The notes under the pieces were generated by a model. That model saw nothing but the letters and a program-made list of their open reading frames with translations, ran no database searches and was not told the DNA's origin. Shown one piece after another: positions 1-45,471 of a DNA stretch of 45,471 nucleotides. The stretch spans positions 1-45,471 of the forward strand of contig NZ_JAAHHG010000036.1 in assembly GCF_010692555.1 (NCBI RefSeq). Reading direction: 5' to 3'. The number at the start of each line of letters is the position of its first letter. Position 1 is the first letter of the stretch. The DNA comes from Okeania sp. SIO3B5 (GTDB lineage Bacteria; Cyanobacteriota; Cyanobacteriia; Cyanobacteriales; Microcoleaceae). Made by a program: the position numbers and the translations under genes.

Positions 1-834
1 TTTAGCACTTGCAGTATTATGGGACTCAAAACTGCACCAGTACAAGTTACTTGGCTTGGTTGGGATACTTCAGGAGTACCAACTATTGATTATTATATTG
101 CCGATCCTTATGTTTTGCCAGAAGATGCCCAGGAATATTATCAAGAAAAAATACTACGATTGCCACAAACTTATTTGGCTATAGATGGGTTTGAAGTTGG
201 TACACCAAGCATTATGCGTGCTGATTTGGAAATTGCTGATGATGCCGTGGTTTACTTTAGTACGCAAACTGGTGCTAAATATAATCCCCAAATAGCTAAA
301 TTACAAATGCAAATTTTGAGGGAAATTCCTAACAGTTACTTTTTAATTAAGAGTTTTGGCGAACAAGATTCTCTCAATCGCTTCTTTTTTGACATAGCTG
401 AAGAAGAAGGGGTAGCCAGAGAAAGAATAAAATTTATCCCCAGAGTCAAACTAGAGGAAACCCACCGCGCCAACCTGCAAATAGCAGATATTGTCTTAGA
501 TACTTATCCTTACAACGGAGCAACAACTACTTTAGAAACTTTGTGGATGGGTATTCCTATTGTCACAAAAGTAGGTGAACAATTTGCAGCACGCAACAGC
601 TACACCATGATGATGAATGCTGGCATCACCGAAGGTATTGCTTGGAGCGATAAAGAATATGTGGAGTGGGGGATTAGGTTAGGAAAAGACGAAGCATTGC
701 GACAACAAATATCTTGGAAGCTCAGAAAATCAAAGCAAACTGCTCCACTGTGGAATGCAAAACAGTTTACTCGTGAGATGGAGAAAGCTTATGAACAAAT
801 GTGGCAAATTTATACTGAAGGTTCTAGAGATTAA
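1..834 (+). CDS. SPINDLY/OGT-like GT41 glycosyltransferase, C-terminal part (5-prime truncated by window edge)
   Basis: The frame is open from base 1, so the gene starts outside the window. The first visible Met (base 19) lies inside the conserved catalytic fold and is not the true start. The 277 visible residues match the C-terminal half of bacterial GT41 O-linked GlcNAc transferase/SPINDLY proteins. Visible family features are the VTWLGW and TIDYYIADPYVLPE blocks, the sugar-nucleotide-binding DTYPYNGATTTLETLWMG block and the AARNSYTMMMNAGI block. Such proteins normally carry N-terminal TPRs, which would be off-window, and transfer a sugar to Ser/Thr of proteins or to glycans in the cytoplasm. 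The acceptor cannot be told from sequence. The gene converges on the minus-strand glycan genes with only 13 bases between the stop codons. A diverged copy of this fold is in the neighbouring gene at 848-3835. Confidence 0.9.
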   Translation, partial: FSTCSIMGLKTAPVQVTWLGWDTSGVPTIDYYIADPYVLPEDAQEYYQEKILRLPQTYLAIDGFEVGTPSIMRADLEIADDAVVYFSTQTGAKYNPQIAKLQMQILREIPNSYFLIKSFGEQDSLNRFFFDIAEEEGVARERIKFIPRVKLEETHRANLQIADIVLDTYPYNGATTTLETLWMGIPIVTKVGEQFAARNSYTMMMNAGITEGIAWSDKEYVEWGIRLGKDEALRQQISWKLRKSKQTAPLWNAKQFTREMEKAYEQMWQIYTEGSRD

Positions 835-847
835 CATTAAGATAATC

Positions 848-3835
848 CTAGAAAGAATAAGTATTTTCTACTTTTACTTGATTAACCTTTTCTTTGTTTT
901 CATTGTCCAATATAACTCTACCTTGGAGTAGTGGTTTAAGAGCTTCCCATTGCATTTTACTCAACTCTCCAATAATGGACATTTCAGGCCCCTCTTCAAC
1001 ATCTAGCTCCTCTTCCATTAGTAAATTCATAACTATACTAGACAAAGCAATATCTGCATCTTCATCAGAAATATTACTGTTATCAATCAGTAAAGTCATT
1101 TTAGTTTTATCTGGATGAGAAGCGATCGCCTTCAGTACCCTAGCAAAATCTTGGTACAGTAATTCTTCTGATTGACTCCAGTCTGGGAAGATAATTAAGT
1201 TAATATCTTTCAAGTTCAGATTAGCTTTAAGTTCATTTGTTAGATAATTTTGAAATGTTTTTTGGCATAAAATATCAAATTTATACGAATAGATACGACT
1301 ATCAAGGAATTGGGGATTATTCTGAATTTTCTGTCTAATATGCTCTTGGTACTGTTTCTGCAACTCTTGTTTAGTTCCAAGAGTAGTTGCCAAGTTAACA
1401 TAAGCTTCTTCATTGTTTGCAATTAATTCAGGTATTTGCAGCGATCTTAATAGTGATGCTCCTCTTCGAGAGCGAGAATACTCCCCTTCCATAACAACTA
1501 TAGGTAAACCCACCTCTAATGGATCTATTAGCGAACTCATACCAGAAAATGGGTAAGTATCTAGATAAATATTTGCTACTTTCAAACATTCTTTAATATC
1601 AGCACGATTTGGTAGAGGAGTAAGTAAGATTAATCTATTTTCACTGATTCCATGCTTACTTAATCTAGAAAAGAAGCGTTTCTTAAAAGTTTCTATTGGA
1701 TAAGTTGGAGCCCAGTTAGGATTAAACGGATATAGGACTAGAGTAGAGTTGGGCACATTAGCAAGTATTTTTGCCCATACAGCTTCAACTTCTGGAATAA
1801 TTTTATAAAAATTTGCTCCTGATATATAAACTACTGCATCCTCAGCAATACCTAGATTTTCTCTACTGATTTTTGTGGTGATTAAAAGTTGCTCTTCAGT
1901 ACCAAAATCAAAACATTGATCTATGCCGTCTAAAGTTAATAATTTCTCTGTATAATCTTTTTCCGAATTATTTTTTAATTCTGTGATATTTCCAGATATA
2001 TAGTAATCTATATGACGCATTCCGGTAGTTACAGGTGAGTTCATTCCTACCATTTGTAACCTGGCAAGACGATGCAATGCTAGTAAACTAATTACATTAG
2101 TTTGTGCAGTTACATTGGGAGAGATAAAAAGAATATCCAAGTCATCATTACGAATTGTTTTTACCTGGTTTTCTAAACTTTCTGGAAGTTGAACTACTGC
2201 ATCTGCATGACCTGAGCAATATCTTTCTAAACGATGACCACTTGTTTGTAGCGAATAAAGAATAATCTCAAATATTTCTCGATTCAAATACTTATATAAT
2301 GGCAAAGTTGCAAATGTTTCTGGATGAGGGTCAAAATTATTTGCAAGTATACCGAAACGAATTTTATTTCTAGCAGGTAGTCTACTAGGAAAATCATAGT
2401 CTATGTTATACCCTTTTAATTTTAAGGCAAATTCTAGTATTTCAGCACGCTTTTTATAGATATCTTTCAAATTATATTTACAAAAATATAGAAATAAATT
2501 TGCATTAGCAGCAAAGGAAATTGCTATATCTTGAGCATTTTTTGATTCTGGAGAACTGAAGATATAGGAATGAAGACAATTAATTGCCTTATTAATATGG
2601 TGATAGTAATTATCTACTTCCCCAATTTCCTGAAAACAAGATGGGGCATCAAATAAAAATTTAACATAGTTATTTAGTAGCCAATTAGGAATTTTTGATA
2701 GATCGTATTGTACTGGAAATTGGTGGGGGTATTTATACAACATAGCTACCAGTAGATACTGAATAGCTTGATTTTCATCAAATTCTCTAGACATATTTAA
2801 AATTAGGTCCTTGATAAAATTTTCTTCGGTATCGGTGAAACTTTCTTCTCGAACTCTAGTATTCAATATCCTGTTTATTGCATCTTGCTTAATTACACTG
2901 TTCAGTTCTTCTGAAGTAATATTTAACCATAAATTTGCTATTTGATGGCGAAGATAGGATAAATTTCTAGTAAAGACTGTTTTTTGGATAAACTCATCAA
3001 CTTTTTCTTCTCTAATGACAGTATTAGGGTGCTTTAAAGGAAATGAAATTTCCTCTACAGGCGTACTAGCTAATAAGCTATCTACATTAATTGTATTTGT
3101 AGAATCAACATTAAATCCAATATTAGAAACTAAGTTTTTTTCGGGAATAATTGTTAAACCATTTTGTAGCCAGCAAGCAAACTTCCAACGAAAAGCCCAT
3201 GAATTAATATGACCATCATAAGTAGCTTGAAAAGTTCTCGTCCATTGTTCTGCTACTTGAGGCTCTTTAAATAATTTCAACAGCCAGTTATTATCTCTAA
3301 GTTCTGGCCATTGCTTCATTTCAAAGTCAAAATACTGCCACGCACGTCTCCAAGTTGCCCATCCCCAACAGTCAATATAGCGAGAAAAATAGTAGCTATA
3401 ATTGTTTGGTTTCCAGCCAAATAAGAAGTTAGTACCAGTTATTACCATAACCTGTTGATTATAGCGATAGTAATCTAACAATTCTTCAGAAAATCGAAAA
3501 AATGTTGGGTCTGGAAGACAGTCATCTTCAAGAATTATAGCTTCTTCTACATTATTAAAAACCCAATCTAAGCCACTAGCAACCCGATGCTTCAAACCCA
3601 TGTTAGTATCTGAGTAATTTTTTAATACTTCACATTCCCAGTCTACTTTTTCAATTATTTGGCGAGTTGCTTGACACTTTTCTAATTCACCCGGTTTATC
3701 GGGACGTGGACCATCAGCAATAACTAATAATTTAGCAGGTTTAACTTGCCGAAGTGCTTCAAAAACTTTTTGAGTCGTATCCGGTCGTTTAAAGATAATT
3801 AGACAGACAGGGGTATTTAACTGGCGATCGCTCAT
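848..3835 (-). CDS. Fusion: GT-A glycosyltransferase + GT41-like domain + unnamed C-terminal domain
   Basis: This 995-residue protein has three parts. Residues 8-270 form a GT-A nucleotide-sugar transferase (GT2/GNT-I-like): an N-terminal IIFKRPD strand, an EDD metal-binding motif at 103-105 and the CWGWATWRRAW block near 156-166. Residues 290-480 are helical and unassigned. Residues 490-865 are a diverged GT41/SPINDLY-like fold, with ALHRLARLQ at 586-594 and DTYPFSG at 759-765, recognisably related to the convergent gene at 1-834. Residues 878-980 form a domain shared with the C-terminus of the 1425-residue protein at 10643-14920; I do not recognise it. The protein probably adds two sugars in succession, but donor and acceptor are unknown. 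It is the last gene of the minus-strand train and lies 76 bases after its upstream neighbour. The ATG follows AGATTTTCTT, a weak ribosome binding site. Confidence 0.85.
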   Translation of the reverse strand: MSDRQLNTPVCLIIFKRPDTTQKVFEALRQVKPAKLLVIADGPRPDKPGELEKCQATRQIIEKVDWECEVLKNYSDTNMGLKHRVASGLDWVFNNVEEAIILEDDCLPDPTFFRFSEELLDYYRYNQQVMVITGTNFLFGWKPNNYSYYFSRYIDCWGWATWRRAWQYFDFEMKQWPELRDNNWLLKLFKEPQVAEQWTRTFQATYDGHINSWAFRWKFACWLQNGLTIIPEKNLVSNIGFNVDSTNTINVDSLLASTPVEEISFPLKHPNTVIREEKVDEFIQKTVFTRNLSYLRHQIANLWLNITSEELNSVIKQDAINRILNTRVREESFTDTEENFIKDLILNMSREFDENQAIQYLLVAMLYKYPHQFPVQYDLSKIPNWLLNNYVKFLFDAPSCFQEIGEVDNYYHHINKAINCLHSYIFSSPESKNAQDIAISFAANANLFLYFCKYNLKDIYKKRAEILEFALKLKGYNIDYDFPSRLPARNKIRFGILANNFDPHPETFATLPLYKYLNREIFEIILYSLQTSGHRLERYCSGHADAVVQLPESLENQVKTIRNDDLDILFISPNVTAQTNVISLLALHRLARLQMVGMNSPVTTGMRHIDYYISGNITELKNNSEKDYTEKLLTLDGIDQCFDFGTEEQLLITTKISRENLGIAEDAVVYISGANFYKIIPEVEAVWAKILANVPNSTLVLYPFNPNWAPTYPIETFKKRFFSRLSKHGISENRLILLTPLPNRADIKECLKVANIYLDTYPFSGMSSLIDPLEVGLPIVVMEGEYSRSRRGASLLRSLQIPELIANNEEAYVNLATTLGTKQELQKQYQEHIRQKIQNNPQFLDSRIYSYKFDILCQKTFQNYLTNELKANLNLKDINLIIFPDWSQSEELLYQDFARVLKAIASHPDKTKMTLLIDNSNISDEDADIALSSIVMNLLMEEELDVEEGPEMSIIGELSKMQWEALKPLLQGRVILDNENKEKVNQVKVENTYSF

Positions 3836-3911
3836 AAGAAAATCTCTTCGTATGGTAATGAAATAGCTAGGTACAGAAAACGTGAAATTAAAAACTTACA
3901 ATACCTAATTG

Positions 3912-5630
3912 CTAATCGTCATTTTTGATTGCATCTAGTATGATTGAAGTGTAATTTAACTTTCCGTTTTTATTTCTTTCATCAAACCTTTTAGACCTAT
4001 ATATTTTTCCTTCATTTTCATTCCAACTTGTAAAATTAAATTTACCTTTTTCATCAAAATACTCCAGAAGATTTACACGAAAACCAACTTTTTCAAAGAC
4101 TTCTCTCACAGAAGCATAATTATAAAGAATTTTGTGTTCTTCGCTTCCAAAGCCAGTTCCTCCTGGTTTCACCATGTTAATATACTCGTAGCTGGGGTGG
4201 AATCCATCTGGAACTGCTACTCTCAAATACCCACCAGGCTTTAGGTATTTGTAGCAAATTTTAGCTGCTCGAAGGCCATCATCTCTAGTTAGATGTTCCC
4301 AAAGGTGTTCTGCCAGAATAGCATCTATTGGTGAGTTAGAAAAATATTTTTCCCAGTCCTCTTGATTCAATAAGTTAAGAGTATAAATATCTGTACTTAG
4401 CCAACCTGGTTGGTAAGTACTTACCGAACCAAGCATCACTCGTAATGGTATCCTTGTTGAAACCAGTTTTTGTAAAAGATTGGTAACATGTTTGCGTACT
4501 TCACTCCAATCTGGCTGAAGTGCCAAAGCTCTCTGATAATCAACTATTGCTTTTTCAAGCTTCTTTTCTTGCTCTTGTGCAATAGCTTTCTGATAATAAA
4601 CTTTTGCCTTTTCAAGCTTCTTTTTTTGCTCTAAAGTATTGCCAAAATTTTTGTCGGTATTAGAACTCTTAAGTTGAGCAGTAATAACTTGGTTTTGTTT
4701 TTCTGAATTTGCTGGAATGGCTTTTCCTCGAATATTACTTTGTAGAGACACTTCTGGTAAAAAAAGTGATACTTGCTCAGAAACTTCTCTCAAAGTTTTC
4801 AAATAACAACCATATATATTTCGCCAAATTATCTGGTCACTAAATCGTTTCATTGGCAAGTTAGGATTGAGAGAAAATTTCTCAAAATCTTTTTTATAAT
4901 GTTTGAAAGCATGAAAGTGGAAAAATATCAAGGGTTGTTCATCAACCCATACTTGATTTCCATCAGCATAGATTAGATAGTTATTAGTGTTCCAATGTCC
5001 CACATTAACCCCCTTATGTTGCAAAACAACTACACCCGAAAAACGATTAGGCCAATCATCTAAATATTTTTGGTCTGCAAACTTTCCGTTTTCCGGGCGA
5101 TCGTAACACCATTCGATGCACTTTTCACGCCACCAACGTAAACAAGCAAACCCGTTTTCATCGCGCCTGAAGGATAACCAACCGACGTTATAAATACCGA
5201 ATTTGACTAATTCTAAGCGATCGCTAGAAAAACGATGCTCTATGATAGCTATAGAGTCATCGGCTATTTCCTCATAAATTGGGGTTATATCTGAGAAGAA
5301 AAACAAGTCGGCATCCAGATAAGTAATTAAATCTACTTCTGGATAGTTATTGAGAACGAATAAAGGTAAAGATGGACTACAGGTAAAATAGTATTCAATT
5401 AACCTGCGGTTTTGTTTTGCCCCAAGCAGCGCTTCATCTCCTTGCTCAAATTCGCTCAGGGAAATCAGATTAATATCTGGCAAATCTAGCTGTTTGAGAG
5501 TATCATAGCAGGTTTGACTCAGGCATAAAACCCAAAGTTTAAATTCTGGGGAATGCTGCTTTAACGAGCGATAAAGAGCCAACCCCAGAGGTAAATAATT
5601 ATGGTCGAAGTAGGTACAAAAATAGTGCAT
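3912..5630 (-). CDS. Fusion: GT8-like glycosyltransferase + short TPR/coiled linker + SAM methyltransferase-like domain
   Basis: The protein has 572 residues. Residues 1-285 resemble a putative retaining GT-A glycosyltransferase; YLDADLF (104-110) supplies the DxD metal/nucleotide-sugar motif, and GVNVGHWN and FHFHAF come later. Residues 335-372 hold one or two TPR-like, Lys/Glu-rich helices (QKAI, YQRALALQP). Residues 395-570 look like a small predicted SAM-dependent methyltransferase of the type-11/COG4627 kind: AEHLWEHL at 440-447 and LKPGGYLRVAVPD at 463-475. A classical GxGxG motif I is not obvious, so methyl transfer by this domain is uncertain. The ATG overlaps the TAA of the upstream aminotransferase by one base (TAATG), which implies translational coupling and a shared product pathway. 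Confidence 0.82.
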   Translation of the reverse strand: MHYFCTYFDHNYLPLGLALYRSLKQHSPEFKLWVLCLSQTCYDTLKQLDLPDINLISLSEFEQGDEALLGAKQNRRLIEYYFTCSPSLPLFVLNNYPEVDLITYLDADLFFFSDITPIYEEIADDSIAIIEHRFSSDRLELVKFGIYNVGWLSFRRDENGFACLRWWREKCIEWCYDRPENGKFADQKYLDDWPNRFSGVVVLQHKGVNVGHWNTNNYLIYADGNQVWVDEQPLIFFHFHAFKHYKKDFEKFSLNPNLPMKRFSDQIIWRNIYGCYLKTLREVSEQVSLFLPEVSLQSNIRGKAIPANSEKQNQVITAQLKSSNTDKNFGNTLEQKKKLEKAKVYYQKAIAQEQEKKLEKAIVDYQRALALQPDWSEVRKHVTNLLQKLVSTRIPLRVMLGSVSTYQPGWLSTDIYTLNLLNQEDWEKYFSNSPIDAILAEHLWEHLTRDDGLRAAKICYKYLKPGGYLRVAVPDGFHPSYEYINMVKPGGTGFGSEEHKILYNYASVREVFEKVGFRVNLLEYFDEKGKFNFTSWNENEGKIYRSKRFDERNKNGKLNYTSIILDAIKNDD

Positions 5631-6790
5631 TATTTATCTCCTCCTTTTTGTTGATACCATAAAGCGATCGCTTCTCCAATTCGCCGAACTCCATCATCGC
5701 CCAATTGGGGATACATTGGCAAGCTAAATATTTCTTTGCCGATTTTTTCTGTTGTTTCCAGTCCGCCACTGCCTATGGGAAGGCGATCGCGATAAGCTGG
5801 TTGTAAGTGAACTGGTGAAGGATAGTGAATCGCAGTACCAATAGCCTTTTCTTTCAAAAACCCTCTGATATCATCTCTATTTTCTCCCCGCACCACATAT
5901 TGATGATAAACATGGTCTATATTTCCTTGCAGTTTTGGCAACTTCCAAGGTATATTAGCAAGCAAACCATCGTATTTTTCTGCAATATGTTGGCGTTGCT
6001 GGTTGTCTCCATCAAGATATTGCAGTTTTACCCGCAAAATAGCAGCTTGCATCGGGTCTAAACGAGTATTCATTCCTGGTACATCGCTAATAAATCGCTG
6101 TCGCCAACCATATTGACGCAAGGTCAACACTTTTTCTGCCAAAACCTCATCGCTAGTCGTCACGGCACCACCATCACCTAACGCCCCCAGATTCTTCGTT
6201 GGGTAGAAGCTAAATGCAGCCAAGTGCCCCCAACAGCCAGTTTTGCGACCCTCAATAGTAGCACCGTGGGATTGAGCGCAATCTTCAATGACATATAACT
6301 GGTAGCGATCGGCAATATCCATAATAGCTGTCATATCCGCAGGATGCCCGTACAAATGAACCGGAATAATTGCCTTTAACCGTCCTGGTGGAGAAGTAGA
6401 ATTTAAAATCTCTACCACTGTCTCCTCTAGACAATTCACATCCATCGTGAAAGTTATTGGATCGATATCCACCAACACAGGCGTCACTCCCACAAGCTCG
6501 ATCGCTGCCACAGTGGCAACCGCCGTATGGGATACCGTAATAACCAAATCTCCCGCGCCGATACCGCAAGCACGCAGAGCAATTTCTAAAGCATCAGTAC
6601 CATTGGCAACGCCAACAGCATGACTGACGCCGATGTAGGAAGCAAATTCTTTTTCGAATGCCTCGACTTCGCTACCCAAAATATACCATCCACTGTCTAG
6701 TACTCTGGCAACGGCAGCATCAATTTCTGCCTTATGGGCAAGATAACCAACTTTAGGATTTGTTTGTAGAATTGATTCTTGGTGTTCCAT
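5630..6790 (-). CDS. DegT/DnrJ/EryC1/StrS-family PLP sugar aminotransferase
   Basis: At 386 residues this is full length for the family. It has the N-terminal GWYILG block (34-39), the ANGTDAL PLP-phosphate block (62-68), IEDCAQSHGA with the PLP ring-binding Asp170, and FSFYPTKNLGALGDGG with Lys199 as the Schiff-base lysine. These enzymes transfer an amino group from glutamate to a keto-sugar nucleotide, giving an amino-deoxysugar donor. The exact substrate (3-keto or 4-keto dTDP/UDP sugar) cannot be fixed. The SDR enzyme encoded 3 bases upstream probably acts earlier in the same pathway, and the glycosyltransferase fusion overlapping the stop by one base probably uses the product. The start codon is ATG, with GGAGG-like sequence absent. 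Confidence 0.93.
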   Translation of the reverse strand: MEHQESILQTNPKVGYLAHKAEIDAAVARVLDSGWYILGSEVEAFEKEFASYIGVSHAVGVANGTDALEIALRACGIGAGDLVITVSHTAVATVAAIELVGVTPVLVDIDPITFTMDVNCLEETVVEILNSTSPPGRLKAIIPVHLYGHPADMTAIMDIADRYQLYVIEDCAQSHGATIEGRKTGCWGHLAAFSFYPTKNLGALGDGGAVTTSDEVLAEKVLTLRQYGWRQRFISDVPGMNTRLDPMQAAILRVKLQYLDGDNQQRQHIAEKYDGLLANIPWKLPKLQGNIDHVYHQYVVRGENRDDIRGFLKEKAIGTAIHYPSPVHLQPAYRDRLPIGSGGLETTEKIGKEIFSLPMYPQLGDDGVRRIGEAIALWYQQKGGDK

Positions 6791-6793
6791 AAT

Positions 6794-7780
6794 TTACAAA
6801 TAATGCTCCAGATGTTGGCGATAAAATTCAATACTCTCAGTCAACCCTTCTTGTAAAGATACTTTAGGTTCCCACCCCAATACTGACTTTATCAAACTGT
6901 AGTCGGAATAGTAATCTCCAATATCAATGCGCTTGCGTTCTTCTGGAAAGGAACGAATATTAAATTTTCCGCCCCCGTTAGCCTTAATTAGCACTTCCGC
7001 TAATTCCTTCAAACTAATGACGGCATCTCCACCCAGATTAAATACTTTACCGTTAGCTTCGGGACTAACTGCTGCCAGTAACAAAGCGTCTATAGCATCC
7101 TCCACATAAGTAAAATCTCTAAGCTGTTCGCCTCCCCAAACTTCAAAAGGTTTACCTTCAACTACTAACTTAATCCATATACCCAAAAATGTTTGACGAG
7201 CATCTTTAACTCGCATTCTTGGACCGTAGGTATTAGTTAAGCGCAGAGCAGAAGCATGAATCCCATAGACGTTGTTATAGAGGATATGATACCATTCCCC
7301 CGCCATTTTGTTAATGCCGTTGACATCTACCGGACGCACCAAGTGCTTTTCATCTACGGGGAGATAATCTGGTTTGCCGTAAATCTGGCGAGTGCTGGCA
7401 AATACTACTTTTATATCGGGGTTGTATTTGCGACAAGCTTCAAGGATGGATAGTTGCGATCGGCAGTTAATTTCTAAATCCGTGTAGGGGTCGTGCATCG
7501 AGTCGAGATGACTGGTTTGCCCCGCTAAATTAAACAAGTAATTCTGCCCCTGGACTAAATAACGCATACTGTACTCATCTCGTACGTCGGAGATGTTGAC
7601 CTTTACTCGTTCTTTAATCTCAGCAATGTTAAATAAGTTGCCACCGTATTCGGGAATTAAGCTATCCACTAGCAATACTTCTGCACCTAGTTTAACTAAA
7701 CGCTGGGCGAGGTTGCTGCCGATAAATCCAAGTCCGCCAGTAATTAAAACTTTACTATCTTTAAAATTAGTCTCAATCAT
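6794..7780 (-). CDS. NAD-dependent epimerase/dehydratase (extended SDR) with Asn in place of catalytic Tyr
   Basis: This 328-residue extended SDR has a clean Rossmann motif (TGGLGFIG, 14-21), an acidic NAD-ribose residue at Asp39 after the second strand, the ASTRQIYG strand with Ser129 and Thr130, and a RLTNTYGP sugar-nucleotide block. It is probably a nucleotide-sugar 4,6-dehydratase, epimerase or decarboxylase. The normal YxxxK catalytic pair reads NGINK: Asn154 stands where Tyr is expected and Lys158 is kept. The gene lies between the frameshifted methyltransferase (ATGA overlap, 4 bases) and the sugar aminotransferase (3-base gap), consistent with one operon. Because of the Tyr substitution, chemistry should not be assumed from the family name. 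Confidence 0.88.
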   Translation of the reverse strand: MIETNFKDSKVLITGGLGFIGSNLAQRLVKLGAEVLLVDSLIPEYGGNLFNIAEIKERVKVNISDVRDEYSMRYLVQGQNYLFNLAGQTSHLDSMHDPYTDLEINCRSQLSILEACRKYNPDIKVVFASTRQIYGKPDYLPVDEKHLVRPVDVNGINKMAGEWYHILYNNVYGIHASALRLTNTYGPRMRVKDARQTFLGIWIKLVVEGKPFEVWGGEQLRDFTYVEDAIDALLLAAVSPEANGKVFNLGGDAVISLKELAEVLIKANGGGKFNIRSFPEERKRIDIGDYYSDYSLIKSVLGWEPKVSLQEGLTESIEFYRQHLEHYL

Positions 7781-8884
7781 TTTTTCTTTCCTGTTTCATG
7801 GCGGAATAAAAAACCTGCTACTTCAAATGGTTCCGGTGCTTTATGAGGAAAAATCATCCAATCTATTAAAAATTCTCGCACCAATTTCATTCCCAAGGAT
7901 TTAGTGTAGTTTAGCAGTTCACTGGAATTAAGAACCCAGCATACACATTCTGCATCAATTCCAGATATTCTTTGGATGACCACATACGAGTTTGTTTGGC
8001 GAACTACATAAATTCTAGTAAGATAAAGGTATGAATTACAGACATCATTATAATTTCTGCAAGATTGACTGCCAATTTTGAGAGTATTGTAAGGAACCGC
8101 TGACCAACACTAGATCGTAATTTCCTTCAAAGCACTTATTTTCGTCTTCATACCAACTGACCTCTGGTAAGAACTCTCGACCTGCTTGACAAACTAGAGG
8201 TAATTCCTTAATGTGATAATCAAATTGTACTTCTGGAAACAAAGCTTTACTGACGAGGTAATAATCACCACAACTACCTCCCCAGTCTAGAATAGATAGT
8301 TTTTCTTTTTTGCGACTAGCTAAACCTAAAATATAGGCATAAGTCATAAATATATTTTTTTCTGCATAATTTGGAGCTGTGGGACTAAATGTTTCTCCTG
8401 GAGAACCTAATGGTTTAGTTCCCTTGTATTTTGCTAAAAAAGAATCCCAATTTTTTCGTAGTTGATCTATGCGATCTTGAGTATCGTAACCTTTGTTGCG
8501 ATCGTCAGTAGTTTGCCAAGCATTACTAAGGTATTCCCAAGTTGTTTTTGTCTTTGAAATATCAGGTTTTAAATCTACCGCTTTTTGCCAATAAGCCTTA
8601 GCTTCATCAAACAGAGCTTGATGGCTAAAAACATGAGCCATCTTCCAATAAGCACTGGCCGAATCTAGTTGGAGAGCGATCGCTTTCTTCAAATTCTTTT
8701 GAGCTCTATCGAAGTCTCCTTGGCTACTTAGAATAAAGCCAAGGTTATTGTATGCTTGCCCCAAGTGAGGTTTTAATTTGATGACTTTTTCATAGCATTC
8801 TATGGCCTTTTCCATCATATTTTGCTCATAAAAATAATTTGCCAGATTAAAATATTCCTGTGCCAAACTTTCTGTGTCTATCAT
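7777..8884 (-). pseudogene. TPR + sugar-methyltransferase-like gene (TIGR04325 type) split by a one-base frameshift
   Basis: The first open part (8884 to 8048) encodes 278 residues: TPRs at 7-105, then a methyltransferase with LDWGGSCGDYY (199-209) and a DLVLVSGSLQYS block. It stops at TAA 8050-8048 just after QKL. Dropping one base at about 8051 restores a frame that reads NDVCNSYLYLTR and runs to the TGA at 7777. It matches residue for residue the C-terminus of the neighbouring protein at 8925-10598, including SLGMxLVREFL and GFLFR. So this is one gene of about 368 codons with a single extra base. The distal frame still ends in an ATGA overlap with the SDR start, which argues for recent damage, a sequencing error or slippage rather than old decay. 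A short ORF beginning at 7983 is just the tail of this gene. Confidence 0.85.
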
Positions 8885-8924
8885 TTTTTACCTTACCCAG
8901 TTCAGTCAAATAAAAATAGCATCG

Positions 8925-10598
8925 TTACCCCTGTCCCTTCTCTGGGCGAAACAAAAATCCTCTCCCTTCTGCAGTTTCGGGTGATCCTGATACTGGAAAC
9001 CTCTCTGCAACTAAAAATTCTCTGACCAACTCCATCCCCAAACTACCCATATAATTCAAAAGCTCTTTTCGGTTGAGAAACCAACCCAAATATTCAGTAC
9101 CATAGCCATATTTATACGCTCTTTGCAACACTACAAAAGATTCTGCCTGATGAACTATTGGCAACCGAGTTATATACAAATAAGAATCAGTAGCAGCAGC
9201 TAATTTTTTTGCCACTTCTCGCCAATTTTCTGAGTATTGCAACGACGAACTTGCCACAACTAAATCGTAATTTTTTTTAAAGCAATCTTCGTCATTCTCA
9301 TAAAAATTTGCCTCTGGTAGCAGTTCTCTACCAGCTTCGCATAAAACTGGTACTTCCTTACAATGGTAGTCAATTTCTACATCTGGCAACAGGGATTTAC
9401 TGATGAGATAATACTCCCCTAAGCCACCACCCCAGTCGAGCAAAGAAATCCGGTCTTTTGTTCTTGCAGTCTTGGTTAAAACATAACCATAAGCCATTTT
9501 TGTATTATGCTGTCCGTAATCGTTAGCTAAAGGTTTAGTATTTTGAATTGATTCAACTAAACTAGACCATTGTGCTTTCCTAACATCCAGGATAGCTTCA
9601 ACATTCCAGCCTTTAATTAGAGCATCTTGTTTTGACCAACCTTCGCTAACATATTCCCACTCTGGAATTAAATCCGAACTAGCATATTTATCGATCGCTT
9701 CTCGGGCGAAATCTTTTTCTATTTCATCTAGTGGCGCATCTTTGACACCACTTCCAAGTAACTTCTGATGTATTTTACCCACTTCTGCTTGGTAAAAAGT
9801 TTCCAAGTGGTTTGTAGGCAAACCCAAAATTAAATCTGCTATTTGCTGACGAGCTTTTTTCAAGTCATTAATTCCCGAGCCGCTATCTTGAGATTTTGAA
9901 GCTTCTTTAAGTAAACTAGATAATTCAATTTCTATAGATTCAAGTTCAATTAGCTTATTAGCGGTTTCATTCCGAGATTGACGTTTTGGTAAAGGATAAA
10001 TTACCCCTGGTGTTGCTGTAAATTCTCCTTTTGTTAGAGTCACAAAAACAGACCTAATTTCTTGCGGTTCTTGAGTTTTAATCTCTAAAATACCTGCACT
10101 AGCTGGAATATATAACCTCCAGTCGCATTCTAAAATTGTAAAGCCCGCCTGTTTGCTTAAATATTTCAAACACTCAGGGGAATAGCGCCAATAGTCGCGG
10201 GGAGATGGATGATAAGGGAACAGAAAAACCGTGGAAATAATTAATAGGCTATTGGGCTTCATTATTTGATAGAATGCCTGAAAAACCTCTAATGGATTTT
10301 CGATATGTTCAATGACATTCAGACAAACAGCCGTCCCCAATTGATTTGTGTATTTTGTAGGCAACTCTTCAATTCCCGGATCGCCATTTTCAGGATTCAA
10401 AATTACATAATTTTTATCAATATGGTCGAACGGTCTTTGTGCTAGTCCAACGTATCTTCCATACTGATCGCCCGTTTTGATAGTTAAGTTGTAATCAGCA
10501 ACTGTGGGTTTTGCAAGTCCTCCTAAATCGAAAAAAGGCTCTCTAAGTCCGTACTTCTGTACCTGTTCTGTTACCAGTTTAATATCATCCCAAAACAT
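8925..10598 (-). CDS. Double methyltransferase: type-11-like N-terminal + TIGR04325-like C-terminal domain
   Basis: The protein has 557 residues. Residues 1-195 form a class I SAM methyltransferase with FDLGG (23-27), VCLNVIEHIENP (91-102) and a hydrophobic strand after MKPN. Residues 210-280 form a helical linker rich in Glu and Leu. Residues 300-557 form a second methyltransferase with LLDWGGGLGEYY (386-397), KEVPVLCEAGRELLPE (414-429) and VASSSLQYSENW (448-459), a layout typical of the putative sugar methyltransferases grouped as TIGR04325. It is a paralogue of the frameshifted gene 40 bases downstream, which has TPRs instead of the first methyltransferase. The gene starts with MFWDDIKLV, a string that also occurs inside the upstream 1425-residue protein. 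It probably methylates sugars made or transferred by this locus. Confidence 0.85.
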   Translation of the reverse strand: MFWDDIKLVTEQVQKYGLREPFFDLGGLAKPTVADYNLTIKTGDQYGRYVGLAQRPFDHIDKNYVILNPENGDPGIEELPTKYTNQLGTAVCLNVIEHIENPLEVFQAFYQIMKPNSLLIISTVFLFPYHPSPRDYWRYSPECLKYLSKQAGFTILECDWRLYIPASAGILEIKTQEPQEIRSVFVTLTKGEFTATPGVIYPLPKRQSRNETANKLIELESIEIELSSLLKEASKSQDSGSGINDLKKARQQIADLILGLPTNHLETFYQAEVGKIHQKLLGSGVKDAPLDEIEKDFAREAIDKYASSDLIPEWEYVSEGWSKQDALIKGWNVEAILDVRKAQWSSLVESIQNTKPLANDYGQHNTKMAYGYVLTKTARTKDRISLLDWGGGLGEYYLISKSLLPDVEIDYHCKEVPVLCEAGRELLPEANFYENDEDCFKKNYDLVVASSSLQYSENWREVAKKLAAATDSYLYITRLPIVHQAESFVVLQRAYKYGYGTEYLGWFLNRKELLNYMGSLGMELVREFLVAERFPVSGSPETAEGRGFLFRPEKGQG

Positions 10599-10642
10599 AT
10601 TTTTTGCTTTTTAATTTTTATAAACACTTCGCAGTATAGAAC

Positions 10643-13600
10643 CTAAACTTTGACTTCCTCCTCATTAATTTTTAATACAGGTAGTTTTGAACCCCTCATA
10701 TTAGCTTGCTCTTGATTTTCATTTTCGAGATAAATTTTATACTTGACATCAGCCAATAAATTTGACCATTGTCTTTCACTTAGCCCTCCAATTAGAGAAA
10801 TTTCTGGTCCTTCATTTACATCTAAATCTTCTTCCATAAGCAAATTTATAACCACACCGGATAAAATTAAGTCTGCATTTTCTTCAGATATATTGCTGGT
10901 ATCTATTAGCAACGCTATCTGATTTTTGTCGGGATGCGTTAATATTCTCTGAATGACTTGCGACAGTTCTGGAGCAATATCTGATTCCGATTTATTCCAA
11001 TCTGGAAACAGGATTAAATTAATTTTTCGTAGATTAAAAAGCAATTTTTCATTGGGCGATATCTGCTGGGCATTACTTATACCTGAAGTATTGTCTTTAA
11101 GGTTAGCAACAAGTTCCATTCTTTTTTTAAGAATATTTTCTATTGGTTTTAGTGTTACATAAGCATAATAAGCTAGTAGGTTATTTTGACCAACATAATG
11201 ATTTACAGATTGAACATATTGAGATTTTATAACTTCCCCTAATAGTTCATCATCTAAGGGTTGAACTGGTATTCCGCACATTGCTTGATAATCAATATCA
11301 TCTTCAATACTAACTTTAAGATTGGTTAACTCTAAATCTAAACCATTTTTAAAAAAGAACTCTCTTTGCCAAATTCTATTCTGACGACGTGAAGAGGGAA
11401 GTGTTAGCATTGATAAAGCAATTTCAGGTTCGAGAAAAGGAGACCAAGGTTTAAAACCAAAGTGACTTGGTACTGTCATTAGATATGAAACCAAAATCAT
11501 TTTAAACCTAATTAAAAAGATGATCTGATAAAACTCATGTTGCAATTTGTCTGAATTTTCTAACCAAAACTTTTCACGAATGTCAGATGATGAAATGAAA
11601 CAAGAATGACTAGAATCTACACATACTCTATGAGTTAAGCCCATATTATACAACTCTTCTGGAGAGGATATGTTTTTTAATCCTATATTTCCAGCCCAAG
11701 CATCTCCAACGATTCCGCTCGCCAATGGGTTTTCTCCTACTACTTGCGATAGTAGTTTATTATAAAACTCAATATGATACATTCCATGAGCGTGAGTAGA
11801 AATGCCAAATATTTTATCCCACTCATCAAAATATAAATGCTGATTTCCTAAATCAACTTTTTCCCATTTTATATTTAAAATTTCAGATAACTTTTTAGCA
11901 TATACTGCTTCAATACCGTAACTAAAAGCTCTAATCCTAGACTTATCTTCTATGAAATAATTTAATATCCTAGAATCATAACCACCACTGGTGGGAATAA
12001 TAATTTCTCCTTCTACTGATCTCTCCCAATTACGAATGGCTGTATGTAATAGATGTAAAACATCATCTTCGTGAGAAGTTTTGCCTATCCATTTATCTAC
12101 AACATCCTCTAAATGTTCAATTTCAATACAACCATCATTGTCAACAGTTAGTCGTGATGAGTGTCTCAAAAACTTAACATCTTTGATAGGTGTTTGTTCT
12201 AGAACAGAATAACCAAAATCAAGATAGTTGTTTAGTCCTTCTGGATGAAATTCAAAATTAGTAAAATCTATTACATCATTAATATTATAGCTAACTTTTC
12301 CATTTTTTTCATTATAAAAAACTGGACGAGAGGCAAGCCAATCAGTTTCAAATACTTTCTTTTCATTTTCTGTAACTGAATGATTCAATTCAGAGACTAT
12401 CATAGTAGTCTTTGAATTATTTTGCTTGTTTTTATCTAAATCTTGAGAATAGATAAAGTAAGCACCATTAGCATCAGCATTTACAATCTCTATCTTAAAA
12501 TCTCTTACTATTCTCTTTAAAGCTATTTCTACAGATTTCCAGTTAGTATCATCAAAAAAAACTATCCCACCAGGTTTTAGGCATTGATAAGCAAAGCTAA
12601 AATCTTGATAGACTGCTTTTGCTGTATGATTTGCATCAATGTATATAAAGTCAAATTTAACATTTTGATTGCATAATTCTTGAAGAGCTTCAATTGTAGT
12701 TTGCCTTCTGGGAATAATCTTTTCCCTAAAATGTTCTGTATTTTGTAAAAAAGTTTCATACAACCTGTCTACTTTTAGTTCTTCCATCCTCTGGGGATTT
12801 TTGAATAAAGAAATAGTTTCTTCTGCTTCTTTTTCCCATTCATTTACATCCCAAACATCAACGCAAATTAATTTGGAGTTTACCCCTGTTAAAATATTTT
12901 CTACTAACCATAAAGCACTTCGACCTTTCCAAGAACCGAGTTCTAAGAAAAGTAGGTTAGGTTCTCCTACATAATTGCTTAATAGTTGCTCAAATGATTT
13001 TCCATGAGTAAACCAATTTTCATCTTCACGCCCTAGATCTATCTTCTGAGTTTCTTTGTTACTCTCTTTAAACAAATATGAATCTGGGTTATTAATTTCT
13101 AATTCCCCTATTATTCTAGATAATGCTTTTTCAACAATATTTATGTGTGCATCGCAACGCAAATAATGCAAAAGAAGAGCTGCATCCTGTTTATTTGCTA
13201 TTCCCAATCTGGGATACCAAAGAGGATATAACTCAGTAGCAATATTTTCATATATTGTTTCATAATCAGACGATTGAATCAATCTGCACAATCGTTGATA
13301 TTCTTCTTCAAATTCTGAATTTTTGCTAACATCTATGCAATTATTTTCATCGAAAGTTAAAGGAATTACTTCTAGATTTTCTGTTTCTATATCCACACTA
13401 ACTGCAATAGACCAATTTGTATTAGGATACTCCTGAAATGAATCATCTATAAAAGCAAAATTCCCTAGAGAGTAAAAAATGTATTTATCATTATGGACTT
13501 CATGTCCTTGAACACTATGGGGATGATTGCCAATAATCAAATCTGCCCCATATTCTACCCATAACTTGTAGCGATCGCGCAAGTAAGGCGGTGGTATGGG

Positions 13601-14920
13601 AATCACTTCTGTTCCCCCATGCCCTACCACCACGACAAACTTTCCACTTTCTTTTCCCTCTTTGATATAATGATAAATTTCTAAAGCTCTATCTACCGTA
13701 GCAATTCCACCTTTGTTTGCTTGTGCTGCCCCAAATTCATTTTCAGCTACAGCAATAATTCGACAATTACCAATATCCAATGGTGCGAAAGCTTCCTGCA
13801 AATTCATACCAGCACCAACTGTAGCTACTTGGTGACTTTGACATATTTCCCTAGTTTTTTGCAAGCCCTCAAGGCCAAAATCCATGCTATGATTATTAGC
13901 CAAAATAGCTACATTAAAACATTCCGCTAATGGTGTAAAAAACTGTGGGTTTAAAAGCAAATGAGGCCCTGCTTTAAATAAAGGCTTTTGAACCTCGGAA
14001 AACGTACCTTCTAAATTAAAAACCCCAACCTCATGCTGTTTGCATAATCCTTTCAATAATTCTCCAAAACTAAAAGGAGACTTAGGAACAGTATCTCCTA
14101 CAAAAAGAATTTTTTTTACCAATGTAGAACTGTTCAATTTCAAGTTAGGCTCATTGACCAGTTTAATATCGTCCCAAAACATTTCTATACTTTCCCTTTG
14201 ACTAAAAGTTTTTGATGGAAAAGCAATATAATTTTCATAAAAAGAATTTGAATCATTTACTAATTTCCCAAAAGAACCATCACTATTTATCCTATGACAT
14301 TCATAACCATTTTCAATTAAGATATTAAAGGTATCTTTAGCTTGGCAGTTTAAGCCTTCTAGCATTTTTTGAGATATTTCAAACTGAAGAAATGAAATAG
14401 CTTTTCTTTTTAAAAGAGAAATAGCTCCTTCCAGTACATAGCTTTCTGCTCCTTCAACATCTATTTTTAAATAATCTATATTTTTGATATTGTTGGCTTC
14501 ACAAAAAGTATCCAACCTCACTGCTTCAACTATTTCCGTATTTACAATAGGAACATAATTGGCAGGAGAATTTGGATCGTTCATTTGCGGCCTACCAATA
14601 CTATTCCATGATGAATATTCATCAGGAAATTCATTAAACTCTAATAGCTTATTTTCTGAAAATATTGCTTTTTGAAATGGGAAAACATTACTGCACTGAT
14701 GCTCTTTTAGTCGCTTCAATAACTTTTTAAACGTGCTGGAAGTAGGCTCGAACGAATATACTTTTCCAGATTGACCCACAAGCTGACTAAATAAAATAGA
14801 ATAGTGACCGATATTAGCACCTATATCAAAAACTGTCATTCCCTGTTTGACAGTTGTCTGGACCAACATTTGTTCTTTTTTCTCGTGAAACGGAAAAATC
14901 TCTACTGACAAATCATTCAT
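10643..14920 (-). CDS. 1425-residue fusion: FkbM methyltransferase + CapA-like + class I methyltransferase + asparagine-synthase-like + unnamed C-terminal domain
   Basis: Five modules are visible. Residues 1-235 form an FkbM-type methyltransferase (FDIGANIGHYS 31-41, SFEPT, LKIDVEGAE 151-159). Residues 268-525 form a CapA/PgsA-like metallophosphatase-fold domain (FVGDTVP 273-279, NLEGTFS, ANNHSMDFG 341-349, GNHPHSVQG 464-472, FYSLGNF 482-488). Residues 635-828 form a class I methyltransferase (LELGSWKGRSA 659-669, FIYIDANH 758-765, LKPGGIVFFDD). Residues 855-1265 form an asparagine-synthase-like domain with PP-loop SGGYDS (978-983), preceded by what looks like only the second half of an Ntn glutaminase, with no N-terminal Cys. 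Residues 1298-1405 form the domain shared with the protein at 848-3835. It is probably a cytoplasmic multi-step sugar or polymer tailoring enzyme; the product is unknown. Confidence 0.85.
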   Translation of the reverse strand: MNDLSVEIFPFHEKKEQMLVQTTVKQGMTVFDIGANIGHYSILFSQLVGQSGKVYSFEPTSSTFKKLLKRLKEHQCSNVFPFQKAIFSENKLLEFNEFPDEYSSWNSIGRPQMNDPNSPANYVPIVNTEIVEAVRLDTFCEANNIKNIDYLKIDVEGAESYVLEGAISLLKRKAISFLQFEISQKMLEGLNCQAKDTFNILIENGYECHRINSDGSFGKLVNDSNSFYENYIAFPSKTFSQRESIEMFWDDIKLVNEPNLKLNSSTLVKKILFVGDTVPKSPFSFGELLKGLCKQHEVGVFNLEGTFSEVQKPLFKAGPHLLLNPQFFTPLAECFNVAILANNHSMDFGLEGLQKTREICQSHQVATVGAGMNLQEAFAPLDIGNCRIIAVAENEFGAAQANKGGIATVDRALEIYHYIKEGKESGKFVVVVGHGGTEVIPIPPPYLRDRYKLWVEYGADLIIGNHPHSVQGHEVHNDKYIFYSLGNFAFIDDSFQEYPNTNWSIAVSVDIETENLEVIPLTFDENNCIDVSKNSEFEEEYQRLCRLIQSSDYETIYENIATELYPLWYPRLGIANKQDAALLLHYLRCDAHINIVEKALSRIIGELEINNPDSYLFKESNKETQKIDLGREDENWFTHGKSFEQLLSNYVGEPNLLFLELGSWKGRSALWLVENILTGVNSKLICVDVWDVNEWEKEAEETISLFKNPQRMEELKVDRLYETFLQNTEHFREKIIPRRQTTIEALQELCNQNVKFDFIYIDANHTAKAVYQDFSFAYQCLKPGGIVFFDDTNWKSVEIALKRIVRDFKIEIVNADANGAYFIYSQDLDKNKQNNSKTTMIVSELNHSVTENEKKVFETDWLASRPVFYNEKNGKVSYNINDVIDFTNFEFHPEGLNNYLDFGYSVLEQTPIKDVKFLRHSSRLTVDNDGCIEIEHLEDVVDKWIGKTSHEDDVLHLLHTAIRNWERSVEGEIIIPTSGGYDSRILNYFIEDKSRIRAFSYGIEAVYAKKLSEILNIKWEKVDLGNQHLYFDEWDKIFGISTHAHGMYHIEFYNKLLSQVVGENPLASGIVGDAWAGNIGLKNISSPEELYNMGLTHRVCVDSSHSCFISSSDIREKFWLENSDKLQHEFYQIIFLIRFKMILVSYLMTVPSHFGFKPWSPFLEPEIALSMLTLPSSRRQNRIWQREFFFKNGLDLELTNLKVSIEDDIDYQAMCGIPVQPLDDELLGEVIKSQYVQSVNHYVGQNNLLAYYAYVTLKPIENILKKRMELVANLKDNTSGISNAQQISPNEKLLFNLRKINLILFPDWNKSESDIAPELSQVIQRILTHPDKNQIALLIDTSNISEENADLILSGVVINLLMEEDLDVNEGPEISLIGGLSERQWSNLLADVKYKIYLENENQEQANMRGSKLPVLKINEEEVKV

Positions 14921-14975
14921 TTAGATATAAATATAGATATAAACATTTGCTGTTGTTATATTCAAAAGGAGAGCT

Positions 14976-15398
14976 TTAGCGATCGCCTCCATCTTCCTCT
15001 TTCCCTCCAACCTCCAACCTCACCTGCTCCAATACCACTTTATAATCCTCCCTCTCAGGATACAACCCCACCAATTTCTCCAAAGGCTTGATCGCCCCTT
15101 CTTTATCCCCCATCTCCAACCGTACTTTAACCAAACCCTCCAAAGCATTCACATTCTCAGGTTCCCGTTCCAATACTTTCTCATATCCTTGCGCCAGTTT
15201 CTGCAACCTCTCCTCTACCGACACAACTTCCACTGTCTCTACTTGTCGAGACTCTTGAAAAGCAGTTTTAAACATATTCGCCATCCCAAACAAGGCCGTA
15301 CCACCAAAAGATACAATCCCAACTAGGGACATTATCTTTTTCAATCTCTTACTTCGTTGCTGCCGAGCTTCCATATACTGTTTCTCTGTACTTTGCAT
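14976..15398 (-). CDS. Small membrane-anchored TPR protein
   Basis: This 140-residue protein begins with a basic segment (QQRSKRLKK), followed by one hydrophobic helix at about 22-42 (IMSLVGIVSFGGTALFGMA). That gives a signal-anchor topology with the rest probably outside the cytoplasmic membrane. Residues 65-130 form about two TPRs (YEKVLEREPENVNALEGL and AIKPLEKLVGLYPE). The tail is short and acidic. TPRs act as protein-docking surfaces; the partner is unknown. The gene lies 55 bases upstream of the 1425-residue fusion and may be the first gene of the glycan operon or an independent gene. Its codons look more GC-rich than those of the neighbouring giant gene. Confidence 0.75.
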   Translation of the reverse strand: MQSTEKQYMEARQQRSKRLKKIMSLVGIVSFGGTALFGMANMFKTAFQESRQVETVEVVSVEERLQKLAQGYEKVLEREPENVNALEGLVKVRLEMGDKEGAIKPLEKLVGLYPEREDYKVVLEQVRLEVGGKEEDGGDR

Positions 15399-15479
15399 TG
15401 CTTATTTTACTCCCAATTTCTACTTTCTCCAGTTTTCCCAATTTTAGCCAAAAAGCGATCGTATAGCGCTACGCGCAAT

Positions 15480-15500
15480 TCAAAAGTCAAAAGTCAAAAG
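15480..15500. repeat. Heptamer tandem repeat (TCAAAAG x3)
   Basis: Three perfect copies of TCAAAAG follow one another. This is the STRR-like heptameric organisation seen in many of the gaps in this window. Confidence 0.85.
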
Positions 15501-15806
15501 TAATATCTGACTAAGTTTGAGAATTTATAAATGTCCTAACCTAAATCCGTAGTGCTATATAAGTGATGCGGAGTATTATCGCTCCCTACTATTTTGTCCC
15601 TTGTCCCAGAAAATTCCTCAAATAAGAGTTTCTTTTCTGGCCAAACTCACTCATTATTATTTTTAATATTTACAATTATTTAGTAAAATGAATAGCGATC
15701 GCTCTTTCTATTTTGTCCAATTATTCGGTTGTAGTTTTCCCCAAAAATTTCTCAAATTTTCTGGTATCTCTTTGGAATATTCCATATTTTGTGCTTTGCC
15801 TCGATC

Positions 15807-15836
15807 AAAAAAGAGGCGATCGCTATTCATCGCCCC
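15807..15836 (-). terminator. Intrinsic terminator downstream of glutamate synthase
   Basis: Read on the minus strand, GGGGCGAT (15836-15829) pairs with ATCGCCTC (15820-15813) as an 8-bp stem with one G-T wobble and an 8-base loop. Six T residues follow at 15812-15807. It lies 44 bases after the stop codon of the minus-strand glutamate synthase gene, exactly where its terminator is expected. The stem contains a HIP1 octamer. Confidence 0.75.
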
Positions 15837-15879
15837 TACAATTATTCAATACTCAACCTTCAATTTGAACTTGAATATC

Positions 15880-18800
15880 CTAAACCTTAACAGCAACCTT
15901 CTCCTCAGCATCAACACTTGCTTGTGGTGTACCCGCTTCAGAAGGAGGCACAACTTGATAAAACTTCGGCAAATACTCAGACCAACTCGCCAAAATAATC
16001 TTCGCCTTCTCACTTCCAGTCCGATCGACGTGCAATGAAATCAAATCCTGCAACTGCGCCTCACCTTCTGGCGTACAAACACGCTGAATAGAAACAATTT
16101 CATTATTCACCCTGGCTGGAAAATCACCATCCTCATCCAAGAAATAAGCAATTCCCCCAGTCATACCAGCGCCGACATTCCGACCTGTCTTACCCAAACA
16201 AACAATCACACCACCAGTCATATATTCACAAGCATGGTCGCCAGCACCCTCAATAACTGCCTTGCCCATAGAGTTCCTGACAGCAAAACGTTCCCCTGCT
16301 TGACCATTAGCAAACAAAATTCCACCAGTAGCACCATACAAACAAGTATTGCCAATAATTACATTTGTTGCCGGATCGTAACCAGTTTTGGCAGGTGGCT
16401 TAATAATAATCTCTCCACCGTGCATTCCCTTACCAACATAATCATTCGCTTCACCTCGTAATGTTAAAGTCATTCCTGGCAAATTAAAAGCGCCAAAACT
16501 CTGACCAGCACTACCATTAAACATCAGATTAATCTGCCCTTCAAAACCAGTATTACCATAACGATCCGCGATCGCTCCTGCCAATCTTGCTCCCACAGTA
16601 CGGTCAGTATTGACTAATTTTATTGTCTTAGTCACAGTTCCCTGGTTGCAAATAGCACCTTGAATTTCTCGGTCATCCAGCAGCACATCATCTAAAACAG
16701 AGCCATTGCTGTGAACAGTTTCATGGTTCAACCAACCCCGGTCACTGCGAGTATCTGGCAACTTGAGCAAACAATCTAAATTTAAAGCTGCTGTTTTTGT
16801 TAACTGTACATTTTCCCGTACTTTCAGCAAGTCAGCACGACCCATCACTTCACTCAGAGAGCGATAACCTAATTTTGCCAAAATAGTCCGTACTTCCTCA
16901 GCAATAAACCAGAAGAAATTGACTACGTTTTCTGGCACGCCTGTAAATTTCTTACGCAATTTTTCCTGCTGAGTTGCTACACCAACTGGGCAAGTGTTCA
17001 GATGACAAATCCTGGCCATAACACAACCTTCTGCAATCATAGCAATAGACCCAAAACCAAATTCTTCTGCTCCCATTAAAGCCCCCATGAGTACATCCCA
17101 ACCAGTCTTCAGACCGCCATCAACCCTGAGAGTTACCCGATCGCGCAACTGATTAGTCATCAATACTCGATGCACTTCACTCAAACCCAACTCCCAAGGA
17201 GTACCTGCGTGTTTAATTGAACTTAAAGGGGAAGCACCTGTACCGCCATCGTGACCAGAAATTTGAATCACATCAGCATTTGCCTTAGCTACACCAGCAG
17301 CGATCGTACCAATACCAATTTCTGCTACCAACTTCACCGACACACCAGCATTAGGATTAATTTGGTGGAGGTCAAAAATCAATTGCGCCAAATCCTCAAT
17401 GGAGTAAATATCGTGGTGAGGAGGTGGTGAAATTAATGACACCCCAGGTTTAGAGCGACGTAATGTAGCAATATAAGCACTCACCTTTTTACCAGGTAAC
17501 TGACCGCCCTCCCCTGGTTTTGCTCCCTGAGCTATTTTGATTTCAATTTGTTTGGCATTCATCAGATATTCTGGGGTGACACCAAACCGACCAGAAGCTA
17601 CTTGTTTGATAGCAGAGGAAGCTGTGTCACCATTTCGCAATCCTTTGAGATGGGGGAACAGAGTGGATAAACCTTCAGCATTTACATCATCCAACACTTT
17701 AAATCTTGTGGAGTCTTCTCCTCCTTCACCAGAGTTAGACTTACCATTAATACGATTCATGGCGATCGCCAAAGTCTCATGAGCTTCCCGTGAAAGTGAT
17801 CCCAGAGACATTCCACCAGTACAGAAACGTTTCATTATTTCTGCTGTGGGTTCCACTTCTTCTACAGAGATGGGAGAGCGATCGCTATTAAAATCCAACA
17901 AATCCCGTAAAGCAGTTATAGGTCGCCCTTGCAAATATTTTCGATAAACTTCATAGTGGTCGTACCCGGATGTTTCTTGCTGTTTACCATTGTCATTTTT
18001 CACAGGCAAGATGCCTGTGCCACTGCCACTGCCACTGTTATTAAAAGTAGCAACCGCTTTATGGAGTGCTTTCGACATTTCCGGACTATTCATGTGATAT
18101 TCCCCAGTGGGGCGATATTGCACAAACCCATAATTCTCCAACTTCTTAATATTCAATTCTGGGAACGCCCGACTATGGAAAGCGATCGTCTCTTGTGCTA
18201 ACTCTGTTACTGTTAAACCACCTACCCGAGAAGTAGTTCCTCGGAAAGCAAGTTCCAACAAATCTCCACCAATACCGATCGCCTCAAAAATTTGTGCCCC
18301 CTGATAAGAAGACAACAAAGAAATTCCCATTTTAGAGAGAATTTTTAACAGTCCCGCTTCTATTGCTTTGCGATAATTTTTTTGAGCTTCTTCGATAGTA
18401 ATTTTTGCAATCTTACCCCGTTCCATTTGTTTTTGAACTGTTGAGCTCGACCACCAAGAACGTACAGATTCTAATGCTAAATAAGGATGAATTGCACTAG
18501 CTCCATAACCAATCAAACAAGCAAAATGATGGGTACTCCAACATTGAGCTGTTTCTACCACCAAAGATGCCTTCATTCGTAACTGTTCTTTTATCAAATG
18601 ATGGTGAACTGCACCCACAGCTACTAAAGGAGGAATATAAGCCAACTCAGAACTAATTCCTCCCTCCATTTTGTCAGATAAAATAATAATTTCCTGACCA
18701 TTTTTAACTGCTGTTGCTGCTTGTTCACACAAATTATTTACTGCTATTTGTAATCCTTCTGGTCCATTAGCTATAGCAAATACAGTAGATAAAGTTTCTG

Positions 18801-20592
18801 TAGCAAATTCTGACTCATAAACTTCTCTTAATTCTGCTTCATTTAATAGTGGTGATTCTATCTTTAATAACCGTGCATTTTCTGGGCTAATTTCTAATAA
18901 GTTACCCCGCTTACCTAGCAGCATATTTAGTGACATTACCATACCTTCCCGGAGAGGATCTATAGGAGGATTTGTCACTTGAGCAAATCTTTGCTTGAAA
19001 TAGTCATACAGCAAATGAGGGCGTAGAGAAAGCACTGCCAGAGGAATGTCATCTCCCATACAAAATGTTGGCTCTTTCCCTAGATTTGCCATATCAGAAA
19101 TTACCATTTCTAGGTCTTCTAAACTATAGCCAAAAGCTGTTTGTGACCTCAGCAAAGTTTGCGAATCAAACTTAGTATTAGTAACAAAAGGTTGCTTTGT
19201 TATCTGCTTTCTTTGTTGTAACCATTCTCCTAAAGGAAGCTGTTTACTAATACGTTTTTTAATCTCCCAATTTTTCAGAACTTCATTAGTAACTAAATCT
19301 ACAGCAATCATTTGTCCCGGTCCGAGGCGACCTTTTTCGACTATTTCTGCCTCCGGTATTTCTACAACTCCTGCCTCAGATGCCACAATTATTAGGTCGT
19401 TATTTGTAATGCAATAACGCGCTGGTCGCAAACCATTTCTGTCTAGAGCTGCTCCTACCTGTTTACCATCACTAAATACCAATAATGCTGGACCATCCCA
19501 AGCTTCCTGCAAACCACTGTAATATTCATAAAAATCAACAATTTCTGGATGTTCTACTAGATCCGGCTGATTCCTGTATGCTTCCGGCACCATGATCATT
19601 AATGTTTCCATCGGGGAACGCCCGGAACGTACAATTAATTCCATCACGTTGTCTAGATTTGCCGAATCACTACTGTCAGCATCTACAAAGGGTGTTAACT
19701 CATTTAATCGCGCTCCCCAAGTCGATGAACTTAGACTAGACTCCCGAGCTTTCATCCAGTTAATATTTCCCAACAGAGTGTTAATTTCTCCATTGTGACC
19801 AAGCAAACGCATAGGTTGAGCCAGAGGCCATCGAGGCATTGTATTTGTGCTGAAGCGTCGGTGGTAAACTGCAAAGGCGCTCTCGTAGGCAGGGTTTTGC
19901 AGGTCTGTGTAAAATTCTCCCAGAACAGCAGAGCGCACCATTCCTTTGTATACAATAGTGCGACTGGAGAAAGAACAAATATAAGTATCTATTCCCCAAA
20001 TAAAACCTTCTACTTCTAAAGCACAACCAATATTACGCCGTATTAAGTAGAGCGATCGATCTAAATCATCTCCTTGCAATGTTTCTGAAGTTACTATTAG
20101 TTGTTCGATCTGTGGTTGATTTGCCCGTGCTTGTGGTCCTAATACTTCTGGTCTGACTGGTACAACTCGCCAACAAACTATTTTTAAACCTTCTTTGGTA
20201 ATTATTTTTTCAATTATTTGGCGTGCTTGTGCTGCTTTCTCTTCTGTTTGAGGTAAAAATATCATTGCGACCCCACAGCGTTCGGGATCTAAATCTAATT
20301 CCAAATTTTCAGACAGTAATTTCCACGGAACTTGACTCATTAAACCAGCTCCATCTCCTGAGTCTTGGTCAGCACTACAACCACCACGATGTTCTAAGCA
20401 GGTTAGGCCAGGTAAAGCTTTCATAATAATTTCATGACTCTTTTTTCCTGATGGATGAGCAATGAAACCTACCCCACAAGCGTCTCGTTCTTCTACTAGC
20501 CATCTTTGGCCGTTATAAGTTTCTTTGTTTACTTTTAGATTTATGGGCGCAGAGATTTGTTTATGTTGGGAATCGTTACTGATTTGATTCAT
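15880..20592 (-). CDS. gltS: Ferredoxin-dependent glutamate synthase (Fd-GOGAT)
   Basis: This enzyme converts glutamine plus 2-oxoglutarate to two glutamates using reduced ferredoxin. It is the second half of the GS-GOGAT ammonium assimilation cycle. From the ATG at 20592 it has 1570 residues. The N-terminal class II glutaminase begins at Cys39 ([14 protein letters not shown]) after a short propeptide, a position typical of cyanobacterial enzymes. The central domain, FMN/2-oxoglutarate barrel and the 3Fe-4S motif ([12 protein letters not shown]) follow, and a GXGXG helix ends the protein. No NADPH small subunit is nearby, consistent with the ferredoxin type. An upstream in-frame GTG at 20637 would add 15 residues but lies inside a dispersed repeat (ATCAAGGGTGAAA), so I prefer the ATG. 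A palindromic repeat is inserted in frame at 18001-18037. A strong terminator follows. Confidence 0.96.
18001..18037. repeat. Palindromic repeat plus hexamer array captured in the gltS coding sequence
   Basis: CACAGGCA and TGCCTGTG form a perfect 8-bp inverted repeat around AGA (18001-18019), followed by three copies of CCACTG (18020-18037). Read on the coding strand this gives a Gly-Ser-rich run ending in GTGILPVKN. The peptide falls at a domain border of glutamate synthase where extra residues are likely tolerated. The string looks like a short interspersed cyanobacterial palindrome rather than native enzyme sequence. Confidence 0.75.
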
Positions 20593-20637
20593 TTTTAATT
20601 TACTCACATTATTGTAGACTTTTAGTGAGGGTTTCAC

Positions 20638-22413
20638 CCTTGATATAACTGTTCATCTCATCCTATTGCTACTTGCTTGGGATAAATACACTACAAAACA
20701 AGCCGCACAATTGAGTGAAAATTTAATATTGTTTGAAGGTTAATATAATACTTGGTATAGTATTTCGTGCTTTCCTCATTTTCTTTATTTTAAAGATATA
20801 ATATTTAACAAAAATAGCAAGCTATAATATTATTATCGGCTACGACAACCTACAAAACCGCTGTTTTTGCTATTTTATCAACTATCTTAATTATTACTTG
20901 AATATAATTTACGACACAAAAAATACTCTGAGTTACACCTAACTGATGTATGATGAAATACACAGTTCACGCTAATTTATTGTTTGTCGATCAAGTTAAA
21001 TTTATAGTGCGATCTTTCCCAATGATGTTTCAATCTAATATGAGTATGAGCTTTAATTTTGCTTTCATGCTTGTCGCTTATAGCTCATCATTTAGTGACA
21101 ATTGTTTTACTTATTATAGTCAAGTGTTTATTAGATCGAGTAGGCTTATATATTTTTTAACTTTTGCACTCTTAAATTATATTTATCTTTTAGATAACAA
21201 TATTTTTATTAACTTATGGACATACTTCTAAAACTAGGCCATACATAACTTTATAGTATTTTTGCCTTCTGCATACCCACAGCATAGTATAATCTTTCAG
21301 GAGCTAATTGCTTATGATACCATATTGTATAGTATACATCAATAGTATAAAGCTTGAAAATATCTATAAATTCTAGAAAGCTTAAAAAATCTGAAGAAAG
21401 CTAAAGAAAGCTAAAGCAAAATGAAGTAAAACTTGAGCAATCAGGACTGACACATAAACCCTACAAATGTTGTATAACTTCGTCTTTTGCGTAATATCAA
21501 ATTTGTTTAATTTTGTATAAAAAAATGTTCCAACCGATGCGCCATTGCCAAATCTTTCTCAATATTCCCCTCCTCGAAGAGGTTAGGGGTTGGTCTCCAT
21601 CTCACCACACTTCCCACATCATGAATCTAATTACACCAATGCTAGCGAATTTAATATAAGTCCTGATTATGAGAGCTATAGCCAGTAGACCTCTGACAAT
21701 CATTAATCTCAAAGTAATATTATATTTTGGTTTGCGGTTTGCCAAAAACTTAGTGGCCGGAGATGTCTACTATCAATAAATAGTTCTTGATTTTATCTTT
21801 ATCAAAATAATATGGGTCGCGCAACCCCGCCTTTTAAAACGTAATATTTTTGGAGAGTTGCTCAAATCCCCGTTACAAAAATAACTTCTGACTTCGTTGA
21901 CAGTGGCAGGTTTAATACCCCATCGTCAATGGGATGCTTAAAATTACTTGGGGTTTGTAGACACTGAGTGGCGTGTCTAAGACTATCCACAAAGAATTTC
22001 CCTTATGCCTTCTGCCTTCTGCCTTCTTCAAATAACTCTATAATATTAAGTCTTTTGGCCCTTGACAATAAACTTTAGTTATGACGAAACACCGTATCAG
22101 GGATCAGGGAATAGAGAAATGTCCGTGCCATATTTGTGTAGCGCTACAGATATATGAAGATTTGATAGAGATATTCAAAAAGCTTGAATAGGGGATGACA
22201 GTAATAGGGGTAATTTTGCTATGGTTGATATGGTATCTAATTTGACTCGACCCCCTAGAGTATTTGTCTTCAGTCTGAACCTCTAAAAATACTAGGTGAG
22301 AGAATTATTTGTGTACCAGATTTTAGAGATGTAGTTTCTCATAATCTCTGAGTTAATGAGATTAGACATAACCATAAGTATTTTATTTTATCTTTTTTGG
22401 AGATCTTAAAAAA
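20638..22413. other. 1.8-kb gene-poor, AT-rich gap
   Basis: I find no convincing gene. An open frame at 20950-21231 (93 codons) has no usable ribosome binding site and a composition that mirrors the AT-rich background. Visible elements are a copy of the dispersed CAAGGGTGAAA motif at 20633-20647 next to the glutamate synthase start, AAAGAAAGCT repeats near 21395-21415, a TGCCTTC heptamer array at 22006-22027, and a short palindrome (TGTAGCGCTACA) near 22136-22147. I looked for an NtcA box (GTA-N8-TAC) and a glnA-type riboswitch near the glutamate synthase start and did not see either. Confidence 0.6.
22006..22027. repeat. Heptamer tandem repeat (TGCCTTC x3)
   Basis: Three perfect copies of TGCCTTC plus one extra T. 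Confidence 0.85.
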
Positions 22414-22824
22414 ATGGTACAAGTTAAAGAGGTAGCCCAAACACCTAAATTATCTATACCTTCTTCCTTAAAAGGACTGCCTACCACCGAACGTCCTTGG
22501 GGATCTTTCACAGTTTTAGAAGATGGAGTTGGATACAAAATCAAGAGAATAGAGGTCAAACCGGGACATAGACTAAGTCTACAAATGCACTACCATCGTA
22601 GCGAGCATTGGATTGTTGTTTCAGGAACTGCTAAGGTTCTCTGTGGAGACAAAGAAGAAATTCTACAAAACAATCAATCTACCTATGTACCTCAATGTAC
22701 TTCTCATCGCTTAGAAAATCCAGGAGTTATTCCTTTAGTATTGATTGAAGTACAAAATGGAGAGTACCTTGGAGAGGATGATATTGTTCGTTTTCAAGAT
22801 GATTATGCCCGTACAAAGTCTTAA
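22414..22824 (+). CDS. Stand-alone type II mannose-6-phosphate isomerase-like cupin
   Basis: The protein has 136 residues. ERPWGSF, PGHRLSLQMHYHRSEHWIVV with the cupin metal-binding His/Glu residues, VPQCTSHRLENPG and GEYLGEDDIVRFQDDYAR match the isomerase half of ManC-type bifunctional enzymes, without the GDP-mannose pyrophosphorylase half. It would interconvert fructose-6-phosphate and mannose-6-phosphate, supplying GDP-mannose for glycans. The ATG is preceded by GGAGAT at 10-15 bases. Only 30 bases separate it from the IscA-like gene, so the two are probably co-transcribed, though their functions are not obviously linked. Confidence 0.88.
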   Translation: MVQVKEVAQTPKLSIPSSLKGLPTTERPWGSFTVLEDGVGYKIKRIEVKPGHRLSLQMHYHRSEHWIVVSGTAKVLCGDKEEILQNNQSTYVPQCTSHRLENPGVIPLVLIEVQNGEYLGEDDIVRFQDDYARTKS

Positions 22825-22854
22825 TTTTAACAGGTAAGCAAAAAAAATTTGTGA

Positions 22855-23178
22855 ATGATTAACTTGAGCGAAGCAGCAGTCCAAGAAATTACTCGTCTAA
22901 AGTCTAAGCATCAAAATCCAAATGCTTTATTTCGTTTGAAGCTTAAATCTGGTGGCTGCTGTAGTTTCTGTTACATAATGGAGTTTGACGAACAGTTAGC
23001 TAGTAATGATCGAGTTTATGACTGTGGGAAAGTTAAAGTCGTAGTTGACTCTGAACAACTAAACTATCTGAATGGATTAACCTTGGACTATTCTGAGGAC
23101 CTTATGGGTGGAGGTTTCCGATTTAACAACCCTAATGCTAAAGCTACCTGTGGTTGTGGAAGTTCCTTCTCTATTTGA
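22855..23178 (+). CDS. IscA/SufA/HesB-type iron-sulfur cluster carrier
   Basis: This 107-residue A-type carrier has the three signature cysteines at the canonical positions: Cys35 in the KSGGCC segment, then Cys99 and Cys101 in TCGCGSSFS. Extra cysteines at 36, 39 and 57 are visible. A-type carriers bind a [2Fe-2S] cluster or iron and pass it to apo-proteins. The protein is full length for the family. It follows the isomerase gene by 30 bases. A perfect-consensus promoter begins 3 bases after its stop codon, so the ribosomal genes downstream are not simply dependent on its transcription. Confidence 0.9.
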   Translation: MINLSEAAVQEITRLKSKHQNPNALFRLKLKSGGCCSFCYIMEFDEQLASNDRVYDCGKVKVVVDSEQLNYLNGLTLDYSEDLMGGGFRFNNPNAKATCGCGSSFSI

Positions 23179-23180
23179 TG

Positions 23181-23209
23181 TTGACAAAAGCGTATTACTA
23201 ACCTATAAT
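23181..23209 (+). promoter_or_regulatory. Perfect-consensus sigma-70 promoter
   Basis: TTGACA (23181-23186), a 17-base spacer and TATAAT (23204-23209) give a textbook match in both hexamers and in spacing. Transcription would start near 23216. The next coding start on this strand is rpsL at 23718, so the RNA would carry a leader of about 500 nt or be a separate small RNA. It sits immediately after the IscA-like stop codon. Confidence 0.7.
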
Positions 23210-23353
23210 CAAAGATTGTTTGTAAAGTTTTTTAGAATGACTAGGGATAAAGTAAAAAATTAATGTTTTGATAATTTCCCTAAACTTCCTGAAAAATAGG
23301 CCGTTGCACCAAAGGTTCCTATGGCGCAGCGGTAATTTATTCCTAATAGTTTA

Positions 23354-23572
23354 AGAGGTTGTCTGAGAAGTCTAATTTACTACATCACGCGCCCCCGCGC
23401 ATCCCCCGTTCAACAAAAAGCGCAGCATCCTCTGGCTTCCCCCGATCCTGCGGGGGACGGGAGGGGGATCAATAGAAGGGGACTTTTACCAGCTAATAGA
23501 TTCTTGTTCCCCACAGAATTGGGGGGCTAGGGGGGCAAAATTCAGTATTCAACAACTTTTCAAACATCCTCT
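23354..23572. mobile_element. MITE-like element with imperfect terminal inverted repeats
   Basis: AGAGGTTGTCTGAGAAGT at the left end matches the reverse complement of ACTTTTCAAACATCCTCT at the right end at 15 of 18 positions. The interior is unusually GC-rich for this window, with runs of C and G (CGCGCCCCCGCGC, GGGGGACGGGAGGGGG, TTGGGGGGCTAGGGGGGC), and encodes nothing. The length is about 219 bp. It lies in the leader region upstream of rpsL. Confidence 0.65.
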
Positions 23573-23636
23573 AAAGAATAGCTTCGTTATGAAGAGGCTG
23601 TTTGATCGAGTAGATATTTTTTAAAGATAAAAGTAA

Positions 23637-23665
23637 TTGACCAAGATATACTTCTTCTTTAAATT
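23637..23665 (+). promoter_or_regulatory. Candidate proximal rpsL promoter
   Basis: TTGACC (23637-23642), 17 bases, then TAAATT (23660-23665): five of six and four of six matches to consensus. It lies about 50 bases upstream of rpsL and just right of the MITE. It would give a short leader and could be the main promoter of the str genes. Confidence 0.4.
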
Positions 23666-23717
23666 GTATTGGGAACAAATTAAGAAGAATCAAAAGGAAA
23701 ACTGTTACTCATAACTC

Positions 23718-24092
23718 ATGCCAACAATCCAACAGCTAATTCATTCAGCTCGTCAAGAAACTCAGAAGAAAACTAAATCTCCAGCTCTTAAAAGTTGCCC
23801 TCAACGTCGTGGAGTATGCACGAGAGTATATACAACTACACCAAAAAAGCCTAACTCAGCTCTCCGTAAGGTAGCTAGGGTACGTCTAACTTCTGGCTTT
23901 GAAGTAACGGCCTATATCCCTGGTATTGGTCATAATCTGCAAGAACACTCTGTAGTTATGATTAGAGGTGGTAGGGTTAAAGACCTTCCTGGTGTGAGAT
24001 ATCACATTATTCGTGGCACACTAGATACCGCAGGAGTTAAAGATCGTAAACAAAGTCGTTCTAAGTATGGGGCCAAAAAGCCTAAAGCCTAA
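23718..24092 (+). CDS. rpsL: 30S ribosomal protein S12
   Basis: The 124-residue protein is full length. It has the MPTIQQLI start, [21 protein letters not shown] (the decoding-centre loop where streptomycin-resistance changes map; wild-type Lys residues are present) and [13 protein letters not shown] near the end. S12 sits at the 30S interface and controls decoding accuracy. It is the first gene of the str cluster, 121 bases before rpsG. The upstream 539-base gap carries two candidate promoters and a MITE. Confidence 0.98.
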
Positions 24093-24213
24093 GTTATTAG
24101 AATGCAAAATTCAAGAAAAAATTAGCTAAAATTTAGTATTTAATAAATATTGAATTTTGTACCTATCAGTCAAATTTAAATTATTAAAAGTTTAGTTTAT
24201 TGGTTGCGATAAT

Positions 24214-24684
24214 ATGTCTCGTCGTAGAGTTGTTCAAAGACGTCCTGTTCCTCCAGATGCACAGTACAATAGTCGATTAGTAAGTATGATGGTACGACGC
24301 ATAATGCGTCACGGTAAAAAATCTTTAGCATTTAATATCGTGTACGATGCGTTTAAAACTATTGAAGAAAGAACAAATTCAGATCCTCTAGAACTATTTG
24401 AAAAAGCAGTCCGGAATGTAACTCCTTTAGTAGAAGTTAAGGCCCGTCGTGTGGGTGGTGCAACATACCAAGTGCCGATGGAAGTCCGCTCAGATCGTGG
24501 AACTAGCCTGGCTCTGCGTTGGTTGGTCCAATATTCTAGAACTAGAGGCGGAAAAACAATGGCCCTAAAATTGGCCAATGAATTAATGGATGCAGCTAAC
24601 GAAACAGGTAATGCAGTTCGTAAGCGAGAAGAAACTCATAGAATGGCAGAAGCAAATAAGGCTTTTGCTCACTATCGTTATTAA
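24214..24684 (+). CDS. rpsG: 30S ribosomal protein S7
   Basis: The 156-residue protein is full length. It has the [10 protein letters not shown] start, the [11 protein letters not shown] block, [12 protein letters not shown] and the [20 protein letters not shown]-terminus. S7 nucleates assembly of the 30S head and contacts the E-site tRNA and mRNA. In many bacteria it represses its own operon by binding the rpsL-rpsG spacer. The spacer here is 121 bases and AT-rich, and I do not see a clear mimic of the 16S site. Confidence 0.98.
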
Positions 24685-24698
24685 AAAGCATTTCCTGG

Positions 24699-24862
24699 CG
24701 GAATGCTGCGCAAACAGCATTTCAGCTATCAGCTGTCAGCTTTGTGCATTTGTGGAGCATTCCGGAGGAAAGGGGATTTAAACCCCTCCTAAAATTAAAC
24801 GACTACCATTATCTATGCACTACCTTTTTAGGCTGATAGTTGATAGCTAATAGCTGACAGCT
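24699..24862. repeat. Nested palindromic repeat block between rpsG and fusA
   Basis: CGGAATGCT (24699-24707) pairs perfectly with AGCATTCCG (24756-24764). AGCTGTCAGCT (24731-24741) pairs perfectly with AGCTGACAGCT (24852-24862). AGGGG (24771-24775) pairs with CCCCT (24783-24787). Related strings (GGATGCTCCGCAAACAA) occur near 45183, so this is an interspersed palindromic repeat family. In RNA it could fold into a large structure between two ribosomal-operon genes. Confidence 0.6.
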
Positions 24863-24956
24863 AGTTGAAACGAATAAAGAACAACACCACTTGTACCCAA
24901 AATTATAGAATTTTAATTAAGCGTAAAAATCTGAAGCACAGATAAAGGAGGTAACT

Positions 24957-27032
24957 GTGGGACGTACTATGCTACTTGAGCAGGTGCGAAATATCGGGAT
25001 CGCAGCTCATATAGATGCGGGTAAGACAACAACAACAGAAAGAATCCTATTTTATTCCGGTATAGTACATAAAATGGGGGAAGTTCACGATGGGACCGCA
25101 GTTACCGACTGGATGGCTCAAGAGCGAGAACGTGGAATTACTATTACTGCGGCTGCTATTAGCACTAAGTGGTTAGACCATCAAATTAATATTATAGATA
25201 CTCCAGGACACGTAGACTTCACAATAGAAGTAGAACGTTCTATGAGGGTTCTGGATGGAATAATAGCTGTCTTTTGCTCAGTAGGTGGAGTACAACCTCA
25301 ATCAGAAACTGTCTGGCGCCAAGCTGATCGTTACGAAGTGCCTCGTATGGCCTTTGTTAATAAGATGGACAGGACAGGGGCTAACTTCTTTAAGGTATAT
25401 GAGCAAATTCGCGATCGCCTCCGAACTAATGCAGTTCCTATTCAAATTCCTATCGGTAGTGAAAATGAATTTAGGGGAATTGTAGATTTGGTGGGGATGA
25501 AGGCTTTTATCTATACCAATGACCTCGGAACAGATATTCAAAAAACGGAAATTCCAGCAGAAGTAGAAGAGTTAGCTCAAGAATATCGTCTTAAGTTAGT
25601 TGAGTCAGTAGCAGAAACAGATGATGCTCTGACAGAAAAGTACCTTGAAGGAGAGGAATTTACAGAAGAAGAACTTCGTAAAGCTCTACGTCAAGCCACT
25701 ATTAAAGGTACAGTTGTACCAATGTTATGTGGTTCAGCTTTCAAAAATAAGGGTGTTCAACTTCTACTTGATGCGGTAGTAGATTATTTGCCCGCTCCAA
25801 CAGAAGTCCCAGCAATTGAAGGAACATTGCCAAATGGCGATCTAGATACAAGACCTTCAGATGATGAAACACCTCTGGCAGCTCTGGCATTCAAAATTAT
25901 GTCAGATCCTTATGGTCGTCTCACCTTTTTACGGGTATATTCTGGAGTACTTTCTAAAGGTAGTTATATCCTCAATTCTACTAAAGATAAGAAAGAAAGA
26001 ATTTCTCGTCTAATTGTTCTAAAAGCTGATGAAAAAATAGATGTAGATGAACTGCGGGCAGGAGATTTAGGAGCAGTTGTAGGTATGAAACATACCTTGA
26101 CAGGTGATACTGTTTGTGATCAGGATAATCCAATTATCCTGGAGTCTCTTTATGTTCCTGAGCCAGTTATATCTGTAGCTGTGGAACCCAAAACTAAACA
26201 AGATATGGAGAAACTATCTCAGGCACTTCAGGCTCTTTCTGATGAAGATCCTACATTCCGAGTGAGTGTCGATCCAGAAACCAATCAAACTGTAATTGCT
26301 GGTATGGGCGAGCTTCACCTGGAAATTTTGGTAGACCGGATGTTGCGGGAATATAAGGTGGAAGCGAATGTGGGTCAACCACAGGTGGCTTACCGAGAGA
26401 CTATTCGCCAACAGGTTGAGGCCGAAGGTAAATTTATCCGTCAAAGTGGTGGTAAAGGTCAGTATGGCCATGTAGTCGTAGAGATTGAACCAGGAGAGCT
26501 AGGTAGTGGCTTTGAGTTTGTCTCTAAAATTGTTGGAGGGACAGTACCTAAAGAATTTATTAGTCCAGCAGAGCAAGGAATGAAAGAGGCTTGTGAAGCA
26601 GGTGTTTTGGCTGGTTATCCATTAATAGATGTTAAGGCTACTCTGGTAGACGGATCTTACCATGATGTGGATTCTTCAGAAATGGCTTTTAAAATTGCTG
26701 GATCTATGGCAATCAGGGAAGGTGTTACTAAGGCTTCACCTGTATTATTGGAGCCTATGATGAAAGTAGAGGTAGAAGTACCTGAAGATTTTATCGGTAA
26801 TATTATTGGAGACCTAAACTCTAGAAGAGGACAAATAGAGAATCAAGAGTTAGAATCAAGCGTGGCTAAAGTAACGGCAAAGGTTCCTTTGGCAGAAATG
26901 TTTGGTTATGCTACTGATATGAGGTCAAAAACTCAAGGTCGTGGTATGTTTTCGATGGAATTTAGTAATTACGAGGAAGTGCCTCGTAATGTGGCTGAGA
27001 CTATCATTGCTAAAAGCAGAGGATATGTTTAA
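24957..27032 (+). CDS. fusA: Elongation factor G
   Basis: This 691-residue translational GTPase drives tRNA-mRNA translocation and, with RRF, ribosome recycling. G motifs: AHIDAGKT (17-24), the switch [10 protein letters not shown] near residue 82 and NKMDRTGA near 136. The domain [11 protein letters not shown] loop and the C-terminal domain V are present. The start is GTG, supported by a near-perfect Shine-Dalgarno sequence (AAAGGAGG) seven bases before it and by the usual short N-terminus ([14 protein letters not shown]). The later ATG at 24969 is too far from that site. It lies 272 bases after rpsG and 749 before tuf, both large for a str operon. Confidence 0.98.
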
Positions 27033-27389
27033 TAATCTGGAAAATTGTTTGTTTTTTAGGTTAAAATATTAGCTTTGGGTTTGATTATGTGAAAATAAAG
27101 CCACTGATAACTAGATAAAAACTTGCAATTTACTGTTGCTTGCTAGAGCTTAAAAACATAGACTATCCAAGACTTATATCTACAAAGTGTCTATGTTTTT
27201 ACGCCATTAATTTGTGTTATTATCACTTATGTCTGCTAAGACCAGAGGATTTTAGCAACGATTATGGAGTGTTTTACACTCAACTTTTCATAAGGATGAA
27301 AACCCCAGAGGGAATCCTAAACTCAATGTGCTTGAGCGGAACATTAACCTTCTTTGCCAGTAGACTTATGGACAGGTGAGCAGAAATTT

Positions 27390-27414
27390 CGCTCTTAGTC
27401 ACCGATGAAGAGCG
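27390..27414 (+). other. Perfect 7-bp hairpin in the fusA-tuf gap
   Basis: CGCTCTT (27390-27396) and AAGAGCG (27408-27414) form a perfect stem with an 11-base loop. No U-tract follows directly; five T residues occur about 20 bases later. It could be a weak terminator or an element of the tuf leader. Confidence 0.5.
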
Positions 27415-27590
27415 TGTCTAGGATTGTCTAGATTTTTAGAAGGTGAAAAAGTAGGCAATTGTCTAAAACAAAAGCTAAAAAAAATTAGGTAAAGGGATTA
27501 GGCAGAGTTTTAAAAATTTATCTATTATTATCAGTGCATCCGTTTCCTAATTTAACTAGCTGTGTGGTTTCAGTCGCGGGTGAGACTTAA

Positions 27591-27737
27591 ATGCTAGGAG
27601 CGAATCTAGCTTTGGCAGGCAGTTCGTCCCTGACAGCTTGTGGACTGAATAACGCTGATGCAGCCAGTGGAATAGGGAATAGAACAGATTATAAGCAAGA
27701 AAATCATAGATTTTTGCAGATAATCCTAAGTTTCTAA
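27591..27737 (+). CDS. Possible 48-residue lipoprotein-signal-like mini-ORF in the tuf leader
   Basis: ATG at 27591 opens a 48-codon frame whose N-terminus (LGANLALAGSSSLTACG) reads like a hydrophobic signal with a lipobox (LTAC). The first stretch is more GC-rich than its surroundings. The start lacks a clear ribosome binding site, there is no basic n-region, and the C-terminus is unremarkable. It could be a decayed remnant of a secreted protein, a leader peptide or chance. I do not recognise it. Confidence 0.2.
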   Translation: MLGANLALAGSSSLTACGLNNADAASGIGNRTDYKQENHRFLQIILSF

Positions 27738-27781
27738 GAACGGAAGCGGAATTAACAACGGAAAAAAGGAACGAGTAATTA

Positions 27782-29011
27782 ATGGCACGCGCAAAATTTG
27801 AAAGAAATAAACCTCACGTCAATATTGGAACTATTGGACACGTTGACCATGGTAAAACAACTTTGACTGCTGCAATTACAATGAGTCTAGCAGCGCAAGG
27901 AAAAGCTAAGGCAAGAAATTATGCTGATATTGATGCAGCTCCAGAAGAGAAAGCACGGGGTATCACAATTAATACTGCTCATGTAGAGTATGAAACAGAA
28001 GGGCGTCACTATGCTCACGTTGATTGTCCAGGACACGCTGACTATGTAAAGAATATGATTACAGGTGCAGCTCAAATGGACGGTGCAATTCTAGTAGTTT
28101 CTGCTGCTGATGGTCCAATGCCCCAAACTCGTGAACATATTCTCTTGGCCAAGCAGGTAGGGGTTCCTAATATAGTTGTTTTCCTCAACAAGCAAGATAT
28201 GGTAGATGATGAGGAACTTTTGGAACTGGTGGAACTGGAAGTTCGGGAACTTTTAAGTGACTATGATTTTGATGGAGATAATATTCCCATCGCTGCTGGT
28301 TCTGCTTTACAAGCAGTAGAAGCACTAACAGCTAACCCAAACATAGGAAAGGGTGAAAATGAGTGGGTAGATAAAATTCTCGCTCTGATGGATGAGGTTG
28401 ATGGGTATATTCCTACACCAGAACGTGATGTTGATAAGCCATTCCTCATGGCGGTAGAGGACGTATTCTCTATTACTGGTCGTGGTACTGTAGCTACAGG
28501 CCGGATTGAGCGTGGTAAGGTCAAAGTCGGTGAAACGGTGGAATTGGTAGGTATCAAAGATACTCGTAATACTACAGTTACAGGTGTGGAAATGTTCCAG
28601 AAAATTCTGGACGAAGGAATGGCTGGTGATAATGTGGGATTACTACTACGTGGTATGCAGAAAGATGATATTCAACGTGGGATGGTCTTGGCCAAACCAG
28701 GTTCTATCACTCCCCACAAGAAATTTGAATCTGAAGTATATGTTCTGAAAAAGGAAGAAGGAGGACGTCATACACCTTTCTTCCCCAATTATCGCCCTCA
28801 ATTCTACATTCGGACCACAGATGTGACTGGTGCTATTGAGTCTTTTACTGCTGATGATGGCAGTGCAGCAGAAATGGTAATGCCTGGTGACCGGATTAAA
28901 ATGACAGTTCTACTAATTAACCCTGTGGCAATTGAGCAAGGTATGCGTTTTGCTATTCGTGAAGGTGGGAGGACTATTGGTGCTGGTGTTGTTTCTAAAA
29001 TTCTAGAGTAG
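27782..29011 (+). CDS. tuf: Elongation factor Tu
   Basis: The 409-residue protein is full length for cyanobacteria. It delivers aminoacyl-tRNA to the ribosome as a ternary complex with GTP. Motifs: GHVDHGKT (19-26), DCPGHADY near 81-88 and the NKQD guanine-specificity motif. Domain II follows [13 protein letters not shown], and the domain III C-terminus is [18 protein letters not shown]. The cyanobacterial insertion after [13 protein letters not shown] is present. The start codon is preceded by AAAAAAGGAACGAG, an acceptable ribosome binding site. Its neighbours are fusA and rpsJ, the usual order. Confidence 0.98.
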
Positions 29012-29035
29012 AACAACTTTCTCAAAAATTAAGTG

Positions 29036-29078
29036 GCAGAAAAGTATATATATAAATTATTGATATTTGCTTTTCTGC
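29036..29078 (+). terminator. Possible tuf terminator hairpin
   Basis: GCAGAAAAG (29036-29044) and CTTTTCTGC (29070-29078) are a perfect 9-bp inverted repeat 25 bases after the tuf stop, separated by a 25-base AT-rich loop. There is no T-tract after the stem, so termination efficiency is doubtful. Confidence 0.4.
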
Positions 29079-29298
29079 TGCTTATTAATGAAGGAAGAAG
29101 TGAAGAGGGAAGAAGGAAGAAGGGTAGAGATTGAAAAAAAAAGGAGAAACCGATAGAAATGACTATCTAAAATGAATTAGAGCAGCTATTTTTAACTATA
29201 TTGAGTTTATATCTACCTTTTTGTGCATTTTGGATAAGCTATCTTTAAACATTTCCGTGATCAAAATAACTTCTGGCTTCTGACTTCATTAAAGTCTA

Positions 29299-29329
29299 TT
29301 GCTGGTTAAGAAAACTAGCAATTTATAAT
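29299..29329 (+). promoter_or_regulatory. Candidate rpsJ promoter
   Basis: A perfect TATAAT (29324-29329) lies 39 bases upstream of the rpsJ start, with TTGCTG (29299-29304) 19 bases before it. The spacer is long and the -35 is imperfect. Confidence 0.35.
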
Positions 29330-29368
29330 TGAAAACTAAAAAATCTGAACCTAGAAAATTAAAGAGAG

Positions 29369-29686
29369 ATGGCCACAATTCAACAGCAAAAAATTCGTAT
29401 TCGTCTGAAGGCATTTGACCGCCGTTTACTAGATACATCTTGTGAGAAAATTGTAGATACGGCAAATAGAACGGGAGCCACAGCAATTGGGCCAATACCT
29501 TTGCCCACAAAACGACGCATTTATTGTCTATTGCGATCGCCTCACGTTGATAAAGATTCACGAGAACATTTTGAAACTAGGACGCATCGTAGAATTATAG
29601 ATATTTATCAACCTTCATCAAAAACAATTGATGCCCTGATGAAACTTGACTTACCCGCAGGTGTGGATATTGAAGTGAAGTTATAG
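29369..29686 (+). CDS. rpsJ: 30S ribosomal protein S10
   Basis: The 105-residue protein is full length. It has [42 protein letters not shown] (the NusB/NusG-binding loop region) and the [15 protein letters not shown] block. S10 is part of the 30S head and of antitermination complexes. In cyanobacteria it commonly closes the str cluster after tuf, as here. ATG follows AAAGAGAG, a good ribosome binding site. A HIP1 octamer lies in the coding region. Confidence 0.97.
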
Positions 29687-30075
29687 CAAAGTTAGTCCAT
29701 GGGTAGTGCCTAGTCTAGAATTATTAAATGTACCCATGGCCTAAAGTTATCGTTCGGACTTATATTAATATATTGGTGAATAAGAATTCTGAGACACTAT
29801 AATTTTTTGTGTTTGATGCTCAACAATACAAATTTTTTACCAAAACTCCAAATTATCTTGATATTTATAGCAAGGAACGAGTTGGTGTTTGACTTATGCT
29901 GCTGATGAACGGTAAGACAGAGAAATGCTTTTCCTACCTACTGCTCCCTGTTCCCTGCTATATATAAAAATTCCCAAAAATCAAAAATAGTAAGCCCATA
30001 GATATCTCAAGAATAGAAAAATCAGCTAAAGTATAAGAACTATTAAGAACCAGAACTTTATTTTAATGATGAAAG
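29687..30075. other. Intergenic gap between rpsJ and the LON-domain gene
   Basis: The gap contains the inverted repeat at 29697-29739 and otherwise AT-rich sequence. No gene or recognisable promoter is visible. Confidence 0.55.
29697..29739 (+). terminator. Inverted repeat downstream of rpsJ, possible terminator
   Basis: CCATGGGTA (29697-29705) and TACCCATGG (29731-29739) are perfect 9-bp arms around a 25-base loop, 10 bases after the rpsJ stop. There is no T-run after it, so it may act in RNA 3-prime-end stability rather than intrinsic termination. Confidence 0.4.
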
Positions 30076-30714
30076 ATGGCATCCTCTTCTGTAGCTGTTC
30101 GAGAACTTCCCCTATTTCCATTACCAGAAGTAGTATTATTTCCAGGTAGACCTCTACCACTACACATCTTTGAATTTCGCTATAGAATTATGATGAATAC
30201 AGTTCTAGAGAGCGATAGTAGATTTGGAATTTTGATGTGGGACTCTAATCAAGACCGAGTTGTGGCCACTGGTTGTTGCGCTAAAATTGAGAACTACCAA
30301 CGCTTACCTGACGATCGGATGAAGATTTTGACAGTAGGCGAGCAAAGATTTAGAGTTTTAGACACAATTAGAGAGAAACCTTATCTAGTTGGTTTAGTTG
30401 AGTGGATAGAAGATGATTCTTCAGAAAATACTCTTGGAGAATTGGCAAATCAAGTTGAAGCTTTGCTAAAAGATGTAGTTCATCTTTCAGGTAAACTTAT
30501 GGACCAGAGTATAGAATTACCAACTGATATTCCTAGTTTACCAAAAGAATTGTCATATTGGGTGGCTAGCAATCTCTATGGAGTAGCAACTGAACAGCAA
30601 GCTCTTTTGGAGATGCAAGATACTGCTACTAGGTTAGAAAGAGAAGTAGAAATTCTCACATCTACTCGCAATCATCTTGCAGCTAGAACTGTTCTGAAAG
30701 ATACTTTAAAATAA
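30076..30714 (+). CDS. LON peptidase substrate-binding-domain protein
   Basis: This 212-residue protein consists only of the Lon N-terminal (PUA-like) substrate-binding domain: RELPLFPLPEVVLFPG, LPLHIFEFRYR, TVGEQRFRVLD, then a helical bundle to the end. It lacks the AAA+ and Ser-Lys protease parts, so it is not itself a protease. It may be an adaptor or a ligand-binding protein. It follows rpsJ, a conserved neighbourhood in cyanobacteria as far as I recall. The start ATG follows ATGATGAAAG; the preceding ATG codons at 30066 and 30069 are out of frame or too far upstream of the conserved block. Confidence 0.88.
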   Translation: MASSSVAVRELPLFPLPEVVLFPGRPLPLHIFEFRYRIMMNTVLESDSRFGILMWDSNQDRVVATGCCAKIENYQRLPDDRMKILTVGEQRFRVLDTIREKPYLVGLVEWIEDDSSENTLGELANQVEALLKDVVHLSGKLMDQSIELPTDIPSLPKELSYWVASNLYGVATEQQALLEMQDTATRLEREVEILTSTRNHLAARTVLKDTLK

Positions 30715-31055
30715 ACTGTAGCAATGATGTTGTAAATTCAAGGCTTTTGTTTAGAGGAAGTTATTAACAGAATATATAGCTCAATAATTGGTAGTGGGAA
30801 TTAGGAAGCTACTTCATTGTAGTTTCTGACTCACTTCCTAAATCTAATTTTTCCATCAGCTTTCTGATACCAAGGGTGAAAAAAGAATGTTACAAATAGT
30901 TTCGCTCCTTTAGATGTGAAATAATTTCGGTGAAATTACTGTAGTGTCAAAGTTTTGACTCCTAAAAATATTACTTCTAACTTTTAACTTTTAACTTTTG
31001 ACTTTTGACTTCCGTGAAATGGTATGACAACTTCATAAAATACTGTTTTAGTCAA
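30715..31055. other. Convergent intergenic gap
   Basis: It separates the plus-strand LON-domain gene from the minus-strand DUF1997 gene. It holds one copy of the dispersed CAAGGGTGAAAAAAGAA motif (30871-30887) and a heptamer array. No gene is seen. Confidence 0.6.
30978..31011. repeat. Heptamer tandem repeat (TAACTTT/TGACTTT)
   Basis: Three copies of TAACTTT are followed by TGACTTT and a partial fifth unit, all in strict seven-base register. Confidence 0.85.
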
Positions 31056-31607
31056 CTAAGCAGCTAGTAAACTCCTCTCTTCTGACTTTGCCCAGTTGCT
31101 ATAGTCTAATAATAATTTATGCATCAATCCTTTCTTCATTTTGAGTAAGATACTACCTAATAAATTATTACCTGTAGATAGTAAAATTGATTTGGGTATT
31201 TTGTTGAAAGGAGGAGGTAAAAATATTTGTAAGGCTAACTCTACTTTTCCCTCTAGAATAGTTTTCTGATGAATTTTGATTGGCTGCATTGTACCATTGA
31301 GATTCAATTGAAAATGTTCATTAATCATTTCAATCCCTTTAAGTTGACAATCAACAGACTTTAAGTTGACGACTCCTTCAGAAGTTGTCAAAATTTTCAT
31401 GTCGATAATTGGTTCAATTTTCAACATAAAGAATTTGAGAGGTTTCATTTTCAAACGATATGTATCGTTAGTTAATTTTTCTATAGAATTAGAGTTTGCT
31501 AGGACTTCTACAATACGTTTTGGTTGACTTAAATAACTGTGAATACTTATAGACTGCTGTGGAACAGGTATATTGACAGATTGAGATGCAAAAAAATTAT
31601 TGTACAT
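31056..31607 (-). CDS. DUF1997 family protein (copy 2)
   Basis: The 183-residue protein from the ATG at 31607 is a paralogue of the upstream gene at 31725-32315. Both share FASQSV/TASQSV, IPV, a basic LxQPKRxV block, RLKMxPLxF and the C-terminal LLxDYxxWA. DUF1997 is found in cyanobacteria and plastids and has no assigned function. A TTG at 31640 would add 11 residues (NKNHLLLLAT), but the homologous start aligns with the ATG, which I choose. The two genes are in tandem, 117 bases apart, and probably come from local duplication. Confidence 0.85.
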   Translation of the reverse strand: MYNNFFASQSVNIPVPQQSISIHSYLSQPKRIVEVLANSNSIEKLTNDTYRLKMKPLKFFMLKIEPIIDMKILTTSEGVVNLKSVDCQLKGIEMINEHFQLNLNGTMQPIKIHQKTILEGKVELALQIFLPPPFNKIPKSILLSTGNNLLGSILLKMKKGLMHKLLLDYSNWAKSEERSLLAA

Positions 31608-31724
31608 AGTAGCTAGTAAAAGTAAGTGATTTTTATTCAAACCATAATTACCTTATATTAGAGTATATTAAGTTTTGTAACAACTTACATCAACCTTGAG
31701 TAGAGAGAACTAAATACTGCTAAA

Positions 31725-32315
31725 TTAAACTGCCTGACTACCAGTAGATACAACAGAACCTTGTTCGCTATTTGTTAATATTTCAGTTTCATCACAAGCC
31801 CATTTATGATAATCAGTTAATAGTTGATGGGTCAATCTTTGCTTAATTGTCATTAATACACTTTTCAGTAAACCATTACCAGTTGTTTCTAAAATTGGTA
31901 GAGGTGTTAACCATAATGGAGGAGGTAATTCTACCTTAACTTCTAAATCTGCCTTGCCCTTGAGATGAGTAACTCCTTTAATTTGGTAAGTTTCAAGAAT
32001 ACCAACTAGATTCAGGGCAAAACGGTGATTAATATATTCTACGCCACGAATTTCACAACCTTTTGACTTTAAGTAAATTGTGCCATTAGGACTAGCCCAA
32101 ATCTGTATATCTACAGTTGGTTGAATAGTTAACATCATAAAGTGTAGTGGACGCATTTTGAGGCGGAAGATGTCTTTGTCTAACTGCTCTAATCTTGTTG
32201 GATCTACCAAAGCATTGACTAGGCGTTTCGGTTGACGAAGATAGTGATGAATAGGAACTTGTTGTTCAACTACGGGAATATCTACTGATTGGGATGCGGT
32301 GAATCTAGTAATCAT
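31725..32315 (-). CDS. DUF1997 family protein (copy 1)
   Basis: This 196-residue soluble protein has no signal or membrane helix. It matches its downstream paralogue through most of its length, with a longer Ser/Gln-rich tail (TNSEQGSVVSTGSQAV). The fold is predicted to be mostly beta strands (alternating KVEL, VDIQIW, TIYLKSKG). Function is not established. The gene is transcribed away from pheA, and the 337-base divergent gap between them carries a small hairpin. Confidence 0.87.
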   Translation of the reverse strand: MITRFTASQSVDIPVVEQQVPIHHYLRQPKRLVNALVDPTRLEQLDKDIFRLKMRPLHFMMLTIQPTVDIQIWASPNGTIYLKSKGCEIRGVEYINHRFALNLVGILETYQIKGVTHLKGKADLEVKVELPPPLWLTPLPILETTGNGLLKSVLMTIKQRLTHQLLTDYHKWACDETEILTNSEQGSVVSTGSQAV

Positions 32316-32652
32316 TATTTGTATATTTGTATAAAAATCAATATTTTAATACCTAAATTTTATGAAATCTTCACATTTATTAATGTGACCTGGATCATAC
32401 TGAACTATTTATTCAAATTTAGTCATTAACTAGCAGGGGATCTAGGTAAAATTGAGTAATTCTAGTAATCATAATGGTTGATAGATGAGAACTGATTAAA
32501 GAAATGTAACTTAATTTTACGAAGTGTAACTTATTCAATTTTATAGAAATTGGGTTTATAGCAGAAGGAAGAAGAAATAAGGAAGAAGGAAAAATCTGGC
32601 GTTGTTACCGAAACTCTTTTTAATCTAAAATCTAAAATAAAATGGAGATTCT
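32316..32652. other. Divergent intergenic region between DUF1997 and pheA
   Basis: It contains a compact inverted repeat, TCACATT-TATT-AATGTGA (32371-32388), which could be an operator or a hairpin, and a GGAAGAA-rich tract at 32565-32590 just before pheA. Promoters for both genes should lie here, but no consensus pair stands out. Confidence 0.5.
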
Positions 32653-33543
32653 ATGACCATATCAATTGCACATCTTGGCCCTGCTGGTACTAATGCCGAG
32701 ACAGCAGCAGTGGCATTTACTAATAAACTGAGTCAGCTTGGTCAAAAATCTTTTCTTTGTCCATATCCTAGTATTGCTCAAACTTTATGGGCAGTTTCTC
32801 AAGGGGAAGTTAATTTGGCAGTTGTGCCTGTAGAAAATTCTATTGAAGGGAGTGTGACTGTTACTCTGGATACACTTTGGCAATTGGACTCTTTAGAGAT
32901 TCAAACAGCATTAGTTTTGCCTATTTCTCATGGATTAATATCATTAGCTGATAGTTTTGAGGAGATTAAAACAGTTTATTCTCATCCACAAGCTTTAGCT
33001 CAATGTCAAGGTTGGTTAGAAAAATTTTTGCCACAAGTACAGCAAATTCCGGATAATTCTACTGCAGAAGCATTGCGACATTTAGGTAAGAATCGGAGTG
33101 CCGCAGCGATCGCTTCTCAAAGAGCGGCTGAACTTTATCAATTACCTATATTAGCTTATCCAATTAATGATTATCCTGACAATTATACTCGTTTTTGGGT
33201 ATTGAAAGAAGGATGTACAGAAATAGATGATTCTGATTTAAAACTAATAATTAATGGGATAAATAAACCGGGAAGTTCTGTTTTTATTTCTCTAGGTTTT
33301 AGTGTTCCTGAAAATGTACCAGGAGCTTTAGTGAAGCCTTTGGAGGTATTTGCTAAAAGGGGAATTAATATGAGTAGAATAGAGTCTCGTCCTACGAAGC
33401 GATTGCTAGGGGAATATTTATTTTTTATTGATATAGAAGCTAAGAATAATGATAATTTGATCGAAATGGCAATAGAGGAATTGAAGACCTATACAGAAAC
33501 TCTAAAAATATTTGGCAGTTATACAATTATGGCGCTCAATTAA
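32653..33543 (+). CDS. pheA: Prephenate dehydratase
   Basis: This 296-residue monofunctional enzyme (no chorismate mutase domain) converts prephenate to phenylpyruvate in phenylalanine synthesis. The catalytic domain starts at HLGPAGTNAE and includes the VPVENSIEGSV block and the DNYTRFWVL segment with the essential Thr-Arg-Phe. A C-terminal ACT domain (GALVKPLEVFAKRGINMSRIESRP, split around ESRP) gives phenylalanine feedback control. The ATG follows TGGAGATTCT, a good ribosome binding site at 32643. It is monocistronic as far as can be seen. Confidence 0.95.
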   Translation: MTISIAHLGPAGTNAETAAVAFTNKLSQLGQKSFLCPYPSIAQTLWAVSQGEVNLAVVPVENSIEGSVTVTLDTLWQLDSLEIQTALVLPISHGLISLADSFEEIKTVYSHPQALAQCQGWLEKFLPQVQQIPDNSTAEALRHLGKNRSAAAIASQRAAELYQLPILAYPINDYPDNYTRFWVLKEGCTEIDDSDLKLIINGINKPGSSVFISLGFSVPENVPGALVKPLEVFAKRGINMSRIESRPTKRLLGEYLFFIDIEAKNNDNLIEMAIEELKTYTETLKIFGSYTIMALN

Positions 33544-33593
33544 CAAATAAAGTAATATCAAATATCACGCATTTTTGCTACATTTTTTTGATA

Positions 33594-33634
33594 GTAGGGA
33601 GTAGGGAGTAGGCAGTAGGGAGTAGGGAGTAGGG
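33594..33634. repeat. Heptamer tandem repeat (GTAGGGA x6)
   Basis: Five units and a partial sixth of GTAGGGA with one GTAGGCA variant, in strict seven-base register, 50 bases after pheA. Confidence 0.88.
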
Positions 33635-33920
33635 TTCAAAGACATAAGATATCTTGGCTTAATACCGAGTATCGTTACAAACATTACTGAAAGATTATTA
33701 TTACTTAATAAGTGAAATCTTAATGAAGTATAGCATTATTTTTAGGAATTGGTATAATTTGCACATTGTTGATAAAATATCTGTTTTTTGGATGAAAATA
33801 TTTTGTGTTCAAAGAGAGTTAACATCAAGGGTGAAAAAAGAAGATTTAAAATCAAGGGTGAAACTTAAAAGATGATCGTTCAGATATATCTTTGATTAAA
33901 AAGAGATACTCACAAGAATA

Positions 33921-34040
33921 ATATCATGTCCGGTTGAATAATTAGACTTTGGTGGAAATAAGGCAGGAGGCAGGAGGCAGAAGGTTTTCTCCTATTTTCA
34001 CCTTAATTTTATACACAAACGATGCTACCGGACATGATAT
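33921..34040. mobile_element. MITE-1 (ATATCATGTCCGGT ends)
   Basis: ATATCATGTCCGGT at the left end and ACCGGACATGATAT at the right end are perfect 14-bp inverted repeats bounding about 120 bp. Comparison with the uninterrupted copies (AGAATAAATG) shows that the insertion duplicated ATA or TA. The interior carries an AGGCAGG heptamer run and no coding capacity. TA target use would fit an IS630/mariner-type transposase acting in trans, but that is inference. Confidence 0.8.
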
Positions 34041-34235
34041 AAATGATATTTAAGTGATTTATTCTAACTCCTTACTACTGTTTTTTGAGTGAAAATATTT
34101 TGTGTTCAAAGGGAGTTAATATCAAGGGTGAAAAAAGAAGATTTAAAATCATAATGAGACTTAAAAGATGATCGTTCAGATATATCTTTGATTAAAAAGA
34201 GATACTCACAAGAATAAATGATATTTAAGTTATTT

Positions 34236-34477
34236 AGGGCTTGCTGATTAAATATAAAAGCATTGACAGATAAAGACTTTAGCCTTTTTTGGGTCGAAAA
34301 AAGTACCTGGTTTTCAGCTCTTCACGCTCAAAAAGGAGCGTATTTTAGGCGCATAGTTGGGCAGAAAAATTAAGGGACAATTCTTACTCCTACCTCCTCG
34401 CTCATTCCCATTTCTCCTGCCTCCTGTCTCCTATCTCCTGTCTCCTACCCCTACTAAAATATTTTTCAGCAAACCCT
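34236..34477. mobile_element. MITE-2 (AGGGYTTGCTGA ends) with 4-bp target duplication
   Basis: AGGGCTTGCTGA at the left end matches the reverse complement of TCAGCAAACCCT at the right end with one mismatch; length 242 bp. ATTT flanks both sides (34232-34235 and 34478-34481), while the uninterrupted third copy has a single ATTT. Inside are a CTCCTGN heptamer array and a TTTTTTGGGTCGAAAAAA near-palindrome. It is non-coding. Confidence 0.8.
34414..34448. repeat. Heptamer tandem repeat (CTCCTGC-type x5)
   Basis: Five seven-base units: CTCCTGC, CTCCTGT, CTCCTAT, CTCCTGT, CTCCTAC. They lie inside MITE-2. Confidence 0.85.
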
Positions 34478-34490
34478 ATTTATTCTAACT

Positions 34491-34515
34491 CCTGACTACT
34501 GACTTCTGACTCCTG
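34491..34515. repeat. Heptamer tandem repeat (NCTGACT)
   Basis: CCTGACT, ACTGACT, TCTGACT and partial CCTG are in seven-base register at the border between the second and third copies of the 180-bp unit. Confidence 0.8.
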
Positions 34516-34743
34516 TTTTTTGACTGAAAATATTTTGTGTTCAAAGAGGGTTAATATCAAGGGTGAAAAAAAGAAGATTTAAAATCAAGGGTGAAACTTA
34601 AAAGATGATCGTTCGGATATATCTTTGATTAAAAAGAGATACTCACAAGAATAAATGATATTTAAGTGATTTATTCTAACTCCTGACTCCTATAAAAAAT
34701 CTCACTATTTGTAGTAAATATTGAGTGCCCTTGGTATAACTTC

Positions 34744-37341
34744 CTAAATTACATTTTGCAGCACAAAAAGCAGACGTTGAATTTGTTTTTCCCAAGTCAA
34801 ATCTTTCATAAAGCTAACAGCAGTTTTGCTCCGAAGTTGAGCATCTTCTCGGTCAAAATAAACTTTTTCTAACATTTCTACTACTTCTTCAACATCAGAT
34901 TCTCCCCAACCATCTATACCTGGAAACTGTGGGGTAGGTTTCACAGGATTTTGATTATTTAAGGCATAACAATGAGAGTTATTAATAATATCTAAATGCC
35001 CAGTATTAGCAGAAATAATTGTTGGGATACCACAGGCAAGACTTTCCATTGCAACAAGATTTGTACCGCCTTCGCAGCGATTTGTAAATACAGCCACATC
35101 AGCTTCTCGTAATATTTGTCCTACCATATAATTAGGAATCGGACCAACATCAATAACTGCATTGCTAGGAATGTCATTTTCTAGTAACCATTGAGTAATT
35201 TGTAAACGTTTATTTTGACTAATTTTCGGTAATCCTACAACATTTCCAGTTTGTTCAATTCCTACCATAAATTGAGGCCAGAAGTTATGCCAAGCTGTAA
35301 TTAATAGTGCTTCTGGATAACGTTTTTGGAATATTTTAAAAGCTGCTATGACAATATCTTGACCTTTACGATATTCTAGTTTGCCTCCAGAAAAAATAAC
35401 GAAGCGATCGCCAAAAATATTAGATTTAGGTGCGGGATGAAAAATTGTTTGGTCAATGCCTTGTAAAACTTTTTGTACGGGTTTGATACCATTACTTTCT
35501 AGAATTTTGGTATTCCAGGTAGATCCGGTAATAATCAAATCATAAGCTTTGGAGCGATTAATTTGTTCTGAGGTAAATTGAGTATTTTCTGAGAAAATAA
35601 TTCCAATATTTTTGGTTCCTACAATATTATTACTTACAGAGAAATTACTACCTAAAGCTTGTAAGATAGGTAAGTTGAAGTTAATATTTTTGCCTTGGTG
35701 ATTTTTGAGTTGATTTTGCAAATTTTTCTGAGCATCAAAAGCTGGATTTAGTAAAGCTTGATGTAGGGGATTTAACATTCCAGGTTGAATAGAAGGAGGT
35801 GTTAATAATAGGGGTTGATATTCTGGGTTTTTAAGTAGTTGGAGAGTAAGATTAATGCCATAAATACCCCAACCAGTTATCGGATTTAATGGCCAGCCAA
35901 TAGCAATTATTTTCATTATTTCAAAAGTAGAAGTTTTAGTTTGTAGATTTTTTTGAGAAGTTATGAAGGTAGATAAAGTTGTGTTTTTATGATGTTTGCC
36001 AGATTTATTTTGTGCTAAAGCTTTTGTAATTGATTCTTCTGACAATTTAATACCCTTTTTTTCAGAAGTTTTATTGGTTGGAGAATTATTATCTAGCAAA
36101 TTTTCCAAGTTTTCTTTAACTTGTTTAGATACACTATCCCAATCTCCTATTTTTGACTGTCTAAATAATCTCATTGTCGGATACCAAGGACTATATTTCC
36201 GGTCTGTTAACCAATGCCAGTCAGAATCAAAATTTAACATTACCCAAACAGGTTTTCCTAACGCTCCTGCTAAGTAAGCAATAACTGTATCTATTGTAAT
36301 TACTAAATCTAATTGTTTTATTGCTGCTGCTGTATCAGTTAGATCATTAAAAGATGAACCATTATTATGAATTTTAGTTTGAGAGTTAAGCCATTCTAAA
36401 TCTGTTTGAAAGACTTCTTTTTGTAAAATGTAAAAGTTGACTGTATCTATATTGATAATTTCTTGTAAATATTCAACTGGGCAAGAGCGTACTTGACTCG
36501 TTCCACTGATACTACTTGTTTTTGTTTGCCAACATATTCCAACTTTGAGATTTTTTTCTGGAGCAAATGGAATGGGAAAGTCGATTGATTTTGGAACAGA
36601 TAAATAAGGAATTTCAGCAGGTATAGTTTCTGGGGTAGTTTGGAAAATTCGAGGTAGACTCATCAATGGAATTTGCAGGTCAAAATCTGGCAATTTTTCA
36701 CCTATAACAAATAATTCGTCTATTTCTGAAACCGTGGTAAATAATAATTTTAATCCAGCTTTATTACATTCAACAATGACAAGTCCTCCTAATTTTTTAA
36801 CTAGAGGAATATAGCGGATAAATTGAATAGAATCTCCTAAACCTTGTTCGGTATAAACTAATAAAGTTTTTCCTAAAAAATTTGACCCATCCCACAAAGA
36901 TTGAGAGAAATTACGCTTAATAAAATGCTCATGTTTCCTGCGCCATTCATATTCGGAAAATCCGGCAATAAAATCTCCCTGTTTAAGCAAAACAGCAGCT
37001 AAACCAAAATGATAATTTACATGATTTTTATCTAATTTAATAGCTTGTTCATAATATTTTTGAGATTCCGCAAGTTTTCCTAAATTTAAAAAGATAGAGC
37101 CTAGGGAACGATATGCTTCAATATGATCTGGATTTACTTCAAGAACTTTTTGACGATATTCAATTACTAACTCAATTTGACCTTGTTTTTCTAAAATATT
37201 CCCTAAATTCCACCATGCTTCGGTATAACTGGGTTTGATTTTAATTGCCTGTTGATAATAGATACTTGCCTTTGATAAATCTCCCTTTTGTTCCCACGCA
37301 AAGCCTAAATTGAGATTTGTATATGAGTTGTGAGGATTAAT
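34744..37341 (-). pseudogene. 3-prime fragment of broken TPR-glycosyltransferase gene: TPRs + GT9-like + GT4 domain
   Basis: The frame is open from just after the TAA at 37344-37342. There is no ATG or GTG until deep inside the domains; the TTG at 36990 falls within a TPR helix. Directly after the stop the frame continues with INPHNSYTNLNLG and several TPRs. A GT9-like domain (LLVYTEQGLGDSIQFIRY, GICWQT, DLVITIDTVIAYLAGALGKPVW, RLFRQSKIGDW) follows, then a GT4-type glycosyltransferase from Met 35916 (KIIAIGWPLNP, FSGGKLEYRKGQDIVI, FTNRCEGGTNLVAMESLACG). The C-terminal GT4 module of 390 residues could still be made from the ATG at 35916, though no ribosome binding site is seen. Otherwise this is the tail of the gene split upstream. 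Confidence 0.75.
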
Positions 37342-38397
37342 TTATATGGACTTTTCATAGTTAATAATTGCTGACTCAATTCGACCTTTTTCTAAAAAAA
37401 TTAGCCCTAAATTTGAGTAGTTACTACTATTACTTGGTTCCAGAGAAATAGCTTTTTGATAATGAGCGATAGCTTCTTCTAAACGACCTTCTTTTTTCAA
37501 AATATTCCCTAAGTTAGAGTAAGCTTGACTAGAGTTAGGGCGCAAAGTAATAACCTGATTCAAAAGCTGAATTGCCTTGTTATTTCGACCTGCTAAATTT
37601 TCTAGTACAGCTAATAAATAGAGTACCTGAAAATCTTGAGGTTTTTCTGCAAGTATGAGACGACATATTCTTTCTGCTTCTACTAAATTATTTTGTTGAT
37701 AATATTGATATGCTTGGTCAAAATTTTCTGGTAAATCTGGTAAACTCTCCTGAGATTCCATAAATTCAATTAATGCCTGTTTTACCTGAATAAAAACACT
37801 ATCCCAATCTCCAATTTTTGGCTGTCTAAATAATCGAGCTGTGGCATACCAAGGACTATCATTTCTATCTAACAACCATCGCCAGTCTGGCGCAAAAGGT
37901 AATAAAATCCACACAGGTTTACCTAATGTTCCTGCTAAATGTGCCACTGCCGTATCAACAGTAATAATTAAATCAAGTTGAGCAATAATTCCTGCTGTAT
38001 CAGCAAAGTCATTTAACTGATTACTTAAATCTAATATAGGTAATGTTTCTAATAATTGAATATCTAATCCAGGCTCTTTTTGCAGACTATAAAAAGTTAC
38101 TCCTGCTATGTCTAACAATGATTGAAAATATTTTAACTTACAAGAACGTTTACTCGCAGTTGGACTATCGGGGTTGGTCTTCCAAACAATACCAACTTTC
38201 AAAGAATTTCTCTCTGGAGATTCTAATTTTATCCAGTGAATATCAGGTATGTTTAAATTCTGAATTGGTGGAGGAATATTATCTAAAGTAGTACCAAAAA
38301 TACGAGGCAATTCTAACAATGGAGCATGAACATCAAAACTGAGACAACTTAAATTTTCTGCTATACATAGCTCAATTCCAGGAATTTTTTCCAGCAA
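37342..38397 (-). pseudogene. Middle fragment of broken TPR-glycosyltransferase gene
   Basis: The frame starts inside a GT9-like domain (LLEKIPGIELCIAEN, VGIVWKT, DLIITVDTAVAHLAGTLGKPVW, RLFRQPKIGDW) and then runs into TPRs. It ends at TAA 37344-37342 after NYEKSI, in the middle of a TPR. Its upstream half is in a different frame, on the other side of a run of seven A (minus strand; 38449-38443 on plus). Removing one A joins VKK to QGGQIILASQKPLIRLLEK without interruption. The downstream half continues in the same frame after the stop. An apparent TTG start at 38397 lies within the domain, so independent translation is unlikely. Confidence 0.78.
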
Positions 38398-38398
38398 T

Positions 38399-39775
38399 CT
38401 AATTAAAGGTTTCTGAGAAGCTAAAATTATTTGCCCTCCCTGTTTTTTTAACTAGAGGAAGATAACGAATAAATTGAATTGTGTCGCCATACCCTTGTTC
38501 GGCATGAAGTAGGATTATTTTACCTACTAAATTAGACCCATTCCAAAGTTTTTCTGGCTGTATTAAAGATAGATATTTGTCAGCTTGCCAACGCCAATGA
38601 TATTCTTGAAAACCTGACTTTAAGTCTCCAGTTAGTAGTAAAATCAAGCTTAAATTAAGATGAGAAACAGGAAAATTTGGCTCTAGTTCAATAGCTTTTT
38701 GATAATGAGCGTTTGCCTCTTCTAAACTACCTTCATTTTTCAGAATATTTCCTAAACTTGAGTAGTTACTACTATCATTTGGTTCCAGAGAAATAGCTTT
38801 TTGGTAATGAGCGACTGCCTCTTCTAAACTACCTTCATTTTTCAGAATATTTCCTAAACTTGAGTAGTTACTACTATCATTTGGTTCCAGAGAAATAGCT
38901 TTTTGGTAATGAGCGACTGCCTCTTCTAGACGACCTTCATTTTTCAGGATATTTCCTAAACTTGAGTAGTTACTACTATCATTTGGTTCCAGAGAAATAG
39001 CTTTTTGGTAAGAGGCAATACTTGCAGTGAAATTTCCTTGTTCCTGAAAAATAAATCCTAAATTATGGTGTGCCTGAACATAATCTGGTTGCAGATTAAT
39101 TGCTTGTTGATAATAAGTTCCTGCTTTTGAAAAGTCTCCTTTGTTTTGCCAAGCAACACCCAAGTTAAAATTTGTTTTGGGGTTACTATGATCAAGAAAA
39201 AGAGACTTTTCATAATTAGCTATTGCTGATTCTACTTGACTTTTTTGAAAGAAAATATTTCCTAAGTTGGAATAATTACTACTGTCATTCGGTTCCAGAG
39301 AAATAGCTTTTTGATAATGAGCGATCGCTTCTTCTAAACGTCCTTCATTTTTCAGAATATTTCCTAAGTTGGAATAATTACTACTATCATTAGGTTCCAG
39401 AGAAATAGCTTTTTGGTAATGAGTCATCGCCTCTTCTAAACGACCTTCATTTTTCAGAATATTTCCTAAGTTTGAGTAGTTACTACTATTACTTGGTTCC
39501 AGAGAAATAGCTTTTTGATAATGAGCGATCGCTTCTTCTAGACGTCCTTCATTTTTTAGAATATTTCCTAAGTTAGAGTAACCTTGACTAGAGTTAGGAC
39601 ACAAAGTAATAACTTGATTCAAAAGCTGAATTGCCTTGTCATTTCGACCTGCTAAATTTTCTAGTACAGCTAATAAATGGAGTACCTGAAAATCTTGAGG
39701 TTTTTCTGCAAGTATGAGACGACATATTCTTTCTGCTTCTACTAAATTATTTTGTTGATAATATTGATCTGCCAA
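38399..39775 (-). pseudogene. TPR array + start of GT9-like domain, fragment of broken TPR-glycosyltransferase gene
   Basis: The 458-codon frame begins at a TTG 9 bases after the TAA of the preceding gene and is in the same frame as it. It contains about eleven TPRs of 34 residues, several nearly identical (EAIAHYQKAISLEP, SSNYSNLGNILKNEG). It then enters a GT9-like domain (LWNGSNLVGKIILLHAEQGYGDTIQFIRYLPLVKK), after which the frame is lost at the A7 run and ends in an unrelated tail (TGRANNFSFSETFN). The equivalent position in the paralogous module near 36795 has six A, supporting a one-base insertion here. It may be read with the preceding frame by stop read-through, but nothing in the sequence demonstrates that. 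Confidence 0.75.
38720..39580. repeat. Near-identical 102-bp TPR-coding repeats
   Basis: Units of 102 bp, each encoding one 34-residue TPR, recur in two blocks (about 38720-39015 and 39290-39580). Neighbouring units differ at only a few bases, much closer than TPRs usually are. This indicates recent unit duplication or gene conversion. Confidence 0.75.
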
Positions 39776-39784
39776 ATTAAATTT

Positions 39785-42781
39785 TTATCTTAACTTTTCC
39801 TGAGATTCTCTAAATTCAATTAATGCTTGTTTTACTTCAACAAATACACTATTCCAATCTCCTATTTTTGGCTGTCTAAATAATCTCATTGTCGGATACC
39901 AAGGACTATCTTCCCGGTCTGTTAACCAACGCCAGTCAGAATCAAAATTTAATATTACCCAAACTGGTTTTCCTAATGCTCCTGCTAAGTGAGCAATAAC
40001 TGTATCTATTGTAATTACTAAATCTAATTGTTTTATTGCTACTGCTGTATCAGTTAGATCATTAAAAGATGTACCATTATTATGTATTTTAGTTTGAGAG
40101 TTAAGCCATTCTAAATCTGTCCGCCAATCAGAATCAAAATTTAACATTACCCAAACAGGTTTTCCTAATGCTCCTGCTAGGTGAGCAACAACTGTATCTA
40201 TTGTAATTACTAAATCTAATTGTTTTATTGCTGCTGCTGTATCAGCTAAATCATTAAAAGATGAACCTAAATTATGTATCTGAGTTTGAGAGTTCAGCCA
40301 TTCTAAATCTGCTACTGAGACTTCCTTTTGTAAAAGATAAAAATTAGTTTTACCTATACTGAGAATTTCCTGTAAATATTGAACTGGGCAAGAGCGTTTT
40401 TGACTGGTTTTAGTCTTACTGTTTGTTTGCCAACATATCCCGATTTTGAGATTTTTTTCTGGAGCAGGTGGAATCTGAAAATGGGTAGATTTAGGAATAG
40501 ATAAATAAGGAATTTCAGCAGGTATAGTTTCCAGGGTAGTACCGCAAATTCTAGGTAAGCTCATTAATGGAATTTGTAAATCAAAATCTGGTAATTTTTC
40601 ACCTTTAACAAATAAGTCATCTATCCCTGAGACAGTAGTAAATAATAATTTTAACCCTGCTTGATTACATTTAACAATTACACGCCCTCCTAATTTTTTC
40701 ACTAAAGGAATATAGCGGATAAATTGAATAGAATCTCCTAATCCTTGCTCGGTATAAACCAACAAAGTTTTGCCATTAAAATTAGACCCATTCCACAGAG
40801 GTTGAGAAAAATTAGGAGAGATAAAATCTTTCTTTTTCCAGCGCCATTCATATTCAAGAAATCCCTGAATAAAATTTCCCTGTTTGAGCAAGATAATTGC
40901 CAGACCAAAGTGAACATTTGCATGATTTTTGTCTAATTTAAGAGCTTGTTCATAATATTGTTGAGATTCCAGCAGTCTTCCTAACTCTAAAAATATTTTA
41001 CCTAGACCGTTATATGGTTCGGCATAATTTGGTTTAAGTTCAAGGGCTTTTTGATAATGTTTAATAGCTGTTTCAAGTTGCTGGTTATCCTTCAGCGCCA
41101 GACCCAAATTACTATGAATTTCGGGATTATTTGGATTTAGTTTTACAGCTTGAGTGAGGTAGAAAATTGCTTCTTTGGGTTGCCCCTCTAAACCAGCAAT
41201 AACTCCTAATAAATGTAGCGATCGCGAATTTTCTGGTTCTGTTTCTAAGATTTTGTGGCAGATTTTTGTCGCTAATTTTAAATTTCCTTTTTGATAATTC
41301 TTAACTGCGGAGTTAAAAAGATTTTCTGGAGATTTTTGAAATTGAATTAATGCTTCTTTTACCTCAATAAGTACACTATTCCAATCTCCTATTTTTGGCT
41401 GCCTAAATAATCTCATTGTCGGATACCAAGGAATATCATTTCTATCTAACATCCACCGCCAGTCAGAATCAAAATTTAATATTACCCAAACAGGTTTACC
41501 TAATCCTCCTGCTAAGTGAGCAATAACTGTATCTATTGTAATTACTAAATCTAGTTGTTGGATAGCTGCTGCAGTATCAGCTAAATCATTAAAAGATGAA
41601 CCTAAATTATCTATTTCAGTTTGAGAGTTCAACCATTCTAAATCTGCTGGCAATACTTCCTTTTGTAAAATATAAAAATTAGCTTTACCTATACTTAGAA
41701 TTCCCTCTAAATATTGAACTGGGCAAGAACGTTTTTTACTGGTCTTAGTATTACTACTTGTTTGCCAACATATCCCTACTTTGAGATTTTTTTCTGGAGC
41801 AAGTGGGATGGGAAAATTGGTTAACTTTGGCGCAGATAAGTAAGGAATTTTAGCAGGTATAGTTTCTAAGGTAGTTCTCAAAATTCTAGGTAGACTCATC
41901 AATGGAATTTGCAGGTCAAAATCTGGTAATTTTTCACCTATAACAAATAATTCATCAATTCCTGAGATAGTGCTAAATAATAATTTTAACCCAGCTTGAT
42001 TAAGTTCAACAATTACACGTCCTCCTAATTTTTTCACCAGAGAAATATAGCGGATAAATTGAATAGAATCTCCTAAACCTTGCTCAGTATAAACTAACAA
42101 AGTTTTGCCCTGAAAACTTGAGCCATCCCACAAAGGTTGAGAGAAATTACGAGTTCTAAAACCTTTCTTTTGCCAGCGCCATTCATATTCAGAAAATCCT
42201 TGAATAAAATTTCCCTGTTTAAGTAAAATAACTGCCAAACCAAAGTGAATATTTGCATGATTTTTGTCTAATTTAAGAGCTTGTTGATAATATTTTTGAG
42301 ATTCCACCAGTCTTCCTAATTCTAAAAATATTTTACCTAGACCATTATATGGTTCGGCATAATTTGGTTTAAGTTCAAGGGCTTTTTGATAATGTTTAAT
42401 GGCTGCTGCAAATTTTCCTAGCTCTAAAAATATGTTACCTAGACCGTTATATGGTTCGGCATAATTTGGTCTAAGTTCAATGGCTTTTTGATAATGTTGA
42501 ATGGCTACTTTATATTGCTGGTTATCCTTCAGTGCCAGACCCAAATTACTATGAATTTCGGGATTATTTGGATTTAGTTGCACAGCTTTAGTGAGGTAGG
42601 AAACTGCTTCTTTTGGTTGCCCCTCTAAACCAGCAATAACTCCTAATAAATGTAGAGACCGTGAATTTTCTCCATCTCTTTCTAAGATTTTGTGGCAGAT
42701 TTTTGTCGCTAATTTTAAATTTCCTTTTTGATAATTTTTCACTGCGGATTTAAAAAGATTTTCTGATGTCTGATTTTCCAT
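39785..42781 (-). CDS. TPR-GT9-like glycosyltransferase, two tandem modules (998 residues)
   Basis: The protein starts at an ATG (42781) preceded by a candidate promoter. Module 1 has TPRs at 3-205 and a GT9-like domain at 217-480 (LLVYTEQGLGDSIQF, VGICWQT, DLVITIDTVIAHLAGGLGKPVW, MRLFRQPKIGDW). Module 2 repeats the layout at 484-650 and 660-985. The TPRs probably bind a protein partner, while the GT9-like fold binds a nucleotide sugar; the acceptor is unknown. Within module 2 a 64-residue segment (825-888) is duplicated in frame, which may disable that catalytic domain. The frame ends at TAA 39787-39785, but the same frame continues as more TPRs only three codons later, so this may be the 5-prime part of a longer broken gene. 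Confidence 0.8.
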   Translation of the reverse strand: MENQTSENLFKSAVKNYQKGNLKLATKICHKILERDGENSRSLHLLGVIAGLEGQPKEAVSYLTKAVQLNPNNPEIHSNLGLALKDNQQYKVAIQHYQKAIELRPNYAEPYNGLGNIFLELGKFAAAIKHYQKALELKPNYAEPYNGLGKIFLELGRLVESQKYYQQALKLDKNHANIHFGLAVILLKQGNFIQGFSEYEWRWQKKGFRTRNFSQPLWDGSSFQGKTLLVYTEQGLGDSIQFIRYISLVKKLGGRVIVELNQAGLKLLFSTISGIDELFVIGEKLPDFDLQIPLMSLPRILRTTLETIPAKIPYLSAPKLTNFPIPLAPEKNLKVGICWQTSSNTKTSKKRSCPVQYLEGILSIGKANFYILQKEVLPADLEWLNSQTEIDNLGSSFNDLADTAAAIQQLDLVITIDTVIAHLAGGLGKPVWVILNFDSDWRWMLDRNDIPWYPTMRLFRQPKIGDWNSVLIEVKEALIQFQKSPENLFNSAVKNYQKGNLKLATKICHKILETEPENSRSLHLLGVIAGLEGQPKEAIFYLTQAVKLNPNNPEIHSNLGLALKDNQQLETAIKHYQKALELKPNYAEPYNGLGKIFLELGRLLESQQYYEQALKLDKNHANVHFGLAIILLKQGNFIQGFLEYEWRWKKKDFISPNFSQPLWNGSNFNGKTLLVYTEQGLGDSIQFIRYIPLVKKLGGRVIVKCNQAGLKLLFTTVSGIDDLFVKGEKLPDFDLQIPLMSLPRICGTTLETIPAEIPYLSIPKSTHFQIPPAPEKNLKIGICWQTNSKTKTSQKRSCPVQYLQEILSIGKTNFYLLQKEVSVADLEWLNSQTQIHNLGSSFNDLADTAAAIKQLDLVITIDTVVAHLAGALGKPVWVMLNFDSDWRTDLEWLNSQTKIHNNGTSFNDLTDTAVAIKQLDLVITIDTVIAHLAGALGKPVWVILNFDSDWRWLTDREDSPWYPTMRLFRQPKIGDWNSVFVEVKQALIEFRESQEKLR
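39929..40309. repeat. In-frame tandem duplication of 192 bp within the GT9-like domain
   Basis: The segment encoding DLEWLNSQT through NFDSDWR occurs twice in a row (40309-40121 and 40117-39929), with one extra codon (Thr) between. The second copy reads SQTKIHNNG, as in the downstream paralogous module near 36350. The junction therefore looks like unequal recombination between modules, not simple slippage. Confidence 0.85.
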
Positions 42782-42858
42782 AGGTTGAGCCTACTTACAA
42801 AATTTTTAATTCAAATTAACTAGAGTAGCGGAATTAAATTTTTCAATTTGTAGCTATG

Positions 42859-42888
42859 ATTATAGTGGTTCTATTTTGGTTATGTAAA
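42859..42888 (-). promoter_or_regulatory. Candidate promoter of the TPR-glycosyltransferase gene
   Basis: On the minus strand, TTTACA (42888-42883) is followed after 18 bases by a perfect TATAAT (42864-42859). Transcription would begin about 70 bases upstream of the ATG at 42781. Confidence 0.45.
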
Positions 42889-43146
42889 AAATAACGTTGA
42901 AAAACGCAACAGCTCTGAAAAATAATATACAACAGGAGTAAAAACTTCAGACTTTTTATCTATTTTTTGAGTTTTTACCGAATAATTAAGGTTTAAATCC
43001 TCTCCTTTAAATAAAGAGGAAAAAAGCGGTCGTTAGTGCAGCTTCCCGAAGGGTGAGATAGCTAGGTTTCCTAGCCATATCCAATCGACAAAGAGGAGAA
43101 AAAATTTCCTTTTAGTCAATCCTCTTCTTTTCAAGGAGAGGTCATT

Positions 43147-43173
43147 TCAGTTATCAGTTATCAGTTATCAGTA
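43147..43173. repeat. Heptamer tandem repeat (TCAGTTA x3-4)
   Basis: Three perfect copies of TCAGTTA and a partial fourth. Confidence 0.85.
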
Positions 43174-43282
43174 CCTCTACCTGTTTGCGCAGCATAACCT
43201 AGGAAAGTCAGAGGCTTGAAATATTGAACTTGATTTTTTTTACCCCCTTGAAAGGGGAGGCTTCAGACCTTATTATTTCGTG

Positions 43283-43731
43283 AATATCTACAGGAAATTT
43301 CAGTTTTTTTCTTGCTTAATAACCTTCCTCCCTCTTCCTTATTCCCTCTTCCTTATTCCCTCTTCCTTTATTAGTTGAAAATACTCAGGTTTTTCACCCT
43401 TAATATCATGTCCGAAGGCAATTGTTTGTTTCATTAATTGATAATGGATAATTGATTATTATCTCTGGTTAAAACCGTTACAGAATTGAATATAAGGAAA
43501 TATTATTTCTTCTCTTGGTCGATTGAATATAGCTCCGAGACCCACTATTATCAGAGCCGCTCCGCTTTATATGTTGCGGAGCAAAACACCATCCATCGAC
43601 CGCTTTTTTACCCTTAAAAGGGTCAGCTTTAAACCAGAATTATTGAATTATTAATTATTCGGTAAACCCAAAGGTTAATATCTACAGGAAATTTAAGTTT
43701 TTTCTTGTTTAATAGCCTTTCTCCCTCTTCC
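43283..43731. repeat. Pair of ~55-bp direct repeats
   Basis: The string AATATCTACAGGAAATTT with its following T-rich stretch, TTAATA and the CTCCCTCTTCC tract occurs at 43283-43337 and again at 43677-43731 with few differences. Upstream of each is a short G/C-flanked hairpin (CCCCTTGAAAGGGG near 43244 and CCCTTAAAAGGG near 43611). The whole cassette of roughly 100 bp appears duplicated. Confidence 0.65.
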
Positions 43732-43797
43732 CTCCTCCCTCTTTCCTCCTCCCTCTTCCCTCCTCCCTCTTCCTTCTTCCTTCTTACTTCTTACTTC

Positions 43798-44973
43798 TTA
43801 CTTTAATTGATAACTAATTCCTGCATCTTTCATCCTTTTTAATGCTGCATAAATCCGCTCTTCTTCCACTGTTAACGCAATACGAAAAAACCCTTCTCCA
43901 GAAGCACCATATCCATTTCCAGGAGGCACGATAATGCCACATTTGTCTAACAATAAGTTAACAAATTCTTGAGATGTATAATTTTTGGGAACCGGAACCC
44001 ATACATATAAACTTGCTAAATTCGGTTTAATCGGCCACCCTAAAGATTGTAAACCTTCGATTAAAATATCTCTTCGCTTTTGATAAACAACTACTAAACT
44101 TTGCAACTCTTCTTCAGTAGTAGAAAATGCAGCGATCGCCGCTTTTTGAATTGCTTTAAATACTCCAGAATCTACATTAGATTTAACTTGACTCAATCCC
44201 TTAATTCCCAAACTATTTCCTACTACAAAACCAATCCGCCATCCTGTCATATTATAAGACTTAGATAAACTATGAAATTCAATTGCTACATCTTTTGCAC
44301 CAGGAATTTGTAATACACTAGGTGGTTTATAACCGTCATAAGCCATTTCAGAATAAGCATGGTCGTGACATAGTAATATGTCATAATGGCGACAAAAATT
44401 TACTAATTCCTCAAAAAAATCTAAAGTAGCTGTCGCACCAGTAGGATTATTAGGATAATTCACCCACAATAATTTTGCTTTTTGAGCCACTTCTTGAGGA
44501 ATACTCTTTAAATTTGGTAACCAGTTTTCAGTCTGGAGGTGCATTGGATAGGGTTTACCCTCCGCAAAAATTGTTGAGGTGCGATAAACTGGATAACCAG
44601 GGTCAGGAATTATGGTATAATCTCCTGGGTTGACAAAAGCTAGGAAAGTATTGTGAATTGACTCTTTAGAACCTATTGAAGATATTACTTCTGTTTCTGG
44701 GTTTAAATCTTCAATGGCAAACCGACGTTTCATCCAATCTGCTGCTGCTTGTCTATACTCTTTTATACCTTTGTAGGGAGGATAATGATGATTGGTAGAG
44801 TCTTGAATTGACTCATGCATTGCCTGAATAATATGTTTTGGTGTTGGTTTATCTGGATCTCCTACACTTAAATTGATGATGTCAACTCCTCTTTCAACTA
44901 ATTCATTCCGTTTACGATCAATTTCGGCAAAGAGATAAGGTGGTATTCGTTCTAACCTTTTGGCAAGCTGCAT
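43798..44973 (-). CDS. LL-diaminopimelate aminotransferase-like class I/II PLP aminotransferase
   Basis: The protein has 391 residues from the ATG at 44973 (MQLAKRLERIPPYLFAEIDRKR). NLSVGDPDKPTP, YPPYKGIKEYR, NYPNNPTGATA and the PLP-lysine block SLSKSYNMTGWRIGF are visible, with the C-terminal FFRIALT Arg that binds the substrate carboxylate. This subgroup is usually annotated as DapL-type LL-diaminopimelate aminotransferase or aspartate aminotransferase. It would make LL-diaminopimelate from tetrahydrodipicolinate for lysine and peptidoglycan, but substrate is not provable from sequence. A TTG at 45033 would add 20 residues with no homologous counterpart and is rejected. It stands alone on the minus strand. 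Confidence 0.88.
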   Translation of the reverse strand: MQLAKRLERIPPYLFAEIDRKRNELVERGVDIINLSVGDPDKPTPKHIIQAMHESIQDSTNHHYPPYKGIKEYRQAAADWMKRRFAIEDLNPETEVISSIGSKESIHNTFLAFVNPGDYTIIPDPGYPVYRTSTIFAEGKPYPMHLQTENWLPNLKSIPQEVAQKAKLLWVNYPNNPTGATATLDFFEELVNFCRHYDILLCHDHAYSEMAYDGYKPPSVLQIPGAKDVAIEFHSLSKSYNMTGWRIGFVVGNSLGIKGLSQVKSNVDSGVFKAIQKAAIAAFSTTEEELQSLVVVYQKRRDILIEGLQSLGWPIKPNLASLYVWVPVPKNYTSQEFVNLLLDKCGIIVPPGNGYGASGEGFFRIALTVEEERIYAALKRMKDAGISYQLK

Positions 44974-45471
44974 AGTAATTTTGATAGACTCCTGGACTAA
45001 ATTAATGTACAACAGCAAAGTGTATATTATCAAATTAAAAAGGAGTCAGGAGTTTCTCAAAGTCAAAAGTAAAAATTGAAAAATTTCGGATTTTTTTCCT
45101 TGTAGCTTTAGTTAAAATTACGGTCTAACAAATTATCATTTACTAAAAGCTTTTAGCAATTCAGCATTCAGCATTTTCTCACTGGATGCTCCGCAAACAA
45201 CTTATATTTCTTCTACTGAAACTAAGAACAATACAATTTAAAAGGAGTGTCTACCCAAGATGTTAGCTGAAAGCTATTTAATCGTGAATTATTCTAGTTC
45301 TTAATATCTTGATAATTTCACCAACACATCGACTGTGAATTAGGGGCTAATTAACTATTGTTGATTTACTAATATTTATTAACATAAGTTTATATATATT
45401 GATACAGCTATACCGATCTAGTTGTATAGATTATGCTAGAATCTAGCAAACAGAGTAGTTTGTGGTGCTTG
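44974..45471. other. Gap at the right end of the window
   Basis: No gene is recognised. The gap holds AAAGTCAAAAG repeat fragments near 45060, a copy of the palindrome-associated string GGATGCTCCGCAAACAA near 45184 (related to the rpsG-fusA repeat block), and AT-rich sequence to the end. The promoter of the aminotransferase gene should lie here but is not obvious. Confidence 0.5.

Follow-up and report, generated by a model that had tools for sequence, protein, structure and literature searches.

The question raised by this locus is why two multi-enzyme proteins of unlike composition should end in the same stretch of sequence. The window analysed here, a contig of 45,471 nucleotides from Okeania sp. 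SIO3B5 (NZ_JAAHHG010000036.1), encodes both proteins on the reverse strand. The first, P0001 (995 aa; 848..3835), is composed of an N-terminal region, a GT41 catalytic region (Pfam PF13844, E 3.7e-33) and the shared domain, and the model of its residues 335-995 is matched by Foldseek to OGT/SPINDLY structures, with a best E of 8e-24. The second, P0002 (1425 aa; 10643..14920), comprises in order the Pfam-assigned FkbM methyltransferase, PGA_cap and Methyltransf_24 domains, a PP-loop-like region and the shared domain. The PP-loop-like label derives from a visible SGGxDS-type motif, which we take to be that of a PP-loop. An earlier note on this DNA had described the proteins as GT-A plus GT41 and as FkbM-CapA-methyltransferase-AsnB; Pfam bears out GT41, FkbM, PGA_cap/CapA and Methyltransf_24, but at E up to 0.1 provides no family to back GT-A in P0001 or AsnB in P0002. 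PDB sequences, searched to the same threshold, contain no match for P0001 1-267 or for P0002 901-1290.

Once the shared domain is removed, the best match between P0001 and P0002 has an E of 0.92, in keeping with the claim that the parents are otherwise unrelated. The two C-terminal copies themselves, first noted at P0001 residues 878-980 and P0002 residues 1298-1405, carry the motifs listed for both as described, and the alignable stretch slightly exceeds these limits (P0001 873-985, P0002 1295-1407), with 52% identity across 113 residues. A two-sequence BLASTP comparison gives 57/108 identities without gaps (E 4e-41), and local alignment of the two scores 322, whereas 1000 shuffles average 36 (s.d. 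6.8) and never exceed 71. On the reverse strand, copy 1 occupies 851..1231 (core 896-1204; supported by alignment and an AlphaFold model) and copy 2 occupies 10646..11050 (core 10697-11038; supported by alignment). A search of the source genome at E up to 0.001 recovers these two copies and no third. What the two proteins share is a genuine, portable domain of cyanobacterial enzymes, approximately 115-125 residues long.

Pfam, NCBIfam, PHROGs and PDB sequences hold no credible match to this domain, and a comparison of 83 members with Pfam at E up to 1 listed 21 families, none of them a GT family. Two PDB entries found with copy 1, 3jqh (CLEC4M; E 4.5e-4, confined to residues 7-37) and 2kr5 (E 0.064), were lost with the family profile and are regarded as chance matches. 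Plasmid and phage collections yielded nothing at E up to 1e-5. Profile searches covered the Cyanobacteriota, where the domain is present in 45 of 59 near genomes, the own genome counted, and in 64 of 386 genomes across the phylum. One of the 64 (G337) is doubtful, as its match has an E of 7e-4, spans half of the domain and lies in a host protein with Metallophos and 5_nucleotid_C matches (L122), which we attribute to chance. A repeat search over a nearly identical phylum set recovered no further members. A contig scan by exact short peptides confirmed 151 relatives, the best 78 of which, all cyanobacterial by record title, are the named loci considered below. Carriers of the domain include one (L091) on a contig of Nostoc punctiforme NIES-2108.

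Of 122 parents that are complete from stop to stop and distinct from one another, 104 have the domain no more than 45 residues from their C terminus, and it mostly follows GT4, GT41, FkbM, TylF, GT2 or GT61 enzymes. Among 67 representatives, the adjoining Pfam family is Glycos_transf_1 in 23 and GT41 in 15, with fewer methyltransferases, GT2, GT61 and TylF. The earlier note had named an unnamed cyanobacterial family without a Pfam match, mainly at glycosyltransferase and methyltransferase C termini, as the outcome that would support it, and this is what was obtained. The domain is also fused to unannotated proteins; one carrier of approximately 550 residues (L059) has no Pfam or NCBIfam match as a whole, and its N-terminal part of 415 residues has no PDB sequence match. 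In some GT41 proteins the domain is instead found at the N terminus, in the region where Ogt has its TPRs.

The AlphaFold model of copy 1 (m05fb23c5e8d1; pLDDT 83, pTM 0.79) predicts a single Rossmann-like half, ordered b1-a1-b2-a2-b3-a3-b4-a4. Its best PDB match in Foldseek is Asp1 of the accessory Sec system (5vaf; E 2.7e-3, TM 0.57 on the query). Asp1 has a GT-B fold and is a separate protein of approximately 510 residues, whereas the domain would be a single half of approximately 120 residues that is fused to enzymes and has no PDB sequence match. The available text of PMC5578698 describes Asp1-3 as assisting when a glycosylated adhesin is exported. Of the top 50 Foldseek rows, 31 were read as GT-B C-lobes, many being chains of one entry and trehalose-6-phosphate synthases being frequent; no match falls below E 0.001, and histidinol dehydrogenase and LarE, unrelated proteins of Rossmann type, score almost equally. 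The predicted fold and strand-helix order appear to resemble the C-lobe of GT-B glycosyltransferases such as GT4, GT20 and GT5. Unlike these, the domain is one lobe, with no recognisable catalytic motif and no sequence-profile kinship: hhalign against C-lobe profiles built locally for GT4 and GT41 gave probabilities of at most 0.3%. Nor was profile similarity found to FkbM, CapA, Methyltransf_24, PP-loop, aminotransferase, epimerase or other families, the locally built comparison profiles being shallow (1 to 157 sequences each). Catalysis in the GT-B manner involves two Rossmann lobes with a cleft between them, and the models display one lobe of approximately 115-125 residues; we infer that the domain is non-catalytic.

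Such a fold might suggest a degenerate nucleotide-sugar-binding lobe that either stabilises its enzyme or serves as a nucleotide-sugar sensor, and that plays no part in acceptor binding. Ligands of Rossmann-type folds are bound near strand 1, and the strongest conservation of the domain lies in and just past this strand (N13, F17, P18, D19, W20, E24). Spacing is also near-constant, with 32 residues separating GT41 from the domain in 33 of 35 cases (32/34 without contigs represented twice), and 26-28 residues separating GT4 from it in 39 of 50 (39/49 likewise). However, a stabiliser specific to GT-B enzymes leaves unexplained the copies on FkbM, TylF, GT2, GT61 and unannotated proteins, as well as the N-terminal copies on GT41 proteins, and we consider this structural or regulatory role improbable. 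A mobile C-terminal tail with no specific function, which recombination has spread inside a surface-glycan locus that is itself variable, would account for neighbours that are shuffled in modular fashion and for truncated copies (L047, L061 and L090). Two residues are nevertheless invariant in all 83 aligned copies, the spacing after GT4 and GT41 is near-constant, and lineages follow the type of neighbour, with copies behind GT4 and behind GT41 being largely separate (3 changes for 82 rows). We consider this explanation very improbable.

The earlier note had favoured a docking or targeting module, in which copies of the domain bind one another, or a common scaffold protein, and so gather their enzymes into a complex. 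The unnamed C-terminal family that it foresaw exists, and multiple copies usually occur near each other, with all copies inside 20 kb in 19 of the 26 relatives that carry at least two. Tandem copies in one chain, present in 13 of 122 complete parents, are also consistent with docking. Binding between unlike carriers would call for at least two carriers per genome, but a single copy was found in 38 of the 64 carrier genomes of the phylum search, these copy numbers being lower bounds with at most 11 candidates scored per genome; such binding cannot therefore be the general role of the domain. It is weakened further by the separate lineages of GT4- and GT41-linked copies and by the predicted junction (pLDDT 83.7, pTM 0.84), where GT41 helix 513-539 runs into strand 544-548, so that the domain is predicted to cap a continuous helix rather than to hang from a disordered tether. 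Homodimers, or binding to a scaffold that itself lacks the domain, are possible forms of docking, which as a whole we regard as unlikely, with perhaps a somewhat better claim than the structural role.

The genes around the two carriers point elsewhere. The window opens with the 3' portion of an Ogt-like gene of the TPR-GT41 type (1..834, forward strand; PF13844 E 4.9e-38 for 19-834), which converges with P0001. Next to P0001 in coordinate order, across a gap of 76 bases, the reverse-strand run includes the gene for a protein of 572 aa that matches TPR and, weakly, methyltransferase and GT8 families in Pfam (3912..5630). The run further includes a DegT/DnrJ/EryC1 sugar aminotransferase (5630..6790; PF01041 E 1.5e-114), an NAD-dependent nucleotide-sugar epimerase/dehydratase (6794..7780; PF01370 E 1.7e-46, PF16363 E 5e-44), a TPR protein (8048..8884; PF00515 E 2.9e-20) and a methyltransferase of the Methyltransf_23 type (8925..10598; PF13489 E 6.7e-14). 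Some enzymes of this Pfam-annotated run do not have the shared domain. On another contig of the same genome, C443, a pilin gene (2610-3146; N_methyl, Pilin_GH) is directly followed by a TPR-GT41 gene (3254-5503), and part of a second TPR-GT41 gene begins at 5832. Window positions 3-41 equal C443 7256-7294, 39 bases that match exactly and in one reading frame, while C443 diverges over its final 102 bases. The 5' part of the Ogt-like gene at 1..834 is probably located at the end of C443, behind the pilin and the first ogt, and the window appears, from this overlap, to continue a pilA-ogt locus with domain-bearing enzymes.

The same association is seen among relatives. The genome's best pilin match lies within 10 kb of the domain in 29 of 44 domain-bearing relatives, compared with 0.18 expected by chance, and among other listed pilins this holds for 2 of 81. 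The pilin query was itself taken from a domain locus whose genome is one of the 29; with that genome left out, the count is 28/43. Of the remaining 15, the best pilin is on another contig in 12, distant on the same contig in two (G041, G047) and outside the listed matches in one (G011). Prepilin-motif genes occur at 46 of the 78 named loci (the best 78 of 151 relatives), and 46 of 48 such genes are downstream of and convergent with the domain-bearing gene; the other 32 loci have no prepilin gene inside their flanks. Within 11 gene-order stretches, picked for having the domain or a pilin and hence not blind, the pilin directly adjoins a GT41 gene in 10 and faces domain-bearing genes in 9. The typical layout is pilA and a TPR-GT41 (Ogt) gene facing domain-bearing enzymes. 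As an indirect gauge of acceptor binding, co-variation of domain and pilin over 43 loci is equivocal, with a partial r of 0.29 (103 of 2000 permutations as high) or 0.38 (0 of 2000) and permutations that ignore phylogeny. Ogt, encoded beside pilA in many cyanobacteria, is reported to act in PilA glycosylation, and pilin glycosylation to affect pilus assembly, in the available part of PMC12288463. The adjoining TPR-GT41 and pilin genes on C443 and in relatives resemble the locus described there; in that part the source names Ogt, refers to further enzymes only in general and does not mention convergent multi-enzyme carriers of a domain. It is highly probable that the domain belongs to the pilin-glycosylation locus.

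The carriers very probably belong to a pilA-ogt locus, which lies outside the window and so out of sight of the earlier note; binding of a shared acceptor would thus account for where they occur no less well than docking does. The best reading, to which we give an even chance, is that enzymes extending the glycan of the major type IV pilin carry a portable, non-catalytic domain that probably recognises a shared acceptor; for acceptor recognition as the mechanism itself we would go slightly less far. Ogt would place the first sugar on the cytosolic pilin, after which the domain of each later enzyme would hold the common acceptor, either the pilin or its first sugars, at its own active site, such that unlike enzymes could act in turn on one protein. 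The sugars may be supplied by the aminotransferase and the epimerase encoded in the reverse-strand run described above. A putative acceptor-binding domain on a cytosolic O-glycosyltransferase would have a precedent in FlmG of Caulobacter, a modular cytosolic flagellin O-glycosyltransferase with a separate substrate-binding domain, as outlined in the available text of PMC7591256. The binding domain of FlmG is N-terminal, on one enzyme and directed to flagellin, whereas the domain here is mostly C-terminal, on many enzyme types and only putatively a binding domain.

An unnamed module on sugar-adding and methylating enzymes suggests a part in building the sugar coat of the pilus, which cyanobacteria use to move and to stick. 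The available portions of PMC12288463 and PMC7076178 leave largely unanswered which enzymes build these sugars and by what means these enzymes locate the pilin. As a marker, the domain would single out candidate pilin-glycan genes across cyanobacterial genomes, and it offers a handle on how unlike enzymes could become specific for one protein; given the effect on pilus assembly, pilin glycosylation probably bears on motility and biofilms. More speculatively, a single glycosyltransferase lobe may have become a portable acceptor-holding module, with copies added to many of the enzymes in a cytosolic assembly line for the pilin glycan. At the extreme of this tentative proposal, some chains might work as modular synthases of the glycan and hand a single pilin between active sites, much as a carrier protein is handed on in modular polyketide synthases. 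The chain on which this likeness is drawn, L125, spans 2,341 residues in the order FkbM-GT4-domain-GT41-domain.

The proteins encoded at 848-3835 (P0001, minus strand, 995 aa) and 10643-14920 (P0002, minus strand, 1425 aa) of the window end in the same domain, as the earlier note had claimed. The two copies, copy 1 in P0001 and copy 2 in P0002, share 57 identities over 108 gap-free positions in a two-sequence BLASTP comparison (E 4e-41), and their alignment score of 322 compares with a maximum of 71 among 1000 shuffles (mean 36, s.d. 6.8). Residues 873-985 of P0001 are alignable with residues 1295-1407 of P0002. The parents are otherwise unrelated, as also proposed, since with the domain taken out the best remaining match between them has an E of 0.92. 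Pfam agrees with the GT41 label given to P0001 and finds FkbM, PGA_cap and Methyltransf_24 in P0002, in keeping with its FkbM-CapA-methyltransferase labels. The GT-A label of P0001 and the AsnB label of P0002 found no Pfam support at E ≤ 0.1, and residues 1-267 and 901-1290 of the respective proteins matched no PDB sequence at that threshold.

The domain stretch of neither copy has an NCBIfam match, nor do P0001 and P0002 have a Pfam match across it at E ≤ 0.1. No Pfam family consistently matched 83 aligned members; the most frequent matched 3, and the lowest single E (0.0037) came from a family matching 2. A PHROGs search with the domain returned nothing below E 0.02, and the family profile matched no PDB sequence at E ≤ 10. 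In the literature matches listed for the glycosylation of cyanobacterial pilins, the gene neighbourhoods of ogt and pilA, and glycosyltransferase domains in fusions, titles and abstract openings contained no description of the domain; an earlier mention of the neighbouring enzymes in the two primary ogt papers is possible. Cytosolic Ogt-type appendage glycosylation is already known; within that kind of system, an accessory domain shared by several enzymes and used as a module looks like a new variation.

Both copies in the window's own genome lie inside the window. The domain is present in 45 of 59 near genomes (own genome counted) and in 64 of 386 sampled across the phylum, with one of the 64 (G337) doubtful. 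At most 11 candidates were scored per genome across the phylum, so that copy numbers, including the single match in 38 of the 64, are lower bounds. A contig scan confirmed 151 relatives, the best 78 of which are listed as loci, all cyanobacterial by title. These span Okeania, Microcoleus, Trichodesmium, Arthrospira, Nostoc, Fischerella and others, and are skewed to close relatives because the search used similarity to copy 1; distant members are present in other families of the class. Plasmid and phage collections yielded no copy.

In the window and in loci L032-L109 and L120-L135, the domain occurs in 143 stop-to-stop ORFs; 137 are distinct, and 122 of these are also complete. The complete parents range from 69 to 2,341 residues, some being fragments, and 13 carry two or more copies. 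Of the 122, 104 have the domain at most 45 residues from the C terminus, 9 have it close to the N terminus and 9 have it internally (one of these last, L122, doubtful). Together with the cyanobacterial titles of all 78 listed loci and the lack of a consistent Pfam match, this bears out the expectation of a cyanobacterial family found mainly at the C termini of glycosyltransferases and methyltransferases. A Pfam scan of up to 420 residues beside the domain, in 67 representatives below 70% identity out of 132 (L122 included), found Glycos_transf_1 in 23, Glyco_trans_1_2 in 22 and GT41 in 15, with methyltransferases, GT2, FkbM, TylF and GT61 in fewer. When 137 parents were scored with eight local family models, the closest enzyme upstream of the domain was GT4 in 50 of them, GT41 in 29 and another family in 5, and 53 had none of the eight. 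Long arrangements include FkbM-GT4-GT4-domain-GT41-domain (L074, L081) and FkbM-GT4-domain-GT41-domain (L125, 2,341 residues). Two GT41 proteins have the domain near the N terminus, where Ogt, the TPR-GT41 protein encoded beside pilA, has its TPR repeats (L133 15411-17612; L109 7529-9616), and a third (L090 6094-7740) has part of it there.

Spacing is nearly constant, the gap to the domain being 32 residues in 33 of 35 cases after GT41 and 26-28 residues in 39 of 50 after GT4 (32 of 34 and 39 of 49 without contigs represented twice). In a tree of 145 copies, built on 121 columns and with 69 of 139 inner branches open, 3 changes suffice to keep 48 post-GT4 and 34 post-GT41 copies apart, and all six neighbour labels require 34 changes versus 83.9 in shuffles. 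Copy 1 falls within the post-GT41 group, and copy 2 forms a long branch whose placement is uncertain.

An AlphaFold2 model of the domain (83-row alignment; pLDDT 83, pTM 0.79) has the predicted order b1-a1-b2-a2-b3-a3-(b4)-a4. Foldseek gave no PDB match at E < 0.001; the top match was Asp1 (5vaf; E 2.7e-3, TM 0.57 on query), and the next include trehalose-6-phosphate synthases, a UGT and GPCR entries. Nine GPCR rows we take to be fusions with a Pyrococcus glycogen synthase lobe, one title only (8cxo) naming PGS. With that reading counted in, GT-B lobes make up 31 of the best 50 rows, eight being chains of 5l3k. Histidinol dehydrogenase and LarE are among the remaining 19, some of which rank 4th and 5th. 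Sequence profiles of the domain and of local GT4 and GT41 lobes showed no kinship. A Rossmann-like fold is thus well supported by the model, and derivation from a GT-B lobe would be plausible. The residues N13 and W20, invariant across the 83 rows, and F17, P18, D19 and E24, kept at about 94-95% by weight, all lie within or directly after strand 1. When the GT41 part and the domain were modelled together (27 rows; pLDDT 83.7, pTM 0.84), OGT and SPINDLY were the best PDB matches. In this second model the last GT41 helix (model 513-539) runs into the first domain strand (544-548) with no disordered linker in between, and such a junction would account for the constant spacing.

At the window start, part of a GT41 gene (1-834, plus strand), cut by the contig edge, faces P0001. 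A separate contig of the same genome (C443, 7,396 b) contains the genome's best match to a pilin query. Its genes are a methyltransferase, the pilin at 2610-3146, a TPR-GT41 gene at 3254-5503 and the 5' portion of another TPR-GT41 gene. Window 3-41 and C443 7256-7294 are 39 identical bases in one reading frame. The likely order is methyltransferase, pilA, ogt and a second ogt, followed in convergent orientation by the genes from P0001 to P0002. This run also encodes a sugar aminotransferase, an epimerase and methyltransferases, and 5 of its 6 gaps are below 80 bases. The last 102 bases of C443 (7295-7396) diverge from the window and seem GC-rich by eye, as if a chimeric contig end. A second run in the window (34744-42781, minus strand) encodes one GT4-like protein and a pair of TPR proteins, of which one weakly matches GT9; the shared domain was not found there.

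Clustering of genes of at least 150 aa around the domain-bearing genes of the 78 named loci (best 78 of 151 relatives) gave two recurrent neighbours. One, present in 65 of 78 loci, is a single-linkage group whose typical members are TPR-GT41 proteins; the Pfam scans for it are those of its counterparts in the own genome and in L132. The other is a type IV prepilin (46 of 78), 46 of whose 48 ORFs lie downstream and convergent, 2.4-5.4 kb off. One pilin query from a domain locus (L035) was run against the same 59 genomes. Setting the own genome aside, 44 of these relatives carry the domain, and in 29 of them the best match of the whole genome is no more than 10 kb from a copy (28 of 43 are informative, G001 being the query's source); random placement would give 0.18 of 44. 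Among 81 other pilin matches listed from these genomes, 2 were within 10 kb, both less than 2 kb from the best match. In the other 15 genomes the best pilin lay on another contig (12), far off on the same contig (G041, G047), or was absent among the matches listed (G011). Of 11 stretches picked for containing domain or pilin and mapped gene by gene, 10 place the pilin right next to a GT41 gene and 9 have it facing genes that bear the domain; C443 breaks off ahead of any domain gene, and the L130 stretch stops 2.7 kb before the best pilin of that genome. A local FkbM model identifies a methyltransferase-like gene ahead of the pilin in 5 of the 11; the one on C443 is of Methyltransf_31 type by Pfam.

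Ogt, whose gene adjoins pilA in many cyanobacteria, is reported to act in PilA glycosylation (PMC12288463). Synechocystis pilin is reported to be O-glycosylated (PMC7076178), and ogtA is reported among motility-related genes of Nostoc (PMC6495340). Building on these reports, we propose that cytosolic PilA would receive the start of its glycan from Ogt, that the domain-bearing enzymes would then extend this glycan, and that the domain would hold the shared acceptor by putative binding. Counted against this proposal, no prepilin is seen in the flanks of 32 of the 78 named loci. Co-variation of domain and pilin over 43 loci gave a partial r of 0.29 (matched by 103 of 2000 permutations) and of 0.38 (0 of 2000), with permutations that disregard phylogeny. 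The docking module of the earlier note, which would gather unlike enzymes into a complex, is less supported than acceptor holding: many genomes have a single match (at lower-bound counts), the predicted GT41-domain junction argues against it, and so does the domain's position in Ogt's TPR region in L133 and L109. A parallel for acceptor holding is FlmG, whose specificity is reported to reside in its flagellin-binding domain (PMC7591256).

Four carriers of about 530-550 residues without a Pfam match at E ≤ 0.001 (L059 6393-8036, L051 3387-5036, L095 4813-6399, L060 7592-9193), the first of which also lacks NCBIfam and PDB sequence matches, may represent a new family of enzymes belonging to the pilin locus. 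Split and tandem part-copies with unrelated in-frame sequence between the parts (L124 4048-6285, L125 5952-12974) suggest a repeat inserted into the domain. In L061 (3556-6628), a partial and a full copy lie on two ORFs (891 and 145 aa) that overlap, which would fit a frameshift, a duplication or an assembly error.
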